Part shown: positions 1-64,000 of the stretch, one piece after another
How the letters are laid out: every line of letters starts with the position of its first letter
Numbering within the stretch: the first letter of the stretch is position 1
Source of the DNA: Gluconacetobacter liquefaciens
GTDB lineage: Bacteria > Pseudomonadota > Alphaproteobacteria > Acetobacterales > Acetobacteraceae
Assembly (NCBI RefSeq): GCF_003350405.1
Contig: NZ_QQAW01000002.1
Location: 186,001 to 250,000, forward strand
Length of the DNA: 64,000 bases
Direction: 5' to 3'
Made by a program: the position numbers and the translations under genes
The notes under the pieces: model-generated
The model's input: only the letters and a program-made list of their open reading frames with translations
Told to the model about the DNA's origin: nothing
Database searches by the model: none

Positions 1-1
1 G

Positions 2-361
2 CAGATGAATGCCTATCGCCGGGTGACCGAGATTTCGCCCTCTCTGGTCCATACGCTGAATTACCGGCTGTTCCAGAAGAACCTGATGCACGGCAAGCCG
101 AACGACTGGAAATGCCGTGCCGGCGCCCGGTACCTCTATGTGACCGAGGATGGACGGGTGCATTGGTGTTCGCAGCAGCGCGGCTATCCGGCTATCCCGC
201 TGCTGGAATACGGTCCCGAGGACCTGAAGCGCGAATATCATACCGAGAAATCGTGCAGCCCGACCTGCACGTTGAGCTGTGTGCATCAGATGAGCATGTT
301 CGACCGCTATCGCGGTGCCCAGCATCCGACCGACCCGATGCCTCTGCCCGCGGAAGCCTGA
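2..361 (+). CDS. Radical SAM/SPASM-type protein, C-terminal part (5' truncated by window edge)
   Basis: The reading frame is open from the window edge, so only the last 119 or so residues are seen and the radical SAM core (CxxxCxxC) would lie upstream. The visible part has five cysteines spaced as in an auxiliary Fe-S (SPASM or twitch) domain: WKC, HWC, KSC, PTC and LSC, around a 'YVTEDGRVHWC' stretch typical of these domains. Such tails hold extra 4Fe-4S clusters that bind substrate or relay electrons. An internal ATG at position 5 is probably not the start. It faces the convergent flippase gene, leaving about 50 bp between the two stops. Family-level call only; the substrate cannot be told. 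Confidence 0.6.
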   Translation, partial: QMNAYRRVTEISPSLVHTLNYRLFQKNLMHGKPNDWKCRAGARYLYVTEDGRVHWCSQQRGYPAIPLLEYGPEDLKREYHTEKSCSPTCTLSCVHQMSMFDRYRGAQHPTDPMPLPAEA

Positions 362-413
362 CCGTCGATGCGGGCCGGTGGCGATCCGGCTCGCGTGTCC
401 TGCACTTCGGTAC

Positions 414-1709
414 TTACGGGTGGCGCAGGCGCAGGAAGGGGATGACGCGTGTGGACAGGATCAGGGTCTCGGCCAGCAGGGTCGCGATGCCCGCTCCGTT
501 CACGCCCCATAGGCGCGCCAGGCCATAGAGTACCGGCAGGCAGAGCGTGGTGACGGCGATGCGGCCGATGAACAGGCGGTGGGCATAGCCCAGCGAGACC
601 AGGAACGGTTCCAGCGGCACATCCCACAGATCGAGGATCGCGGCCGTCGTCAGGACCATCAGCAGTGCCAGGTCGTTCGTCCTGACGGCCAGCAGGGTGT
701 GGAATATCCACGGGCCGATCGTCGCCGCCACCACCAACGCCAGGATGGAAAACAGGCCCAGCGCCTGGAAGATGCGGAACATGACGCGGCGCATGCCCGC
801 GCGGTCGCCCTGGTCGCGCAGGCGGATCAGTTCGGGATAGAGGGCGGGGGTGAGCAATTGCGCCGGCTGGGCCAGGGCGTCGCAGACATGCCAGGTGACG
901 CTGTAGATGGCGGCGGCGGCGGGATTGGTCGCCGCGCCCACGATCAGCACGGTGACGCGGGAGGTGAGGGCTGAGAGGGCCTGATTGCCGCTGGTGGAGA
1001 GTGTCAGGCGCCAGATGCCGTGGAAATCCGTCCGCCAGGCTGTGCCGAACAGCCGGAAGCCGCGCAGGCTGGCTGTGTGCCGGACGGCCGCCCAGGCGGT
1101 GCTGCAATTAGCCATAAACGACATGACGACGCCCAGGTACCAGACGACCATGAAGCCGCCCAGGTGCCAGTGCAGGCCCAGGCCCAGCACCGTGCCGACC
1201 AGGCGGGTCGTGTTGAGCGCCAGGTCGGCCAGGGCGGATTGCCGGAAGCGGTTGGTCAACCGCAATACGCCCAGTGCCCAGCAGGTGTTCATGAACAGGA
1301 CCGAGGTCATGTAGATGAGCGCTGGCCCCTGGGTGGCGGCCGACCAGCCGAAGATATGGCCGAAGGTGGCGACCCCGATCAGGGCCAGGATGGTGCCGGC
1401 CACGGCGCCGAGTGCGTCCAGCATGATGCAGTGGCGCAGCAGGACCTGGAAGCGCGTCTGTTCGCCACGGGCGAACAGCGCATTGCCGAAATGCAGCAGC
1501 GGCTGCCAGGACTGGAAGCGCGTGGCGACCGAGAAGGACGAGGCGCAGGAATGGATCAGCAGCAGCGCGCCATATTGCTCCAGCCCCAGCGCGCGCACGA
1601 CCAGCGCGGTGGTGAGGAAGCCGAGCACGCCGGCCATCCCCTTGCCGCCCAGCAGGTAGCCGGTGTTGCGGAAGATCCGGGCGACCTGCCCCGGTGCGGC
1701 GGCGGACAC
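414..1709 (-). CDS. Oligosaccharide flippase family membrane protein (MATE/MVF-like)
   Basis: A 431-residue polytopic inner-membrane protein with about 12 predicted hydrophobic segments. The N-terminus (NTGYLLGGKGMAGVLGFLTTALVVRALG, in part) is typical of Wzx/RfbX-like polysaccharide flippases, which move lipid-linked sugars across the inner membrane. The start is GTG, and its G overlaps the TAG stop of the upstream MotB-like gene by one base (position 1709), so translation is probably coupled. It is the last gene of a four-gene minus-strand operon (OmpA-like, MotA-like, MotB-like, flippase). No glycosyltransferase lies next to it in the window, so the substrate is unknown. Family confident, role inferred. 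Confidence 0.75.
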   Translation of the reverse strand: MSAAAPGQVARIFRNTGYLLGGKGMAGVLGFLTTALVVRALGLEQYGALLLIHSCASSFSVATRFQSWQPLLHFGNALFARGEQTRFQVLLRHCIMLDALGAVAGTILALIGVATFGHIFGWSAATQGPALIYMTSVLFMNTCWALGVLRLTNRFRQSALADLALNTTRLVGTVLGLGLHWHLGGFMVVWYLGVVMSFMANCSTAWAAVRHTASLRGFRLFGTAWRTDFHGIWRLTLSTSGNQALSALTSRVTVLIVGAATNPAAAAIYSVTWHVCDALAQPAQLLTPALYPELIRLRDQGDRAGMRRVMFRIFQALGLFSILALVVAATIGPWIFHTLLAVRTNDLALLMVLTTAAILDLWDVPLEPFLVSLGYAHRLFIGRIAVTTLCLPVLYGLARLWGVNGAGIATLLAETLILSTRVIPFLRLRHP

Positions 1710-2680
1710 TAGCGGTCGGTCAGGCGGAACTCGATACGCCGGTTGCGGGCATAGGCTGCCTGGGTATCGTGATTGTCCAGCGGCTGGAAATCGGCGAAGC
1801 CGGTCGCGGCCAGGTGCTGGGGGCTGATGCCTTCCGCGATCAGGAGCTTGACCACGGTGATCGCACGCGCCGTCGACAGCTCCCAGTTGCTGGCGAAGGC
1901 GCTGTGGATCGGCTGGCGGTCGGCGTGGCCGTCGACCCGCATGATCCAGGGGACCGAAGTGGGGATCTGGCTGGAAACCTGGTGGAAGGTACGGGCGAGG
2001 GTGCGGATCTCGGCCACGCCCTTGGGCGACAGGTCGGCGCTGCCGGGGGGGAACAGCACCTCGCTCTGGAACACGAAGCGGTCGCCCACGATCTGCACGC
2101 CGTCCTGATTCTTCAGGATGTCGCGCAGGCGGCCGAAGAATTCCGACCGGTAGCGCTGCAACTGCTCGACCTTGTCGGCCAGGGCCACGTTCAGCTTCTG
2201 CCCCAGATCGTCGATCTTGTGGTCGCGGTCGTGGATCTGCTGCTGGGAGATGTCCAGCACCATCATCGCCGCGCCGAGCTGCCGGCGGAGTTCTTCGAGC
2301 TGCGTGCTGAGGGCCGCGACCTGCTGCTGGCTGGCCTGGGAAAGCGTGTCGCGCTCGGCGGTCAGCTGAGAGACCTGGGCGGTGAGCGACGAGGCCATCG
2401 CCACGTCCTTGTCGTGCGCGGAACGCAGGGAGGCGACCGAGAGCTGGAGCGTGTGGCTGCGGTTCTGCTCGAGCGCCAGCATGTCGTTCAGCTTGCTGAC
2501 CTGCTGCGTCAACTGTTCCATCGCCTGCTGGCGCTTGGCCAGTACCACGGACAGGAACGCCTGCCCCAGCACGAAGACGAGCAGGACGAAGATGACGACC
2601 ATCAGCAGGGTGGACAGGGCGTCCACATATCCCGGCCAGGCGTCCAGGCCGGAATGGGTCTGGCGGCGGCGGCGTGCCAT
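1709..2680 (-). CDS. MotB/OmpA-like peptidoglycan-binding stator protein
   Basis: 323 residues. A short cytoplasmic basic tail is followed by one membrane helix (about residues 22-46) that begins with 'YVDALSTLL'; the Asp matches the proton-carrying Asp of MotB/ExbD/ZorB-type stators. Residues ~47-175 are rich in Gln/Leu heptads and read as a periplasmic coiled coil. Residues ~205-320 form an OmpA_C domain with 'GHADRQPI', 'NWELSTARA' and 'NRRIEFRL', which binds peptidoglycan. It pairs with the MotA/ExbB-like gene 27 bp upstream to make an ion-driven inner-membrane motor. No flagellar genes are nearby, so a flagellar role is unlikely; the target of the motor is unknown. Confidence 0.8.
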   Translation of the reverse strand: MARRRRQTHSGLDAWPGYVDALSTLLMVVIFVLLVFVLGQAFLSVVLAKRQQAMEQLTQQVSKLNDMLALEQNRSHTLQLSVASLRSAHDKDVAMASSLTAQVSQLTAERDTLSQASQQQVAALSTQLEELRRQLGAAMMVLDISQQQIHDRDHKIDDLGQKLNVALADKVEQLQRYRSEFFGRLRDILKNQDGVQIVGDRFVFQSEVLFPPGSADLSPKGVAEIRTLARTFHQVSSQIPTSVPWIMRVDGHADRQPIHSAFASNWELSTARAITVVKLLIAEGISPQHLAATGFADFQPLDNHDTQAAYARNRRIEFRLTDR

Positions 2681-2707
2681 GCTGTTACCTCGCGAAGCCG
2701 GGGGCGA

Positions 2708-3793
2708 TCAGGGCGCGCGCGCGCCGGCGGGGGCGGATGCTGCGATGGTGCGCGTGAGCAGGCGCAGGTCGCCGCGAATTTCGGTGGCGATCTGGGTGCG
2801 GCCCTGCTCCATGTCCGACAGGATGCGGGTCAACTGGGCTTCGATGCCGCGCAATTGCTGCTGGCTCGAATCCTCGGCCATGCGCTGCATCAGGACATGG
2901 CTGGCGCGCATCGTCTCGGTCATGACGCCGATCCGGTCGTTCAGGCTGACCAGCAGGGCCTGCTGCTGGTGCCGGCCTTCCTCGCCGCGTGCAATCAGGG
3001 CTTGCAGCTTTTCCAGGTTTTCGGCGGTCTGTTCCAGCAATGCCTGGACGTAGACGGGAATGCCGGCATCGGCGCCGTCGCCGGTGCCGATGGCGGAGCC
3101 GATGCGGGTCAGGCCGGCCAGCCACTCTTCCAGTTCGTTGAAGAAGCGGTTCTGCGCCTGTCCCGCCGTCAGGTCCAGAAAGCCCAGCACAAGGGCGCTG
3201 GCCAGGCCGAACATCGAGCCAGAGAAGGCGGTGCCCATGCCGTGAAGCGGCTTGGCCAGCCCGGTCTTCAACTGGTCGAACATCGCGTTCAGGTCGCCCG
3301 AGCCGACCGAAAGGCCGGTGATGACGTCGGCGATCGACCAGATCGTCAGTAGCAGGCCGTAGAACGTACCCAGCAGGCCCAGGAAGATCAGCAGGTTGGT
3401 CATGTAGCGCGACAGTTCCCGCCCCTCGTCGAGGCGCGAGGAGAGGCTGTCGAGCATCGACTGCATTGCGGGGGTGGACAGGACCAGCCGGTCGGAACGA
3501 TTGCGCGTGGCCAGCATGGACGCCATCGGCGCCAGCAGGGTCGGCGGGGTGGGCTGGGCCAGGCCGTCACGCGGCTGGCGCAGCGTTTCCACCCAACGGA
3601 CCTCGGGGATCAGCCGCAGGACCATGCGGATGTTCCAGACGATGCCCAGGGCGAGGATGCCCAGGATCAGCCCGTCCAGGATCGGGTTGTTGAAGAAGGC
3701 GGTGTACAGCATGCGCCCGAGTGCGCCGGCTGCCAGCACGACGACCGTGAGGAACAGGACGATACGCAGGAGATAGGTTGTCGGCTGGGTCAC
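2708..3793 (-). CDS. MotA/TolQ/ExbB-like proton channel protein
   Basis: 361 residues with two N-terminal membrane helices (about 8-30 and 38-60) and two more around 130-155 ('LLIFLGLLGTFYGLLLT') and 185-210 ('GMGTAFSGSMFGLASALVLG'), which are the conserved channel-lining pair of MotA/TolQ/ExbB. The C-terminal third (about 230-345) is a long hydrophilic helical tail, unlike ExbB and more like stator proteins with cytoplasmic tails. Its ATG overlaps the stop of the upstream Pro-rich OmpA-like gene by 4 bp (ATGA, 3790-3793), and the MotB-like partner follows. Together they should form a proton-motive-force-driven envelope complex. The function of this subfamily is not established. Confidence 0.8.
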   Translation of the reverse strand: MTQPTTYLLRIVLFLTVVVLAAGALGRMLYTAFFNNPILDGLILGILALGIVWNIRMVLRLIPEVRWVETLRQPRDGLAQPTPPTLLAPMASMLATRNRSDRLVLSTPAMQSMLDSLSSRLDEGRELSRYMTNLLIFLGLLGTFYGLLLTIWSIADVITGLSVGSGDLNAMFDQLKTGLAKPLHGMGTAFSGSMFGLASALVLGFLDLTAGQAQNRFFNELEEWLAGLTRIGSAIGTGDGADAGIPVYVQALLEQTAENLEKLQALIARGEEGRHQQQALLVSLNDRIGVMTETMRASHVLMQRMAEDSSQQQLRGIEAQLTRILSDMEQGRTQIATEIRGDLRLLTRTIAASAPAGARAP

Positions 3794-4596
3794 GGTGCGG
3801 AACGCTGCTCCGAAGGGGCGGGGGAAGGCGGTGGCGCAGAGGCGACCATATCCGACCGGGTCACGTCAACATGATCCGGGGACGTTTCATTCGGGTTGTC
3901 TGATCCTTTTGCCGTTGCGGGCGCGGGTACGCCGATCGCGCGGACATAGATCCGCGTCGTGGCGACCCCGGCATGGATCAGGATCGAGCGGATTGCCAGC
4001 CCGCGTGCCAGTGACAGTCGCCGGGGCGTGGAAACGTCGTCGGCGGCGCCGGAGGCTGTGGCGTCGATTTCGGCCCGCGTGTAGGGCGCCTGCAGCAGCG
4101 TGGCGGCGAAAGTTTTCACCCCGTCGATCATCGCCGCGTTCATGTCCGTACTGCCGGCCGCGAAGGTGAGGCGCAGGCCGCCGGGCCGGTCGGTGACGGT
4201 GCCCTGGGCGTCGGCCTTTGCGGGGACTTCCGGCGGCAGTGCGGGCGGATGGAGCGGGACATCGACTACGGGTGGGCGGATGACCGGTGGCGGTGGCGGG
4301 GCGGCAGGAATGGTCGGGGGCGGACCGGCATGGGCTGGCGCGGGCCGGGTCGGTGCAGGGGCGGTGGCGGACGGAGCCGACGGAGCAGCAGGTCTGGTGG
4401 CCGGTGCGTGCGGGGCGGGCTTGGATACCTTGGTAGCCGGCAGGGCGGAGAGCGCGCTGTCGTCGGTCGTGACCTGCGCATGCGCTGAGGTGAAGGCCAG
4501 TCCGCCAAGAGCCGCGAGTGTCGCGAGCATGGCATGGGCGGCTACCCGACGGTGCGGGCCGGAGCGCGAGGGGAGTGCGAGGCGGATATCAGGCAT
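3790..4596 (-). CDS. Proline-rich periplasmic protein with OmpA-like C-terminus
   Basis: 268 residues. An N-terminal hydrophobic stretch ending in 'SAHA-Q' (about residue 41) looks like a signal peptide. Residues ~50-130 are an Ala/Pro-rich linker with runs of four to five prolines, as in TonB and other envelope-spanning proteins. The C-terminal ~110 residues ('LTFAAGSTDMN', 'RRLSLARGLAIRSIL', 'RIYVRAIG') resemble an OmpA_C fold. It is the first gene of the MotA/MotB-like operon and overlaps the next gene by 4 bp. I infer that it spans the periplasm from the motor to the wall or outer membrane. An internal Met at residue 23 is another possible start. Confidence 0.6.
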   Translation of the reverse strand: MPDIRLALPSRSGPHRRVAAHAMLATLAALGGLAFTSAHAQVTTDDSALSALPATKVSKPAPHAPATRPAAPSAPSATAPAPTRPAPAHAGPPPTIPAAPPPPPVIRPPVVDVPLHPPALPPEVPAKADAQGTVTDRPGGLRLTFAAGSTDMNAAMIDGVKTFAATLLQAPYTRAEIDATASGAADDVSTPRRLSLARGLAIRSILIHAGVATTRIYVRAIGVPAPATAKGSDNPNETSPDHVDVTRSDMVASAPPPSPAPSEQRSAP

Positions 4597-4688
4597 GATC
4601 GGGGCAGCCTAGACCAGATCGCACGCGGGCCGAAGAGGCAGAGTGCGACGAGGGCTTTGAAAGCGCCTCATCGCGGAAGCCGCAGGGC

Positions 4689-5525
4689 TCAGGGCCGTGC
4701 GGTCAGGCTCTCGGCTACCAGTTCGCGCAGTTTGCCATGCAGTTGGGCGTTGCCGGCCACGACATTGACCGAATCGCCCATGTCGTTGAGGTCGGCGCCG
4801 TCGGGATCGGTGGCGTAGCCGCCGGCCTCGCGCACCAGCAGCAGGCCGGCCGCGCAGTCCCACGGTTTCAGGCCCAGTTCCCAGAAGCCTTCGTACCGGC
4901 CGGCAGCTACCCAGGCGAGATCGAGCGCCGCTGCGCCGAAGCGGCGGATGCCCGCCACCTGCGGCATCAGCGCGCCCAGCGTGCGGGCGAAGGGCAGGCG
5001 GCGCTGGGCCGGGACCTTGGCGAAGGGAATGCCGGTGGCGAACAGGGCCTCGTGCATGTCACGACGGGCCGACACGCGGATGCGGCGCTCGTTGAGGAAT
5101 GCGCCCACGCCTTTTTCGGCCCAGAAGATCTCGTTGGCGGCGGGGTTGTAGACCAGTGCCGCCGCCAGTTCGATCGTGCCATCGGGCAGGCGGCGTTGCA
5201 GGGCGATCGAGATCGCCCAGTGCGGGATGCCGTGCAGGAAGTTGGTGGTGCCGTCCAGCGGGTCGACGATCCAGCGCCACGTCCAGTTGTCGCTGCCTGA
5301 GGCGCCGCTTTCTTCCATCAGGAAGGCGTAGCCGGGGCGGGCGCGCTCCAGTTCCTCGCGGATCGCGGCTTCGGCGCGCAGGTCGGCCTGCGAGACGAAA
5401 TCGCCGGGGCCCTTGATGCTGACCTGAAGCTGCTCGACCTCGTTGAAGTCACGCAGCAGGCGCCGCGCGGCCTTCTGGGCCGCGTTCTGCATCACCGTCA
5501 TATGGGGAGAGAGTCGCATGGCCAC
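4689..5525 (-). CDS. suhB: Inositol monophosphatase family protein (SuhB-like)
   Basis: 278 residues, the usual length for the IMPase family. The metal-binding motifs are all present: 'MEESGA' (motif with Glu ligand), 'IVDPLDGTTNF' (core Mg2+ site) and 'WDCAAGLLLVREAGG' near the C-terminus. These Mg-dependent enzymes hydrolyse myo-inositol 1-phosphate and related sugar phosphates; SuhB also acts in rRNA antitermination in enterobacteria. The open frame begins at a GTG (5525) preceded by AGGA; an ATG two codons downstream (5519) is an alternative. It lies downstream of efp on the same strand, separated by a terminator hairpin, so it probably has its own promoter. Confidence 0.85.
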   Translation of the reverse strand: MAMRLSPHMTVMQNAAQKAARRLLRDFNEVEQLQVSIKGPGDFVSQADLRAEAAIREELERARPGYAFLMEESGASGSDNWTWRWIVDPLDGTTNFLHGIPHWAISIALQRRLPDGTIELAAALVYNPAANEIFWAEKGVGAFLNERRIRVSARRDMHEALFATGIPFAKVPAQRRLPFARTLGALMPQVAGIRRFGAAALDLAWVAAGRYEGFWELGLKPWDCAAGLLLVREAGGYATDPDGADLNDMGDSVNVVAGNAQLHGKLRELVAESLTARP

Positions 5526-5604
5526 GGCGATCGGTCCTGTCTGGCTGGAGCGGGTCGGGATGACGTGGACGCCACCTCATCACGCAAAGATGTTCTGTGT
5601 AACG

Positions 5605-5638
5605 AAAAAAACGCGGCCCCATGGGCATGCCATGGGGC
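5605..5638 (-). terminator. Rho-independent terminator downstream of efp
   Basis: A perfect 9-bp inverted repeat (GCCCCATGG, 5616-5624, and CCATGGGGC, 5630-5638) with a 5-nt loop. Read on the minus strand it is followed within a few bases by seven Ts (plus-strand A-tract 5605-5611). It starts 12 bases after the efp stop, which fits an intrinsic terminator for efp. Confidence 0.85.
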
Positions 5639-5649
5639 TGCGCGGGGCT

Positions 5650-6216
5650 TCAGCCCTTCGCGCGTTCCACGTAGCTGGCGTCTTCCGTGCGGACGACGAT
5701 ACGCTCGCCGGCTTCGATGAACGGCGGCACCATGGTCTTGACGCCGTTCGACAGCTTCGCCGGCTTGTAGGACGAGCTGGCGGTCTGGCCCTTCACGACC
5801 GGGTCGGCCTCGACGATTTCCAGCGTCACCTGCGCGGGAAGCTGCACGCCCACCGGGTCGCCTTCGACCAGGTTGATCACCAGCGTCATGTTGTCCTGCA
5901 GGAACGGGGCCTGGTCGCCCAGGAGGTCCAGCGGGATCAGCGTCTGCTCGAACGTCTCCGGGTCCATCAGCACGACGTTGTCGCCGTCCATGTAGGAATA
6001 GGTGTATTCCTTTTCCTCGGTCATCAGACGTTCGACGGTGTCGGCGGTGCGCCAGCGCTCGTTGGTCTTGTTGCCCGTCTTGAGGTCGCGCATCTCCACC
6101 TGGATGAAGGCGCCGCCCTTGCCGGGGGTGATGATCTGCTGCTTCAGGACGGTCCAGCGACGGCCTTCGTGCTCGATGACCTGTCCGGCACGGATCAGGT
6201 TCGCCTGCTGTTTCAT
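5650..6216 (-). CDS. efp: Elongation factor P
   Basis: 188 residues, standard EF-P length. The N-terminal KOW-like domain carries the loop 'TPGKGGA' with Lys33 at the tip, the residue that EpmA/EpmB modify by beta-lysylation in E. coli. The central OB domain ('EKEYTYSYMDGDNVVLMD') and C-terminal OB domain ('VKTMVPPFIEAGERIVV') are complete. EF-P binds stalled ribosomes between the P and E sites and rescues polyproline synthesis. The gene is directly downstream of epmB (39-bp gap, same strand), with epmA divergent beyond it, so the factor and its modification enzymes form one locus. The Pro-rich protein at 3790-4596 is a plausible client (inference). Confidence 0.97.
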   Translation of the reverse strand: MKQQANLIRAGQVIEHEGRRWTVLKQQIITPGKGGAFIQVEMRDLKTGNKTNERWRTADTVERLMTEEKEYTYSYMDGDNVVLMDPETFEQTLIPLDLLGDQAPFLQDNMTLVINLVEGDPVGVQLPAQVTLEIVEADPVVKGQTASSSYKPAKLSNGVKTMVPPFIEAGERIVVRTEDASYVERAKG

Positions 6217-6255
6217 GGTGGGCCCTGTCTGACTATGGGTATGGAAGGCGGGCTT

Positions 6256-7365
6256 CTAACGCTCTCGGGCGCCGAGGGCAAGGTTGGGCGCGGATTCAGC
6301 GGCGAGTTTGTGGCGGCCGCCTGCCGGATCGCGGACCATGGGGCCGTCTTCCCCGGCTTCCAGATAGTCCGGCCCCAGCGGCACCTTGCCGTGGCCGCCC
6401 GGAATGTCGAGCGTGTAGGTGGGCCATGCGAGGCCGGTCACCCGGCCGCGCAGGCCCGCCAGCAGGCGCTGGCCCTCGGCGATCGGCACATGGAAGCGCG
6501 CGGTGCCGGGGGCGGGGTCGAGCTGGTGCAGATAATAGGGCTTTACCCTGGCCTCGACCATCGCGCGGAACAGTCCTTCCAGCGCCGCCACGCTGTCATT
6601 GACGCCGCGCAGCAGGACCGACTGGCCCAGGATGGGGATCGCCCGTGCCTGGATGCGGCGCAGGGCCGCGCGGGCGGCCGGGGTGAATTCGCTGGCATGG
6701 TTGGCGTGCATGACCACCCACATCGCGCGGTCGGTCTGCATCGCATCGGCCAGTTCGTCGGTGATGCGGGCGGGGTCGGCGACGGGTACGCGGCTGTGGA
6801 TGCGGATCGTCGTGACGTGGGGCATGGCGTCGAGCGCCTGGATGATCTGGCGCAGGCGACGGGGGGAGAGCATCAGCGGGTCGCCGCCGGTGAGGATCAC
6901 CTCGCGGATGGCGGGGTGGTCGCGCAGCCAGTCCAGCGCGCGGGCCAGGGCGGCATCGTCCAGCACGCCGCCATCGGGGCCGACATGTTCGCGCCGGAAG
7001 CAGAAGCGGCAATAGAGCGGGCAGACCAGCAGGGGCTTGAGCAGCGCGCGGTCGGCGTAGCGGTGGACGATACCGGGCACCGGCGACAGGGCGTCGTCGC
7101 CGATCGGGTCCGCGTGTTCATGGGGGACGACGGCCAGTTCGGCGGCATCGGGGATGACCTGCAGGCCGATCGGGTCGTCCGGCCGTTCGATCAGCGCGGC
7201 GAAGGCGGGGGGGATGGCGGTGGCATATTGCCGGGACACCTCTTCCAGCGCCGGGGCCGCATCCGGAGGGACCAGCCCGGCGGCGACCAGTGCGGGGATG
7301 TCGCGCAGCGTCCGGCCCGTCGGCGGGGTGAAATCGTCCTGGGGATGGTTGACCGATCGTGTCAT
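6256..7365 (-). CDS. epmB: EF-P (R)-beta-lysylation enzyme EpmB / lysine 2,3-aminomutase family
   Basis: 369 residues, a PLP- and radical-SAM-dependent enzyme. The 4Fe-4S/SAM motif is CPLYCRFC (Cys115, Cys119, Cys122), the glycine-rich SAM-binding stretch 'ILTGGDPLML' follows, and the PLP-binding lysine motif 'IPGGHGKV' places the Schiff-base lysine at residue 327. The family converts L-alpha-lysine to beta-lysine. Its position between efp and epmA, and its short length without the extra C-terminal domain of clostridial KamA, argue for the EF-P pathway enzyme and not a catabolic aminomutase. It is divergent from epmA with a 47-bp shared promoter region. Confidence 0.9.
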   Translation of the reverse strand: MTRSVNHPQDDFTPPTGRTLRDIPALVAAGLVPPDAAPALEEVSRQYATAIPPAFAALIERPDDPIGLQVIPDAAELAVVPHEHADPIGDDALSPVPGIVHRYADRALLKPLLVCPLYCRFCFRREHVGPDGGVLDDAALARALDWLRDHPAIREVILTGGDPLMLSPRRLRQIIQALDAMPHVTTIRIHSRVPVADPARITDELADAMQTDRAMWVVMHANHASEFTPAARAALRRIQARAIPILGQSVLLRGVNDSVAALEGLFRAMVEARVKPYYLHQLDPAPGTARFHVPIAEGQRLLAGLRGRVTGLAWPTYTLDIPGGHGKVPLGPDYLEAGEDGPMVRDPAGGRHKLAAESAPNLALGARER

Positions 7366-7412
7366 CGGCTGGCTCTACTCGACCGGTCTTCGTCCCGCAA
7401 CAGGAGTCCTTC

Positions 7413-8459
7413 ATGACCGACGGCGGCGGTTCTGCCCCTTTTTCCGCGCCGGATTGCGACCCCGACCGCATTGCCGGGCGGCTGCCGCTGCTGCGGCGGC
7501 GGGCGCTGGTGGCGCGTGGGGTTCGCGCCTTCTTCGATGCGCGGGGCTATCTGGAGGTCGATACGCCTTATGCGGTGCCGACGCCGGGCGAGGAAGTGCA
7601 CCTGAAGGTATTCCGCACCGAACGGCGGCATCATGACGGCACCCGCGAGGCGCTGTTTCTGCACACCAGCCCCGAATTCGCCATGAAGCGGGTCGTCGCC
7701 GCGACCGGGCTGCCGGTGTTTCAGATGGCGCGGGTCTGGCGCAACGAGGAGGGCAGCCATCTTCATGCTGCCGAATTCACCATGCTGGAATGGTATCGGC
7801 CCGGTGCATCGCTCTCGGCGCTGATGGACGAGACAGAGGCGCTGATGCGCGCCGTGCTGCCGCCGGTGCTTGCGCCGCCCGGCGGGTTGGCGGACTCCGT
7901 GCCGCTGCGGGTCGATGGGCCGTTCGAGCGCCTGACGATGCAGGAGGCCTTTGCCCGGCATGCGGGGGTGGACCTGCTGCCGACCGAGGGCGATGCCGGC
8001 GCGCTGGCCATGGCCGCAGGGTGTGCCCTACGGGATGGCGAGACGTGGGAGGATCTGTTCTTCCGCCTGCTGATGGAGCGGGTGGAGCCGGCGATCGGCC
8101 GGGATCGCCCGACATTTCTGACGCACTGGCCGGCCAGTCAGGCGGCGCTGGCGCGCCGCGATCCGGATGATCCGCGCACGGCGCTGCGTTTCGAGCTTTA
8201 TGCCGCCGGCATGGAACTGGCGAATGCGTTCGAGGAACTGACCGACCCGGTCGAGCAGCGCCGGCGCTTCGTGGACGACCGGACGCGACGGGCGGCGCTG
8301 TATGGCGCCGTGCCCGAACTGGACTGGCCGATGGACGAGGCGCTGCTGGCGGCGCTGGCGCATCTGCCGCCTTGTGCGGGCATTGCACTGGGATTTGATC
8401 GGTTGGTCATGTTGGCGGCGGGGACGGCCCGCATAAATGACATTTTATGGCTGGCCTGA
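7413..8459 (+). CDS. epmA: EF-P lysine ligase EpmA (PoxA/GenX, truncated LysRS paralogue)
   Basis: 348 residues from the chosen ATG at 7413, which has AGGAG six bases upstream; the frame stays open to 7359, but that longer start lacks a ribosome site. It has only the class II aminoacyl-tRNA synthetase catalytic core: motif 2 ('VWRNEEGSHLHAAEFTMLEWY', in part) and motif 3 ('GIALGFDRLVML'), with no N-terminal anticodon-binding domain as in LysRS. EpmA activates beta-lysine made by EpmB and transfers it to the EF-P lysine. Gene order efp-epmB on the minus strand and epmA on the plus strand supports the assignment. Confidence 0.93.
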   Translation: MTDGGGSAPFSAPDCDPDRIAGRLPLLRRRALVARGVRAFFDARGYLEVDTPYAVPTPGEEVHLKVFRTERRHHDGTREALFLHTSPEFAMKRVVAATGLPVFQMARVWRNEEGSHLHAAEFTMLEWYRPGASLSALMDETEALMRAVLPPVLAPPGGLADSVPLRVDGPFERLTMQEAFARHAGVDLLPTEGDAGALAMAAGCALRDGETWEDLFFRLLMERVEPAIGRDRPTFLTHWPASQAALARRDPDDPRTALRFELYAAGMELANAFEELTDPVEQRRRFVDDRTRRAALYGAVPELDWPMDEALLAALAHLPPCAGIALGFDRLVMLAAGTARINDILWLA

Positions 8460-8570
8460 CGCCGGGATGGGTTGAAATATTTGTAATTTCGTCCCCAATT
8501 CGTACGTCATGGCCATGGTGCTACGTTAACGCCCTGATAAATTCTGTCCTGTAGATCGGTAACCCGGATC

Positions 8571-9011
8571 ATGAAATACCTCTCGCTCCTACCGCTGGCT
8601 GCCCTGCTCGCCCTGACGGCGTGTGAGGTTCCCTCTCCCGAGCAGCGGAAGCTGCTCAACTCGATGGTTGGCCGGGGTGAGGTGGACGTGATCCGCACCT
8701 TCGGCGTGCCCACGCGCTCGTATGAGGCCCAGGGTCATAATTTCCTGGCCTATATCGACAGCGAGACCAACTACTCGCCCGGTGCCGGCGGCTGGGGCTG
8801 GGGTTGGGGGGGTGGTCCCGGCTGGGGCGGCGGCTGGGGTGGTTGGGGCGGTGGCTGGGGAGGCGGCTGGGGTGGTGGCTGGGGCGGCCCCGGTTGGGGC
8901 GGCGGCTGGGGTGGCATGGGCGGCACCGTCTACACCAGCACCTGCCAGACGACGTTCGAGATTATCGCCGGCCGCGTATCGGGCTGGACGATGCGCGGGG
9001 ATGGATGCTGA
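8571..9011 (+). CDS. Small outer-membrane-type lipoprotein with Gly/Trp-rich repeat insert
   Basis: 146 residues. The N-terminus ends in a lipobox, 'LTAC', with Cys18 as the lipidation site. Residues ~19-65 ('MVGRGEVDVIRTFGVPTRSYEAQGHNFLAYID', in part) look like the start of a small BamE/SmpA-like fold in which a 'G..ext.v...fG.Pt' pattern is common. Residues ~67-118 are a low-complexity insert of GGW and WGGG units, coded by near-repeated GGCTGGGGT-type DNA. The tail ('TCQTTFEIIAGRVSGWTMRGDGC') resumes an ordered sequence with two cysteines. Possible envelope anchor; function unknown. Followed 62 bp later by another lipoprotein gene. Confidence 0.7.
   Translation: MKYLSLLPLAALLALTACEVPSPEQRKLLNSMVGRGEVDVIRTFGVPTRSYEAQGHNFLAYIDSETNYSPGAGGWGWGWGGGPGWGGGWGGWGGGWGGGWGGGWGGPGWGGGWGGMGGTVYTSTCQTTFEIIAGRVSGWTMRGDGC
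8788..8922 (+). repeat. Short tandem-like GGCTGGGG/GGTGG coding repeat
   Basis: Inside the lipoprotein gene the DNA is made of degenerate 6-9-bp units with almost no A and few C, alternating GGC/GGT glycine codons with TGG. It encodes the Gly/Trp-rich insert. Such repeats are prone to slippage, so copy number may vary between strains. Confidence 0.8.
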
Positions 9012-9073
9012 TCGCCGCCCGCTGAGGCGGCATGACGACGGGGTGGCGCTGGTTCGCCCCGCGAGGGGGTGGA

Positions 9074-9739
9074 ATGCGTGTGCCGCGCGGTGTGATGGCC
9101 TGCCTAATGGCGTGTTCGGTCGTGGCGTGTGCGCCTGCCTCGCGGCAGGACGCCTTTCTGGTGCGCGGCGACAGCCGGGCGGCGGCCATTCCCACTCTTT
9201 CGGTCGAACATAGCTACACGCCGGCGCTGGATCATGGGCGGCCAGACAGTCAGGTGGCCTATGGTGCGCCTGACACGCCGGTCTATCGCGATCGGCCGCT
9301 GAACGAGAGCCTGCGCGGCAGTATCGAACTGGCTGATTACACGCGGGCTCTGGATCTCACCGGGATGATGGCGCCATTGCGTGAGGCCGGGCCGTTTACC
9401 GTGTTTGCCGTGCCCAACCTGCCGATGGAGCAGTTCGCGCATGCGTCCGCGCCCTCGGGCGGGATACCGGCCCCGGCGGTGCTGCGGCAGGCGCTTGCCT
9501 ACAGCATCGTGCGCGGTGCGTATCCGGCGGAGCGACTGCGCCAACTGCTCGCCATGGCGCCCGGCAACCGGGTCAGCCTGCCGACGCTTGCCGGCGGGAC
9601 GGTGTTGGTCGGGCGCGATGCGGCGGGCCGGCTGGTGTTGTCGGACGGGGCCGGGCAGGTAGCGCCGATCTGGATTGACGGCATGCCGCAATCCAATGGC
9701 GTGCTGTATCTGACCAGTTCGCTGCTGGCGCCTGCCTGA
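9074..9739 (+). CDS. Fasciclin-domain lipoprotein
   Basis: 221 residues from the ATG at 9074, preceded by a GAGGGGG stretch; the frame extends upstream to 9032, but the later start puts a clean lipoprotein signal in place (lipobox 'VVAC', Cys19). The body carries a FAS1-like domain: 'LADYTRALDLTGMMAPLREAGPFTVFAVPN' (in part) matches the conserved H1 region of fasciclin repeats, and 'PIWIDGMPQSNGVLYLTSSLL' matches the H2 region ('...ADI.ASNGVIHVID.VL'). Fasciclin proteins are adhesive surface proteins. It follows the Gly/Trp-rich lipoprotein on the same strand; the two may be co-transcribed. Confidence 0.7.
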   Translation: MRVPRGVMACLMACSVVACAPASRQDAFLVRGDSRAAAIPTLSVEHSYTPALDHGRPDSQVAYGAPDTPVYRDRPLNESLRGSIELADYTRALDLTGMMAPLREAGPFTVFAVPNLPMEQFAHASAPSGGIPAPAVLRQALAYSIVRGAYPAERLRQLLAMAPGNRVSLPTLAGGTVLVGRDAAGRLVLSDGAGQVAPIWIDGMPQSNGVLYLTSSLLAPA

Positions 9740-9774
9740 GCGCCATCGGCACGTGTTCTGCCCTCTGCCGGCTT

Positions 9775-10401
9775 TCAGGCGGCATCTATCGCCGCGTTCA
9801 TGGCACGCACGCCGGCCGCGGGCCCTTCGGGATGCGACCAGACGGCGCTGATCACCGCCAGGAAATCGGCACCGGCCCGTACCAGGGGCGCGCAGTTATC
9901 GGCCGTGATGCCGCCGATGGCCACGACCGGCAGTTCCATCATCGCGCTCCACCATGTCAGCAGTTCCACGGGAGCGCGGATGTCGGTTTCCTTGGAGACC
10001 GAGGGGAAGAATGCGCCGAACGCCACGTAATCCGCCCCGGCTTCGCCCGCGCGCATCGCCAGGTCGCGGCTGTCGTAGCAGGACACGCCCAGTTGCAATT
10101 GGTCGCCCAGCAGGGTGCGGGCGGCGGCGGCATCCATGTCTTCGCCGCCGACATGCGCGCCGTCGCAGCCGCTGCGACGGGCCAGGTCGGGTCGGTCGTT
10201 CAGGATGAAGGCGACGTCGCGTTCCTGTGCCACCGGGCGCAGGATGTCGATCGCGCGCAGGATCGTATCGTCGGGTACGTCCTTCAGGCGCAACTGCACG
10301 GCGGCGACCGGGCCGGCATCAAGGGCGCGTGCCAGATCCGGCGCGAACGCGACCGGGTCGAGGGCCGGGGGAGTGACGAGATAAAGCTGGCAATCATACA
10401 T
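9775..10401 (-). CDS. thiE: Thiamine phosphate synthase
   Basis: 208 residues from the ATG at 10401. A TIM-barrel enzyme that joins HMP-pyrophosphate and thiazole phosphate to make thiamine monophosphate. Visible motifs are 'QLRLKD', '[10 protein letters not shown]', 'GAHVGGEDM', '[13 protein letters not shown]' and the phosphate-binding 'AIGGITADN'. The open frame extends 91 codons further upstream, but that part does not resemble the family and crosses a region with no conserved sequence, so I reject it. No TPP riboswitch was seen in the 44 bp upstream. A small uncharacterised gene lies upstream on the same strand. Confidence 0.93.
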
Positions 10402-10445
10402 CGTCCCACGATCATACGGTGCCGCGCGGCGTGATGACAGGGGGA

Positions 10446-10883
10446 TCAGGGACGTATCGGCGGGTGATCGGTGTCGAAAAGACAGGCACGCAACCGTTCG
10501 GGTGACGGGGCGGGCCCGACCACGCAATGGGGCGGCCGGTGGTGCAGGCAGGTCGCATCCAGCGATCGGGCCAGCAGATTGATCGTATCCGCCTGGCGCC
10601 CGGTGCCGTGCAGCACGATATGGCGCAGGCCCAGCCCCAGTGCTTCTGCGGCGCGGCCGGCAGCCGTGCCGCAATCGAGGAAGGCGGGAAAAGTGAAGCC
10701 GGTTTCAGCCAGCAGCGCGTGCCACCAGGCGGGGCCCATGAAACAGCCTGCATCGGCCGGCGACAGAAGGACGCAGCCCGGTGTGTGGGGCGTTTCGTGT
10801 GTGCGCAGCACGGCCAGAACAGCGCGGATCTCCACCGCCGAGGCGACGACGAAGACGCGCGGTGGGGGCGGGGGGTGGATCAT
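10446..10883 (-). CDS. Uncharacterised 145-residue protein upstream of thiE
   Basis: I do not recognise this family. The protein starts with a Pro run ('MIHPPPPPR') followed by an alternating hydrophobic stretch ('[17 protein letters not shown]'), has '[26 protein letters not shown]' (in part), which looks like a Rossmann-type beta-alpha unit, and ends with 'LRACLF'. The three cysteines are scattered. It lies 44 bp upstream of thiE on the same strand and is probably co-transcribed with it. A competing plus-strand frame covers the same bases, but this one has the more protein-like composition and an operon position. Confidence 0.5.
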
Positions 10884-11033
10884 TGCTTGACGTTGAACCG
10901 CGTGCGGGCGATCAGTTCAAGAGTGAGTGTCTGTCCGGAAAAGTGGATTGGCATGCGGACCATGCGGGTTATGCATGGCGGAACGCTGCCGATATGCAGA
11001 TCTGGACGGGGATTGAGACGTCGAGTGACGGGA

Positions 11034-11273
11034 ATGACGACCTTGGGGCATGTTGAAGGATCGGACAGCCCGGCTGCCTGGGGAACGAGTGATCCCGCAG
11101 ACCGGCTGGAGCAGGCATTGAACCGTATCGCCTTTGCTCTGGATCGTCGCCACGAGGCGGTGGCTGCGGCGCCTGATCTCCAGACGCTGGCAGCCAATAT
11201 CGATGCGTTGATCGCGCGGGTTCGCGACGTGCTGGGCCCGGACGAGGATATCGACGCGATGGGGGAGGGCTGA
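11034..11273 (+). CDS. Small coiled-coil protein upstream of zapA (ZauP/DUF4164-like position)
   Basis: 79 residues from the ATG at 11034 (upstream GACGGGA), ending 3 bp before zapA. Residues ~20-70 ('DRLEQALNRIAFALDRRHEAV', 'LAANIDALIARVRDVLG') are amphipathic helices predicted to form coiled coils. In several alphaproteobacteria a small coiled-coil gene sits directly upstream of zapA and its product (ZauP in Caulobacter) helps ZapA focus the FtsZ ring. I infer a similar job from position and composition; sequence similarity was not tested. The frame is open further upstream, but only this portion has a fitting start and length. Confidence 0.7.
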   Translation: MTTLGHVEGSDSPAAWGTSDPADRLEQALNRIAFALDRRHEAVAAAPDLQTLAANIDALIARVRDVLGPDEDIDAMGEG

Positions 11274-11276
11274 GCC

Positions 11277-11618
11277 ATGGCGCAGGTTACGGTCCGAATC
11301 AACGGCTATGCCTATGTCGTCGGCTGCAAGGACGGTCAGGAGCGGCATCTTCAGGCCATGGCGCTGGAGGTCGAGCGCCGGATCGAGCATATCCGCGCCA
11401 TCGGCGGCCAGAGCGGCGAGGCCCGGATCCTGGCGCTCGCGGCCTTGCTGATGGCCGACGAGATCCATGATCTGTCGGTCGAGAAGATGCCGGCGGATAC
11501 CGCGCGCCAACTGGCCGAGGGCCGGCAGGCGCGGGTGGAGAACGACCGCAGGCGCGAACAGCTTGCCCTGCTGGTCGAACGTGCCGAGAGCATTGCGGCG
11601 ACGCTCGAACATCCCTAG
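11277..11618 (+). CDS. zapA: Cell division protein ZapA
   Basis: 113 residues. The N-terminal globular domain starts 'MAQVTVRINGYAYVVGCKDGQERHL' (in part), the hallmark of ZapA, followed by 'ALEVERRIEHIR' and a C-terminal helix rich in Arg/Glu that dimerises. ZapA cross-links FtsZ filaments at midcell. The ribosome site (GGGAGGG) lies inside the end of the upstream small gene, so the two are probably translationally linked. It is followed directly by 6S RNA and the ygfA gene, an order also found in E. coli and many other Proteobacteria. Confidence 0.93.
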   Translation: MAQVTVRINGYAYVVGCKDGQERHLQAMALEVERRIEHIRAIGGQSGEARILALAALLMADEIHDLSVEKMPADTARQLAEGRQARVENDRRREQLALLVERAESIAATLEHP

Positions 11619-11627
11619 ATATGACGA

Positions 11628-11783
11628 GCGGGGCTGCCGGGTTCGTCAGGCAACTCAACCCCTGGGCCGATAAGCACTTCCTTAGGGAGCTGGCTCTGGC
11701 GTGATCCTGGTCATGTTATCTGGCGCCCACCTGCGTGAGCAGGTCCGGGAGGGCTGAAAGACCAACGGCCATGGTGGCTCCGC
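11628..11783 (+). ncRNA. ssrS: 6S RNA (RNA polymerase-binding regulator)
   Basis: The region between zapA and ygfA holds the expected 6S RNA. It contains CCCCTGGGCCGATAA (about 11657-11671), nearly identical to the 5' central-bubble strand of E. coli 6S RNA, and on the other side CGTGAGCAGGTCCGGGAGGG followed by CTGAAAGACC, which matches the 3' strand. A closing stem can form between 11628-11638 (GCGGGGCTGCC) and 11773-11783 (GGTGGCTCCGC), all pairs Watson-Crick or G-U. 6S RNA mimics an open promoter and sequesters housekeeping RNA polymerase in slow growth. Exact ends are estimates. The 3' stem arm runs into the ygfA coding start. Confidence 0.9.
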
Positions 11784-12367
11784 ACAGTCCTATTTCCGAT
11801 CTTCCCCCCTCTGATCCGCCCGCGCTGGTGGCGGCGAAAGCCGAGCTGCGCCGGCATTTGCGTGGTGTTCGCATGGCGGCGCCGGAGGCCGGTGCCGCGT
11901 TGTGCCGCCGGATGCGGGAGCATGTCCGCGCCGTGCTGACGCCGGGGAGGTGTGTCGCCGCCGTCTGGCCGTTGCCTGGCGAGGTGGATCTGCGCGGCCT
12001 GTGCGCCAGCCTGCATGGGGATGGTTACGGCGTGCTGCTGCCCCGGACGCCGCCGCGCGGACAGCCCCTGAGCTTCCATCGCTGGAGCCCGGAGGCGACG
12101 ATGTGCTCCGGTCGTTTTGGTACGGTGCATCCTGATGGTGAGGTCGCGCGGCCGGATCTGGTGTTCGTTCCGCTGCTGGGTTTTGACAGGCGGGGGTTCC
12201 GGCTGGGATATGGGGGCGGGTATTACGACCGCACGCTGGCGGAACTGCCTGGCGTGCCGGCGGTGGGCTTTGGCCTGTCGGCGCAGGAAGTGCCGGCGGT
12301 GCCTGTGGGGCCGTATGATGTTCCGTTGCCGGTGATCGTGACGGAACGGGACGTGATTCGGGTGTGA
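11771..12367 (+). CDS. ygfA: 5-Formyltetrahydrofolate cyclo-ligase
   Basis: 198 residues from the ATG at 11771. It carries the ATP/substrate motif 'GYGGGYYDRTLAEL' and 'LVFVPLLGFDRRGFRLG', diagnostic for the family, which makes 5,10-methenyl-THF from 5-formyl-THF in an ATP-dependent step. The gene follows 6S RNA as in most Proteobacteria. The start lies inside the predicted 6S closing stem; a GTG at 11828, just before the conserved 'AAKAELRRHLR', is an alternative that would avoid the overlap but has no visible ribosome site. The 3' end is followed by repeat copy A. Confidence 0.9.
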   Translation: MVAPHSPISDLPPSDPPALVAAKAELRRHLRGVRMAAPEAGAALCRRMREHVRAVLTPGRCVAAVWPLPGEVDLRGLCASLHGDGYGVLLPRTPPRGQPLSFHRWSPEATMCSGRFGTVHPDGEVARPDLVFVPLLGFDRRGFRLGYGGGYYDRTLAELPGVPAVGFGLSAQEVPAVPVGPYDVPLPVIVTERDVIRV

Positions 12368-12376
12368 GGGATTTCT

Positions 12377-12503
12377 GTTCTTTTTTGGAAAAAGAACCAA
12401 AAAACTTTTGATCTGTTCGGGAGCCTTTTGCGTGCGACTTGCGATTGTCCAAAACGGATAAAAGTCTTTTTGCTTCGTTTTCTTCAGAAAAAGAAGGAGA
12501 GAC
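12377..12503 (+). repeat. Dispersed A/T-tract intergenic repeat, copy A
   Basis: Begins 10 bp after the ygfA stop with a palindrome (arms GTTCTTTTT and AAAAAGAAC, 12377-12397), then CAAAAAACTTTTGATC, a short GC-richer middle with CAAAACGGATAAAAG, and ends CTTTTTGCTTC plus an AGAAAAAGAAG stretch. Two further copies occur at 21144 and 30440, all in the same orientation just 3' of a plus-strand gene. The end is approximate. It may act as a transcript 3' end or mRNA-stabilising element (inference). Confidence 0.85.
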
Positions 12504-12530
12504 GGCACAAAGAGAAAGAAGGAAAGACGG

Positions 12531-13346
12531 GTGCGGATCTTGTTTCTGGGCGATATTGTCGGCCGCACGGGGCGCGAAGCGGTAACAGAGGTGGTGCCCA
12601 ATCTACGGCGGGATCTGCGCCTGGATCTGGTGGTGGTGAACGGTGAGAATGCCAGCCATGGGTTCGGTCTTTCACTGGCCATTGCCCGCGATCTGTTTGC
12701 GGCCGGCGTCGATGTCGTGACGCTGGGGAACCATGCGTGGGATCGCAAGGACCTTGTTGGCCAGATCGATGCGGAGCCGCGCATTATTCGCCCGGCCAAT
12801 TATCCGCCCGGTACGCCGGGGCAGGGCAGCGTGGTGGTGGAACTGGTGGATGGACGCAAGGCGTTGGTGATCAACGTCATGGGGCGTCAGTTCATGGAGG
12901 CGCTGGACGATCCGTTCCGTGCTGTGACCGACATCATGGCGCGGCACCGCCTAGGGGTGACGGTGCATGCGGTGGTGGTGGATATCCACGCCGAGGCATC
13001 GAGCGAGAAATGGGCGATGGGGCATGTGCTGGATGGCCGGGCTTCGCTGGTGGTGGGCACGCATACCCATACGCCTACGGCCGATCATCGCATTCTGCCT
13101 GCCGGCACGGCCTATCAGACCGATGCGGGCATGTGCGGCGATTATGACAGCGTGATCGGCATGGGCAAGGATGCGGCGATCGCGCGCTTTCTGCGGCGGA
13201 TGCCCGGCGAGCGGTTGCAGCCGGCTGAAGGGGTGGCGACGGTGGCGGGCATGATGGTGGAAACCGATGATGCTACCGGGTTGGCTCGTCGGATGGCACC
13301 GTTGCGGATTGGTGGGTTGCTGGCGCCGACGATGCCGGATTTCTGA
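12531..13346 (+). CDS. YmdB-family (TIGR00282) metallophosphoesterase
   Basis: 271 residues; the start is GTG at 12531 with AGAAGGA upstream. It carries the metal-ligand set of the YmdB family: 'LFLGDIVG' at the N-terminus, 'VVVNGENASHG', 'VVTLGNHAWDRKD', 'VDIHAEASSEK' and 'VVGTHTHTPTADHRILP'. In Bacillus this family hydrolyses cyclic nucleotides and affects biofilm and RNA turnover; its role in alphaproteobacteria is not settled. It lies downstream of ygfA and repeat copy A. A strong hairpin follows its stop. Confidence 0.9.
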   Translation: MRILFLGDIVGRTGREAVTEVVPNLRRDLRLDLVVVNGENASHGFGLSLAIARDLFAAGVDVVTLGNHAWDRKDLVGQIDAEPRIIRPANYPPGTPGQGSVVVELVDGRKALVINVMGRQFMEALDDPFRAVTDIMARHRLGVTVHAVVVDIHAEASSEKWAMGHVLDGRASLVVGTHTHTPTADHRILPAGTAYQTDAGMCGDYDSVIGMGKDAAIARFLRRMPGERLQPAEGVATVAGMMVETDDATGLARRMAPLRIGGLLAPTMPDF

Positions 13347-13355
13347 ATTGCAGGC

Positions 13356-13389
13356 GGAAAAGGGCACGGATGATCGGTGCCCATTTTCC
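13356..13389 (+). terminator. Hairpin after the YmdB-family gene, possible terminator
   Basis: Arms GGAAAAGGGCAC (13356-13367) and GTGCCC-A-TTTTCC (13377-13389) pair over 12 bp with one bulged A and a 9-nt loop. It starts 10 bp after the stop codon. There is no T-run after the stem, so termination may be Rho-assisted or the hairpin may serve mRNA stability. Confidence 0.55.
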
Positions 13390-13493
13390 GTGGTGTGGTA
13401 AGTCGGACTACATGACCGCTTGGTTGAATTCTACCCGGCCCGCTTTTGGAGAAAAGAGATAGAAGGCGGACTTCAAAAAGCGGAGCGACAACT

Positions 13494-14027
13494 GTGAGAA
13501 AAGCTTTTATTACAGATAGCCGGCGCACGCTGATCATCGGAAACGCTGGTTCTGGTAAGTCGTGGCTTGCTAAACAGCTTGCCGTGCTCACATCAGCAGA
13601 TCATATTGAACTCGACGAACTGCATTGGGAGCCGGGTGGATTTAATAAACGTCGCGCCCGAGATGATGCGATAAGCGGAGTTCGCATTGCTGCCAGAAAA
13701 GACACTTGGATTATAGAAGGCGTTTTCGGTTGGTTAGCGAAAGAGGCAGTTTCAGAGGCAACACTTCTCCTATGGCTCGTAATCCCGGAGGATGAATGCG
13801 TTGCCAATCTCAGAGATCGAAAAATTAAGAGCGGCGAGGATGATGCTTCCGGAACTGCTTTAATCGACTGGTGTAGGCAATATCGGCTGAGAACAAACGC
13901 GAATTCGTATTTAGGCCATGAGGCCATTTATCAAGGATTCGGTAGTCAAAAGAAATTAATTCAGAGTCGGGGGGACATGGGGAACCTCATATTGTCTTTT
14001 GAAAAGGCAATATTGCGCTCGGAATGA
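13494..14027 (+). CDS. P-loop NTPase / adenylate-kinase-like (FlaR-type topology modulation family)
   Basis: 177 residues from a GTG at 13494 with GGAG upstream; the frame also opens from a TTG at 13446. It has a Walker A motif 'IIGNAGSGKSWLAKQL', then 'IELDELHWEPGGFNKR' and 'TWIIEGVFGWLAKEAV', a pattern seen in small nucleoside-kinase-like ATPases annotated as topology modulation or AAA family proteins. Its codon use and base composition (GC near 47% in sampled lines) are unlike the GC-rich genes either side, which suggests transfer. Substrate unknown. Confidence 0.7.
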   Translation: MRKAFITDSRRTLIIGNAGSGKSWLAKQLAVLTSADHIELDELHWEPGGFNKRRARDDAISGVRIAARKDTWIIEGVFGWLAKEAVSEATLLLWLVIPEDECVANLRDRKIKSGEDDASGTALIDWCRQYRLRTNANSYLGHEAIYQGFGSQKKLIQSRGDMGNLILSFEKAILRSE

Positions 14028-14188
14028 CTGATTGGAAGGCGAAATATTTCCAGTTTTTCTACCTTTTTTAACGGTCAATCAATGTTTGGGTCGTTGATAC
14101 AGAAAACCTGAGAGTTTGTGGCGCGGACGATCTACCGAACACTGATAATGTCCTTTATCAGGGGTATAAAGGGCCTTAAGGTCGCTCG

Positions 14189-14629
14189 ATGAATAAAGCT
14201 TTTTCATCTTGCTTATCAGGAAGTGTCGACCAGCTTCTCGCTGGCGGCTTTGTGCACATCGGAGTGTGGCAGGCCGGTCAGAGTGGGTTGATAGCATTCC
14301 TGGGGATTAAGCCTGTTCCACGCAGGCCGGGCGTTTACGCGTATGCTGTCGGACATGAAGTTCTTTATGTCGGTTCGGCGCAGCGTGGTCTGCACAGGCG
14401 GTTTCGGCATTATGAAAATTCAAAAAACCTGCGAACAGCCAGTCGTATCCGCGAGGCGCTTCTGGAAAGACTCTCGCACGGCACAGTCGTCGATGTTTAT
14501 GTGATTGTACCTGAGGATCACCTCACGCTGAATGACATATTGCCCGTAGATCCTGTCGCCGGTTTAGAAGAAGGGCTGATCCGGGCACTCAAGCCGAAGT
14601 GGAACCTTCGTGGAAGCGGAGCCGGATAA
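14189..14629 (+). CDS. GIY-YIG nuclease-family protein
   Basis: 146 residues. The fold's two signature motifs are present: 'PGVYAYAVGHEVLYVGSA' (GVY and YVG), followed by 'LHRRFRHY' with the Arg usually required for catalysis, and a C-terminal Glu region ('GLEEGLIRALKPKWNLRG', with the E and N of the family). The role may be a stand-alone endonuclease or a restriction/homing remnant; no partner methylase is present. Base composition is intermediate, and the gene sits in the same AT-richer islet as the NTPase, with an inverted repeat (14663-14701) on its right edge. Confidence 0.75.
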   Translation: MNKAFSSCLSGSVDQLLAGGFVHIGVWQAGQSGLIAFLGIKPVPRRPGVYAYAVGHEVLYVGSAQRGLHRRFRHYENSKNLRTASRIREALLERLSHGTVVDVYVIVPEDHLTLNDILPVDPVAGLEEGLIRALKPKWNLRGSGAG

Positions 14630-14662
14630 CGTTGGTGTACCGCTCCGGGATTCACGGAGACT

Positions 14663-14701
14663 CTTCCTCGCACGCCATGAGTCACGTCCGCTTCGAGGAA
14701 G
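14663..14701. repeat. Inverted repeat at the edge of the AT-richer islet
   Basis: Perfect 8-bp arms CTTCCTCG (14663-14670) and CGAGGAAG (14694-14701), 23-bp spacer. It lies between the GIY-YIG gene and the convergent MFS gene. No T-run follows, so a terminator is uncertain; it could be a recombination remnant. Confidence 0.4.
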
Positions 14702-14768
14702 CATAAGGCTGCGCTCAGCCGTCTCAAATGAGGTGGAAGCCGATCTTTTTCCAAACGATTGGCGCTCC

Positions 14769-16073
14769 TTATTGAATAGGGTGGTAGCGGCCGTATAGAC
14801 GGGCGTTGAGCAGGATCAGGGTCAGGACGACGAGGGTGGCGGTGCCGACCGTCAGTATCATGGCGGGGGCGAGGCCGGTGCCGAACCAGGAGGCGAGGCC
14901 GGTTTGCAGGAGGGCGTTGCTGGCGGCGATCAGGTTGCCGCACTGGTAGGCAAGGCCGGGGAAGGTGGCGCGAACCGAGGCGGGGGAGAGTTCGCTGAGA
15001 TAGGCCGGGACGACGCCCCAGGCGCCCTGGATGCAGAACTGGACGCAGACGGCCCCGAAGGCGAGCCAGAAGGGGGAGTGGGACAAGGCCCACAAGGGCA
15101 GGCAGGGCAGGGTGAGGAGGGCGGCCAGGGCGATGCTGTATTGACGGCTGATCTTCTGCGACAGCACGCCGAAGAACAGGCCGCCAGCGATGGCGGCGAT
15201 GTTGTAGAGCACCACGATCAGCGTGATGGACGGGTGGGACAGGTGGCGTTCCAGACCGAGGAAAACCTTGGGGTAGAGATCCTGCGAACCGTGGCTCATG
15301 AAATTGAAGGCAGCCATCAGGGTGATTGCGAAGACGCACAAGGCCGCATTGTTGCGGATGATGAACCATAGGCCTGGGGCTTTGGTGGTGCCGGCGCTGG
15401 TGCCCGTGCTCTGGTCGTGCTGGTGGCTCAGCCATTCGGGGCTTTCGGGGACGCGCAGCCAGATATAGACCGCCGCCAGCAAGGCGCTGCCGCCGAGGAT
15501 GAACAGGCCGCGCCAGCCGATGAAGGGCAGCAGCAGGAAGACCAGCGACGCCAGCAGGTAGCCGCCGGGGTAGCCAGCCTGGAGGAGGCCCGAGGCGGTG
15601 CCGCGCCATGAGGGGGGAATGCTCTCCATGATCAGCGATGTGCCCACGCCCCATTCTCCGCCCAGCGCAATGCCGAAAAGGGTGCGCAGCAGCAGGAAGA
15701 CGGCGAGGTTGGGGGCGAAGGCGGACAAGATCTCGATCGCGGAATAAACGACGATGGTGGTGATCATGACCGGCTTGCGCCCGTACCGATCCGCCGCGTG
15801 GCCGCACAGGAAGGCGCCGATCGGGCGCGTGAGGAGCGTGAGCGTGGGCGCCAGCAGGAGGCTTTGCAGGGAGACGTGGAAACTGCGGGCGACATCGTCG
15901 AGCGTGAACAGCACGATGAAGAAATCGCAGGCATCCAGCAGCCAGGCTAGCAGCGAAGCCAGGACGACATGCCGGGCCGTTGCCACGTCGTAGGTCCGGG
16001 ACTGTTCCGTTATCGTCGCTGGTGTCGCCCGTGTCGCTGGTGCGGCGGCCATGTCATTCATGCCTGTTTCCAT
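14769..16073 (-). CDS. MFS carboxylate/sugar-acid:H+ symporter (SHS/JEN-like)
   Basis: 434 residues with 12 predicted membrane helices. Helix 1 ends 'WLLDACDFFIVLF', loop 2-3 has the MFS signature 'GHAADRYGRKPVM', and helix 4-5 has 'RTLFGIALGGEWGVG', a combination typical of the sialate/lactate (SHS) and aromatic-acid branches. It should import an organic acid with protons. The downstream neighbour on the minus strand in the transcribed direction is the convergent GIY-YIG gene; upstream, 136 bp away, the OprB-like porin reads towards it on the same strand, so porin and carrier may form one uptake unit. Confidence 0.8.
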   Translation of the reverse strand: METGMNDMAAAPATRATPATITEQSRTYDVATARHVVLASLLAWLLDACDFFIVLFTLDDVARSFHVSLQSLLLAPTLTLLTRPIGAFLCGHAADRYGRKPVMITTIVVYSAIEILSAFAPNLAVFLLLRTLFGIALGGEWGVGTSLIMESIPPSWRGTASGLLQAGYPGGYLLASLVFLLLPFIGWRGLFILGGSALLAAVYIWLRVPESPEWLSHQHDQSTGTSAGTTKAPGLWFIIRNNAALCVFAITLMAAFNFMSHGSQDLYPKVFLGLERHLSHPSITLIVVLYNIAAIAGGLFFGVLSQKISRQYSIALAALLTLPCLPLWALSHSPFWLAFGAVCVQFCIQGAWGVVPAYLSELSPASVRATFPGLAYQCGNLIAASNALLQTGLASWFGTGLAPAMILTVGTATLVVLTLILLNARLYGRYHPIQ

Positions 16074-16208
16074 CCCTTGCGCGCTTGTCTGTTCCGGATC
16101 GTTTTGCCCGCCCGTCCGTAGTGAGCACCGGTGGGACCAAGATGCGCTTAATTTTAATTTTACCGGGACCAGCGATCATATTCTGGCGATTGTCCCGGCG
16201 TGGCGGTG

Positions 16209-17741
16209 TCAAAGGTTGGCGATCAGCTTGATGCCGACCAGTGTTGCGTTGGGAATGACCGAGGTTTCTCCTGGACGCATCATGTATTCGAATTCGGGAT
16301 AGAGGATCAGGCCCGGCAGCACGGGCATGCTGTAATAGGCCTCCAGCACCGCCGAATGGGTCTGCGGGCCCGTGATGTATGGCCCGAGCGGCAGGCCCGC
16401 CGCCTGCCGCAGTCGCTGGCCGTACGCCAGGCGGGGGCTCATCTGGTAATAGGAATACATCACGCCGAGCCGGTCGAAGGGGCGGCCGGGCAGGAGCCCG
16501 AGAAGCGAGGTGCCGAAATAGAATTCGTCGGCGAAGGTGGAGATGCTTGGCGTGTTGTGGATGTAGCCCGCCATCAGGTAGCCGCCGGACATCTGGCTCG
16601 TGCCGTGCGTGCGGTAGATCATCTGGTCCGCTTCGATATAGAATGTGTCGCGTGGTTTTTCGGCGTGCGGGTGGATCGCGTCCCGATACGCTGCCGGTAC
16701 CGTGCCGATCATGTCCGGATAGGGCGAGGTATCGTGCCCGTAGCCGAATTTGTAGTGCCCGACGAGTTTACGCGGACCGAAGAACGGCTCCCAGGTCAGT
16801 TCCACCGGGGTCTGGATGCCGGTCGTGGTTTCGCTGGCCCAGGCCCAGCCGGTGTTGTCCTGGGGCTTTGGCGCGATCTTGTAGATGCCGGTGCGCAAGG
16901 TCAGGTCGCGTAGCGGGCGGAAACGCAGCGTGCTGCCCCAGGATGTCTTGGGATAGACGCTCCAGCCCGGTGGTTCGCGGATCGCCATCGGGGCGGAGCA
17001 TTGCATCATGAACGTACACAGCAGCGCCGAGGTGCCGTAGGTGTGGGTCAGCGCGATGCGGCCGATATTGATGTTGAGCCGGTCGCCAAGAAACGATTTT
17101 TCGGCGTATAGATCGGCGAGGCGTGCGGCGGCGGGGCCGTGGATGCTCCAGAGTTCGGTGAGCAGTACGTTGCGCTCGCCTACATGGTCCCAGCCGACCT
17201 GGCGGCCTTCGCGATTCATGATCAGTCCGTGGACGTACCATCCGGTCAGCCCCAGCAACCGGCCCAGGTCGAACAGCATCGTCACGCGCAGGTCGTGGAC
17301 ATAATCCATGCCTCGGGACAGGCCGCCGTCGATGTTGGCCATGCCCTCGGCCTTGTAGATCATGTCGAAGGTGAAGCCGCGCCGGCTCAGCCATTGGCGC
17401 CAGGGGCGGGCCTGTGAAATCAGATTGCCCGATGACCGGTCGATTGCGAAATAATCGGCGCTTGGGTCGCCGGCGCGCAGGGCATCGTCATGCGGCGGCA
17501 GGAGGCCGGAGAGACTTTCTCCGTCGAAGAGAGGAGAAAGCTTGTCCTCGGCGAGCGGGCGCTTCTGTTTCACCGGTGCGGTTGTCGCTGCCGGCTTGCC
17601 GGTGGCCGCGAGACTGGTGTGCACGGTTATGCAGGCCATGGCCATGAACAGCGCCAGGGCGAAGATCGTCCAGTCATCGATCAGGACCCATGTGTTGTCA
17701 TACGGCCTGTTTCGGCACGGGTGGGAAACTGGATGTCCCAT
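16209..17741 (-). CDS. OprB-family carbohydrate-selective porin
   Basis: About 510 residues from the ATG at 17741; the frame opens from a TTG at 17894 and has another ATG at 17801, so the exact start is uncertain. A signal-like hydrophobic segment ('FALALFMAMACITVHTSLAA') follows. The body shows OprB features: 'DMIYKAEGMANIDGG', 'LNINIGRIALTHTYGTSALLCTFM' (in part), repeated aromatic-ended strands, and a C-terminal strand ending 'LVGIKLIANL'. OprB porins let glucose and related sugars cross the outer membrane, and acetic acid bacteria use several. Placed upstream of an MFS carrier on the same strand. Confidence 0.85.
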   Translation of the reverse strand: MGHPVSHPCRNRPYDNTWVLIDDWTIFALALFMAMACITVHTSLAATGKPAATTAPVKQKRPLAEDKLSPLFDGESLSGLLPPHDDALRAGDPSADYFAIDRSSGNLISQARPWRQWLSRRGFTFDMIYKAEGMANIDGGLSRGMDYVHDLRVTMLFDLGRLLGLTGWYVHGLIMNREGRQVGWDHVGERNVLLTELWSIHGPAAARLADLYAEKSFLGDRLNINIGRIALTHTYGTSALLCTFMMQCSAPMAIREPPGWSVYPKTSWGSTLRFRPLRDLTLRTGIYKIAPKPQDNTGWAWASETTTGIQTPVELTWEPFFGPRKLVGHYKFGYGHDTSPYPDMIGTVPAAYRDAIHPHAEKPRDTFYIEADQMIYRTHGTSQMSGGYLMAGYIHNTPSISTFADEFYFGTSLLGLLPGRPFDRLGVMYSYYQMSPRLAYGQRLRQAAGLPLGPYITGPQTHSAVLEAYYSMPVLPGLILYPEFEYMMRPGETSVIPNATLVGIKLIANL

Positions 17742-18072
17742 GCACCGTTTTTCTGCCGGGCGAAGGGGCATGTGACACGAGAAAGCCATCGCGAGAAGCA
17801 TGGTATCGTTAGCCGATTCTTTGTTATTATTTCTGGGATGCGTTGAAGCATCGCCTCTGGCGTCATTCTCAGCATTCTCGTGCGGAGAGAACAATATATG
17901 CTTCTATGAATATATATTATAGTTTATTTGTATGTATTTCTGGAAATTTAGAAAATACTTGGTGAACCATTGGTTTGCGAGATCGGGCCGAGCATGTTTC
18001 ACCCGTTCGTGACGGGGTGTCTTCACCAAGAGGTGACTTCAGTCTTTGGTGTTATAACGAAAATTGACGGCT
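17742..18072. other. Intergenic region upstream of the OprB porin gene
   Basis: 331 bp between the LysR stop and the chosen porin start. The middle (about 17895-17965) is very AT-rich with TATATATTATAG and TATTTCTGGAAATTTAGAAA, probably the porin promoter region. Near 18022-18053 an imperfect inverted repeat (CACCAA ... TTGGTG) may be a regulator site or LysR terminator. No gene was recognised. Confidence 0.4.
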
Positions 18073-18993
18073 TTATCTTGCATGTTCCATGTTCGCTAGA
18101 TCGGTTAGTTCGTGATCGAGAATGTCGGCAACCAGCAGGGCGGCGGCGGACAGATGCCGGCCGCGATCATGGACCAGTGACAGGGCCAGCGGGTGAACGG
18201 ACGCATGGGCCAGCGGCGTGAAGCACAGCAGGCCGTGGGCGACTTCCTCCATCACATCCAGCGCGCTCAGCAGGCTGATGCCGGTGCCGGCGGCGACCAG
18301 CGATTTGATCAGTTGGACATTGTTACTGGTCGTCGCCATGCGTGCGGTGACCGCGCAATCGGTTTCGAGGCGGGTGAAGATTGCCGCTATGGCGAGGGGA
18401 GCGGCCGGGACGATCGTCGGTTCGTCGGCGCAGGCGGAAAAGCGTACGGAGGCCAGTTGCGACAGCCCGTGTCCGGGCGGTGAGACGAACCCCAGCGGAA
18501 ACTGGGCCGTGTTCCTGACATGCAGGCTGCGGATACCCGTGGGATCGAGCATCAGGGCCAGGTCGGCGCTGCCGTCATCCAGCAGGCTCGCGATCTCGGT
18601 ATTGTCGTGAATGCGGAGATTCAGGACGATGCCGGGATGGGTCTGCCGCAGCCGGGCAATGAGGCTGGTCAGGAAGGAGCGCGTCAGCGCCTCCGGCGCC
18701 ACCAGGGTGACCTGACCGCGACGCAAGCCTTTGAGATCGTCGATCTGCCGGGCGACATCCGCGAAATCGCGGTGCCAGCGTCGGGCGTGGGCGTGCAGGA
18801 TCTCGCCGGCGGCCGTCAGGCGCATGCCGGTGGGCAGGCGTTCGAACAGGGGGGCACCGAGTGCTTTCTCACCTTGCAGGAGTTGCCGGTCGATCGCCGA
18901 GGCGGCGATGCGCAATTCCTCGGACGCGCGGCGGATCGAGCCGTGCCGGGCGACCGCCAGAAAATAGAGCAGAAACCGCGAGAAAGCCGGCAT
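18073..18993 (-). CDS. LysR-family transcriptional regulator
   Basis: 306 residues from the ATG at 18993; the frame is open another 126 codons upstream but that overlaps the Rieske gene antisense and is not conserved. The N-terminal winged helix-turn-helix ('FLLYFLAVARHGSIRRASEELRIAASAIDRQL', in part) is complete, followed by a LysR substrate-binding domain ('GTGISLLSALDVMEE'). The 'SAIDRQLLQGEKALGAPLFERLP' recognition helix region is atypical in lacking the usual SQPALS. It is divergent from the Rieske oxygenase gene (106-bp shared region), which makes that gene its likely target. Confidence 0.85.
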   Translation of the reverse strand: MPAFSRFLLYFLAVARHGSIRRASEELRIAASAIDRQLLQGEKALGAPLFERLPTGMRLTAAGEILHAHARRWHRDFADVARQIDDLKGLRRGQVTLVAPEALTRSFLTSLIARLRQTHPGIVLNLRIHDNTEIASLLDDGSADLALMLDPTGIRSLHVRNTAQFPLGFVSPPGHGLSQLASVRFSACADEPTIVPAAPLAIAAIFTRLETDCAVTARMATTSNNVQLIKSLVAAGTGISLLSALDVMEEVAHGLLCFTPLAHASVHPLALSLVHDRGRHLSAAALLVADILDHELTDLANMEHAR

Positions 18994-19099
18994 GACGAGG
19001 GTGCTCTTATTTTGCGAACGGGAAAGATGAAATTCTGATATATACGCGAATGAACCAGCTATGAAACCATGGGGACCGACCCGTATGCCAGGAGGCCCC

Positions 19100-20158
19100 A
19101 TGTCCGTCGTTTCCCAGAGCCCTGCCCCGGCCCCGGCCGGGAGAGCGTTGCCGCGTGACTGCACCTTCCTGCCCGAGGATTGGCGGCTGCTGGCACGCAA
19201 CTGGTATCCGGTGGCGCTGGGGCGGGAGTTGGGGAGTGCGCCGCTGGGGGTGACGCTGCTGGATACGCCGCTGGTTTTGTATCGGGCGGGCGAGGCCATT
19301 GTGGTGGCGGATAATCTGTGCCCGCATCGCGGGGTGCCGCTGAGCATGGGCAAGGGCGACGGCCAGACCATCGCCTGCGCCTATCATGGGCTCGTTTTCG
19401 GTGCCGAGGGCCGGTGCAGGCATGTTCCCGCCAATCCGGACAATAATATCCCGCCCCGGCTGCATCTGCGGACCTATCCGGCGGTCGAGCGCTATGGGCT
19501 GATCTGGACCTGTCTGGACCCCGAAGGCGAACCCGCCATTCCGCCGATGCCGCATTGGGACGAGCCGGCTTTCCAGCGGATCACCTGCCCCTGGATCGAC
19601 ATCGCGGGGTTTGCCGGCCGACAAGTGGAGGGGTTCATCGATGTGGCGCATTTCGCCTTCGTCCACACCGAAACCTTCGCCGATCCGAATAATGCGGTCG
19701 TGCCGCCTTATATGCCGACCCCGACGCCGACCGGCTTTGAGGCCGAGTACCGGAGCAGCGTCGGCAATTATCCGATCGGGGTGTCGGATCGGGGGCGGCC
19801 GGGGTTTGAGTGGCTGCGTCATTTCCGCGTGCATGTGCCCTTTACCGCCACGCTGGAGATTCATTTCCCCGATGAGGGGCGGCTGGTGATCATGAATGCG
19901 GCCTCGCCGGTTTCGGCGCGGAAGACCCGGATGTTTGCGCCGATCTGCCGCAATTTCGACCGGGATCTGCCGGTCGAGGATGTGTATGCGTTCAATCGCC
20001 GGGTCTTTGAGGAGGATCGTGCCATCGTCGAGGCCCAGAAGCCGGAGAACCTGCCGCTGGACCCCACGCTGGAAGCGCATGTGATGGCCGATCGGAGTTC
20101 CATCGCCTATCGGCGGGCGTTGCGGGCGCGGGGGTTCAGCAGTTTCTTTACGGCATGA
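19100..20158 (+). CDS. Rieske non-heme iron oxygenase, alpha subunit (VanA-like)
   Basis: 352 residues from the ATG at 19100, with AGGAGG four bases upstream. The Rieske cluster motif is complete: Cys74-Pro-His76 and Cys93-x2-His96. The catalytic iron site 'DVAHFAFVH' gives Asp181, His184 and His189. Size and architecture match vanillate O-demethylase and related aromatic ring or O-demethylating oxygenases. No ferredoxin or reductase partner gene is adjacent, so electrons must come from a protein encoded elsewhere. Two LysR genes flank it (18073 minus, 20234 plus). Confidence 0.88.
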   Translation: MSVVSQSPAPAPAGRALPRDCTFLPEDWRLLARNWYPVALGRELGSAPLGVTLLDTPLVLYRAGEAIVVADNLCPHRGVPLSMGKGDGQTIACAYHGLVFGAEGRCRHVPANPDNNIPPRLHLRTYPAVERYGLIWTCLDPEGEPAIPPMPHWDEPAFQRITCPWIDIAGFAGRQVEGFIDVAHFAFVHTETFADPNNAVVPPYMPTPTPTGFEAEYRSSVGNYPIGVSDRGRPGFEWLRHFRVHVPFTATLEIHFPDEGRLVIMNAASPVSARKTRMFAPICRNFDRDLPVEDVYAFNRRVFEEDRAIVEAQKPENLPLDPTLEAHVMADRSSIAYRRALRARGFSSFFTA

Positions 20159-20233
20159 GGGTGGTGGGGCTTGTCGGCACCGGCGTCTTCGGCAAGGAGA
20201 ACAGGACGTTCCGCAAAGTGAAGGAAGGGCGTC

Positions 20234-21178
20234 TTGTTCCTCCGGCAGTTGACCTATCTCGTGGCGCTCGATCGGTTTCGCCATTTTTCGCGCGCGGCGG
20301 AACATTGTGGCGTGTCGCAGCCCGCGCTTTCGGCGGCGATCCGGCAGTTGGAGCATGAACTGGGTGTGACCATCGTTCGCCGTCGGCAGCGGGTGCTGGG
20401 GCTGACGCCGGAGGGCGAGCGGGTGCTGGCCTGGGCGCGGCAGAGCCTCGCCGCGCTGGACGGGTTGCGGCAGGAAGCCGGGTTTGCGCATGAGGAGGCC
20501 GGCGGTAGTCTGGCCATCGGCATCATGCCACCGGCCCAGCAACTGGCGCCGCTGCTGATGGAAAGCCTGCGGGCCGCGATACCGGCGCTGCATCTGGAAC
20601 TGACCGTTGCCGCGCATGGCGACATCCTGCGTGGGCTATCCGAGCAGCGGTTCGGCCTGGGGATCGTCTATCTCGACCGGTTGCCGGCCGGGGGGACGTT
20701 CGAGGCCCATGCGCTTTATGTGGAGCAGCATGTGCTGGTGGGCGGACCAGGTATTGTGATGCCGGGTCGCGTGCGCTGTGCTTGGGGTGATGCGGCCGGG
20801 TTGCCGCTATGCCTGCTGGACCGTTCGATGCGTAGCCGGCAGATCGTCGATCGCGGCTTCGCGGAGGCGGGGGTTGTGCCCGATGTGCGCTTCGAGACGA
20901 ATGCGCTCGACCTTCTGCATGCGGAACTTCGGGCGGGGCGCCTGGCCTCGGTCCTGCCGGTGGCGGCTTTGCCGCCGCGCACGGATGGCATCCCGCTTCA
21001 GATCCGGCGGCTCGATCCGTCGTTGACGCCGGCGGTCGGGCTGGTGCGGGTGCGGCAGCCGATGACCAGCGCACTGATGGCGCGGTGCTGGCATGTGGCG
21101 TCCAGCCTTGTGCTGACGGATGTGCTGACGATGGAGGAAAGGCGTTCTTTTTTGAAAAAAAGAACCAAAAAACTTTGA
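20234..21178 (+). CDS. LysR-family regulator (OxyR/CbbR-like branch), C-terminus encoded by repeat B
   Basis: 314 residues from a TTG start at 20234 with AAGGA upstream. The HTH 'FSRAAEHCGVSQPALSAAIRQLEHELG' (in part) is canonical, and the effector domain starts 'GSLAIGIMP'. A single Cys (Cys192 or so, in 'LPLCLLDRS') sits where OxyR has its sensor region, but a full OxyR cysteine pair is not clear. The last ~10 residues ('RRSFLKKRTKKL') and the stop come from the A/T-tract repeat, so the ancestral stop was probably lost or overrun. Likely regulates the upstream Rieske gene or the downstream FUSC exporter. Confidence 0.85.
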   Translation: MFLRQLTYLVALDRFRHFSRAAEHCGVSQPALSAAIRQLEHELGVTIVRRRQRVLGLTPEGERVLAWARQSLAALDGLRQEAGFAHEEAGGSLAIGIMPPAQQLAPLLMESLRAAIPALHLELTVAAHGDILRGLSEQRFGLGIVYLDRLPAGGTFEAHALYVEQHVLVGGPGIVMPGRVRCAWGDAAGLPLCLLDRSMRSRQIVDRGFAEAGVVPDVRFETNALDLLHAELRAGRLASVLPVAALPPRTDGIPLQIRRLDPSLTPAVGLVRVRQPMTSALMARCWHVASSLVLTDVLTMEERRSFLKKRTKKL

Positions 21179-21270
21179 TTCGTTTGGGAGTTTTTTTGCT
21201 GGGGCGCGTGAGGGTTCTGAACGGACAGAGGCTTTTTTGCTTCTTTTTTGGAAGACAGAAGAAGAGAGTC
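21144..21270 (+). repeat. Dispersed A/T-tract intergenic repeat, copy B
   Basis: Starts inside the LysR 3' end with the same palindrome (arms GTTCTTTTTT and AAAAAAGAAC with an extra A, 21144-21165), then CAAAAAACTTTGATT, GGGAGTTTTTTTGCTGGGGC, TTCTGAACGGACAGAGG and CTTTTTTGCTTCTTTTTTGG, ending near an AGAAGAAG stretch. It is the longest and best-preserved copy. Confidence 0.88.
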
Positions 21271-21363
21271 TTGGCTTCATAAGCGTGCTTTATGATTTGA
21301 TCATGAAAATCACTTGGACGCCGCGTGTGCCCACGCTCACTGTCCGCCGCCGAAAGCGGGGGA

Positions 21364-23166
21364 GTGAAGACGGCTGTGAGCGCGGAGCGGTGGAACTGGC
21401 TGTTCGCGCCTGCGCGGGCCGATCTGGGGTTCGCGGTCCGGACCGCGTGCGCCGCCATCCTGTCGTTGCTGATTGCGATGTGGATGGAACTGGGCAGCCC
21501 GCAATGGGCGCCGCTGACCGTCTGGACCGTGGCGACGGCCTCGCGCGGGGAGTCGTTTTCCAAGGCACGGTGGCGTCTGGCCGGGACGGTCGTGGGGTGC
21601 GGCGTGGGGGTGGCGCTGATCGCCGCCTTTCCGCAGGAGACGGGGCTGTTCTTTCTCTGCCTCGCCCTGTGGACTGGGTTGTGCTGCGGGCTGGCCACGG
21701 CTTTTGACGGGTACCGGAGCTACGGCTTTCTGGTTGCCAGCTTTACGGCCGCCATCGTTGCCACGGATGGTATCGCCTCGCCTGACGATGCGTTCTTCAT
21801 CGCGATGGCGCGGGGGACGTATATCGCGCTCGGTATTCTCTGCGAGGCTGTGCTGGCCATGCTGTTTTCGCCCGGCATGCGCGAGCGGGCGCGGGGGGCA
21901 TTGCTGGCGCGGTTGCGCGGCGTGTCCGCCATGGCGCGGCAGAGGCTGGAGAACTGGCATGCGGCCGAGCCCGGCCCGGCGACCGAAAGCGCCCTGCTGG
22001 CGGACATCATGGCGGCATCGGCGCGGATCGAATTCGATGTGCTGGAGATGGGGCCGGCGGCCGGGCGCGTCGCAGACCACGCCCGCGCGGCGGTGGCCGA
22101 CCTGCTGGCGGGCTTGGCGCGAATCCGCGCGGGGGCGCCCTGGGCCTCCGTGCTGCGGATGCTGGATGGCGGGGAACAGCATATCGAGGCCATAGCCGCG
22201 CCGCGCCGCGGGGATCGCTTTCGGTTTCGCAGCCGTTCGGTACGGCAGGCGACGCAGGGGCTGAGGAATGGCGCGCGGGTGGCGGCGGGCGTGCTGGCTG
22301 CGTCGGTCATCTGGTATGTGACGGCGTGGCCATCGGGGATCGGGTTCATCGCATATGTCGTGCTGGTCTATGGACTGCTGGCGACGCGGGAGGTGCCGGT
22401 ACTGGCTTCGGCGGCCTTTGGCCGAGGGGCGATGTGGTGTGCGATCGTCGCCGCTGTCTATGTGCTGCTGATCATGCCGATGGTGACGGCGCCGGAAATG
22501 CTGGCCTTCTGCCTGCTGGTGCCGATGGTGGTCGGCGGGCTGGCCGCGCGGACGCCGCGGCTGGTGAACCACGCCTTTTCCTTCAACATGTTTCTGCCGG
22601 TCCTGATCGGGCCGTCCAATGCCGGCCGGTATGACGAAAGCGCCTTCCTGAACGGGACGATGGCTTTTCTGGCGGCGGTGTTTTTTGCCGGGGCGATGTT
22701 CCGGCTCGTGCTGCCCTTTCGGCCCGACGAGCATCTGCGGCGCACCATCGGCTGGGCGGAACGGCGGTTGCCGGGCCTGGCGACGGGGCGGAGGGTGCCT
22801 TCGGCGCGCGCCTGGCTGATGACGAACGCGGATAGCATGGTTCGCGCCGTCCGTACCGGGCGCGGTGTGCCCCAGGAGCGGCTTTTCGCCTATTTCGCGG
22901 CGCATATGGCCGTCATGGTGCAGGGCCTGTGCGTGATCGAGATTCGCGAGGCCATGGCGGGCGGCGCGCTTCCGATGCCTGTTGCCCGGCGACTGGCGGC
23001 GTTTCTGCGCGTATGGACGCGCAACCCGGCACGGGCGGCAGCTCTTGTGCCCGCGCTGCTGCGCCGGGCGGACATGCAGGCTCCGGCCGGGGAAGACCTG
23101 GCGACCGCGCTCAGGGCCATCATGCTGCATGACCGAAGCGAAACCGGGCGCGTCAGCGGCAGGTGA
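21364..23166 (+). CDS. FUSC-family inner-membrane exporter protein (YccC/AaeB-like)
   Basis: About 600 residues. Two hydrophobic blocks of about six helices each (residues ~25-170 and ~325-465) are separated by a soluble region and followed by a cytoplasmic tail, the typical FUSC layout; 'QWAPLTVWTVATASRGESFSKARWRLAGT' (in part) is the conserved first-block signature. Relatives export aromatic carboxylic acids, usually with an MFP and small DUF1656 partner, neither of which is adjacent. GTG at 21364 is chosen; GTGs at 21325 and 21376 are alternatives. It follows the LysR gene and repeat B. Confidence 0.82.
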   Translation: MKTAVSAERWNWLFAPARADLGFAVRTACAAILSLLIAMWMELGSPQWAPLTVWTVATASRGESFSKARWRLAGTVVGCGVGVALIAAFPQETGLFFLCLALWTGLCCGLATAFDGYRSYGFLVASFTAAIVATDGIASPDDAFFIAMARGTYIALGILCEAVLAMLFSPGMRERARGALLARLRGVSAMARQRLENWHAAEPGPATESALLADIMAASARIEFDVLEMGPAAGRVADHARAAVADLLAGLARIRAGAPWASVLRMLDGGEQHIEAIAAPRRGDRFRFRSRSVRQATQGLRNGARVAAGVLAASVIWYVTAWPSGIGFIAYVVLVYGLLATREVPVLASAAFGRGAMWCAIVAAVYVLLIMPMVTAPEMLAFCLLVPMVVGGLAARTPRLVNHAFSFNMFLPVLIGPSNAGRYDESAFLNGTMAFLAAVFFAGAMFRLVLPFRPDEHLRRTIGWAERRLPGLATGRRVPSARAWLMTNADSMVRAVRTGRGVPQERLFAYFAAHMAVMVQGLCVIEIREAMAGGALPMPVARRLAAFLRVWTRNPARAAALVPALLRRADMQAPAGEDLATALRAIMLHDRSETGRVSGR

Positions 23167-23420
23167 GGGTGCCGTTTGGGCGTCTTGCGGGCGTGCCTGG
23201 ATGCGTGGCCGAGCCCTGAACGGCCATCTGCCGCGGAAGTGGGCGCCTGTGGCCCGATAGTCGGATTCTGATTGAAAATGCGCTCTGCCATGACTGGTGG
23301 TGGTCGGGATATGTCCGAATTCAGTATCAGTGGAACTGGATAAGGCCTTGAAGAATATTTCTTCAGTGATATTAGACGGAAAAATGGCGCTTTTTTTCAT
23401 TTGAAGAAAGACATGTTTCG

Positions 23421-25508
23421 GTGAGTTCTGTATTCGCCTGCATCCTTCGTGAGCATGATCTTTGGATCGTGCTGGTCGCAGCGCTTCTCTGCGGCGTGGG
23501 GGCGTGGGTGACGGCGCGCCTGTTCCGCAGGGCCATGCAGACGAACGGGTCGCAGCGGATCGGGTGGTATGTGCTGACCGCCCTGGCGACCGGTGTGGCC
23601 ATCTGGTGCACGCACTTCATCGCGATGATGGGGTTCCGGTCAGGGACGACTGTTACGTTCGATCCGTTCCTGACCCTGCTCTCGCTGTTCATCTGCATTG
23701 TCGGGAGCGTTCTTGGGTTCGTTGCCGCCGGCAGCAAGGTCATCAGATGGCCTTCCTTGGTGGGCGGCGGGCTGCTGGGGCTTTCGATTGCGGCCATGCA
23801 TTACGTCGGCATGATGGCCTATCATGTCCATGGGCAGGTCCATTGGGATCTGACCTATGTGGTCGGGTCGGGTATACTCGGTCCGCTTCTGGCCATGACG
23901 GCCCTGAACATGGCGCTGAAGGGCACGGCAAAGAGCACCAATGCCATGGCGGCCCTGTTCGCCGCCGCCATTCTGTCGGTGCATTTTCTGGGCATGACGG
24001 CCTTTCATGTCGTCTCGGGTGGCGATGGCATGGTGCCTTCCCATTCCGAAGCCCTGAAAACCATGATCATGGCGGTGATCGGCATGAGCCTGATCATCCT
24101 GGTGATGGGGATGGTCAGCTACCTGATCGACGACAGCACTCGGGCCGAGACCGTCGAACGATTGCGGCGCATGGCGTTGAACGATGCGCTGACCGGCCTG
24201 CCGAACCGGGCGAATTTCAATGATCGGCTGGATTTCGAAATCGCGCTGGCGGCGCAGCGTGGGGGGCGGCTGGCCCTGATCGGCATTGATCTGGATCGTT
24301 TCAAGGACATCAACGATCTGCGGGGGCATTCGGCTGGCGATGAGGTGCTGCGCGTGCTTGGCCAGCGCATGAAGGCCATGCAGCAGGGTGAGCAGGGCCG
24401 GTTCATCGCCCGTACCGGTGGAGACGAGTTCACGGCATTGTACCGCATCGGTGTCTCCGGCGATGTCACCGGGTTCGTCTCCCGGATCGAGCAGGCCCTT
24501 TCGGATCCGATCGCGTTTGAAAATCTTGAAATCACGTCCGGGGGCAGCCTGGGGGTCGCGATCTTTCCCGATGATGCCGTCGACAGGGAAAACCTGGTCA
24601 ATTGCGCGGATCTGGCGATGTATCGCGCCAAATCGAATCCGTTGCAGCGGGTCTGTTTCTACGAAGCCGGCATGGATGAACGGATCCGCGAACGTCGTGC
24701 GCTGGCCGCGGATCTGCGTGATGCGATCAGCCAGAACCAGCTTATGTTGCATTATCAGGTCCAGACCATCGTATCGACTGGCAGCATTCGTGGCTTCGAG
24801 GCCCTGCTGCGCTGGAAACACCCGAAATTGGGCCAGATCCCCCCCAGTGAGTTTATTCCGCTGGCCGAGGAGAGCGGGCTGATCCTGCCGATCGGGGAAT
24901 GGGTGCTGTGCACGGCGTGCCGCGAAGCGGTGACGTGGGACCCGCCTTATACGATTGCCGTCAATCTCTCGGCCGTGCAGTTCATCAACGCCGACCTGCC
25001 GGCGATGGTCCGGAAAGTTCTGGCCGAGACGGGGTTGGCCCCGGAACGGCTGGAACTGGAACTGACGGAATCAACTATCTTCGCCGATCGTGAACGCTCG
25101 CTGGAGATGCTGCGCCAGATCCGGGCGTTGAAGGTGAGCATTGCCCTGGATGATTTCGGCACCGGCTATTCGTCGCTGGATACCCTGCGATCGTTCACCT
25201 TCGACCGGATCAAGATCGACCGGTCCTTCTTCAGTGCCACGGCGGCGACGACCCAGACGACAGCCATCATCCGGGCCGTTCTGGCGTTGGGGAAGAGCTT
25301 CGGCATTCCAGTGATGGCGGAGGGAATCGAAACCTACGACCAGCTTTCGATGCTGAATGCCGAAGGCTGCGAGGAAGCGCAGGGATTTCTCCTCGGACAT
25401 CCCGTCACGGTGGATGACATCGTTCGCAAGGGGCAGATCGCGCGGCTGCATGGCGGCCCGGATGGAGCAGGTGCAGTGGATACGACGCAGGCAGAGAGCG
25501 CGGCATGA
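23421..25508 (+). CDS. MHYT-GGDEF-EAL cyclic-di-GMP enzyme
   Basis: 695 residues, GTG start. An N-terminal MHYT sensor with seven membrane helices (~residues 1-235) shows three motif copies: 'CTHFIAMM', 'AMHYVGMM' and 'SVHFLGMT', thought to bind copper and sense gases or redox. A GGDEF domain (~250-425) has an intact 'RTGGDEF' and 'DRFKDIND', so it may make c-di-GMP; no RxxD inhibitory site precedes it. The EAL domain (~435-675) keeps EALLRW, VNLS, ELTES, DDFGTG, KIDRSF, AEGIET and QGFLLG, so it should hydrolyse c-di-GMP. Its stop overlaps the next gene's start (ATGA). Confidence 0.93.
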   Translation: MSSVFACILREHDLWIVLVAALLCGVGAWVTARLFRRAMQTNGSQRIGWYVLTALATGVAIWCTHFIAMMGFRSGTTVTFDPFLTLLSLFICIVGSVLGFVAAGSKVIRWPSLVGGGLLGLSIAAMHYVGMMAYHVHGQVHWDLTYVVGSGILGPLLAMTALNMALKGTAKSTNAMAALFAAAILSVHFLGMTAFHVVSGGDGMVPSHSEALKTMIMAVIGMSLIILVMGMVSYLIDDSTRAETVERLRRMALNDALTGLPNRANFNDRLDFEIALAAQRGGRLALIGIDLDRFKDINDLRGHSAGDEVLRVLGQRMKAMQQGEQGRFIARTGGDEFTALYRIGVSGDVTGFVSRIEQALSDPIAFENLEITSGGSLGVAIFPDDAVDRENLVNCADLAMYRAKSNPLQRVCFYEAGMDERIRERRALAADLRDAISQNQLMLHYQVQTIVSTGSIRGFEALLRWKHPKLGQIPPSEFIPLAEESGLILPIGEWVLCTACREAVTWDPPYTIAVNLSAVQFINADLPAMVRKVLAETGLAPERLELELTESTIFADRERSLEMLRQIRALKVSIALDDFGTGYSSLDTLRSFTFDRIKIDRSFFSATAATTQTTAIIRAVLALGKSFGIPVMAEGIETYDQLSMLNAEGCEEAQGFLLGHPVTVDDIVRKGQIARLHGGPDGAGAVDTTQAESAA

Positions 25509-27808
25509 AGAGTCTCAACTGGCCTTTCGGCCGTGAAGACTGGTTTGGCACAGGCGAGGTTGAAAGCTCTGAACTGGCGGTGGCCAGGTACCACCGCTGC
25601 GCCCAGACCCTGCCGACGATGTATGTCATCCTGATGGTCAACGCGTGGCTGCTCGGCGCCGTTTTTGCCCGACAGGCACCCGGCTGGCTTTCGCTCTTGT
25701 GCCCTGCGCTGGGTACCTTGTTCTGTGTTGTGAGGATGCGCGCGTGGCTGCAGGCGCGAAAGGCGGATCCGACGCTTGATCAGGTTCTGGCGGCGCTGGC
25801 CAATACCAGCCGTCTTTCCATCGGGTTGGTCATCATCCAGGCGGGATGGGCGTTTGCCCTTTATTTCTACGGTGACGAGGCGACACGGTCCTTTCTCTTC
25901 TTCTTTATCGCCACCACCACGCTGGCCGTCATATACTGCCTTGCCCATTTGCGGGTCGCGGCGATCCGGCTGGCGATCATCGCCAACGTGACGCTGTTTA
26001 TTCTTTGCCTGGTCAGCGGGACATCGATTCATCTGGCGGCGGCCATGAGCCTGCTTGTCGATTCGATCGGTGGCCTTGGCGTGCTGACCAGTACTTATCG
26101 CGATTTTTCAAAAACCGTGAATGCGCGGGCGGAGGAGCAGCGGCGGGCGAAGGAACAGGAACTGCTACTGCGGATGATCGACAACATGCCCGTGGCGGTG
26201 ATGACGGTGGAGCCGCAGACTTATATCATCAACTATGCCAACCAGATGTCCAAGGCGCTGATCCGCAGCATCGAACATCTGTTGCCGATCCGCGCCGATG
26301 ACCTGATCGGTACCTCCATCGACGTGTTCCACCGCTCGCCGGCCCATCAGCGCGGAATCCTCGCCGACCCGAACAACCTGCCGCACAATGCGCGCATCCG
26401 CCTGGGCGACGAGGTTCTGGACCTGAAGATTTCCGCCATCACCGCCATGGACGGTCATTATATGGCGCCCATGCTGACCTGGGCGCTGGTGACCAAGGAA
26501 GTGGAGGCGGAAAATCGCATCCGGTATCTGGCGCATTACGATGCGTTGACCGAATTGCCCAATCGGATCACGTTCCGCAGGGAACTCGAAGATCGTCTGG
26601 CCACGCCCGGCAATCGCGTGGGGCTGCTCTATGTCGATCTGGACGGCTTCAAGCTGGTTAACGACACGCGCGGGCACCAGATCGGCGATGCCCTGCTTCA
26701 GCAGGTAGCGGCGAGGCTGAAAATGGTCTGCAATGGTCCTGCCGTCACGCTGACCCGTCTCGGGGGAGACGAGTTTGCCGTGCTGCTGCCCCATGATTCC
26801 CGCCAGCAGGCGCTGTTGCTGGCCGACCTGATCGTTACGGCGCTCGGCGCGCCCTTCGATCTGGATTACGATCGGACGATCCGGATTGGGGCCTCGGTCG
26901 GCGTTGCGTTGGCGCCGGAACATGGTGGGGAACCCGATATCCTGCTGTCGCGCGCCGACATGGCGCTATATGCCGCCAAGGAAGCCGGGAGGGGGACCGC
27001 CAGGCTGTTTTCGCCCGATCTGGAGAAGCAGGTGCAGGAGCGCGTGCGCCTGGAGGAGGAACTGCGATCGGCCCTGGCGAGCGGGGATGGGTTGTTCGTG
27101 TTCTACCAACCGATCGTCGATATTCCGTCCGGGCGTGTGACGTCGCGCGAGGCCCTGGCACGCTGGCATCATCCTGAGCAGGGCTGGGTTTCTCCCGGCC
27201 GGTTCGTGCCGGTGGCCGAGCAGTGCGGTCTGATCGACCAACTGGGCGCGTTCATCCTGGACCGGGCCTGCCGGAGTGCCGCGCAATGGGCGGACGAGGC
27301 GCATGTGGCCGTCAACGTGTCTGCCATGCAGTTGGGCAAGGGAACGCTGGTCGATCTCGTCTCGGCGACTCTTTCCGCTTCGGGCCTGCCGGCGGAGCGG
27401 CTGGAGATCGAGGTGACCGAGACGGCGCTGTTGAGCGACGAGCATCGCGGCATCCAGGAGTTGCTGTCGCTACGTGAGATGGGGGTGCGGATTTCGCTGG
27501 ACGATTTCGGGACCGGCTATTCGTCGCTGGCCCATTTGCGGACATTCGCGTTCGACAAGATCAAGATCGATGGCTCGTTCGTGCGGGATGCGCTGGAACG
27601 CCCGGAATGTGCCGCCGTGGTACGGGCCATCGCCGATCTGGGCCAGCGCCTGGGGGTGCGGATCGTCGCCGAAGGGGTCGAGACCGAGGACCAGCTTGAG
27701 CTGGTGCGTGCGGAAGGATGCCGGGAAGTGCAGGGCTATCTTTACGGACGGCCGGCTCCGGGAGAGGCGGATGCGTTGTTGATCGCCGGGCTCGACAGCC
27801 GGCGGTGA
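25505..27808 (+). CDS. Membrane PAS-GGDEF-EAL cyclic-di-GMP enzyme
   Basis: 767 residues, start overlapping the previous stop by 4 bp. About five membrane helices (~35-200) precede a PAS domain (~220-335) of the type found in chemoreceptors ('NMPVAVMTVEP', 'LIGTSIDVFHRSPAHQRGIL', 'MLTWALVTKE'). GGDEF (~345-510) has 'LGGDEFAVLL' and no RxxD site. EAL (~520-760) has EALARW, VNVS, EVTET, DDFGTG, KIDGSF, AEGVET and QGYLYG, all catalytic residues present. Coupled with the MHYT enzyme, it probably forms a two-input c-di-GMP switch; in acetic acid bacteria c-di-GMP stimulates cellulose synthase, but no bcs genes are in the window. Confidence 0.93.
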   Translation: MKSLNWPFGREDWFGTGEVESSELAVARYHRCAQTLPTMYVILMVNAWLLGAVFARQAPGWLSLLCPALGTLFCVVRMRAWLQARKADPTLDQVLAALANTSRLSIGLVIIQAGWAFALYFYGDEATRSFLFFFIATTTLAVIYCLAHLRVAAIRLAIIANVTLFILCLVSGTSIHLAAAMSLLVDSIGGLGVLTSTYRDFSKTVNARAEEQRRAKEQELLLRMIDNMPVAVMTVEPQTYIINYANQMSKALIRSIEHLLPIRADDLIGTSIDVFHRSPAHQRGILADPNNLPHNARIRLGDEVLDLKISAITAMDGHYMAPMLTWALVTKEVEAENRIRYLAHYDALTELPNRITFRRELEDRLATPGNRVGLLYVDLDGFKLVNDTRGHQIGDALLQQVAARLKMVCNGPAVTLTRLGGDEFAVLLPHDSRQQALLLADLIVTALGAPFDLDYDRTIRIGASVGVALAPEHGGEPDILLSRADMALYAAKEAGRGTARLFSPDLEKQVQERVRLEEELRSALASGDGLFVFYQPIVDIPSGRVTSREALARWHHPEQGWVSPGRFVPVAEQCGLIDQLGAFILDRACRSAAQWADEAHVAVNVSAMQLGKGTLVDLVSATLSASGLPAERLEIEVTETALLSDEHRGIQELLSLREMGVRISLDDFGTGYSSLAHLRTFAFDKIKIDGSFVRDALERPECAAVVRAIADLGQRLGVRIVAEGVETEDQLELVRAEGCREVQGYLYGRPAPGEADALLIAGLDSRR

Positions 27809-27821
27809 ACGGTGAGACGCG

Positions 27822-28751
27822 CTACTCCTGCGGAGTGGCGTGACGGGCCCAGGGTGGCAGGGCGAAGGCCTCGATGAAGTAATCCAGCAACGCGTTGACC
27901 CGCGCCGGGCGCAGCGGGCTGGGAGGCGTGACCAGATAGAGCGCGATCGGGGAGGCCTGCCAGTCTGGCAGGATGATTTCCAGGCGTCCGGCCTGGAGGC
28001 TGTCCCAGATCATGAATTCGGGAAACAGGCCGAATCCCAGCCCGGCCTCGAGCGCCGGCAGGAACCCTTCCGCATTGTTTGCGCGCAGGCGCGAGGCTTG
28101 GGACAGCACGTAATCCTTGCCGGAAGGCGCATGGTGCAGTCGGATCGTCCCCGGTGCCGAAGTGTTGGTGTAGACGAAGCTCTTGTGCGCCTCCAGATCG
28201 CGCGGATGGGTGGGGCGGCCCGTTACATCCAGCCAGGCGGGGGTGGCGACCAGCAGCAGCCTGACCGCGCAGAGCCGGCGGGCCCGCAGCGATGAATCCG
28301 CCAGCGAGGAGATCCGTAGCGCGATGTCGTAGCCCTCGGCCACCAGATCGACGATCGAATCGCTGAAATCGAGCGTAAGGTCGATATCGGGGTAGCGATG
28401 CAGGAAGGCGGGTAGGATCGGTGAGAGATGCTTGACGCCGAACGTCATGGGAGCCGCGATACGGATCAGGCCTGAGGGTTTCAGCGTGCCGTCCCTGGCT
28501 TCCGCCTCGGCGGCCTCGGCTTCGGCGATGATCCGGCTGGCATGGCCCAGGGCGTGGCGGCCCATCTCGGTGAGGGATAATTGCCGAGAATTGCGGTTGA
28601 AGAGGCTGGCGCCCAGTGCCTGTTCCAGCCGGGAGACGGCCTTCGAGACCGTTGGTTTGGAGAGCTGGATATCCTCGGCCGCACGTGCGAACGAGCCCCA
28701 TTCGGCCACTTTCGCGAAAATCGCCCAGGCTTCGAAATCGGGCAATCGCAT
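27822..28751 (-). CDS. LysR-family transcriptional regulator (divergent to pirin)
   Basis: 309 residues. Complete N-terminal HTH ('[32 protein letters not shown]', in part) and LysR substrate domain ('[12 protein letters not shown]', '[20 protein letters not shown]' in part). It belongs to the large CrgA/DmlR-like branch. It ends 13 bp from the convergent GGDEF-EAL gene and is divergent from the pirin gene with about 200 bp between, a LysR/pirin arrangement that occurs widely, so it probably regulates pirin. Confidence 0.88.
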
Positions 28752-28948
28752 GCGGAGCAGCCTCTTTTGAAACGGTCAGGTAGATCTCTTTCCATATATT
28801 TTCTGAGAGGGAGCGTCCAGACGCGGGTGTCGGTGGTGCTGGGACGTGGAAATTGCGGAAACGAAGGGTTTCGCTTCCTGCCGTATCGCCGGTCATCGGC
28901 GGAGGCGTAGGGTCCCTCCAGACATTCAACACATCGGAGGCGATCACG

Positions 28949-29656
28949 ATGATCGACGTTCGGCCGTTCGCGGAATTGGGGCATGCCGATCATGGCTGGC
29001 TCGATGCGAAACATCATTTTTCTTTCGCGGATTATTACGATCCGCGCCGGATGCACTGGGGTGCGCTGCGCGTATGGAACGATGATGCCATCGCGCCGGG
29101 GACCGGGTTCGGCACCCATCCGCACCGCGACATGGAAATCATCACCTATGTGCGCGAAGGAGCCATTACGCATCGGGATAATCTGGGCAATTCGGGGCGT
29201 ACCGAGGCGGGCGACGTGCAGGTGATGTCGGCCGGGACCGGCATCATGCATAGCGAGTATAACCGCGAGCCCGGCACGACGCGCATCTTCCAGATCTGGA
29301 TCATGCCCGATCGTGCGGGGCATGCGCCATCGTGGGGCACGCGGAGCTTTCCCCGGGGCGAGCGTGGCGGCGGGTTCGTGGCGCTGGCCTCGGGTTACGA
29401 TGCCGACGCGGGGGGCGATGCCCTGCCGATCCATGCCGATGCGCGGGTTCTGGGCGCGACCCTGAAGAAGGGGGAGAGCGCGAAATACCGGCTGGGCGTG
29501 GAACGGATGGGTTATCTCGTCCCCGCCAAGGGCAGCGTGGAGATCGAGGGAAAGACGGTGGGCACACGGGACGGCGCAGCGATTTCGGAGACCGACACGC
29601 TGGTCGTGCGCGCGCTCGACGATGCCGAAATCGTGCTGGTGGATGTTGCGGCCTGA
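28949..29656 (+). CDS. Pirin family protein (quercetinase-like bicupin)
   Basis: 235 residues from the ATG at 28949, with GGAGG eight bases upstream; the frame extends further 5' but without conserved sequence. The cupin metal ligands are visible in '[17 protein letters not shown]' and 'HRDNLG', with the Glu of 'SEYN' completing the site. Pirins of the YhaK/quercetin 2,3-dioxygenase type bind Fe or other metals and may oxidise flavonoids or sense redox. A regulator role is also possible. Divergent LysR partner upstream. Confidence 0.88.
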
Positions 29657-29736
29657 GCCTGTTCCGCCCCTGCCCTGAATGGCGGGGGCGGGCGGTGCGG
29701 CTTGATTTTTGCGGCGTGGCGTCGCTTGATGCCGTC

Positions 29737-30432
29737 ATGACGATCAGACTGGATGAGAGCTGGAAGACGGCTCTGGCCCCCGAATTCGACGCACCCTACA
29801 TGCAGGCGCTGAAGGAATTCCTTCAGGCCGAGAAGGCACGGGGCAAGGTGATCTTCCCCAAGGGGGCGGAATATTTCCGGGCGTTGGACCTGACCCCGCT
29901 GAACGACGTCAAGGTCGTGATTCTGGGCCAGGACCCGTATCATGGTGATGGGCAGGCCCATGGGTTGTGCTTCAGCGTGCGGCCCGGCGTGCGCATTCCA
30001 CCGTCGCTGGTCAATATCTACAAGGAACTCCAGAGCGATCTGGGGATTCCGCCGGCCCATCATGGCTATCTGGAATCCTGGGCGAAGCAGGGCGTGCTGC
30101 TGCTGAACTCTGTGCTGACGGTGGAACGCGGCAATGCGGCCTCGCACCAGAAGCGGGGGTGGGAGCAGTTTACCGACGCCGTGATCGCCCGCGTCAATGA
30201 ACAGCGTACGCCTGCTGTGTTCATGCTGTGGGGGGCGTATGCCCAGCGAAAGGCGGCCTTTGTCGACCAGTCGCGGCATCTGGTGCTGAAAGCGGCGCAT
30301 CCGTCACCGCTCTCGGCGCATAATGGTTTCTTCGGCTGCCGTCATTTTTCCAAGGCCAATGAATTTCTGATCAGCCATGGGTTGACGCCGATCAATTGGC
30401 GGCTCCCGGTGGAGCCGCCGAAGGATGTTTGA
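29737..30432 (+). CDS. ung: Uracil-DNA glycosylase (family 1)
   Basis: 231 residues from the ATG at 29737; the larger open frame upstream is spurious overlap with pirin. Diagnostic motifs are present: '[17 protein letters not shown]' with the catalytic Asp and Tyr, '[18 protein letters not shown]', and the DNA-intercalating loop '[11 protein letters not shown]'. It excises uracil from DNA to begin base-excision repair. Repeat copy C follows its stop by 8 bp, and preA is convergent beyond. Confidence 0.97.
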
Positions 30433-30439
30433 AGAGGGC

Positions 30440-30538
30440 GTTCTTCTTTGAAAAAAGAACCAAAAAATATTTATTTTTCAGGATTTTTGTGCTGGGGCGT
30501 GCGAGGTTCCTGAACGGATTGACGTCCTTTTTTACTTG
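30440..30538 (+). repeat. Dispersed A/T-tract intergenic repeat, copy C
   Basis: Begins 8 bp after the ung stop with arms GTTCTTCTTT and AAAAAAGAAC (30440-30460), followed by CAAAAAATATTTATTTTTC, TTTTTGTGCTGGGGCG, GAGGTTCCTGAACGGAT and CCTTTTTTACTTGG. The right end overlaps the TAA stop of the convergent preA gene (30532-30534). More diverged than copy B in the left arm, and slightly shorter. Confidence 0.87.
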
Positions 30539-31800
30539 GCCGCTTGTGCGGGATTGTTCGGATGATGAGGCCAGGTCAGCACCTCATCCACCGGCTGCGG
30601 TACCATGGTGATGCAGTCACCGACCGGGCAGACATGGGCGCAGAGATTGCAGCCCACGCATTCCTCGTCGATCACCTCGTAGCGCCGCGTGCCGTCGCGG
30701 CGCAGTCTGGCGATGGCCTGGTGGGATGTGTCCTCGCAGGCGATATGGCACAGGCCGCATTTGATGCAGGCATCCTGGTCGATTTTCGCGAGGGTCTTGA
30801 ATTTGAGGTTGAGCTGGTTCCAGTTGACGAAATTCGGAATCGCGCGGCCGGTGACGTCGTCTATGGCGGCGAAACCTTTCTGGTCCATCCAGTTGGACAG
30901 GCCGGTGATCATGTCTTCGACGATGCGGAAACCGTAATGCATCGCCGCCGTGCAGACCTGCAGCGTTCCGGCGCCCATGACGAGGAATTCGGCGGCGTCG
31001 CGCCATGTCGAAATGCCGCCGATGCCGGAAATCGGCAGGCCGCGCGTGTCGGGGTTGCGGGCGATCTCGCCCACCATGCGCAGTGCGATCGGTTTGACGG
31101 CCGGGCCGCAATAGCCGCCATGAGTGCCCAGGCCGCCGACTACCGGCATCGGCGCCATGGCATCGAGATCGACCGCGACGACCGACTGGATGGTGTTGAT
31201 CAGCGAGACCGCATCGGCACCGCCGCGCAGGGCTGCGCCGGCCGGCTGCATGATGTCGGTGATGTTCGGCGTCAGTTTCACGATGGTCGGCATGCGGGTG
31301 TTCTGCTTCACCCAGCGCGTGACCATCTCGACATATTCGGGCACCTGGCCGACGGCCGAACCCATGTTGCGTTCCGACATGCCGTGCGGGCAGCCGAAAT
31401 TCAGTTCGATGCCGTCGGCACCGGTCTCTTCCACCAGCGGCAGGATGCGTTTCCAGCTTTCCTCGACGCAGGGCACCATCAGGCTGACCACGATGGCACG
31501 GTCGGGGTGGTCGCGTTTGACCGACTTGATTTCGGCCAGGTTGACGGCCAGCGGGCGGTCGGTGATCAGTTCGATATTATTGAGCCCGACGAGCCGGTTG
31601 CCGTTGTAGTTGAAGGCGCCGTAACGGCTGCTGACATTGACCACCGGCGGGTCTTCGCCAAGCGTTTTCCACACCACGCCGCCCCAGCCGGCCTCCAGCG
31701 CGCGGCGGACGTTATATTCCTTGTCGGTTGGCGGGGCGGAGGCCAGCCAGAACGGGTTGGGCGAGCGGATGCCGGCGAAGAGGCTGCGCAGATCGGCCAT
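30532..31800 (-). CDS. preA: NAD-dependent dihydropyrimidine dehydrogenase subunit PreA
   Basis: 422 residues. FMN-dependent dihydroorotate-dehydrogenase-like barrel ('LNFGCPHGMSERNMG', 'KLTPNITDI', 'GIGGISTWRDAAEF') fused to a C-terminal 2x4Fe-4S ferredoxin domain: 'CIKCGLCHIACED' and 'CVGCNLCAHVCPVGDC'. With PreT it reduces uracil and thymine to the dihydro forms (or the reverse), the first step of reductive pyrimidine catabolism. The gene lies 3 bp downstream of preT on the same strand. No dihydropyrimidinase or ureidopropionase gene is in the window. Confidence 0.95.
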   Translation of the reverse strand: MADLRSLFAGIRSPNPFWLASAPPTDKEYNVRRALEAGWGGVVWKTLGEDPPVVNVSSRYGAFNYNGNRLVGLNNIELITDRPLAVNLAEIKSVKRDHPDRAIVVSLMVPCVEESWKRILPLVEETGADGIELNFGCPHGMSERNMGSAVGQVPEYVEMVTRWVKQNTRMPTIVKLTPNITDIMQPAGAALRGGADAVSLINTIQSVVAVDLDAMAPMPVVGGLGTHGGYCGPAVKPIALRMVGEIARNPDTRGLPISGIGGISTWRDAAEFLVMGAGTLQVCTAAMHYGFRIVEDMITGLSNWMDQKGFAAIDDVTGRAIPNFVNWNQLNLKFKTLAKIDQDACIKCGLCHIACEDTSHQAIARLRRDGTRRYEVIDEECVGCNLCAHVCPVGDCITMVPQPVDEVLTWPHHPNNPAQAAK

Positions 31801-31803
31801 GGC

Positions 31804-33150
31804 TCAGGCTCCGGTTGCGGCTGTAAGGTCGGCATGAATGGCTTCGGCGGCGTTGCGGCCGTCGCGTACCGCCACCACCGTCAGGTCGGCGCCGGGCGTG
31901 CAGTCGCCGCCGGCATAGACGAGGCTGCGCGTGGTGCGGCCCTGGTCGTCGACCGCGATGCGGCCGTTTTCGATGGCGATCGTGCCGCGATCCAGCGGGT
32001 CGGCCAGGAAAAGCTGGCCCACGGCCTTCAGCACCATGTCTGCTTCCAGCGTGAAATTTCCCTGGTCGTGGACCGGTCGGCCATCATGCAGCCGGCCGCG
32101 GGTGAAGGTGACCGAACGGAGTGTGCCGTCGACCCCGTCGAGGCGCAGGGGGGCGGCCCACGTCCGGATGGTGACGCCGTTGGTCTGTGCCCACGCCTTC
32201 TCGACCCCGGTAGCCGACATGGTTTCGGCTCCGCGCCGGTAGACCAGCGTCACTTCCTCGGCGCCGAGGCGGCGGGCCTGCACGGCGGCGTCGATGGCGG
32301 TGTTGCCGCCGCCGATCACGACCACGCGCCGCCCGATCGGGACATCGGCCCCGGTGGCCGACGCGCGGAGGCCGGCGATGAAATCCACGGCGTTCATGAC
32401 GCCATCCAGATTTTCCCCCTCGATGCCCAACATGCGCACGCCGGCCTGGCCGATGGCGAGGAAGACGGCATCATAGGCGGCCTCCAGATCGGCCAGCGTG
32501 ACATCGCGACCCAGTATCCGGTCGGTCTGGATGGTGATGCCGCCGATGGCGGCGATGAAATCGATCTCGTGCTGAGCGAAATCGTCCGGCAGCTTGTAGG
32601 CGGCGATGCCGTATTCGTTCAGGCCGCCGGCTCTGGGACGCGCATCGAGGATGGTGACCGCATGCCCGTGCATGGCCAGGCGGTGCGCACAGGCAAGTCC
32701 GGCCGGACCGGCGCCGACGATGGCGATGTGCCGGCCGGTTTCGGCGGCGCGGGAGAAGGGCTGGGTGCCGGAATCCATCTGCCAGTCGGTGGCATGGCGC
32801 TGCAATGCGCCGATGACGACCGGCTTTTCCTCCTGCGCCGTGCGCACGCATGCGCCTTCGCACAGGATTTCGGTCGGGCAGACGCGGGCGCAGGAGCCGC
32901 CGAGGATGTTGGACTCCAGGATGGTGTGCGCCGCGCCGGCCAGGTTGCCGGTGGCGATGCCCCGGATGAAGCCGGGGATATCGATGCCGGTGGGGCACGC
33001 TTCCACGCATGGTGCGTCGTAGCAGAAATAGCAGCGATCAGCCTCGATCGACGCCTGTCCGCCGGTCAGTGGCGGATGAGCGTCGGCGAAATTTATGGCC
33101 AGACAGTGGGGTGACAGGCGGTTGGCAGCAATGTCCGGGCGCGGATCCAC
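31804..33150 (-). CDS. preT: NAD-dependent dihydropyrimidine dehydrogenase subunit PreT
   Basis: 448 residues, GTG start at 33150 with GGAGG nine bases upstream. GltD/DPD-N-like: N-terminal cysteine-rich Fe-S region ('CYFCYDAPCVEACPTGIDIP', 'GGSCARVCPTEILCEGAC', each in part), then an FAD site 'IAIVGAGPAGLACAHRL' and an NAD(P) site 'VVVIGGGNTAIDAA', ending 'VYAGGDCTPGADLTVVAVRDGRNAA' (in part). It passes electrons from NADH through Fe-S to PreA. A RutR-like operator lies 76 bp upstream of its start. Confidence 0.95.
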   Translation of the reverse strand: MDPRPDIAANRLSPHCLAINFADAHPPLTGGQASIEADRCYFCYDAPCVEACPTGIDIPGFIRGIATGNLAGAAHTILESNILGGSCARVCPTEILCEGACVRTAQEEKPVVIGALQRHATDWQMDSGTQPFSRAAETGRHIAIVGAGPAGLACAHRLAMHGHAVTILDARPRAGGLNEYGIAAYKLPDDFAQHEIDFIAAIGGITIQTDRILGRDVTLADLEAAYDAVFLAIGQAGVRMLGIEGENLDGVMNAVDFIAGLRASATGADVPIGRRVVVIGGGNTAIDAAVQARRLGAEEVTLVYRRGAETMSATGVEKAWAQTNGVTIRTWAAPLRLDGVDGTLRSVTFTRGRLHDGRPVHDQGNFTLEADMVLKAVGQLFLADPLDRGTIAIENGRIAVDDQGRTTRSLVYAGGDCTPGADLTVVAVRDGRNAAEAIHADLTAATGA

Positions 33151-33225
33151 GATAGACGACCTCCGTCATGACGCATGACCTGATGAGTCTATCGCAGAAT
33201 TTGTATTTCTTTCGCAATGAAAAAT

Positions 33226-33241
33226 TTGACCAAACGGTCAG
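33226..33241. promoter_or_regulatory. RutR-like operator upstream of preTA
   Basis: TTGACCAAACGGTCAG matches the RutR consensus of E. coli (TTGACCAnnTGGTCAA) at all but two fixed positions and is a near-palindrome TGACC-AAAC-GGTCA. RutR is a TetR-type regulator of pyrimidine degradation genes that senses uracil. It lies upstream of preT and overlaps the stop codon of the neighbouring phosphatase gene (33238-33240). No rutR gene is in the window. Confidence 0.7.
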
Positions 33242-34515
33242 AAAATTCTCGTGGGGTGCAGATCTGCGGCCGGACAGAGTGCCGTGCCCGCGCAGGTGCC
33301 GATGGGCAGGATGGTTGCGCCATTGCCCGTAAGGTCCGGTTGCCGGGCTGCTCGAAGCTGTTCGAGCCCCTGATGCATGATGACCGCGCGCACGACGCGG
33401 CTGCCATCCTTCAGCCGCCAGCGTTCGAAGGCCAGGGTCGTATCCGGTGCCGTGAAATCGGGCTGGTCGGCAAAGGCCCAGTCCAGGCCGAAGATGGCCC
33501 CCAGCGTGTCCAGGGTCGTATCGTGACCGGCGAACAGGACCAGCCGGGTGTTCGGCCCGATTTCGCTGTGATCGGGCAGGATGACCGGGCGGTCGGCCAT
33601 CAGGTCGATGATGGCGCGGGACAGCACCGCTCCGCGCGGGAAGGCGAAGGCAGGCTGGCGACGGGTGAGTGCCGCCGCATATCCGTGCGCGGGCAGGATT
33701 GTGGCCAGCAGGGCGGCGGCATCCGGCGTGCCCCAGGCCACCTGTTCCGGTGGCATGCCCTGGACGTAGGCCAGCATCATGTTCTCGGCGATGGTGGAGG
33801 CCAGGAGAGGGCCACCCTTGAGATGTGGCGTGCCATGGGAGGTGGACAGGGTCAGCCCTTCGGTCAGGCATGGGCCGGCCGCGCCTGTGCAGCCGTCGGG
33901 AGCGACGAGCGCCTGAAGGCGTGCCAGCGCGGCCTGGACGGGTTGCGGCCGGTGGTCGCGGTCACGGGCGACGGCCTGCGCCAGGGCATTGGTCGCGCGT
34001 GCTTCGTCCCGTTTCGCGGCGCCCGTGCCGACGGCATTGAAGAACGGATCGGTATGGCCTGCCGGTAGCGCATGGGACTGAAGGCCGCAACGGGGCGCAA
34101 GGTGTTCGGCCATGATCGTGCCGCTCTGGCGCGTGCGGTCGTCGGCGGCGTCCGCCCAGATCGCGACTATGCCGGGCGCGGGGCAGCCGGTGGCGGGGAG
34201 GAGGCCGAGCAGGCGGTATCGTTGACCCAGTGCATCCGTCATGGCTGCCAGCGCCGCACGGCCATGCTCGGTCAGTTGCCCCGGCGGGACCGGCCAGGCC
34301 GGCCAGTCGCGACCGGTCTGGGCTTTCAGCTCCGCCGGTGACCTGGTGGGGCTGCGGACGCCGTGGCGGGCGACCAGCACGATTTTCTCCAGCGTTGCAC
34401 CGGCCAGGGCCGAGTCCGGGGTGGCGGAGGTTTCGGTTGCCTGGGCGTTGCTGCCCAGCGTTGCGGCCAGAAGCAGGGTGGCGCCCAAGGCGCGGGCGAG
34501 GGAGGTACTCTTCAT
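33238..34515 (-). CDS. Histidine acid phosphatase (phytase/glucose-1-phosphatase-like), secreted
   Basis: 425 residues with a Sec signal peptide ('ALGATLLLAATLGSNAQA'). Active-site RHGxRxP motif is 'RHGVRSP' (Arg50, His51, Arg54) and the proton-donor HD pair is His331-Asp332 in 'FAGHDTT'. Members hydrolyse phytate, glucose 1-phosphate or other phosphate monoesters in the periplasm. Its ATG overlaps the stop of the upstream TonB receptor gene (ATGA), so the two are translationally coupled and likely act on the same phosphorylated substrate. Substrate not shown by sequence. Confidence 0.9.
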   Translation of the reverse strand: MKSTSLARALGATLLLAATLGSNAQATETSATPDSALAGATLEKIVLVARHGVRSPTRSPAELKAQTGRDWPAWPVPPGQLTEHGRAALAAMTDALGQRYRLLGLLPATGCPAPGIVAIWADAADDRTRQSGTIMAEHLAPRCGLQSHALPAGHTDPFFNAVGTGAAKRDEARATNALAQAVARDRDHRPQPVQAALARLQALVAPDGCTGAAGPCLTEGLTLSTSHGTPHLKGGPLLASTIAENMMLAYVQGMPPEQVAWGTPDAAALLATILPAHGYAAALTRRQPAFAFPRGAVLSRAIIDLMADRPVILPDHSEIGPNTRLVLFAGHDTTLDTLGAIFGLDWAFADQPDFTAPDTTLAFERWRLKDGSRVVRAVIMHQGLEQLRAARQPDLTGNGATILPIGTCAGTALCPAADLHPTRIF

Positions 34516-37037
34516 GGGAGGGTCGCCGAGAGATTGAAGAAGATGCTGCGGCCCGACAGGCGCCAGTACAGTGGCGCGCCATCGGGATAGCCGGCGGTGG
34601 CAGCCGACTGGTTGCCTGCGAAATCGCTGATCGCGTGGCTGTCGAACAGGTTGGCGATTTTCAGGCTGGGGGTCAGGTCGCTCATGAAGCCTGCCAGATG
34701 ATGGAAATGCCAGCCAAGTGCCAGGTCGGCGGTGGTGATGCTGTGGACGCGATACTGGTTGGCGAACGCGGTGTGGCCGTCGCTGTCGGTGGTGCTGTCG
34801 AGTCCCCAGTGATTGCCGACGAATTTGCCGATCAGCGAGAAATACGGGCCCTTGCCGTTGTCGTACAGCAGGCCGAAGGAGGCCAGTATGTTCGGGGTGG
34901 ACGCGATGCGCGTGTGGGTGTGCTTGTACTGGGCGTCGTTCAGGCTGTAATTGCCGTAGAGCGAGAAGCCGGCGCCCAGGGCGTATTGGCCTTCGATCTC
35001 AAGACCCTTGTAGATGGCGCCGCCGCTGTTGACCGAGGTGCTCTGGGTGCCGATGCCGGGGACCTTGATCTGGGCCGAGGCGATGTAGTTGGAGAAGTCG
35101 ATGTAATAGGCGTCGGCCGAGAGGGTCCAGCGCTTCTTCTGGAGGACGGTGCCGACCTGATAGTTCAGCGTGGTTTCCGGGCTGACGTTACCGACATTCT
35201 GTGTCTGGAACACGCTCATCGGCGGGGCGAGGAAGCCGCGTGCGATCTGGCCGTAGGCGCTCCAGCCCGGCAGGATGATCTGGTTGATCGCGATCGAGGG
35301 CTGCCATGACGTGAAGGTCTGCCGGTCGTTCAGAGGCACCTTGGTGGATTTGTTGATCGCGGCATCATAATCGCGGTGGAAGTAGGAATATTTGATGCCG
35401 GGCTTGACCGTCATGCCCTTCATGGGATGCCAGTCGAATTCGAGATAGGGCTGGATCGTCGTGTTCAGGTCCGAAATATTGTAGCTGTATGCGGAGCCTG
35501 TCTTGCCGGGTACCGGAATGCTGCCCTGGGTGAGATCGATGGCGTAGCTGTAGCGCCGGTCGTCCTGCACGTCGGCCCAGACGCCGAACAGGACGTCGCC
35601 GACCGGTGTGGCGGCACGAAAGCGCATCGTATCGCCATAATCGCGGAAGCCGGCGCGGGCGTATTTTCCGGGAATGTCGTGCTTGTAGGTGGCCAGTTTC
35701 TTGCCGGTGGCGGAATAGAATGTGACGCCGTTGGCGGAGGGGTCATTCTGGCTGGCGTCGGTCGATTCGGTGTAATCATGCACAAAGCCGTTGGTGTAGA
35801 GCTTGTTTTCGAATGTCAGCCACGGCGTGAGGCGGGTCTTGAGATTGACGTAGCTGAAATCGGACTGGTAGGTGCTGGGGTTGTAGCCGTAATAGCATTG
35901 CAGCGCGCGATCGAAACACAGCCCGTAATCATGGCCGTATTTCGCATATTCCGCCAGTGTGGCGCCTTGGGTGGTGTATTGCCATTCCTTGTCGTAGGTC
36001 GTCAGCAGGGTCAGGGTGGTCTGTTCGCCCAGTGCGATCACGTCCTTGAACAGCAGGTTGCTGCGCCGTTCTGCCGATCCTGTCAGGTAGCCGTCGGTTT
36101 CCTCATGCTGCATGTCCAGCACCATGGAGCCGAAACGGGTCTTGCCGCTGTCCAGCTCGATGCCTCCGGCACGAGTGTTGAAACTGCCGTAGGTGCCGTA
36201 AGGGGTGATGCCGAAATGCTTTGCCGGCTCGCGGGATTCGAAGCCCATCGTGCCGCCGAAGGTTGCGTTGCCGCTGGTCGATGCCGTGCCGGGACCGCGA
36301 TCGACCCGCACCTGCTCGAGAAAATGCGAGATGAAGAGAGAAGACGTTGTATGGCCCAGGTCGGTGGCATCGCCGAACGGGATGCCGTCGAACGTCATGT
36401 TGTACTGGCCGTCCTGAAAGCCGCGCAGGCTGATTTTCTCGGCCTTGCCCATGCCGGGGCCGTTGGGATTCTGCGACCAGACGCTCGGCTGGAACTTGAT
36501 GATGTCGTCCACGCTGGCCAGCGGGATGATGTTGTTGGTGATGAAGCGTTTCTGGATCACCGATGTGGGCTCGGTGATCGTCAGCGGTACGGTTGACGGG
36601 GCCAGGCGTTCGGCGCGGCGGATGACGGTGACTTCTTCCGCCTCCTTCCTGTCGGCGTGGGTGGGGTGGCCGGGGTGGGGAGGCGCACCTGCTGGACCTT
36701 CGATCAGCAGGCCACCGTCATGCTGCGGCACGGCATGCAGGCCGCTGCCGCGCAACAGGCGGGATGCCGCATCTTCCACGCTGAGCGTGCCGTCCACGGC
36801 CGGGGCGGAGAGGTTGCCGATATCGCTGCTGGCAAAAAGGATGTCGCGCCCGCTGATACGGGCCAGTTCTTCCAGCGATTCCGCCAGAGGTTGGGCGCGC
36901 AGGTGCACGGTGACGGGGGCGGGGGCGGGGGTGCCGGTGCCGGCCCGTGCCGGCTGGAAGCCTGCGATGGCGGTGGACATGACCAGGAGGGCGGCCAAAG
37001 TTTGCGGCGAAAGGTGCGGAGACGGCGAGCGTGACAT
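34512..37037 (-). CDS. TonB-dependent receptor with N-terminal signalling (STN) domain
   Basis: 841 residues. Signal peptide, then a secretin/TonB N-terminal (STN) domain (~45-115: 'VHLRAQPLAESLEELARISGRDILFA', in part), a plug ('ISLRGFQDGQYNMTFDGIPFGDATD' in part) and a 22-strand barrel ending 'RLSGRSIFFNLSATLP'. The STN domain contacts the FecR-type anti-sigma factor in the periplasm, and the gene follows sigma and fecR genes on the same strand. AGGA precedes the start. It should import a siderophore or other ligand; the coupled phosphatase suggests a phosphorylated one (inference). Confidence 0.92.
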   Translation of the reverse strand: MSRSPSPHLSPQTLAALLVMSTAIAGFQPARAGTGTPAPAPVTVHLRAQPLAESLEELARISGRDILFASSDIGNLSAPAVDGTLSVEDAASRLLRGSGLHAVPQHDGGLLIEGPAGAPPHPGHPTHADRKEAEEVTVIRRAERLAPSTVPLTITEPTSVIQKRFITNNIIPLASVDDIIKFQPSVWSQNPNGPGMGKAEKISLRGFQDGQYNMTFDGIPFGDATDLGHTTSSLFISHFLEQVRVDRGPGTASTSGNATFGGTMGFESREPAKHFGITPYGTYGSFNTRAGGIELDSGKTRFGSMVLDMQHEETDGYLTGSAERRSNLLFKDVIALGEQTTLTLLTTYDKEWQYTTQGATLAEYAKYGHDYGLCFDRALQCYYGYNPSTYQSDFSYVNLKTRLTPWLTFENKLYTNGFVHDYTESTDASQNDPSANGVTFYSATGKKLATYKHDIPGKYARAGFRDYGDTMRFRAATPVGDVLFGVWADVQDDRRYSYAIDLTQGSIPVPGKTGSAYSYNISDLNTTIQPYLEFDWHPMKGMTVKPGIKYSYFHRDYDAAINKSTKVPLNDRQTFTSWQPSIAINQIILPGWSAYGQIARGFLAPPMSVFQTQNVGNVSPETTLNYQVGTVLQKKRWTLSADAYYIDFSNYIASAQIKVPGIGTQSTSVNSGGAIYKGLEIEGQYALGAGFSLYGNYSLNDAQYKHTHTRIASTPNILASFGLLYDNGKGPYFSLIGKFVGNHWGLDSTTDSDGHTAFANQYRVHSITTADLALGWHFHHLAGFMSDLTPSLKIANLFDSHAISDFAGNQSAATAGYPDGAPLYWRLSGRSIFFNLSATLP

Positions 37038-37128
37038 CGGGGGAATCCTGTCTGTGGCGCCGGTTGCTCCGGCTTACAGGCGTGACGAACTCCCGCGACA
37101 GGTCCTCAATGTCTTTGAGCGTGTTTCA

Positions 37129-38022
37129 TCAAAGCTTCATAATGCGCAGGGTGGTGGTGCCTTCGACCCGCACGGGGAGGAGATGCGCCAGGGCGCGGGC
37201 GAAGCCTGCCATGTTGCCGGTATGGTAGAGCCCGCTGATGCGCAGAGTGCCGAGGCTTGGTGATATGATTTCCATTTTTATTTTGCTGTAGCGGTTCATT
37301 TCCATGACCGCTTCAGCCAGCGGGGTGTCGCGGAACAGGACGCGGCCCGTGCGCCATGCGATCAGTTCGTCGAGCCTGGGGTGGTCTATACAGGGGGGGT
37401 GGCCGGTGCGCAGGGTGAGACGTGTGCCGCTGCCGATCGTGATCGGGGTGGAGGATCCGGATGCCGGGAAGGCCGTCAGCGAGCCGGCGAGGACCGTGGC
37501 GGCCAGTCCATCATCGAGTACGCCGATGTCGAACTGACCCGCTGACGATGCGAGCATGCCGGTGGCCGTGGCCAGGCGCAGGGGGAATGCGCCGTTCGGT
37601 AGCGACAGGGCGATCCGCCCGGCGGACAGGCGCGCTTGACCGTGCGTGTTTGCTGGGGGGAGAATGAGCATGCTCTGGGTATCGAGCAGCAGGTCGGCGC
37701 CGCCCTGGAGGGTGCAGCGTCTGCGTTCGCCCGTCGCGGTGCGCAGGATCATCGCTTCCGCCGGTGTGCCGGGCAGGCCGAACAGGCTGGCCGCCAGCCC
37801 GATCCCGACGGTCAGGATTGCACGGCGCGAGGCCGGTCGTGACCGGCTGTACCCCAATGTGGCCGAGGAGGCCCAGACGCCGGACATCAGCGAGAACACT
37901 TCGCGGTGGCGGGGGTGTTCGTCCAGCCATGCGGTGAAACGGCGCTGTTCGTCTTCGGTGCAGTCTTCCGCGCGCAGGCGGGCGGACCAGCGGGCGGCGG
38001 TCTGGATGGTGCTGTCGCTCAT
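37129..38022 (-). CDS. FecR-family anti-sigma / surface-signalling regulator
   Basis: 297 residues from the ATG at 38022, which overlaps the sigma-factor stop (ATGA). N-terminal anti-sigma helix region (DUF4880: 'AARWSARLRAEDCTEDEQRRF', in part), one membrane helix ('AILTVGIGLAASLFGL'), then the periplasmic FecR domain ('LQGGADLLLDTQS') and a C-terminal part ('FRDTPLAEAVMEMNRYSKIKMEI', in part) that binds the receptor's STN domain. It holds the sigma factor until the receptor signals. A longer frame extends into the sigma gene and is not the real start. Confidence 0.9.
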   Translation of the reverse strand: MSDSTIQTAARWSARLRAEDCTEDEQRRFTAWLDEHPRHREVFSLMSGVWASSATLGYSRSRPASRRAILTVGIGLAASLFGLPGTPAEAMILRTATGERRRCTLQGGADLLLDTQSMLILPPANTHGQARLSAGRIALSLPNGAFPLRLATATGMLASSAGQFDIGVLDDGLAATVLAGSLTAFPASGSSTPITIGSGTRLTLRTGHPPCIDHPRLDELIAWRTGRVLFRDTPLAEAVMEMNRYSKIKMEIISPSLGTLRISGLYHTGNMAGFARALAHLLPVRVEGTTTLRIMKL

Positions 38023-38513
38023 GGCGGGTCGCTGTCCAGCAGGGCGGCCGTCAGGACGCATAGGGCCTTGCTGATCTGTTTTTCGACCGTGCTGACGCTG
38101 ACGCCCAGCTGGGTGGCTATAGTGCGGTAGGGCAGGTGGTCCAGCCGGTGCATCAGGAAGATGCGGGCGGTGCGGGTGTCGAGTGAGGCGAAGGCGGCCG
38201 AGAGCCGGGCCAGTTGCTGCCGGCCCAGCACGACCGCGTCGGGCAGGGGCATCGGGCAGGCGATGGCCTCTGTCTGGTCGGGAGGGAGGCTGACCAGGCA
38301 GTCGCGCTGTTCGCGCCGATATTCGTCGATGGCCAGGTTGCGCGCCGTGCGCAGCACGTAGGCCTCGGTATTGGCGATGCCCGTGTGGCCGCGTTCCAGG
38401 ATGTGGAGCAGGGCCGTCTGAAGCAGGTCCTCGGAATCGTGCCGCCCGGTCAGGCGGCGAATGCGGGCATGCAGAGATGCCCACCCGGTCTGCCGGATCG
38501 CCCAATCCGTCAT
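38019..38513 (-). CDS. ECF sigma factor, FecI-like
   Basis: 164 residues. Sigma region 2 ('DSEDLLQTALLHILERG', 'YVLRTARNLAIDEYRRE') and region 4 ('LPYRTIATQLGVSVSTVEKQISKAL') are complete and of the iron-starvation (FecI/PvdS) type. Preceded by GAGGGAC. It is the first gene of the sigma-fecR-receptor-phosphatase cluster and should drive transcription of the receptor gene in response to the ligand. Divergent from yfdX with about 220 bp between. Confidence 0.92.
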   Translation of the reverse strand: MTDWAIRQTGWASLHARIRRLTGRHDSEDLLQTALLHILERGHTGIANTEAYVLRTARNLAIDEYRREQRDCLVSLPPDQTEAIACPMPLPDAVVLGRQQLARLSAAFASLDTRTARIFLMHRLDHLPYRTIATQLGVSVSTVEKQISKALCVLTAALLDSDPP

Positions 38514-38734
38514 GTCCCTCGCGCCCTCGCCCCATTCTGCCGGTAGATGGCCTGTCCGGTATCGGGGCGGACCCTAGAGGCGTGGTCTCGCCCTGTCATC
38601 GGCGCGGGATAGGTAACGGATCGGTCTTCTTAAAAACTTCATGATCGCGGAGCGCATTCCTGCCCTGACTTGTTCTCAGGGCCGCAGCAACATTATGTTA
38701 AAAACACAGTTTCATGAGAAAAAGGATGTCTGAC

Positions 38735-39442
38735 ATGCGGATTATGGCTTCGTTGGCGGTTGTTGCAGCCCTTGGTGCCGTGCCCTCGCTGTCGCATGCC
38801 GCGTCGCTGCATGCGGCGTGGGAAAAGTTCAAAGCCGGTCGCGCCTTGCACCATCTTTCCGACGATGGAGAGCGTGCGCTGGCGGACATCCTGACCGCCC
38901 AGCAGTTTGTGGCGCAGGGCAAGGTGGATCAGGCCGTGCCGCCGCTTTATGATGCGCAGAAGCGTCTGGAAGCCGCCCGCAAGGCAGAGAAGCGCTTCAA
39001 TATAGCCGAGAGTGCGCTGCAGCCCGCGCCGCAGCATCCTGTGTCTTCGACGCATCAGCCGGTGACCACACCGACCGACTGGGTGCCTGTGGGCGGCGAA
39101 TTCGTGGCCAGCGACATTCTGGCGCCCGAGAAGAAGGCGGCGGTCGCAACGGCCAATGCCCAGCTCAAGGCGGGCGACAGCCAGGCGGCGGCCCAGACGA
39201 TGCAGGTTGTCGGCGAGGATGTGGATTTCATCGTCGCGCTGGCGCCGCTGGACCAGATGGAAGGCGCGGTGAACCGGGCGACCGTGTTCGTCGAAGGACG
39301 CCAGCCCAAGCAGGCGGCCGATGCGCTGAATCAGGCGCTGGACGGGATCGTCTTCGTCTCGCAGGATTTCGTTGAAACGCTGCCGTCGGCTTCGGGCAAG
39401 GCTTCCGCGCCGGCGGCTGCTGCTGCGCCGGCCACGAAATAA
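38735..39442 (+). CDS. yfdX: YfdX-family periplasmic protein
   Basis: 235 residues from the ATG at 38735, which has AAAGGA eight bases upstream; ATGs at 38714 and 38726 are alternatives. Signal peptide 'MASLAVVAALGAVPSLSHA', then an all-helical body with 'AAWEKFKAGRALHHLSDDGERALADILTAQQ' (in part) and 'FVEGRQPKQAADALNQALDGIVF' (in part), characteristic of YfdX. The E. coli gene is in the EvgA acid-resistance regulon, and the Salmonella protein has been reported to affect antibiotic sensitivity; mechanism not known. An Ala/Pro-rich tail ends the protein. Confidence 0.82.
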   Translation: MRIMASLAVVAALGAVPSLSHAASLHAAWEKFKAGRALHHLSDDGERALADILTAQQFVAQGKVDQAVPPLYDAQKRLEAARKAEKRFNIAESALQPAPQHPVSSTHQPVTTPTDWVPVGGEFVASDILAPEKKAAVATANAQLKAGDSQAAAQTMQVVGEDVDFIVALAPLDQMEGAVNRATVFVEGRQPKQAADALNQALDGIVFVSQDFVETLPSASGKASAPAAAAAPATK

Positions 39443-39578
39443 CGGGGCGATGGGGCGGGGACGGACGGGGTTCGTTTCCGCCCTTTCTTTGTGAACATCC
39501 CTGCTGCTGCTTGCCTCGCCCCTCTCCGCGGGTTTAGGGGATGGATGACGGGTTTGTAGCGAACGAGGTGGCCGAGCC

Positions 39579-40028
39579 GTGCAGGGGCAGGACGCGTGCA
39601 GGATAGAGCGGTCGGGGCCTGGCCGCTGGATGGTCGCCCTGTTCGTGCTGTGCGGCTATCTCGGCCTGCTGGGCATTCAGGCGCATGCGCTGCCCGGCGA
39701 GATGCCGCGTGCCACGCTGGAACGTCTGGCGGGCATCCATCTGGCCGCGCCGTCCCTGTCTGCCGTCTGTGACGACATGCCCGGAATGGCGATGGCCGGC
39801 ATGCCGTGTCCGAGCGATCGGTCGCATGACCAAGTGCCGGATCATGATGCCTGTCCGCTCTGCCCGCTGTTGCATCTGTCATTGGTCGTACTGCCGGTTG
39901 TGCTGGCGGCGATCTTCGTGCTGCATCGGCTGGCGCGGGTGCGCTACAGCCCGGCCCGGCCCCGCGCGCCGCCTGTGCGCCGGGCCCTGTTGCGGCCGCC
40001 GGCCATCGGACCACCGAGAACAATCTGA
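39579..40028 (+). CDS. DUF2946-family protein upstream of copper receptor
   Basis: 149 residues, GTG start (an ATG at 39630 is possible). One membrane helix near the N-terminus ('MVALFVLCGYLGLLGIQAHA'), a metal-rich loop with Met, His and Asp ('CDDMPGMAMAGMPC', 'SHDQVPDHDACPLCPL') and a second helix. The CPLC motif and Met-rich loop are typical of DUF2946, whose genes often precede TonB-dependent copper receptors. It probably binds or senses copper in the periplasm or membrane; function not proven. Followed 301 bp later by oprC. Confidence 0.72.
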   Translation: MQGQDACRIERSGPGRWMVALFVLCGYLGLLGIQAHALPGEMPRATLERLAGIHLAAPSLSAVCDDMPGMAMAGMPCPSDRSHDQVPDHDACPLCPLLHLSLVVLPVVLAAIFVLHRLARVRYSPARPRAPPVRRALLRPPAIGPPRTI

Positions 40029-40329
40029 GAATCTGACTGTATATGCGCGCTGGTCGTGACCCCACGCGCGTGTTCCGGGCTTCGTGGCGCGTGGCTTCGT
40101 AGAGCCGTTTCGCTTCGATGTACGAGAACACGCGCTGGGCGGGGCTCCTGTGGCTCCATCTCGCGCGTCAGTGCACATCCAGTCAGGCTTTGGGAAGATT
40201 CTTCAGGAGGGCGTGCTGCGGCGCGCCTGTTCCTGACGCTTCTTCCCGCCAGACGCCTGCGGACATGCGATCGGGAACCGGTGCGCATGTCCTGTCGGCC
40301 GTTGCTTTCTCTCAGATCAGGTTTCTGTC
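40029..40329. other. Intergenic region upstream of oprC
   Basis: 301 bp with no recognised gene. Holds a CACGCGCGTG palindrome (40063-40072), a GC-rich stretch and, close to the receptor start, GGGAACCGGTGCGCAT (40273-40288), which superficially resembles one segment of a cobalamin riboswitch but the other conserved boxes are missing. No metal-regulator site could be named. Confidence 0.3.
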
Positions 40330-42471
40330 ATGACAGATCATCTCCGGTCTTCCTGGATCGGTGCCGTGGCGTGCGGCTGGACCGTCGCCTGCGGGCTGGC
40401 CGTCGCCCCGGCCTGGGCGGATACGACTATGTCCGCGCCTCTTTCTCAGTCCGACTCCCGACCGTCTGCGACGGCGGGGGAGTTCATCACCGTCAACGGT
40501 GTGCGCCGGCCGACGGGGCATAGTGCGGATACGGCTGCCCTGCTTTCGCATGCCCTGGGGTTCAGCAGTTACGCGGCAGGTGGGGTTTCGGCGCTGCCGG
40601 TGCTGAACGGCATGGCCGACGACCGTGTCGCGACTTTCGTGGACGGCATGCGGATCGCTTCGGCCTGTCCCAACCACATGAATCCGGCGATGTCCTATAT
40701 CGACCCGGACAGCGTGGAGTCGGCGGTGGCGACAGCGGGGATTACGTCCGTCAGTGAAGGCGGAGACAGTACCGGGGGTACCGTTTCCGTCGAGCGGCGG
40801 GACCCGCAATTCGCCAGGGCGGGGAAGAGTCTCGTGACTGGCCGGATGCGTGGGGATTATCGCAGCAATGGCGGCGGGTCGGGTGCCTCCGGATCGGTGA
40901 CGGTGGCGAACGATCTGCTGAGCCTGCGTTATACCGGGTCCTACAGCCATGCCAGCGATTATCGTGCCGGTGGCGACGGGCCGCGTGTACGTTCGACCAG
41001 CTACCTGAGCTTCAACCATGCCGTTACGCTGGGTGTGCATAAGGACAATCATCTGCTGGCCCTGACGGTGGGACAGCAGGACATTCCTTATGAAGGCTTT
41101 CCCAACCAGTATATGGACATGACCAATAACCGGTCGACCTTCGTGAATGGAAAATACAAGGGCGATTTCGATTGGGGCACGCTGGAGGCGCGTGGCTTCT
41201 GGCAGCGGGTCGATCATGTGATGGACATGATGTCGGACAAGGGGGGACATACTGCCTCGACCGGCATGCCGATGAATACCGACGCACGGACGGCGGGCTA
41301 TGCGATCAAGGCGACGATCCCGCTCGGCCTGAAGCATGAACTCGGCCTTGGCAGTTCGTTCGATCATAACGGGTTGAACGATTGGTGGCCGCCGCTTGTC
41401 GGCAGCATGATGATGGGACCGAATACCTATCACAACGTCAATGACGGCCATCGCGACCGGCTGGGCCATTATATCGAGTGGAAGGCGCAATGGCTGCCGC
41501 GCCTTTCCACCGAACTGGGAATGCGCAGCGATCTGGTGATGATGAATACCGGGCCGGTTTCACCCTATTCCTGGACCGGGATGATGAGCATGGCCGATGC
41601 CATGGCGGCGCAACGGTTCAATGCCTCTTCGCGCGGGCGTACCGATACCAATTTCGATGTTACGGCGCTGGTGCGCTGGCACCCGCTCGACAGCCTGATG
41701 ATCGAAGGGGGGTATGCGCGCAAGACGCGCTCGCCCAATCTTTATGAGCGCTATGCCTGGGGCCGGGGAGCAATGGCGAGCAGCATGATCGGCTGGTTCG
41801 GCGACGGCAACGGTTATGTCGGCAACCTGAACCTGACGCCGGAAATCGCCAACACCGCCAGCATGACGATGACGTGGCATGATCCGCGCGACCAGGCATG
41901 GCTGGTGAAAATCCAGCCGTACTACACCTACACCCACAATTATATCAATGTGATGCGGATCGGGGCGCTATCGAACGGCCTGTCGCAATTGCAGTTCGTC
42001 AACCACAATGCGCAGAGCTACGGCATCAACGGTTCGGCCTTTGCGCGCCTGTGGCGGAGCGACGCCTTCGGCACGGGCGAAGTGCATGCCAACCTCAATT
42101 GGGTGCGGGGCGAGGATCTGGTGACGCATTCCGGTCTTTATCACCAGATGCCGACCAACGGCACGATCGCATTGCACGAGACGTACGGGAACTGGACCGG
42201 ACGGGTCGAGGTTACGCTGGTCAAGGCCAAGGACACGGTGGACTGGCTGCGGCATGAGCCGCGCACGCCGGGTTATGCGCTGCTGGGGTTGGGGGGCAGC
42301 TATCGGTGGCGGAATCTGACGCTTGATGCCAGCATCGATAACGTCCTGGATCAGAAATATTACCTTCCGCTCGGGGGACTTTCGCTGGGGGATTACAAGG
42401 CGACGGGGGTGCTGGGGCCGCTGCCGGGGTTGGGGCGATCCTATAATCTCAGCCTGACAGCGACATTCTGA
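40330..42471 (+). CDS. oprC: TonB-dependent copper receptor, OprC/NosA family
   Basis: 713 residues with signal peptide and plug-barrel architecture. The copper-binding residues of OprC are conserved: Cys113 and Met117 in 'ACPNHM' (the CxxxM motif) and His296-x-Met298 in 'HVM', and there are many further Met and His residues in the extracellular loops ('MDMMSDKGGH', 'SMMMG'). The barrel ends 'YNLSLTATF'. It binds copper with very high affinity and imports it with TonB energy. The DUF2946 gene upstream supports a copper role. Unlike the other two TonB receptors in the window, no STN domain is present. Confidence 0.93.
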   Translation: MTDHLRSSWIGAVACGWTVACGLAVAPAWADTTMSAPLSQSDSRPSATAGEFITVNGVRRPTGHSADTAALLSHALGFSSYAAGGVSALPVLNGMADDRVATFVDGMRIASACPNHMNPAMSYIDPDSVESAVATAGITSVSEGGDSTGGTVSVERRDPQFARAGKSLVTGRMRGDYRSNGGGSGASGSVTVANDLLSLRYTGSYSHASDYRAGGDGPRVRSTSYLSFNHAVTLGVHKDNHLLALTVGQQDIPYEGFPNQYMDMTNNRSTFVNGKYKGDFDWGTLEARGFWQRVDHVMDMMSDKGGHTASTGMPMNTDARTAGYAIKATIPLGLKHELGLGSSFDHNGLNDWWPPLVGSMMMGPNTYHNVNDGHRDRLGHYIEWKAQWLPRLSTELGMRSDLVMMNTGPVSPYSWTGMMSMADAMAAQRFNASSRGRTDTNFDVTALVRWHPLDSLMIEGGYARKTRSPNLYERYAWGRGAMASSMIGWFGDGNGYVGNLNLTPEIANTASMTMTWHDPRDQAWLVKIQPYYTYTHNYINVMRIGALSNGLSQLQFVNHNAQSYGINGSAFARLWRSDAFGTGEVHANLNWVRGEDLVTHSGLYHQMPTNGTIALHETYGNWTGRVEVTLVKAKDTVDWLRHEPRTPGYALLGLGGSYRWRNLTLDASIDNVLDQKYYLPLGGLSLGDYKATGVLGPLPGLGRSYNLSLTATF

Positions 42472-42479
42472 GGGCTGGG

Positions 42480-43316
42480 TCAGCCGAAGCGGAAGCCGGA
42501 CAGGGCTTTGCCCATGATGGTGTCGGTGTAATCGCGGTGGCCAGTGTCCGGGCCTGCCGCGCCTGCTGCAACCATCAGGGGGAGGAGATGTTCGGGGCGT
42601 GGGTGGCATAGCAGGGCGCCGGGTGCCTGGTCCCAATGGCGCAGGGCTTCATCGCGCTGCGCCGGGGGCGCCTCCACTGTCTGTGCCAGCCAGTCGTCGA
42701 AAGCCTTCGAGGCGGTGTCGGACCTCGGATCGGGCTGCATGAAATGTGCGAGATTGTGGTAGGTCATGCCTGTGGCGACGATGAGTACGTTCTGATCGCG
42801 CAGGGGGCGCAGCGCGGCACCGGTTTGTAATTCGGCTTCGGCATTCATGTCGCGGCGCAGGGATAATTCCACGATCGGGATATCGGCGTGCTCGAAAGCG
42901 AGCATGAAGGGGACAAACACGCCGTGGTCGAAACCGCGTGTCGGGTCTTCTTCATTCTCGATTCCCGCTATGCCCAGGAGCGTTCTGACCCGGGCGGCCA
43001 GTTCCGGCGATCCGGGAGCGGGATAGCGCAGCCGGTAGGTATGGGCCGGAAAACCGTAATAATCGTAGATCAGCGGAGGATGTGTTGCGGAGGTGACCGT
43101 CGGCACGGCCGTTTCCCAATGACCCGAGACGGCGAGAATGGCATCGGGGCGTTGGGGGAGGGTTGCGGCGATTCCGCGCAGATAGGCGGCCATGTGGTCC
43201 CAGGTGTCGGGCCAGTCCATGAAGAAGCATGGACCGCCACCGTGCGGCATGAACAGGACCGGCTGACGCGCGGATGCGGCGCTGGACTGCGGAGCGGCGG
43301 TTGTTTGCGATTCCAT
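42480..43316 (-). CDS. LigB-type extradiol dioxygenase (4,5-DOPA dioxygenase/YgiD-like)
   Basis: 278 residues; AGGAG lies seven bases before the ATG. Metal ligands are seen in 'MPHGGGPCF' (His), 'AVSGHWE' (His), 'GFDHGVFVPF' (His-Gly) and 'TYHNL' (His), the pattern of the DODA/YgiD zinc- or iron-dependent class III dioxygenases. Such enzymes open catechol rings (for example L-DOPA). It is convergent with oprC (9-bp gap) and shares no obvious operon partner. Confidence 0.87.
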   Translation of the reverse strand: MESQTTAAPQSSAASARQPVLFMPHGGGPCFFMDWPDTWDHMAAYLRGIAATLPQRPDAILAVSGHWETAVPTVTSATHPPLIYDYYGFPAHTYRLRYPAPGSPELAARVRTLLGIAGIENEEDPTRGFDHGVFVPFMLAFEHADIPIVELSLRRDMNAEAELQTGAALRPLRDQNVLIVATGMTYHNLAHFMQPDPRSDTASKAFDDWLAQTVEAPPAQRDEALRHWDQAPGALLCHPRPEHLLPLMVAAGAAGPDTGHRDYTDTIMGKALSGFRFG

Positions 43317-43417
43317 GGGGTGCTCCTGATGGGTGAGGGGCCGCCACGTTCTGTCATAGTTCGGGTGGCGCGATAAACCCCGGAGCGACAGGTTTCCCGC
43401 CTGTGCGGATGAATTTT

Positions 43418-44317
43418 TTACGTCTCGCCCAGGAACAGTGCTCTTTCCTTCTCTACTTCGCGACGGAGCAGGGTGCAGAGGTGGTGGATGCGCCTTGTGC
43501 CGCGTTCGTCGGCGCGGGTGACCAGCCAGTAGATGCGGCGCAGGGTCATCGTTTCGGGCAGGATGCGGACCAGTTGGGGGCGGGCGGCGGCGACGAAGGC
43601 GGGGAGGACGGCGAGGCAGAGGCCGGAACAGGCGGCCTCCATCTGTGCGTGGATGCTGGAATTCTGGATCCGTACCGCCCGGGCGGGGATGCCCATGGCG
43701 CCCTGATAATCCAGTTCGCGCGTGAAGAGGAGTTCGTCGACATAGCCGGCGAACATGTGCTCGGCGAGGTCCTCGCGGGTGTGGATGGGGGCGTGGCGGG
43801 CCAGATAGTCGGGGCTGGCGTAGATGAACAGGCTGTATTCGCCCAGTTCCTCGCCCGCGAAGCGGTTGCTGCTGGGTGGGGTGAGGGTGATGGCGATATC
43901 GGCGTGGCGGCGCGCGAGCGAGACGATCTGCTGGATCGTCTCCATCTCCACCGTCAGGCCGGGATTGTTCGCCAGCAGCAGGCCGATGCGCGGCGCGAGG
44001 AAGAAATTGGCGAATCCCTCCAGCGCGCTGATGCGGATGGTGCCGGACAGGCCGCCTTCGCCGGTTTCGGTAATGCGGCCGGCTTCCTTGTCCATGCCCT
44101 CGACCGCCGCCAGCAGCCGTTCACCTTGTCGTGTCATCGCGTAGCCGCGCAGGTGCCGCTCGAACAGCGAGGCGTCCATCGCCTGCTCCAGCGACTGGAT
44201 GTGACGGCCTACCGTGGCATGGTCCACGCCGAGCTGCCGACCCGCCACGGATAGCGATCCGCCGCGGGCGACAGCCAGAAAATATTGCAGGTCCCGCCAG
44301 TCCAGCCCGCGTTTCAT
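43418..44317 (-). CDS. LysR-family regulator divergent from Fe-ADH operon
   Basis: 299 residues, complete HTH ('YFLAVARGGSLSVAGRQLGVDHATVGRHIQSLE', in part) and effector domain ('GTIRISALEGFANFFLAPRI'). The 'DHATVGRHI' recognition helix belongs to a branch common in alphaproteobacteria. Divergent from the iron-ADH/MHS/mmsA genes with 230 bp between, where a palindromic LysR-type site occurs (44362-44375). Its inducer could be a C3 acid, by analogy with LysR regulators of 3-hydroxypropionate genes (inference). Confidence 0.88.
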   Translation of the reverse strand: MKRGLDWRDLQYFLAVARGGSLSVAGRQLGVDHATVGRHIQSLEQAMDASLFERHLRGYAMTRQGERLLAAVEGMDKEAGRITETGEGGLSGTIRISALEGFANFFLAPRIGLLLANNPGLTVEMETIQQIVSLARRHADIAITLTPPSSNRFAGEELGEYSLFIYASPDYLARHAPIHTREDLAEHMFAGYVDELLFTRELDYQGAMGIPARAVRIQNSSIHAQMEAACSGLCLAVLPAFVAAARPQLVRILPETMTLRRIYWLVTRADERGTRRIHHLCTLLRREVEKERALFLGET

Positions 44318-44361
44318 CTGCCTTGCTCCCTATGATCCCGCACATCGGGCCGCCTGTTGCC

Positions 44362-44375
44362 GTGCAGATTTGCAC
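44362..44375. promoter_or_regulatory. Candidate LysR operator in the LysR/Fe-ADH intergenic region
   Basis: GTGCA-GATT-TGCAC is a perfect 5-bp palindrome with a T-N10-A core, flanked by GCC and AGGC that extend the symmetry. It lies 45-58 bp upstream of the LysR start and about 170 bp before the Fe-ADH start, a usual place for an LTTR recognition site that also controls its own gene. Confidence 0.55.
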
Positions 44376-44547
44376 AGGCCATGGGCGAAAACGCCTAATT
44401 TTCGCGCGAGCGTCTCCGCGTTAGCCCAGAGGCAACATCAACAAGAAGAGGCACCGCCGACAGGGCGGACAAGAGGTTGCTTGAAAACTCGTGTCGGATG
44501 GCCCGAGCAGCCTCAAAAGCCTCTCCGGCCGGTCAGGAGTTCTGCCC

Positions 44548-45705
44548 ATGACAGCCTTATCCCTGCCTCCCTTCGTCCGTCTGGGTGGCGGGGCGCTCGA
44601 TGAATTGCCGGCCGCGTTGCGTCAGGCCGGGCTTCGGGCGCCCTTTATCATTACCGACCGTTTCATGGCCGCTTCCGGTGTGCTGGAACGGGTCCATGCA
44701 CTGTTGAGCCAGGAAGGCATCGAAGTGCGGGCTTTCACCGATACGGTGCCGGATCCCACGGTGGCCTGTGTGGGGGACGCGCTGACAATGCTGCGCGAGG
44801 GCGCGCATGACTGCGTGATCGGGCTTGGCGGCGGCAGCCCCATCGATACGGCGAAAATGGTGGCCGTGCTGGCGGTGCATGAGACCACCCCGGCACGGCT
44901 GAAGGCGCCGTTTGTACAGGATGCGCCAGGGTTGCCGATCATTGCCATTCCGACCACGGCCGGCACCGGATCGGAGGCCACGCGCGTGACCGTGATTACC
45001 GACGAGGCCACGGACGAGAAGATGCTGTGCATGGGGGCGGCCTATCAGCCCCGGATCGCCATCGTCGATTACGAACTGACCCTGTCGATGCCGGCCCGCC
45101 TGACGGCGGATACCGGGATCGATGCGCTGACCCACGCGCTGGAAGCCTATGTCTCGCGCAAGGCCAGTCCGTTTACCGATGCGCTGGCGCTGACGGCGAT
45201 GAAGCGCATCTGGACCCATCTGCCCACCTGCTGCGTCGAGCCCGGCAATCGCGAAGCCCGCGCTGCCGTGATGGAAGGCGCGTTCGAAGCCGGAATGGCG
45301 TTCTCCAATGCCTCGGTGGCGTTGGTGCATGGCATGAGCCGGCCGATCGGGGCGCATTTTCATGTCGCGCACGGTCTGTCGAACGCGATGCTGCTGCCGG
45401 AGATCACGGCGTGGTCGCTGTCGGGGGCGCCTGGACGCTACGCCGAATGTGCGCGGGCCATGGGCGTGGTGGGCGCGGATGTGTCCGATGCGGCGGCAGG
45501 GGAGGCGCTGGTGGCGGCGCTGCGGGCGCGCAATGCGGAACTGGGGGTGCCGTCACCGCAATCCTTCGGGCTGGATGCCGCGCGCTGGGACAATCTGCTG
45601 CCGCTGATGGCGGATCAGGCGCTGGCTTCCGGCTCGCCCGCGAATAATCCGCGTGTGCCGACCGCGACCGAAATCGTGGACCTTTATCGTCGCGTCTGGG
45701 CCTGA
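44548..45705 (+). CDS. Iron-containing alcohol dehydrogenase (group III)
   Basis: 385 residues from the ATG at 44548, with AGGAG upstream. NAD-binding 'GLGGGSPIDTAKM' and the metal site: 'GIDALTHALEAYVS' (His) and 'GMSRPIGAHFHVAHG' (two His). Members oxidise or reduce primary alcohols or hydroxy acids. Co-directional with the MHS transporter (27-bp gap) and mmsA. Pairing with a malonate/methylmalonate semialdehyde dehydrogenase suggests it makes a semialdehyde from 3-hydroxypropionate or a related hydroxy acid (inference). Confidence 0.87.
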   Translation: MTALSLPPFVRLGGGALDELPAALRQAGLRAPFIITDRFMAASGVLERVHALLSQEGIEVRAFTDTVPDPTVACVGDALTMLREGAHDCVIGLGGGSPIDTAKMVAVLAVHETTPARLKAPFVQDAPGLPIIAIPTTAGTGSEATRVTVITDEATDEKMLCMGAAYQPRIAIVDYELTLSMPARLTADTGIDALTHALEAYVSRKASPFTDALALTAMKRIWTHLPTCCVEPGNREARAAVMEGAFEAGMAFSNASVALVHGMSRPIGAHFHVAHGLSNAMLLPEITAWSLSGAPGRYAECARAMGVVGADVSDAAAGEALVAALRARNAELGVPSPQSFGLDAARWDNLLPLMADQALASGSPANNPRVPTATEIVDLYRRVWA

Positions 45706-45732
45706 ACCGATCAGCACACGGGATTGACCGTC

Positions 45733-47103
45733 ATGCAGAATAAAGATGCTGCCGCCCGTCCGATGTATGGGCTGGTCTTCGCCTCCAGTGTCGGCACCAT
45801 TATCGAATGGTACGATTTCTTCCTTTACGGAAGCCTGGCCATCTTCTTTGCCAAACTGTTCTATCCGCCGCAGGACGGGGTGGCAGGGACGCTGATCAGT
45901 GTCGCGACCTTCGCCACCGGTTTTGCCGTGCGGCCGCTCGGCAGCCTGATCTTCGGCCATATGGGGGACCGGTTCGGGCGCAAGGTTACGTTTCTGGCCA
46001 CGCTGCTGATCATGGGCTGTTCCACTGCCGCCATCGGGTTTCTGCCGACCTATGCCACGGCGGGTTATCTGGCGCCTGTGCTGCTGATCTCGCTGCGGAT
46101 CGTCCAGGGGTTGGCGCTGGGCGGGGAATATGGGGGTGCTGCCACCTATGTGGCCGAACATGCGCCGCCGCATGAGCGTGGCAAATGGGCAAGCTATATC
46201 CAGGCCATGGCGTCGGGCGGGTTCGTGCTGTCGCTGGCCATGGTGCTTGGCCTGCGGCTGGGGCTGGGGGAGCAGAGTTTCGGTGCCTGGGGATGGCGCC
46301 TGCCGTTCCTGGTCTCGATCGTGCTGGTCGGCGTGTCGTTTCGGATTCGCATGCGGCTGCATGAATCGCCTGTCTTTCTGGACATGCAGAAGAACAAGCA
46401 GCTCTCGGCCTCGCCGATCCGCGATGCCTTCACCATTCCGGGCAATGCACGGCGGATCGTAAGTTTTCTGTTCGGCGTGGCCTGCGCGCAGGCCATCACC
46501 TTCTATACCGCGCAGTTCTATGCCCTCTATTTCCTGCAAAGCGTCATGCATGTGGATTTCCTCTCCGCCACGCTGGCGGTGGCGCTGGGCGCGGTGTGCG
46601 GGCTGCCGTTCTTTATTGTCTTCGGGGCTCTGTCGGACCGGATCGGGCGCAAGCGGCTGTCGCTGTGCGGGATGGCGGCGGCGGTTGTTCTCTACCTGCC
46701 GATGTTCATGCTGCTGCGCTCTGCGGTGCATGGCACGACGATCGATTTTCTGCCTGTCGCGGGAACGGTGTTTCTGCTGGTGGTGATTGCCGCCATGATT
46801 TACGGGCCTTATGGCGCCTTTATCGTCGAGAGTTTTCCGCCGGCGGTCCGCTATACGTCGATTTCCATCCCCTATCATATCGGCAACGGGATTTTCGGTG
46901 GCTTCCTGCCGCTGATCGGCCTCAGCCTGGTCAATCTCACCGGGAATGTCTTCGCAGGGCTGCTTTATCCGATTGCGGTCTGCATCGTCGGCTTTCTCGT
47001 CACCCTTTTCTTCGTGCCTGAAACGCTGCCTGTCGGTGGCGACCGGAAACGCCAGGCGGCATCGCTGTCGGCGCTGATTCCGGAATCCGGGCAGGAAATC
47101 TGA
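45733..47103 (+). CDS. MHS-family MFS transporter (metabolite:H+ symporter)
   Basis: 456 residues from the ATG at 45733 (a TTG lies 3 codons upstream). Twelve helices; 'SSVGTIIEWYDFFLYGSLA' at the N-terminus, 'GHMGDRFGRKVTF' in loop 2-3 and 'RIVQGLALGGEYGGAA' in helix 4-5 are the signatures of the alpha-ketoglutarate/shikimate/citrate (MHS) branch. It should import a carboxylic acid by proton symport. The gene sits between an Fe-ADH and mmsA, so it probably brings in the substrate of this pathway. Confidence 0.9.
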   Translation: MQNKDAAARPMYGLVFASSVGTIIEWYDFFLYGSLAIFFAKLFYPPQDGVAGTLISVATFATGFAVRPLGSLIFGHMGDRFGRKVTFLATLLIMGCSTAAIGFLPTYATAGYLAPVLLISLRIVQGLALGGEYGGAATYVAEHAPPHERGKWASYIQAMASGGFVLSLAMVLGLRLGLGEQSFGAWGWRLPFLVSIVLVGVSFRIRMRLHESPVFLDMQKNKQLSASPIRDAFTIPGNARRIVSFLFGVACAQAITFYTAQFYALYFLQSVMHVDFLSATLAVALGAVCGLPFFIVFGALSDRIGRKRLSLCGMAAAVVLYLPMFMLLRSAVHGTTIDFLPVAGTVFLLVVIAAMIYGPYGAFIVESFPPAVRYTSISIPYHIGNGIFGGFLPLIGLSLVNLTGNVFAGLLYPIAVCIVGFLVTLFFVPETLPVGGDRKRQAASLSALIPESGQEI

Positions 47104-47133
47104 CTGTCAAAACGCATACGAAGGACCAGAACC

Positions 47134-48627
47134 ATGAAGATCATTCCTCACGTTATCGATGGACGGCATAGCGAGGGCGACGGAACGGGCCGCGCCGATG
47201 TGTTCAACCCGGCGACCGGCTCGGTGGCGGCGCAGGTCGTGCTGGGGGTGCAAAGCGACCTGGAGACTGCGATCGCCGCCGCGCGCCGTGCCTTTCCTGC
47301 CTGGGCCGAGACGCCGCCGCTGACCCGTGCGCGCATCCTCTTTCGTGCACGGGACCTAATCGAGGCCCGTATGGGGGAACTGGCGGCCGTGATTACCGCC
47401 GAGCATGGCAAGGTTCTTTCCGACGCGCAGGGCGAGGTGACGCGCGGGCTGGAAGTGGTGGAATTCGCCACCGCCGCGCCGGAACTGCTGAAAGGCGAGT
47501 TTACCGAACAGGTCAGTCGTGGGATCGATGCCCACACCATGCGTCAGCCGCTGGGGGTGGTGGCGGGTATTACGCCGTTCAACTTCCCGGTGATGGTGCC
47601 GCTGTGGATGGCGCCGATGGCGTTGGCGACCGGCAATTGCTTCATTCTCAAGCCGTCCGAGCGTGATCCGTCCGCTGCCGTCATCCTGGCCGATATCTTC
47701 AAGGAAGCCGGGTTGCCGGATGGCGTGTTTCAGGTCGTGCAGGGCGACAAGGACATGGTCAACGCCATTCTGGCGCATCCGGATATCGAGGCCGTCAGCT
47801 TCGTCGGTTCCACGCCCATCGCCCGGCATGTCTATTCGACGGGCACGGCGGCCGGCAAGCGCGTGCAGGCGCTGGGTGGTGCGAAAAACCATGCTGTTAT
47901 CATGCCGGATTGCGACCTGGACAAGGCCGTGGATGCGCTGGTGGGGGCGGCCTACGGCTCGGCCGGCGAACGCTGCATGGCGATTTCGGTTGCCGTGGCC
48001 GTCGGGCCGGTTGCCGATGCGCTGGTGAGCAAGCTGGCCGAGCGCGCGCGCACGCTGAAAATCGGCCCGGGCACCGATAACAGCAACGAGATGGGGCCGC
48101 TGATTACCGGCCAGCATCTGGCCCGCGTGCGGGCGCTGGTGGATGCCGGGGTGGAGCAGGGCGCGACCCTGGTGGTCGACGGGCGCGACCATGTGGTGGC
48201 CGGGCATGAGAAGGGGTTCTTCATCGGTGGATCGCTGTTCGATCACGTGACGACGGACATGACGATCTATCGGGAGGAAATCTTCGGCCCCGTGCTGTGC
48301 GTTGTGCGCGTGCCGGATTTCGACAGCGCGCTGACGTTGATCAATGAAAGCCCCTATGGCAACGGCACCGCGATCTTTACCCGTGACGGCGACACGGCCC
48401 GGGCGTTCACCCATGGGGTGCAGGTGGGCATGATCGGCGTCAACGTGCCCATTCCGGTGCCGATGGCCTTTCACTCCTTCGGCGGCTGGAAGGATTCGCT
48501 GTTTGGCGACCATCATATGCATGGGCCAGAAGGTGTGCGGTTCTTTACACGCATGAAGGCCGTGACCAGCCGCTGGCCGACCGGGACGCGCTCTGGCGCG
48601 GAATTCGCCATGCCGACGCACGGCTAG
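47134..48627 (+). CDS. mmsA: CoA-acylating (methyl)malonate-semialdehyde dehydrogenase
   Basis: 497 residues, GAAGGA upstream of the ATG. ALDH fold with '[19 protein letters not shown]' (NAD site), '[16 protein letters not shown]', '[13 protein letters not shown]' and the catalytic cysteine in '[11 protein letters not shown]'. The 'GERCMA' and 'KNH' motifs are those of MmsA/IolA, which turn malonate or methylmalonate semialdehyde plus CoA into acetyl-CoA or propionyl-CoA with CO2 release. Third gene of the LysR-linked cluster. Isocitrate lyase follows 198 bp downstream with its own upstream palindrome. Confidence 0.94.
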
Positions 48628-48709
48628 GGCTGGTACAAGGCCGGCTGCACCCAGGTGTGGCCGGCCCGCCCCGGCAGTATATAAAGTTTTTTCAATTGGA
48701 AATTACTGT

Positions 48710-48726
48710 CTGTAAATACTTTACAG
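48710..48726. promoter_or_regulatory. Perfect palindrome upstream of aceA (candidate operator)
   Basis: CTGTAAA-TAC-TTTACAG is a perfect 7-bp inverted repeat with a 3-bp centre, in an AT-rich stretch 99 bp before the aceA start. The region around it has TATATAAAG and TTGGAA that may be promoter parts. Size and symmetry fit a dimeric regulator of the glyoxylate shunt; the protein is unknown. Confidence 0.6.
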
Positions 48727-48824
48727 AAATACAGCGTGACTATTGGTTTCCAGCTTCCAGTATCGGGCATGATGGCGTTAATCCTTGTGATGCCACGCCT
48801 TCCAAGAATAATGGAAACCGTCAC

Positions 48825-50420
48825 ATGTCATATCAGGAATCGGCAACCGCCAAGCTCAACCAGATCATCCAGGCCAAGCAGGGCACCTGGGGCGGGATCA
48901 ACCCCGACTATGTCGTGCGCATGCGCCTTCAGAACCGTTTTCAGACCGGGCTGGACATCGCGCGCTATACGGCCGCCATCATGCGCCAGGACATGGCCGC
49001 CTATGATGCCGACCCGGCACAGTACACGCAGTCGCTGGGGGCCTGGCACGGTTTCATCGCGCAGCAGCAGATGATCTCGGTGAAGAAGCATTTCGGGTCG
49101 CTCAAGGGCCGTTACCTGTATCTTTCCGGCTGGATGGTTGCGGCGATGCGGTCGGAATTCGGCCCGCTGCCCGACCAGTCGATGCACGAAAAGACGGCGG
49201 TGCCGGCGCTGATCGAGGAGATCTACACCTTTCTGCGCCAGGCCGATGCCCGCGAACTGGGCATGCTGTTCCGTGACCTCGACGCCGCGCGTGGGGCGGG
49301 TGATGCGGCGCGCCAGGCCGAGATCCAGGAGAAGATCGACAACCACCAGACCCATATCGTGCCGATCATCGCCGATATCGACGCGGGTTTCGGTAATGCC
49401 GAGGCGACCTACCTGCTGTCGAAGAAGATGATTGAGGCAGGCGCCTGCGCCATCCAGATCGAAAACCAGGTGTCCGACGAAAAGCAGTGCGGGCATCAGG
49501 ACGGCAAGGTGACGGTGCCGCATGAGGACTTCCTGGCGAAGGTGCGTGCCGTGCGCTACGCTTTCCTGGAACTGGGGGTGGAAGATGGCGTGATCGTCTG
49601 TCGTACCGACAGTCTGGGTGCGGGCCTGACCAAGCAGATCGCCTATAGCAGCGAGCCGGGCGATCTGGGCGACCAGTACAACGCCTATCTGGATTGCGAG
49701 GAGGTGACCGACGGCACCGTGCGTGACGGCGACGTGATCATTGCCCGCGAAGGCAAGCTGCTGCGCCCGAAGCGCCTGCCCAGCAACCTGTACCAGTTCC
49801 GCCCCGGCACCGGTGCGGATCGTTGCGTGCTGGACTGCATCACCGCGCTGGAGAACGGCGCCGACCTGCTGTGGATCGAGACCGAAAAGCCGCATATCGA
49901 GCAGATCGCCGGCATGATGGACCGGATCCGCGACGCGGTGCCGAATGCCAAGCTGGTCTACAACAACTCGCCGTCCTTCAACTGGACGCTCAATTTCCGC
50001 CAGCAGGTTTATGACGCCTGGAAGGAAGAAGGGCGCGACGTTTCGGCCTATGACCGCACGAAGCTGATGGCGCAGAACTACGACGCGAGCGACCTTGCGA
50101 CGGAGGCGGATCAGCGCATCCGCTCGTTCCAGCGGGATGCGTCGAAGCGGGCGGGCATCTTCCACCACCTGATCACGCTGCCGACCTATCACACAGCGGC
50201 GCTGTCGACCGACAATCTCTCCAAGAGATATTTCGGCGAGGAAGGGATGCTGGGCTACGTGCAGAATGTCCAGCGCGAGGAAATCCGTCAGGGGATCGCG
50301 TGCGTCAAGCACCAGAACATGGCCGGGTCGGATATCGGTGACGATCACAAGGAGTATTTCGCTGGCGAAGCGGCCCTGAAGGCCGGCGGCGCGCATAACA
50401 CCATGGGGCAGTTCGGCTGA
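48825..50420 (+). CDS. aceA: Isocitrate lyase
   Basis: 531 residues from the ATG at 48825; upstream extension of the frame is not conserved. The catalytic-loop motif is 'KQCGH' ('SDEKQCGHQDGK'), as in the ~530-residue Pseudomonas-type isocitrate lyases, in place of the 'KKCGH' of E. coli. Metal and substrate motifs 'ADIDAGFGNAEATYLL' and 'NNSPSFNW' are intact. It splits isocitrate into glyoxylate and succinate, allowing growth on acetate or other acetyl-CoA sources. No malate synthase is in the window. It ends before a strong terminator. Confidence 0.95.
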   Translation: MSYQESATAKLNQIIQAKQGTWGGINPDYVVRMRLQNRFQTGLDIARYTAAIMRQDMAAYDADPAQYTQSLGAWHGFIAQQQMISVKKHFGSLKGRYLYLSGWMVAAMRSEFGPLPDQSMHEKTAVPALIEEIYTFLRQADARELGMLFRDLDAARGAGDAARQAEIQEKIDNHQTHIVPIIADIDAGFGNAEATYLLSKKMIEAGACAIQIENQVSDEKQCGHQDGKVTVPHEDFLAKVRAVRYAFLELGVEDGVIVCRTDSLGAGLTKQIAYSSEPGDLGDQYNAYLDCEEVTDGTVRDGDVIIAREGKLLRPKRLPSNLYQFRPGTGADRCVLDCITALENGADLLWIETEKPHIEQIAGMMDRIRDAVPNAKLVYNNSPSFNWTLNFRQQVYDAWKEEGRDVSAYDRTKLMAQNYDASDLATEADQRIRSFQRDASKRAGIFHHLITLPTYHTAALSTDNLSKRYFGEEGMLGYVQNVQREEIRQGIACVKHQNMAGSDIGDDHKEYFAGEAALKAGGAHNTMGQFG

Positions 50421-50486
50421 AGCCGCGTCTCCTGGCGTGCAGGAATAACAACAAGAAATAACGTCTCTCCTCATCTCCCCTACTGG

Positions 50487-50518
50487 CCCGGTCTTCCTGG
50501 TGAAGACCGGGTTTTTTT
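50487..50518 (+). terminator. Rho-independent terminator of aceA
   Basis: Perfect 10-bp stem CCCGGTCTTC (50487-50496) and GAAGACCGGG (50502-50511), 5-nt loop, then seven Ts (50512-50518). It lies 66 bp after the aceA stop. Textbook intrinsic terminator. Confidence 0.95.
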
Positions 50519-50627
50519 ATGGTCACGCAACGGAGTGCGGGATGAGAATAGAAAGTCTGGTCTATAAATAATGTAAAATTATGGAATGGTATTTATTCAT
50601 TTATTGCGTCATGCCGATCCGGCAGCA

Positions 50628-50656
50628 TTGACCGGTTCACTGGCGGTCCTTAGCAT
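50628..50656 (+). promoter_or_regulatory. Putative sigma70-type promoter of the first OprO/P porin
   Basis: TTGACC (-35, 50628-50633), 17-bp spacer, TAGCAT (-10, 50651-50656). The ATTGACCGG segment is repeated upstream of the second porin gene (52588-52596), which argues that it is a conserved control element of both genes. Confidence 0.5.
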
Positions 50657-50707
50657 TCCTGTGGTTGATTACGGGAAACCTGTGCGATCCATTGCGTTCT
50701 TGCGGGG

Positions 50708-52402
50708 GTGGCACGGAGTGTTCGAGCGATAGTGACTATTTTATTGAAAACACGGCATTTGTTTTTTGCGGCAACCATGGTGCCGGTTGTCGGTCTGCCC
50801 AGCCTTGCCCAGGCGGCGCCCCGAGACGATGAAATTGCGGCGTTGCGGCGCGAAATGCGGGACATGCAGCGTGAGATGCGCGAAGAGATTCGTGTGCTTC
50901 AGGCCCGGATCGCCCGGGACGAGGGCCACGTACCACAGGCGCATGTTGCGCATCCGGCGGCGGCGTCCCCTCGTGTCGTCCATGCAGTGCCGCGCACCTG
51001 GAGCGGGCCATTGCCCACGATCGGCGCGCCTCATGGACCTGGCCCCGTGCGGTCCCGGTCGGACGCCGAGAGCCAGATGGTCATGGTGGAAGGGCCGATC
51101 CCGTCCTGGGCGGACGTGAAGGCCGCGACGGAGAAGGACGAGAGCGTGCATGTGGGCGGCATGCGGATCGGCTTTCCGTCCGGCCGGCCCACGATATCGT
51201 CGGATGACGGGACATACAGTTTCTCGGTCGGCGGGCTGTTGCAGGAGGATATCGGTGGCTTTCTGAGCACCGGCGCCAGGGCGGGCGAGGCGAAGGGCAA
51301 TTTCAACAGCTTTACCCAGAACGGGCGACGGCTGCGCATGTATTTCTCGTGGCGCTACAAGGATTGGGTGGCGAAAGTTACCCCCGATTTCGGCTCGCTG
51401 AATGCGGATGGGGCGGTCGGCCTGTTCGAAGCGAACCTGAATTATACCGGGTTGCGGCATACGACGCTGACGGTCGGCTATTTTCAGCCGCGTATGGATG
51501 AGGAAAGTGCCGAGCGTCCGGTGGCGTTCGAATTCCTCGAGCGCCCCACCATTGTCGATCTTGTGCGCAACATCGCGGCGGGCGTTGCCCGATTCAGCAT
51601 CGGGGGCGAGCATTACGAGGATCGGTGGCTGGCGGCGCTTTACTTTACCGGGCAGAAATTCGGTGACCGCAACAAGAATGCCACGATCACCGACAGCCAG
51701 ACCGGTGCTGTCGCGCGCATCGCCGGCCGGCCCTATGTGAGCAAGGATGTCGATGTGCATGTTGGGGCTGGTGCCATCAGCGCCTTCAAGGTGAATCAGG
51801 GAGAGAAGGGTCGATCCTATACGTTTACCGACCATGTCGAGGTGCCGCTGGACGAGACGGAACTGCTGACGTCGGGGGCGTTGTCCAACGTGGCGCAGAT
51901 CTGGGCGGCCGGCCCGCAGATGGGGGTGCGCTGGCGGCGATTCCTGCTGAAGGGCGAGTATTATCATATCGGTGTGGAGCGCAGCCGCGAGGCGGGCGCG
52001 GCACCGCTGCCGTCGCTGGATTTCGACGGGTGGTATGTCGCGGCCAATTATACGCTGTTCGGGCGGCCGCGATCCTATAATCCCAAAATCGCCGCGTTCA
52101 TCACGCCGGGGGTCGAGCATGATTTCGATCCGCTGAATGGCGATTGGGGGGCGATGGAGATCAGTGGCCGCTGGAGCGTCACGAATCTGTCGGATGTCGC
52201 GAACCAGGGTGGGGCTGGTGTGAACGGCAACCAGCAGACTGTGTGGCAGGGGGGCGTGAACTGGTACCCAAACCGGCATATCAAGTTCATGCTGGATTTC
52301 GACCATTTCATCGTCAGTCGCTCGAAGGGGGTGGCTGATGGGGTCAACCTGTTCGGCCGAAGTGGGAATCTCGTTGTGGGGCGGATCCAGGCCAGTTTCT
52401 GA
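50708..52402 (+). CDS. OprO/OprP-like porin, paralogue 1
   Basis: Up to 564 residues; start unclear (GTG 50708, GTG 50720, GTG 50732 or TTG 50744 would all keep a signal peptide ending 'PSLAQA-A'). After the signal there is a short coiled coil ('EIAALRREMRDMQREM', 'EEIRVLQARIARDEG'), as in OprP/OprO trimerisation regions, then an Ala/Pro linker and a 16-strand barrel with 'FSWRYKDWVAKVTPDFG', 'LTVGYFQPRMDEESAE' and a C-terminal 'VGRIQASF'. Such porins favour anions such as phosphate. It is closely similar to the next gene and precedes a sulfate ABC transporter. Confidence 0.88.
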   Translation: MARSVRAIVTILLKTRHLFFAATMVPVVGLPSLAQAAPRDDEIAALRREMRDMQREMREEIRVLQARIARDEGHVPQAHVAHPAAASPRVVHAVPRTWSGPLPTIGAPHGPGPVRSRSDAESQMVMVEGPIPSWADVKAATEKDESVHVGGMRIGFPSGRPTISSDDGTYSFSVGGLLQEDIGGFLSTGARAGEAKGNFNSFTQNGRRLRMYFSWRYKDWVAKVTPDFGSLNADGAVGLFEANLNYTGLRHTTLTVGYFQPRMDEESAERPVAFEFLERPTIVDLVRNIAAGVARFSIGGEHYEDRWLAALYFTGQKFGDRNKNATITDSQTGAVARIAGRPYVSKDVDVHVGAGAISAFKVNQGEKGRSYTFTDHVEVPLDETELLTSGALSNVAQIWAAGPQMGVRWRRFLLKGEYYHIGVERSREAGAAPLPSLDFDGWYVAANYTLFGRPRSYNPKIAAFITPGVEHDFDPLNGDWGAMEISGRWSVTNLSDVANQGGAGVNGNQQTVWQGGVNWYPNRHIKFMLDFDHFIVSRSKGVADGVNLFGRSGNLVVGRIQASF

Positions 52403-52691
52403 GGCGCCGAGTGGAAGAGGCGGGGGAGGACGGCGTGCCTTTCCCCGTGTGTCTGGTGCCTGTGGGCATCGACGCCATACGGCTTCAGAGGGGATAAATA
52501 ACAAATAAAAATAGTGGAAATATTTCTTTCTGGCTTGTGGTCTGTCTAAATTAAACAAATCGAACCAGACAATCCAACTTGCACGCTATTGACCGGTAAA
52601 TTGCAACGTGACATCAATCGTTGCGGTTCGCATTAAATGCGAAAAATGTCGTGAAATATGTCTGTGTGCCGGGTCGAGGTTTCGTAAGAAT
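52403..52691. other. Intergenic region between the two porin genes
   Basis: 289 bp, AT-rich in the middle (TAAATAACAAATAAAAATAG near 52495-52514). It contains the ATTGACCGG block shared with the first porin's promoter (52588-52596) and an inverted pair GCAACG/CGTTGC (52603-52608 and 52619-52624) just before the longer GTG frame. No terminator with a T-run was seen after the first porin. Confidence 0.4.
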
Positions 52692-54362
52692 ATGAAAGAA
52701 GGTTTGAAAGTCCGGCGCCTGCTTGCCGTGGCCACGGCCCTGTCTCCTGCTTTTCTGCCGGCTCTGGCGCAGGCGGCTTCGCAGGATGAAGAAGTCACGG
52801 CGTTGCGTCGTGAAATTCGGGAGATGCAGCGGCAGATGCGTGATGAGATTCGGGTGCTTCAGGCCCGGATCGCCCGCGACGAGGGAAGGGCGACGCCGGT
52901 TACGGCCGGCCATGCCGCCGTGGGGGCGCCGCATGTGGTGCACGCGCATCGCTGGGCCGGAGGCCCGTTACCTGCGATCGGCGAGCCGCAGGGACCGGCG
53001 GCCACGCGGCGGCCCCGCACCGATGCCGAGACACGGCTGGTCACGCCGGAAGGACCGATTCCGTCCTGGGCGGAAATCCGGGCCGCCAGCGCGCGGGACG
53101 AGACCGTGCAGGTGGGCGGTATGCGGATCGGCTTTCCGGCAGGGCGGCCAACGATTTCGTCGCAGGATGGTGCCTACAGTTTTTCGATCGGCCTGACGGC
53201 GCAGGGGGATCTGGGCGGGTTTATCGGTGCCGGCCCGAAACGGGGCGAGGCGAACGGCAATTTCAATAAATTTACCCAGAATGCCCGGCGTCTGCGCATC
53301 TATTTCTCCTGGCGCTACAAGGATTGGGTGGCGAACGTCACGCCGGAATTCGGATCCAGTTCGGTGGATGGGTCGGTCAGCCTGTTCGAGGCCAACATGA
53401 ACTATACCGGCCTGCATCATACGACGCTGACCGTCGGTTACTTCCAGCCGCGTATGGAAGAGGAAAGTGCCGAGCGGGCATCGTCGTTCGAATTTCTTGA
53501 ACGCCCGACCATCGTCGATCTGGTGCGCAACCTGGCGGGGGGCGTTGCGCGCTTCAGCGTCGGTGGCGAGCATTATGAAAATCGCTGGCAGGCGGCGGCC
53601 TATTTCACCGGGCAGAAATTCGGCGACCGGAACAAGGATACGACGATTACCGACAGCCAGACCGGCGCGGTGGCCCGTATCGTCGGCCGGCCTTATGTCA
53701 GCAAGGATATCGACGTCCATGTCGGCGCGGGTGCGACCAGTGCCTTCAAGGTCAATCAGAATGCGAATGGCCGCAATTATACCTTCAGTGACAATATGGA
53801 GGTGCCGCTGGGCGAGACTTCGCTGCTGACATCGGGAGCGTTGACCAATGTGTCCCAGATATGGGCGGCGGGACCGCAACTGGCCTTTCGCTGGCGGAAT
53901 TTCCTGCTGAAGGGCGAGTATTACCATGTCGGTGTGGAGCGCGGACACAATGCCGGGGCGACGCCGCTGCCGTCGCTGAATTTCGATGGATGGTATGTCG
54001 CCGCCAACTATACGCTGCTGGGTCGGGGGCGTGCATACAATGTCAAGAGCGGTGCGTTTACCACGCCCGGCGTCGAGCATGATTTCGACCCGGCGCGGGG
54101 GGAATGGGGGGCGCTGGAACTCAGCGGCCGCTGGAGCGTGACGGATCTGTCCGATGTGGCCAACCAGGGCGGCACGGGCGTCAACGGCGACCAGCAGACG
54201 GTATGGGCTGGCGGCCTGAACTGGTACCCGAACCAGCATTTCAAGTTCATGCTGGATTTCGACCATTTCATCGTGACCCGGTCGAAGGGTGTCTCGGGTG
54301 GCGTGGATCTGCTGGGGCGGACGGGCAATGCCGTCGCCGGGCGCGTGCAGGCCACGTTCTGA
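52692..54362 (+). CDS. OprO/OprP-like porin, paralogue 2
   Basis: 556 residues from the ATG at 52692 (the frame opens from a GTG at 52608). Signal peptide ends 'LAQA-A', followed by the same coiled coil and barrel as paralogue 1. Over the barrel most residues match ('FSWRYKDWVANVTPEFG', 'LEFLERPTIVDLVRN'-like, 'YFTGQKFGDRNKDTTITDSQTGAVARI' in part), so the pair arose by tandem duplication. Sixty-one bp later comes the sulfate-binding protein gene on the same strand, suggesting it supplies the periplasm with sulfate or a related anion (inference). Confidence 0.9.
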   Translation: MKEGLKVRRLLAVATALSPAFLPALAQAASQDEEVTALRREIREMQRQMRDEIRVLQARIARDEGRATPVTAGHAAVGAPHVVHAHRWAGGPLPAIGEPQGPAATRRPRTDAETRLVTPEGPIPSWAEIRAASARDETVQVGGMRIGFPAGRPTISSQDGAYSFSIGLTAQGDLGGFIGAGPKRGEANGNFNKFTQNARRLRIYFSWRYKDWVANVTPEFGSSSVDGSVSLFEANMNYTGLHHTTLTVGYFQPRMEEESAERASSFEFLERPTIVDLVRNLAGGVARFSVGGEHYENRWQAAAYFTGQKFGDRNKDTTITDSQTGAVARIVGRPYVSKDIDVHVGAGATSAFKVNQNANGRNYTFSDNMEVPLGETSLLTSGALTNVSQIWAAGPQLAFRWRNFLLKGEYYHVGVERGHNAGATPLPSLNFDGWYVAANYTLLGRGRAYNVKSGAFTTPGVEHDFDPARGEWGALELSGRWSVTDLSDVANQGGTGVNGDQQTVWAGGLNWYPNQHFKFMLDFDHFIVTRSKGVSGGVDLLGRTGNAVAGRVQATF

Positions 54363-54423
54363 ACCGGTCTTCCCTGCATATCTCGATATTTCATCGGCAA
54401 CTGTCATCGGAATGAGAAACGAT

Positions 54424-55458
54424 ATGAAAAACGGTTTCACGGTGCCGTCGCGGCGCGGGTTTCTGGCCGGAACGGCTGCCGCCGCCACAGCCTTCGCCAT
54501 CGGGGCGCGGCCGCGTCCGGCGGCTGCAGCGACCCGGTTGCTGAATGTGTCGTATGATCCGACGCGCGAGCTTTATGCCGATGCCGGGCGGGCCTTCGCC
54601 GCCTTCTGGGCGAAGGCACATGGGGGCGATCAGGTGGTGGTGACGTCCTCGCACGGTGGGTCGGGCGCGCAGGCGCGCTCGGTGCTGGAAGGAGCGCCGG
54701 CTGATGTGGTGACGCTGGGGCTGGCTTATGACATCGACATTCTGGCCCAGCATGGCCTGCTGGCGGCGGACTGGCAGACGCGGCTGCCGCATAACTCCAC
54801 GCCGTACACCAGCACGATCGTGTTCCTGGTGCGCAAGGGCAACCCCAAGGGCATCCATGACTGGCCCGATCTGCTACGGGACGGCGTGCAGGTGATTACG
54901 CCCAATCCCAAGACCTCGGGCGGCGCGCGCTGGAACTACCTGGCCGCCTGGGGGTGGGCGCTGCGCCAGCCCGGCGGGTCCGAAGCAACCGCGACCGCGT
55001 ATCTGAAATCGCTGTTCGCCCATGTGCCGGTGTTGGATACCGGGGCACGCGGCGCCACCAACAGTTTCGTGCAGCGCGGGCTGGGCGACGTGCTGATCGC
55101 CTGGGAGGACGAGGCGCTGCTGGCGGCGCGTGACCTGGGACCGGACAAGTTCGATATCGTGGTGCCGCCGGTGACGATCCTGGCAGAGCCGCCTGTGGCG
55201 GTGGTGGACAAGAACGTGCAGGCGCATGGCACGGCGGAGGTCGCGAAGGGTTTCCTCGATTTCCTGTTCACGCCCGAGGGGCAGCGGATCGGGGCGAAGC
55301 ATTATTTCCGGCCGGTCGACCCGGCGATCGTGGCGGAAACGGCATCGGTCTTCCCGAAGACGACAACATTCGATGTCGCGAGTCTGGGGGGATGGACTAA
55401 GGTCCAGAAGACGCATTTCGCCGATGGCGGTGTGTTCGACCAGATTTACAGCCGATAA
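54424..55458 (+). CDS. sbp: Sulfate/thiosulfate ABC transporter, substrate-binding protein
   Basis: 344 residues from the ATG at 54424 (ATG 54412 also possible). The N-terminus has a twin-arginine-type motif 'SRRGFLAG', so it may be exported folded by Tat. The mature part has the Sbp/CysP signatures 'LNVSYDPTRELY', 'SHGGSGAQARSVLEGAPADVVTLG' (in part) and 'ITPNPKTSGGARWNYLAAW'. It captures sulfate in the periplasm and delivers it to CysTW. First gene of the cys operon. Confidence 0.93.
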   Translation: MKNGFTVPSRRGFLAGTAAAATAFAIGARPRPAAAATRLLNVSYDPTRELYADAGRAFAAFWAKAHGGDQVVVTSSHGGSGAQARSVLEGAPADVVTLGLAYDIDILAQHGLLAADWQTRLPHNSTPYTSTIVFLVRKGNPKGIHDWPDLLRDGVQVITPNPKTSGGARWNYLAAWGWALRQPGGSEATATAYLKSLFAHVPVLDTGARGATNSFVQRGLGDVLIAWEDEALLAARDLGPDKFDIVVPPVTILAEPPVAVVDKNVQAHGTAEVAKGFLDFLFTPEGQRIGAKHYFRPVDPAIVAETASVFPKTTTFDVASLGGWTKVQKTHFADGGVFDQIYSR

Positions 55459-55469
55459 CGGATTCTTTC

Positions 55470-56315
55470 ATGGTGTTTTGCCTGCGGCGGCGCGATGGGC
55501 TGCCGGGCCTTTCCATATCCATTGCCTTTACGCTGGTTTGGATCGGCCTGATTGTCGTGCTGCCGCTGACGGCCCTGGTGTTGCGCCCCTGGCAGGATGG
55601 CGGTGCGGTGATGCTGCGGGTACTGCATGACGGGCGCATGTATGCGGCGCTGCGCGTCAGTTTCAGCTGTGCCGCGCTGGCGGCGTTGATCGACGTGCCC
55701 TTGGGCCTGCTGCTGGCGTGGGCTCTGGTGCGGGCGCGCCTGCCGGGCCGACGGGCGGTCGATGCGCTGATCGACCTGCCCTTTGCCCTGCCGACCGCGG
55801 TGACGGGTATTACGCTGGCGACTCTCTATGGACCCACTGGGTGGATCGGTGCGCTGCTGGCCCGTGCCGGCATCCGCGTGGCCTACACGCCTGCCGGGAT
55901 CGTGGTGGCGCTGATGTTCGTCGGCCTGCCCTTTATCGTGCGGGCGGTGGAGCCGGTGCTGCGGGGGCTGCCGCCGGAGTTGGAGGAAGCGGGGCTGCTG
56001 CTGGGGGCGAGCCCGTGGCAGAATTTTCGCCGGGTGATCCTGCCGCCCTTGCTGCCGCCGCTGGTGGCGGGATTCAGCCTGGCGTTCGCGCGCTGTATCG
56101 GCGAGTACGGGTCGGTGATCTTCATTGCCGGCAACCAGCCGTTCCATAGCGAGATCGCGCCGCTGCTGATCGTGGTGCGGTTGCAGGAATTTGACTATGA
56201 GGGCGCCACCGCCATTGCGCTGATCCTGCTGCTGAGTGCGCTGATATGCATGACCGGGGTTGCCGCGCTGCGCCGCCGCGTGTCGCGCGGGCTGGTGGCG
56301 CGGGGGGCGGCGTGA
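55470..56315 (+). CDS. cysT: Sulfate ABC transporter permease CysT (CysU)
   Basis: 281 residues, six predicted helices. The permease EAA loop is 'EEAGLLLGASPWQNFRRVILPPL' (in part) and 'FALPTAVTGITLATLYGPTGWIG' (in part) is typical for CysT. It pairs with CysW to form the sulfate channel. It follows sbp by 11 bp, and its TGA overlaps the cysW ATG by one base (TGATG at 56313-56317). Confidence 0.93.
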   Translation: MVFCLRRRDGLPGLSISIAFTLVWIGLIVVLPLTALVLRPWQDGGAVMLRVLHDGRMYAALRVSFSCAALAALIDVPLGLLLAWALVRARLPGRRAVDALIDLPFALPTAVTGITLATLYGPTGWIGALLARAGIRVAYTPAGIVVALMFVGLPFIVRAVEPVLRGLPPELEEAGLLLGASPWQNFRRVILPPLLPPLVAGFSLAFARCIGEYGSVIFIAGNQPFHSEIAPLLIVVRLQEFDYEGATAIALILLLSALICMTGVAALRRRVSRGLVARGAA

Positions 56316-57130
56316 TGGGCGGACCCTCGCGTGGTGGCAATGCGGTGCTGGTCGCCTGTACCTATCTGACGGTGCTGGCCGTGCTGGTGCTGCCGGTACT
56401 GCTGGTGATGGTGGAGGCCCTGCGCGCGGGGCTGGGGGCTGCGTGGCGCAGCCTGCTGGACCCGGATGCACTGTCCGCGATCCGCCTGACGCTGGAGGTG
56501 ACGCTGGTCGCTGTGATCGTCAACACCGTCGGCGGGGTCATGGCGGCGTGGCTGGTGACGAAATATCGGTTTCGCGGGCGGGCGGCCCTGGTCGCGCTGA
56601 TCGAACTGCCGATCAGTGTTTCGCCGGTGATTGCGGGGCTGGTCTGGCTGCTGCTGTTCGGACGGCAGGGCTGGTGGGGTGACTGGCTGGACCGACACCA
56701 TATCCAGATCGCGTTTGCCACGCCGGGTATTCTGCTGGCGACGCTCTTCGTCACCTTTCCATATGTCGCGCGGACGCTGATGCCGTTGATGGAACAGCAG
56801 GGGCGTGAGGCGGAGGAAGCGGCATTTCTGCTCGGAGCCGGGTTCTGGCGGACATTGTGGCGGGTGACGTTGCCGGATGCGCGCTGGGCGCTGCTGTCGG
56901 GCATTCTGCTGACGACGGCACGGGCGATCGGGGAGTTCGGTGCGGTGTCGGTCGTCTCGGGCCATATCCCGGGGCTGACCGAAACCATGCCGCTGCATAT
57001 CGAGACACTCTATAATGGCTACCAGACGGTCGCCGCCTTCGCCATGGCGGCGCTGCTGGCGCTGATCGCCATGGCCACCGTTCTGCTGCGGTCGTTTCTC
57101 GAGCATGATTTCAGGAAGGCGTCGTCATGA
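56315..57130 (+). CDS. cysW: Sulfate ABC transporter permease CysW
   Basis: 271 residues from the ATG at 56315. Conserved parts include 'KYRFRGRAALVALIELPISVSPVIAGLVWLLLFG' (in part) and the EAA loop 'EEAAFLLGAGFWRTLWRVTLPD' (in part), followed by 'ARAIGEFGAVSVVSGHIPG', a CysW hallmark. Overlaps cysT by one base and cysA by four (ATGA at 57127-57130). The full order sbp-cysT-cysW-cysA is that of a classical sulfate importer. Confidence 0.94.
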   Translation: MGGPSRGGNAVLVACTYLTVLAVLVLPVLLVMVEALRAGLGAAWRSLLDPDALSAIRLTLEVTLVAVIVNTVGGVMAAWLVTKYRFRGRAALVALIELPISVSPVIAGLVWLLLFGRQGWWGDWLDRHHIQIAFATPGILLATLFVTFPYVARTLMPLMEQQGREAEEAAFLLGAGFWRTLWRVTLPDARWALLSGILLTTARAIGEFGAVSVVSGHIPGLTETMPLHIETLYNGYQTVAAFAMAALLALIAMATVLLRSFLEHDFRKASS

Positions 57131-58254
57131 GCGTCCAGATCCAGTCCCTGACGCGGCATGCGCCGAATGCGTCGCGCAAGATGCTCGACGATGTGTCGCT
57201 GAGCATCGAGGACGGGGCGTTCGTCGCGCTGGTCGGGCCGTCCGGCGCCGGCAAGACCACGCTGCTGCGGACGATCGCGGGGCTGGATGGGCCTTACGAA
57301 GGAACGGTGCTGGTCGATGGCCGGACGCTGGCGGGGCGGCCGATGCGGGAGCGGCGGATCGGCTTCGTGTTCCAGAATTACGCGCTGTTCCGCCATATGA
57401 CGGTGGCGCGCAATATTGCCTTCGGGCTGGATGTGCTGCCACGCAGGGAACGCCCGGATCGGGGGGCGATTGCCGGTCGGGTGGCCGAATTGCTGGAGTT
57501 GATCCAGTTGCCGATGCTGGGGGATGCCTATCCGGACCAGTTGTCCGGCGGCCAGCGGCAGCGGGTGGCGCTGGCGCGTGCATTGGCGACGAAACCGGGG
57601 CTGCTGCTGCTTGACGAGCCGTTCGGTGCGCTGGACCCGATCGTGCGGCGGCAGATCCGCCGCTGGCTGCGCGGGCTGCACGATCAGCTTGGACTGACGA
57701 CGGTGCTGGTGACCCATGACCATGACGAGGCACTGGAGGTGGCTGACCGGCTGGTGGTGATGCAGAATGGCCGTATCGTGCAGGAGGCGCCGGCCGAGAT
57801 GCTGGATACTGCGCCAGCTACGCCGTTCGTGATGGAGTTTCTGGGCGAGGCGCTGGAATTCAGCGGTCGGATTGTCGATGGATGGTTCCTGCCGGACGAT
57901 AGTAATGTGCTGTCTTTTCATGTCGGTGGCGGTGTGGATGACGGGCTGGTTACTGCGCTTCTGCGCCCGTATGAGACTCGTCTGGTCGCCGGCGAGGGGA
58001 GAGGGCGCGCCATACCGCTGGCGGGCGGGTCGGGTGGTCTGCGGCGCCTGAAGGTCGAACTGGGAACTCGGGAGGTTGAGATCCTGCTGGTTACGGATCA
58101 AGTCGGGCTGTTCGGGAGGGATCATGTGGCGCTGGACATTGGCCGTGCACGTCTGTTTCGAGACGATAGGGCTTTGCAGCATATTTCACTCCGTCCTCCG
58201 GAACCTGGGCACGGCAAACAACGCCACAACGGTACAGTGACGGATTCCGTCTGA
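57127..58254 (+). CDS. cysA: Sulfate ABC transporter ATP-binding protein CysA
   Basis: 375 residues. Walker A 'GPSGAGKTT', Q-loop 'FVFQNYALF', signature 'LSGGQRQRVALARAL', Walker B 'LLLLDEPFGALDP' and H-loop 'TVLVTHD' are intact. A C-terminal regulatory domain ('EFSGRIVDGWF', 'ALLRPYETRLV') resembles the TOBE-type region of CysA/MalK. The last ~40 residues are unrelated to the core and low in conserved residues. It energises sulfate import. An inverted repeat (58262-58297) follows its stop. Confidence 0.95.
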   Translation: MSVQIQSLTRHAPNASRKMLDDVSLSIEDGAFVALVGPSGAGKTTLLRTIAGLDGPYEGTVLVDGRTLAGRPMRERRIGFVFQNYALFRHMTVARNIAFGLDVLPRRERPDRGAIAGRVAELLELIQLPMLGDAYPDQLSGGQRQRVALARALATKPGLLLLDEPFGALDPIVRRQIRRWLRGLHDQLGLTTVLVTHDHDEALEVADRLVVMQNGRIVQEAPAEMLDTAPATPFVMEFLGEALEFSGRIVDGWFLPDDSNVLSFHVGGGVDDGLVTALLRPYETRLVAGEGRGRAIPLAGGSGGLRRLKVELGTREVEILLVTDQVGLFGRDHVALDIGRARLFRDDRALQHISLRPPEPGHGKQRHNGTVTDSV

Positions 58255-58261
58255 ATACCAA

Positions 58262-58297
58262 CCGACGGCCGCCTGCTGTCATGGGGCGGGCCGTCGG
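58262..58297. repeat. Inverted repeat 3' of cysA
   Basis: Perfect 9-bp arms CCGACGGCC (58262-58270) and GGCCGTCGG (58289-58297), 18-bp loop region. No T-tract follows (GAGCCTTATCC), so it is not a standard terminator; it may slow Rho or bound transcripts from the convergent receptor gene. Confidence 0.5.
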
Positions 58298-58388
58298 GAG
58301 CCTTATCCAGCCAGTCCGGCGGGACCAGGCAGGATGGCGTTGTGGCCGGAGGGATTGAGCTGAGGTAAGCGATCAGAGTTGAGCAAGG

Positions 58389-60977
58389 TCAGAAGGAAGC
58401 GTTGATCCGGCCGTAATAATAGCCGCCTTGGATGCCCAGGCTGGATGATGTGAAATCATACAGTTTTCCGCCATAAATGCTGAGATCCTTGGGAAGTCTG
58501 CGAGGGCGAATATTGAAGACATTGTTGGCACCTACAGCGAAAGTCCAATGTCTGTTCATTCGGTAATTGACCTCGATATCTGTCAGCCATGCGGGCGTGT
58601 TTACAAAGCGTCCCCAGCATACGTTCGAGTAGCGCAGTTGGGCACCATTGCACGTCAGGCCGGCCGGCGTGGCATCCTGGTATGTGAGCATGGAAACCGT
58701 TTCGCCGTAACGTGTTTGGCGAACGTTAATGCCCCAGTTGCCTATGGACCAGTAAGCGTTGAGGATGATCTTGCTCTGCGGGGAGCCAGTCGTCAGATAG
58801 GAAACCGTTTGTTCGTTCAATAGCGGCTGACCATTGGCGTTGGTCGCTATATGAGACATGCGGGTACGGTTAATGTTCAGCGACAGGGATAGATTGACCG
58901 TACCGTATTGTTTTAACTTGAGGAGGTAGTCGGAGGCGATATCTACCCCTTGGGTGCGGGTGTTGCCGACATTTGCGAAGTAGTTGGCAACGATATTGGA
59001 AGGGTTAATACCCGACGGAATTGAAATGCCGCTCAATTCGATCGCCTGGCGTGCCAGGTCGCCATAGGTCGATCCACCCCCGAAGATGCGGTCGCGGATA
59101 TTGATCTGATAGACGTCGGCCGATACGTGCCATCCGTCGATCGGCTCCAAGATGATCCCCCCCTCGACGTTTGTTGATCGCTCGGGTTTGAGCTGAGAGG
59201 CACCAAGCAGACGGCCGCCTGCGCTGGTCGTCGCCAAAAGGCCGGTTGCGCCGGTCGGGGATGAGATCAGGGAACTGTAATGTTCTTCGGACAGCGTGGG
59301 AGCGCGGAAGCCGTTGCTGATTGTGGCACGCACGGCAATGCGTTTGCTGAAATCGTATCGGGACGATATCTTGCCATTCTCGGTATTTCCAGCGTCCGTA
59401 TAATGTTCGAAGCGGCCAGCGAAATCGAGATCCCAATGCTTGAGAGGATGAAAGTCGCCATCCAGATAACCGGCCCAGACGTCGCGATCCCAGGTGCCTG
59501 CACTTTCCGGCCGTATGCCGCCATAGGCCTGGGTTCCGCCATAGAGATATGAGGCGGGTTCACCGGCCGTTATATTGTAGGTTTCCAGACGGTGTTCGGC
59601 CCCGAGTGCTAATGTCATCGGAACGCGGTGAAGAATATTGATGTTCCGACGCAGATCGAGGTTATTCGTCCATTGGGCCATGCGATAGGATTCGGCACGG
59701 ACGGTCGTCGGACTGTATCCGGTGATGGAATATAGGTTGGTGTTGAAGGAATTCTTGACGCCGATGTCGTCCTCGTCCGCGCCATAGGTCGTGCTGAGAT
59801 CAAAGTCAAAGCCGAGAAGGTGATGTCCCTTTACCCCCAAAGTCGCGGCGTAATCGTTTTCCTCGATCGTGAGAAGGGGGGTGAAGCCGTAAGGGTAGGC
59901 TGACGGTGCTATCGTCGGTAGACGATATATTTGGTTGGATTCCGAGTGTCTGTGGCCGTAGGTGATCAGGCCGTAGCCCTCGATATTTTCAGAAAATGGT
60001 TTCCCGAACTCGATTCCGAGATTTTCTCTCGTTTCCTCCGGAGTGCTTGTCTGCACGTTCGAGTGCTGCGGAACCTTGAGTCCCAGATATTCGGAATTGC
60101 CCGGCGTCAGGCGCAGATCGGAGGCAGTCGCGACCATATGGTCGGTATGGTAGACCTGCCCACTCATATGGACGTAACCGTCACCAAGAAAGCTCCAGCC
60201 ACCGTCGATATTCGTCTGATATTGCCAGCCATTGCCAGTATAGGCATTCGCACCGGTCTGCGCAGACATGTTCAATCCGCTAGGAGTTTTTTTCAGAATG
60301 ATATTGATGACACCGGCTATGGCGTCGGAACCATACATGGCGGCTGCGCCATCACGCAGAATCTCGATATGATCGATGGCGTTTGAGGGAATCATGTTGA
60401 GGTCGACGGGAGTCGAGCCTTGGCTGGGCCCCTGGTCGGCATATATGTTGCCGGTGGTGTGTCGTCTTTTTCCGTCGACCAATACCAGGACTTCGTTGGG
60501 ATTGAGGCCGCGCATTCTGAGGGAAGCCGTGAGAGCGCCGGCCGTGATCCCTACAGCCTGAATATTGAGAGAGGGGTCGAGCCTTGTCAGTGACTGCGCG
60601 AGATTGACTTCGCCTGAGCGGCGCAAGGTGGCCGCATTGATTACCGTGATGGGGGCGGTCGAATCGCGCGCGCGGCGATTGTAGGCGTGCGTACCGGTCA
60701 CAATGACGGCTTCATTGGCGGAAACCGGTCCCTGCGGTACTGCACTTGTCTGTCGAGGTGGGGAAGAAGATGCGCTGGCCCCCTGTTGAGGCACATTATT
60801 ACCTGGAATCTTTTTCGTTCCGTATTTGGAACTATTTAAGTGGTCTGCACCATCGCTTTTCGACGCATTCTTGTTGGAAAGGGGCGCTGATACGGTTGAT
60901 GATGCCGCGTGTGCGGCACCAATGGTCAGAATTGTTGTCGCGAGTAAAAGGTGAATGCTGCGGAAGTGGCGGCGCAT
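58389..60977 (-). CDS. TonB-dependent receptor (no STN domain)
   Basis: 862 residues. Signal peptide 'LLLATTILTIGAAHA', a Ser/Asn/Gln-rich linker with low complexity to about residue 85, TonB box 'EAVIVTGTHAYNRR', plug ('SLRMRGLNPNEVLVLVDGKRRHT' in part) and barrel ending 'YYYGRINASF'. Its plug resembles the large family that imports sugars, peptides or aromatic compounds, not clearly siderophores. Base composition is lower in GC than the sulfate genes next to it. An SDR gene lies 56 bp upstream on the same strand, so they may be co-transcribed. Ligand unknown. Confidence 0.9.
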   Translation of the reverse strand: MRRHFRSIHLLLATTILTIGAAHAASSTVSAPLSNKNASKSDGADHLNSSKYGTKKIPGNNVPQQGASASSSPPRQTSAVPQGPVSANEAVIVTGTHAYNRRARDSTAPITVINAATLRRSGEVNLAQSLTRLDPSLNIQAVGITAGALTASLRMRGLNPNEVLVLVDGKRRHTTGNIYADQGPSQGSTPVDLNMIPSNAIDHIEILRDGAAAMYGSDAIAGVINIILKKTPSGLNMSAQTGANAYTGNGWQYQTNIDGGWSFLGDGYVHMSGQVYHTDHMVATASDLRLTPGNSEYLGLKVPQHSNVQTSTPEETRENLGIEFGKPFSENIEGYGLITYGHRHSESNQIYRLPTIAPSAYPYGFTPLLTIEENDYAATLGVKGHHLLGFDFDLSTTYGADEDDIGVKNSFNTNLYSITGYSPTTVRAESYRMAQWTNNLDLRRNINILHRVPMTLALGAEHRLETYNITAGEPASYLYGGTQAYGGIRPESAGTWDRDVWAGYLDGDFHPLKHWDLDFAGRFEHYTDAGNTENGKISSRYDFSKRIAVRATISNGFRAPTLSEEHYSSLISSPTGATGLLATTSAGGRLLGASQLKPERSTNVEGGIILEPIDGWHVSADVYQINIRDRIFGGGSTYGDLARQAIELSGISIPSGINPSNIVANYFANVGNTRTQGVDIASDYLLKLKQYGTVNLSLSLNINRTRMSHIATNANGQPLLNEQTVSYLTTGSPQSKIILNAYWSIGNWGINVRQTRYGETVSMLTYQDATPAGLTCNGAQLRYSNVCWGRFVNTPAWLTDIEVNYRMNRHWTFAVGANNVFNIRPRRLPKDLSIYGGKLYDFTSSSLGIQGGYYYGRINASF

Positions 60978-61033
60978 GGCTTCTGTCTCTCCTAAATATG
61001 TGTGTTAAGAGATTATCTAATTAAATAAGTGGG

Positions 61034-61807
61034 TTAGATCGCTGCGATCAGCCCGCCGTCCACGCGGACAAGGCTGCCTGTGATGTAGCTGGCTCGCCTG
61101 CTCGCGAGGAAAGTGAGCGTTTCCGCAAATTCAGCCGGGTCGCCATAGCGTTGCATGGGAATGGCGCTGCGTGAGGCTTGGGCGATCTGCTCGGGGGTAA
61201 GTCCTCTCCGTTTGGCAGCCGCCGCATCGAGTTCGTCGACGCGTTCGGTATGGATGCGGCCGGGCACCACCGAGTTGACCGTAACGCCGTCCGCCGCGAC
61301 TTCCGCCGCCAAAGTCTTGGCCCATCCAACGATGGCGGGGCGGAGCATGTTCGAGAGACCCAGATTGGCGATGGGTTGAAGGACACCCGACGAGACGATA
61401 TTGAGGATTCTGCCGAATCCACGCTCGCGCATGCCGGGAAGATATTTGCTGGCGATCGCGACGGGGACGCGAACCATTGTATCGAAGTGGCGCCCAAGAG
61501 TGGCGATGTCGACGGCAGCGATCGGACCAGGCGGCGGGCCGCCACAATTCGTGATGACGATATCGACTGAGTCAATCGAGGACAGGGCCGCAGCGACGTT
61601 TTCAAGATTCTGAAAATCCGCGACGCAGAGGGATGCGCTGCCGCCACTGGTGCGTATGGCATCGCACGCCGCCTGCAGGGTCTCTTTCTTTCGCCCGGTT
61701 AGGATCACATGTGCGCCTTCGCGGGCAAGCGCTTCAGCGCACGCTTTTCCAAGACCGCGACTGGAACCCATGACCAGGGCAGTTCGTCCTTCAAGTTCGA
61801 GGTTCAT
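61034..61807 (-). CDS. SDR-family oxidoreductase with non-canonical active site
   Basis: 257 residues with a Rossmann fold: 'TALVMGSSRGLGKACAEAL' (dinucleotide site), 'NCGGPPPGP' in place of the usual NNAG, 'NIVSSGV' (catalytic Ser) and 'GGLIAAI' at the end. The usual YxxxK is missing: the aligned stretch is 'LSNMLRPAIVGWAKTLA', with Ser and Arg where Tyr and Lys normally sit. A distinct SDR branch shows this SNxxR pattern, so it may be an altered but active enzyme. Upstream of a TonB receptor and divergent from an aminotransferase. Substrate unknown. Confidence 0.85.
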   Translation of the reverse strand: MNLELEGRTALVMGSSRGLGKACAEALAREGAHVILTGRKKETLQAACDAIRTSGGSASLCVADFQNLENVAAALSSIDSVDIVITNCGGPPPGPIAAVDIATLGRHFDTMVRVPVAIASKYLPGMRERGFGRILNIVSSGVLQPIANLGLSNMLRPAIVGWAKTLAAEVAADGVTVNSVVPGRIHTERVDELDAAAAKRRGLTPEQIAQASRSAIPMQRYGDPAEFAETLTFLASRRASYITGSLVRVDGGLIAAI

Positions 61808-61851
61808 TCGAATACCTTTTCAATCTTCCGATATTCTGCGCCGCTTTCAGG

Positions 61852-61870
61852 CAACTTCGAATTCGAGTTG
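61852..61870. promoter_or_regulatory. Palindrome in the SDR/aminotransferase intergenic region
   Basis: CAAC-T-TCGAATTCGA-GTTG has a perfect 10-bp palindromic core (TCGAATTCGA, 61857-61866) and CAAC/GTTG flanks displaced by one base. Lies 45-63 bp upstream of the SDR start, well placed for a regulator of the SDR-receptor unit; the GntR regulator encoded nearby is a candidate. Confidence 0.45.
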
Positions 61871-62102
61871 TAACGTTCTGACTTCGTGACGTCCTGACAT
61901 GCACATAATCCATTATCGAAATAAAAATCCAGCCCAGATTGATCTAAATGACAAAATAAATACAATGCGTGACGGAAAGCGGGGGCATCGGCGCGCCCCG
62001 AGCCGTTTCATTGGCTCGTGATGTGGGATTAATGCATTGAATAATAATAATTTGTCTGAGATTTCCGCTGCGGCGACCCGTTCTGGGCGTCTCTCTGACC
62101 GG

Positions 62103-63275
62103 ATGTCGCGCGTTGGGGCGTCGCCGACGGCTGCGGTTTCGGACCGGGTGCGTGCGGCCGCGGCGCAGGGAATCGCCATCACCAATCTGGGCGAGGGAGA
62201 GCTGGATTTCGCGACGCCAGCGCATGTCGTGATGGCGGGGAAGTGCGCGATCGACCGTGGAGAGACGAAATATACCGCAGTTTCCGGAACGGTGTCCTTG
62301 AAGGAAGCGATTCGGAAAAAATTCGAACGCGACAACGGCATTTCGTTCCGGAATGCGGAGATTATCGCGGGGAATGGTGCCAAGCAGCTTATTTTCAATG
62401 CATTTCTGGCGACGCTCGATGATGGTGACGAGGTGATCCTGCCTGCGCCGTATTGGGTGTCGTATCCCGATATGATCCGCCTGACCGGGGGGCGGCCGGT
62501 TGCGGTGGGTACGACCATGGCGTCGGGATGGAAATTACAGCCCGAAACGTTGCGATCTGCCATTACGCCGCGTACGCGCTGGTTGGTGCTCAATTCCCCC
62601 GGCAACCCGACGGGGGCGGTGTACACAGCCGCGGAGCTGCGTGCGTTGCTGGAGGTCCTGGACGGGTTTCCCGATATTCTCGTGCTGGCGGATGATATTT
62701 ACGAGCCGCTGCGCTATGGGGTGCCATTCTCCACGCCGCTGCAGGTAAGGCCGGACATGCGTGAGCGTGTTCTGACGGTCAATGGCGTGTCGAAAAGCCA
62801 TGCCATGACGGGGTGGCGGCTGGGCTATGCAGCGGGGCCGGAATGGCTGGTGCGGGCGATGGATATTCTGCAGTCGCAGAGCACGTCGAACCCCAGCAGT
62901 ATCAGCCAGGGCGCGGCTATTGCGGCACTTGTCGAGCCGCCTGTCTTTCTGGAGGGGTGGCTGGAAACGCTGGCAGCCCGCCGGGCGATCGTCATGGATA
63001 TGGTCGCACGGATTCCGGGCCTGCGTGCCTGGCGGCCGGAGGGTGCTTTTTATGTCTTTATCGACGTGAGGGAGTGGCTGGCTGGCTCGGGGCAGCCGCT
63101 GGGCATTGTCGATGATGTCGGCATGGCGGCATGGCTGATCGGGTCCGCACGGGCGGCACTGGTGCCGGGGACGGCGTTCGGGGCACCGGGGCATCTGCGA
63201 CTGGCCTTTGCCATCGAGACCGATACGCTGCGGGCGACCTGCGAGCGCATCGTCGCGGCGTGCATCCCCGTCTGA
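62103..63275 (+). CDS. Class I/II PLP-dependent aminotransferase (aspartate/aromatic type)
   Basis: 390 residues from the ATG at 62103; a TTG at 62037 would add 22 mostly polar residues that are not conserved in the family. The PLP lysine is in 'NGVSKSHAMTGWRLGY', with 'NSPGNPTGAVYT' and 'LADDIYEPLRYG' forming the cofactor site and 'RLAFAIET' near the end. Typical of AatA/AspC-like aspartate or aromatic aminotransferases. Divergent from the SDR gene and followed 98 bp later by a GntR regulator gene, suggesting a substrate-controlled catabolic role (inference). Confidence 0.9.
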   Translation: MSRVGASPTAAVSDRVRAAAAQGIAITNLGEGELDFATPAHVVMAGKCAIDRGETKYTAVSGTVSLKEAIRKKFERDNGISFRNAEIIAGNGAKQLIFNAFLATLDDGDEVILPAPYWVSYPDMIRLTGGRPVAVGTTMASGWKLQPETLRSAITPRTRWLVLNSPGNPTGAVYTAAELRALLEVLDGFPDILVLADDIYEPLRYGVPFSTPLQVRPDMRERVLTVNGVSKSHAMTGWRLGYAAGPEWLVRAMDILQSQSTSNPSSISQGAAIAALVEPPVFLEGWLETLAARRAIVMDMVARIPGLRAWRPEGAFYVFIDVREWLAGSGQPLGIVDDVGMAAWLIGSARAALVPGTAFGAPGHLRLAFAIETDTLRATCERIVAACIPV

Positions 63276-63372
63276 CGGGCCCCGTTGCCGGCGGACGCCG
63301 TTTGGCAATGCATACCGGCATGCTTATGATAGCATGTCGGGCGTCGCCTCTCCGACATGTCGCATTGCAGGA

Positions 63373-64000
63373 ATGACAGTGAATACGAGTGCCTTGCTCC
63401 CCGTGCGGTCGAGTGTCCATCGGCAATATACGATAGCCAACGCGATCGTCGACCTTCTGAGACGGGAGCGGGCGGAGCGGGGATACCATCTGCGCGAGCA
63501 ATGGCTGAGTGATCAACTGGGCCTTTCGCGTACGCCGGTGCGGTCCGCATTGCAGATCCTGGCGTCGCGCGGGATTGTCCAGGCGCGGCGCAACCAGGGA
63601 TATTTCCTGGAAATGGCGCTGGATTCGATCAACGAGATCGCGCTGTCGCCTCCTCCGACGCCTGACCAGGATCTTTATATCCGTCTGGTCCGGGATCGGC
63701 TGGCCGGGCGGATTACCAACGACTTCACGCAGAGAGACCTTGCCGCGCTTTACAAGGCTGACCGGACCGTGATGCTCCAGACGCTTCGGCGACTGACGGA
63801 TGACGGGTTGCTGCAATCGAACGGGGCGCGGAACTGGTCGTTCGTGCAGGCACTGGATAACGGGGCGGCCCTTGAAGAAAGCTTCCAGTTTCGTCGCATG
63901 TTCGAGCCCCAGGCGATTCTTCTACCCGGTTTCCGGGTCGATCATGCGCAACTGGAGCTGAGCATCCAGCAGCATCGACAGATTGCGTGCGCCGATGTCG
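63373..64000 (+). CDS. GntR-family regulator with two winged-helix domains (3' truncated by window edge)
   Basis: 209 complete codons visible from the ATG at 63373; no stop in the window. The first winged HTH is 'LREQWLSDQLGLSRTPVRSAL' (in part), ending 'GIVQARRNQGYFL'. A second HTH-like segment follows: 'FTQRDLAALYKADRTVMLQTL' (in part) and 'TDDGLLQSNG'. Then comes the start of an effector region ('FQFRRMFEPQAILLPGF') resembling FCD-type domains. Having two wHTH units in tandem is unusual for GntR proteins. It probably controls the aminotransferase upstream or the SDR-receptor genes. Very likely a real gene. Confidence 0.82.
   Translation, partial: MTVNTSALLPVRSSVHRQYTIANAIVDLLRRERAERGYHLREQWLSDQLGLSRTPVRSALQILASRGIVQARRNQGYFLEMALDSINEIALSPPPTPDQDLYIRLVRDRLAGRITNDFTQRDLAALYKADRTVMLQTLRRLTDDGLLQSNGARNWSFVQALDNGAALEESFQFRRMFEPQAILLPGFRVDHAQLELSIQQHRQIACADV

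Follow-up and report, generated by a model that had tools for sequence, protein, structure and literature searches.

We describe a locus that probably serves cell-surface signalling for an organic phosphate ester, perhaps phytate, and is gated by phosphate starvation; in this reading the ligand and the role of PhoB are judged from sequence. In this locus a sensing system of the iron type stands beside an importer and a phytase-like phosphatase, under switches resembling those of phosphate starvation; it therefore probably harvests phosphate from, for example, plant phytate. The features lie within the window (the whole 64-kb stretch of Gluconacetobacter DNA that was analysed) as follows:

38625..38642, minus strand: reversed Pho-box-like element before the sigma gene (matrix score 18.6, the highest in the window; shuffle p 0.003)
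38571..38598, minus strand: tentative sigma-gene promoter, TGACAG-N16-TAGGGT, a by-eye reading
38019..38513, minus strand: ECF sigma factor, FecI-like (Pfam Sigma70_r4_2 1e-14, Sigma70_r2 1.7e-8)
37129..38022, minus strand: FecR-like anti-sigma factor (Pfam DUF4880 1.3e-11, FecR 5.2e-7)
37123..37140, minus strand: Pho-box-like element, read on the plus strand (reversed relative to the genes) and overlapping the fecR stop (matrix score 17.0)
37084..37108, minus strand: ECF-type promoter motif of the receptor-phosphatase pair, TGAGG-N16-CGTC (18 of 19 sigma/fecR-bearing loci)
34512..37037, minus strand: TonB-dependent receptor with an N-terminal STN signalling domain (Pfam barrel 5e-30, plug 1e-10, STN 1.5e-5)
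33238..34515, minus strand: histidine acid phosphatase, AppA/phytase type (Pfam His_Phos_2 8.7e-16)

The sequence-only reading had named these four minus-strand genes, and all are present where it placed them, with Pfam support. They are two coupled pairs, sigma-fecR and receptor-phosphatase. ATGA overlaps join sigma to fecR (38019-38022) and receptor to phosphatase (34512-34515), and a gap of 91 bp (37038-37128) separates fecR from the receptor gene. We rejected a single simple operon because of this gap, which bears its own ECF-type promoter motif. The earlier claim that three genes are joined by overlaps is right in that both overlaps exist, but they join the genes as two separate pairs.

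An ECF sigma factor, a FecR-type anti-sigma factor and a TonB receptor are encoded together, as in cell-surface-signalling systems, and the predicted ECF-type promoter before the receptor (a sequence motif) likewise fits such systems. FecR has one hydrophobic segment (approximately residues 68-86, hydropathy peak 1.64). The STN domain of the receptor, which we count as present, reaches 25.1 bits against a Pfam gathering score of 28.4 (E 1.5e-5). A usable AlphaFold model of the receptor came from 47 rows (an earlier model from 23 rows was poor, with a pLDDT of 46.6); its mean pLDDT is 81.8, with the barrel modelled and the STN part at low confidence. The top Foldseek matches of this model by E-value are FecA and PqqU, with BtuB first by Z. 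Against the PDB, a profile search gave distant matches only, PqqU/YncD and FecA first, and a single-sequence search gave no match. FecA, the iron-citrate importer of the same signalling design, ranks high in both the profile and the fold search. Many TonB-dependent receptors tie in the fold searches, and therefore no substrate was read from them; nor was any argument drawn from charge, the conserved residues counted in the receptor being 29 basic and 33 acidic. The receptor's nearest paralogue within the genome, at 38% identity, has a Fur box score of 15/19 and no phosphatase among its listed neighbours. Genera of the receptor subfamily, as found by the search for relatives, belong to the alpha-, beta- and gammaproteobacteria.

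The phosphatase is of the AppA (histidine acid) type and nearer phytases than glucose-1-phosphatase; phytase activity is predicted for it. It reaches 218.1 bits (1.5e-64) with the AppA model and 94 bits with the glucose-1-phosphatase model, and it belongs to histidine acid phosphatase branch 2 (PF00328, 58.7 bits vs a cut-off of 23.6). Its best PDB matches bear the name histidine acid phosphatase or phytase, with E down to 2.5e-49. The RHG motif, R54-S-P-T, R127 and H331-D332 are invariant in 23/23 aligned rows, and the N-terminus is signal-peptide-like (signal-peptide and lipoprotein assignments were made by eye). AppA-type phytases share these catalytic motifs and similarity over nearly the whole length; the present enzyme differs in falling far under the cut-off of the AppA phytase equivalog (NF007552, 585 bits) and in its coupling with both a receptor and a signalling pair. 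The genome holds a second histidine phosphatase, fused to a phosphoinositide phospholipase C.

Among 57 genomes with a phosphatase match, 29 carry a close receptor (at least 65% identity), and the phosphatase gene adjoins that receptor in all 29 of these sampled Acetobacteraceae genomes. Synteny in the family was a check proposed by the sequence-only reading: besides the receptor-phosphatase pair itself, 19/29 pair loci have a sigma gene in the corresponding position (a count that takes in the window and a single diverged locus of Acetobacter). Receptor and phosphatase genes overlap at their junction by 1-4 nt in 26/29 loci (24/25 computed, plus L079 and L080 by eye, with phosphatase starts taken from open frames) and not in L086, L088 and L090. 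Pairing and overlap at these frequencies go beyond chance. Gluconobacter and Neokomagataea loci retain the pair and a Pho-like element, and their fetched stretches gave no sigma/fecR match by blastp (E up to 1e-4 and 1e-3), a search that very diverged genes could escape. Receptor and phosphatase trees are concordant on the main groups of Acetobacteraceae.

The association extends beyond close receptors. Of the best 80 receptor loci (out of 201 relatives, close ones included), 68 have a phosphatase no more than 5 kb away, and it is a histidine phosphatase in 47, a PAP2 enzyme in 13 and a type I phosphodiesterase in 8. The three families are mutually unrelated, with assignments checked by Pfam on representatives. 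Phosphodiesterase genes lie approximately 1.8 kb from the receptor in the loci measured; the phosphatase of L190 stands 4.7 kb upstream, and that of L158 is split over two frames. Phosphatase homologues also occur without this receptor: in the 10 loci fetched from the remaining 28 genomes, all lie 2.4-4.5 kb from pstS, and a Porin_O_P-type gene was recognised in nine (gene calls by sequence motifs, with Pfam on one locus).

The promoter geometry is conserved as well. TGAGG-N16-CGTC keeps identical spacing in the 18 loci that bear it, while its N16 is only 40% identical; Acetobacter loci have no TGAGG motif. A search of the window's own genome gave 39 matches vs 21 for a reversed control; by itself the motif is not long enough to mark out a regulon, and only the placed and conserved instance was used. 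Exactly 14 bp upstream of TGAGG, in 18/18 loci (only about three lineages), stands the Pho-box-like element, 89% identical vs 33% for the 14-bp spacer. It overlaps the end of fecR, and part of its conservation may therefore be coding. Before the sigma gene, the five loci aligned from the nearest Gluconacetobacter group conserve both hexamers, TGACAG and TAGGGT. The sequence-only reading had contained neither the promoter motif in the fecR-receptor gap, nor Pho-like control, nor the versions of the locus without sigma and FecR.

Pho-like elements were scored with a matrix of 20 boxes that two genera, one of them Acetobacter, supplied from their pst, porin and phoB promoters; these boxes were picked for their likeness to the consensus; none came from the tested promoters, with one tested locus (L093) in the same genus, Acetobacter, as some of the training boxes. 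A match precedes the sigma gene, or in loci lacking sigma the receptor gene, in 29/29 cases, with a mean of 15.4 vs 7.4 for the best of 1000 column-permuted matrices. Four of these loci fall under 12.5 (12.1, 11.4, 10.2 and 10.2), a score that 1 in 10 control promoters reached (some carry the box themselves). Per locus, 2-13% of 174 control promoters scored as high; among these controls are spurious open frames and some gaps between fecR and receptor that have the box. The window has three sites of at least 12, none of them outside this locus and its divergent neighbour, and five order-1 Markov copies of it have 0 or 1 each; over the fetched loci (1.86 Mb in all, selected around genes of this kind) the figure is 7.9 per 64 kb. 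In the same genome, the promoter of pstS reaches 20.9, 17.6 and 14.6, and relative to pstS boxes the best match is reversed in 26/29 loci. Upstream regions of distant receptor loci score in a mixed fashion, 6/22 reaching 12. The result came only with the matrix from pst, porin and phoB promoters; the plain E. coli pho-box consensus was mostly at chance by itself before these genes. These elements suggest phosphate-responsive control, with PhoB as the candidate protein to bind them.

An iron-responsive system is one competing explanation. Here the receptor would import the iron complex of a phosphorylated chelator (e.g. ferric phytate, on which bacteria grow as an iron source), and the phosphatase would free the metal by destroying the chelator. 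FecA among the nearest folds agrees with this, as do Fur-like matches in the sigma regions of two relatives, L078 and L084, at a level attained by 3% of shuffles. That FecI/FecR/STN systems usually serve iron or haem, as had been claimed, is true in general, but phosphate-controlled signalling of this type is already known (PUMA3 of Pseudomonas aeruginosa, PMC4971064; Pi-induced loci with ECF sigma/FecR in Flavobacterium johnsoniae, PMC8115612). Fur control of the sigma gene is typical of iron members (it is not required of all), and 6/15 other sigma genes in the fetched loci of this genome, some sharing one divergent region, reach at least 12/19; before sigma in the window, by contrast, no Fur box rises above chance (10/19 positions, reached by 68% of shuffles), and the alpha-type iron box scores 7, reached by all shuffles. 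Pho-like boxes stand there instead. Moreover, the receptor is under the cut-off of the TonB siderophore receptor model TIGR01783 (94.1 vs 223.5 bits), and phosphatase homologues lie in pst clusters, which leaves the iron explanation quite improbable. Somewhat less remote, though still unlikely, is the same uptake with the box bound by another OmpR-type response regulator and a trigger other than phosphate starvation. Many OmpR-family regulators bind 11-bp tandem repeats, and the box is reversed, 14 bp upstream of the -35; against this stand the origin of the matrix in pst, porin and phoB promoters only, the high scores of the same-genome pstS promoter and the forward classic box before the Acetobacter sigma gene in 4/5 loci (the fifth region is partial).

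The closest contender, plausible if on balance doubtful, departs from our preferred explanation only in the ligand: another phosphate ester (a sugar phosphate, a phosphomannan fragment or a nucleotide) would be taken up, and phytate would be incidental. Histidine acid phosphatases can have broad specificity, and the receptor subfamily also keeps company with PAP2 and phosphodiesterase enzymes; the enzyme's nearness to phytases and the phospholipase C fusion of the second histidine phosphatase weigh the other way. It is very hard to credit, finally, that the phosphatase is a passenger beside a receptor importing something unrelated. In twelve of the best 80 loci, a search for the three phosphatase kinds gave none (four of them, L191, L193, L206 and L217, are contigs of less than 6.5 kb), and near the Zymomonas receptor (73% identical) no secreted phosphatase was found, only a HAD-type gene named by eye. 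Set against these cases are the 29/29 close pairs, their short overlaps in 26 and the three unrelated phosphatase families that accompany one receptor family.

The closest regulatory precedent is PUMA3 (VreA/VreI/VreR) of Pseudomonas aeruginosa, where an ECF sigma/anti-sigma/receptor-like operon is expressed in low phosphate via PhoB, and promoters that depend on the sigma factor require, in addition, a pho box lying upstream of the -35 (PMC4971064). The Pho-like elements here, at the sigma promoter (18.6, p 0.003) and 14 bp upstream of the -35 (18/18 loci), may be counterparts of those boxes, but they are reversed. In PUMA3, VreA is without a barrel and thought to be non-transporting, and the regulon consists of secretion systems and secreted proteins; here a full barrel (Pfam 5e-30) is coupled to a phytase-like phosphatase. 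The ferric citrate system FecA-FecI-FecR shares the gene types, the STN domain, the ECF-type receptor promoter and the receptor fold, but iron transport genes follow its receptor, where here a phosphatase gene follows and no Fur box exceeds chance. In Flavobacterium johnsoniae (F. johnsoniae), a receptor gene beside a phytase gene is induced with it by phosphate depletion, and other Pi-induced loci have ECF sigma or FecR-like genes; that pair (PMC8115612) differs in its PF02333 phytase, its other receptor type, its Bacteroidetes host and the listing of sigma/FecR in other loci. PhoB of Caulobacter crescentus controls TonB receptors and a phytase, with no sigma/anti-sigma signalling mentioned in the relevant passages of PMC11208175. 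Among the papers listed by searches of the open-licence PMC literature, none was recognised as describing this locus. Passages of PMC2996285 (a Caulobacter receptor, low phosphate) and PMC9403785 hold nothing on this design, and the words phosphate, PUMA3, phosphatase and PhoB are absent from an iron-signalling review (PMC9249621).

In our preferred explanation, a PhoB-type regulator acting at 38625-38642 would raise transcription of sigma and fecR in phosphate-poor cells. The receptor would bind a phosphorylated ligand, most likely phytate or another inositol phosphate. To judge from the family, the STN domain of the receptor would signal via FecR to free sigma. Sigma would then drive TGAGG-N16-CGTC, the promoter before receptor and phosphatase, probably with the same regulator 14 bp upstream, so that starvation and ligand would both be needed. 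The receptor would take the ligand to the periplasm, the AppA-type phosphatase would strip phosphate from it, and phosphate would enter through Pst. The ligand-sensed outer-membrane importer for a phosphorylated compound, not iron, that had been proposed from the sequence draws support from the phytase-near phosphatase, the conserved pairing and the phosphate-responsive-looking control regions. Weighing against our explanation are the reversed orientation of the boxes, the overlap of one box with fecR, the few lineages behind the 18 loci, the control promoters that score as high as test loci, the density of sites over the fetched loci and the mixed scores at distant receptors. The rank of FecA in both receptor searches, the paralogue with its Fur box score, the Zymomonas receptor, the lack of TGAGG in Acetobacter and the distance of the phosphatase from the AppA equivalog cut-off also count against it.

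Plant matter, a frequent habitat of these bacteria, has a large store of phosphorus in its phytate. Tentatively, with doubt slightly outweighing belief, we propose that acetic acid bacteria have a class of organic-phosphate cell-surface-signalling systems, in which the receptor-phosphatase promoter would be a coincidence detector needing PhoB, for starvation, together with an ECF sigma that the ligand releases; the signalling half would have been added to an older Pho-controlled pair, possibly twice, and the receptor subfamily would be a general phosphate-ester importer with an exchangeable phosphatase (histidine acid phosphatase, PAP2 or type I phosphodiesterase). If true, FecI/FecR/STN signalling with a complete transporter would move from iron to phosphorus, a defined promoter would let a starvation regulator and a ligand-released sigma be tested together, and a substrate class would be predicted for a subfamily of TonB receptors.

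Open reading frames and Pfam bear out the four minus-strand genes, of the types and at the positions assigned by the sequence-only reading:

38019-38513, minus strand, ECF sigma factor (open frame and Pfam identification)
37129-38022, minus strand, FecR-type anti-sigma factor (open frame and Pfam identification)
34512-37037, minus strand, TonB-dependent receptor with STN domain (Pfam; STN E 1.5e-5, below the gathering score)
33238-34515, minus strand, His_Phos_2 phosphatase (open frame and Pfam identification)

Both proposed stop/start overlaps exist as ATGA junctions, at 38019-38022 (sigma/fecR) and 34512-34515 (receptor/phosphatase), but they make two coupled pairs separated by 91 bp, not three joined genes.

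Synteny across Acetobacteraceae, suggested earlier as a check on the four-gene arrangement, is complete for one pair and partial for the whole. A phosphatase match occurs in 57 of 397 genomes and a receptor of at least 65% identity in 29 (the next receptors reach at most 42%); in all 29 the phosphatase gene adjoins the receptor. Sigma and fecR are carried by 19 of these 29 pair loci (window included), which by named relatives belong to Gluconacetobacter, Asaia, Swaminathania and Acetobacter, but neither was found beside the other 10 (Gluconobacter, Neokomagataea). In this latter group the receptor is without the STN region (6/10 aligned; match ranges and one Pfam check), and six of the ten phosphatases have, by eye, a lipoprotein-like start. 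The same main groups emerge from the receptor tree and the phosphatase tree. In Acetobacter, identity to the window's genes falls from 65% for the receptor to only ~33% for sigma and ~22% for fecR, suggesting that this genus acquired or replaced the signalling half in a separate event. In six loci from Asaia, Gluconobacter and Neokomagataea (L090, L094, L097, L100, L101, L102) the receptor is split into at least two frames while the phosphatase is open, and in L090 fecR is also split; these are gene decay or assembly errors.

The control regions carry two kinds of conserved signal. We scored Pho-like boxes with a matrix whose 20 training boxes came from pst, porin and phoB promoters in two genera, one of them Acetobacter. 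The window's features are:

38625-38642, Pho-like box on the sigma side
37123-37140, Pho-like box on the receptor side, overlapping the fecR stop
37084-37108, ECF-type promoter motif TGAGG-N16-CGTC
38703-38720, opposite orientation, third Pho-like site (matrix score 12.5) at the start of the divergent yfdX-like gene

The promoter motif lies in the fecR-receptor gap of 18 of the 19 sigma/fecR loci, the exception being an Acetobacter locus; its spacer length is fixed, with 100% identity at both ends and 40% within N16. In 18/18 loci the receptor-side Pho-like box precedes TGAGG by exactly 14 bp; it is 89% identical, as against 33% for the 14 bp between. The matrix matches the region before sigma, or before the receptor in loci without sigma, in 29/29 loci with a mean of 15.4 (best of 1000 column-permuted matrices on the same test, 7.4). 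The 174 control promoters average 3.0 (standard deviation 6.4), their top tenth beginning at 12.5, a value that four of the 29 loci fall under; single-locus shuffles give p <=0.037 in 28 loci and 0.066 in one. The whole 64-kb window holds only three sites of at least 12, those listed, and five order-1 Markov copies of it hold 0 or 1 each; the fetched loci, chosen around such genes, average 7.9 per 64 kb. The genome's own pstS promoter scores 20.9, 17.6 and 14.6. Two cautions apply: the boxes at the window locus are reversed relative to those of pstS, and the receptor-side one overlaps the fecR stop.

The divergent plus-strand neighbours are the yfdX-like gene (38714-39442), a small protein (39579-40028) and a second TonB receptor (40330-42471), which haem and copper receptor models match weakly. 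A yfdX-like gene also flanks sigma in four of seven other Gluconacetobacter loci (L075-L078) and one Acetobacter locus (L093).

No Fur box above shuffles precedes the window's sigma gene; in the related loci L078 and L084 a Fur-like match was reached by 3% of shuffles. Among 15 other sigma genes in 14 fetched loci of the same genome, six have a Fur-like match of at least 12 of 19 (some sharing one divergent region), none of which has a Pho-like score of at least 12; three others do. One of these three operons (L233/L238/L239; contig C1, ~459000-466300) combines a Pho-like box of 12.7 ahead of sigma with genes for a large STN receptor, another protein and a PF04185 phosphoesterase, and is perhaps a second phosphate-related member. 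Sigma/fecR/receptor loci on contigs C17 (L224/L236) and C6 (L232/L237) have Pho-like boxes of 18.7 and 15.6 before sigma. A further signalling operon (L073, C14:26000-42000, 1-11933, minus strand) encodes an ECF sigma, a FecR-like protein, an STN receptor, a phosphoinositide phospholipase C fused to a histidine phosphatase, a GH92 glycosidase and, by eye, another receptor-like frame; a matrix scan upstream of its sigma gene turned up no Pho-like box. Its targets might be, at a guess, yeast mannoproteins or GPI anchors.

The proposed import of a phosphorylated compound gains from the wider receptor family. In the best 80 loci of 201 relatives (named genomes, close Acetobacteraceae included), a histidine phosphatase lies near the receptor in 47, mostly adjacent (4.7 kb off in L190), a PAP2-type phosphatase in 13 and a type I phosphodiesterase in 8; in 12, none of these three kinds was found. 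Families were confirmed by Pfam on representatives. That one receptor family pairs with three unrelated phosphatase families argues for a phosphate ester as cargo. In loci of Paraburkholderia and relatives, a gene resembling OmpR-type response regulators comes after the phosphodiesterase or PAP2 gene close to the receptor (L195, L198, L207, L208, L213, L219, L220; also L199, L201, L204, L214; Pfam on one). A Zymomonas mobilis locus (L184, 7740-10130) has a receptor that lacks STN and shares 73% identity with that of the window; no secreted phosphatase was found in its surroundings. The tree places this receptor beside two from Gluconacetobacter (support moderate at 87/95, branch long), which suggests horizontal transfer.

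Phytate itself, named earlier as an example, is only a good guess as substrate or ligand. With the AppA phytase model the phosphatase reaches 218 bits (equivalog cut-off 585), and with the glucose-1-phosphatase model 94 (equivalog cut-off 425), short of the cut-off in both cases. Among solved structures, its best matches bear the names histidine acid phosphatase or phytase (E down to 2.5e-49), and glucose-1-phosphatases follow at ~1e-17; all 23 of 23 aligned rows keep the RHG-x-RSPT motif, an Arg beyond it, and HD. Homologues without this receptor have pstS 2.4-4.5 kb away in 10/10 fetched loci, and a phosphate-selective-porin-type gene in nine (Pfam-checked in one).

Every single element of the system has precedent, as four cases show. 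PUMA3 of P. aeruginosa matches the scheme proposed below in that its promoters need both PhoB and an ECF sigma, with a pho box upstream of -35, although its receptor-like protein seems unable to transport (PMC4971064). F. johnsoniae has a Pi-induced receptor-phytase pair and, separately, Pi-induced sigma/FecR genes (PMC8115612); a receptor adjoining a phytase was noted in Citromicrobium (PMC3400609), and Caulobacter has receptors and a phytase under PhoB control (PMC11208175). Among the open PMC papers that our searches listed, we recognised none that describes these elements combined with a receptor that both transports and signals.

From family knowledge and the anatomy of the locus, the system is likely phosphate-gated. 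Low phosphate would raise sigma and fecR, and ligand on the receptor would free sigma; the freed sigma, probably with the same regulator that would act on sigma and fecR, would switch on receptor and phosphatase, and the phosphate ester would be imported and then stripped of its phosphate in the periplasm.
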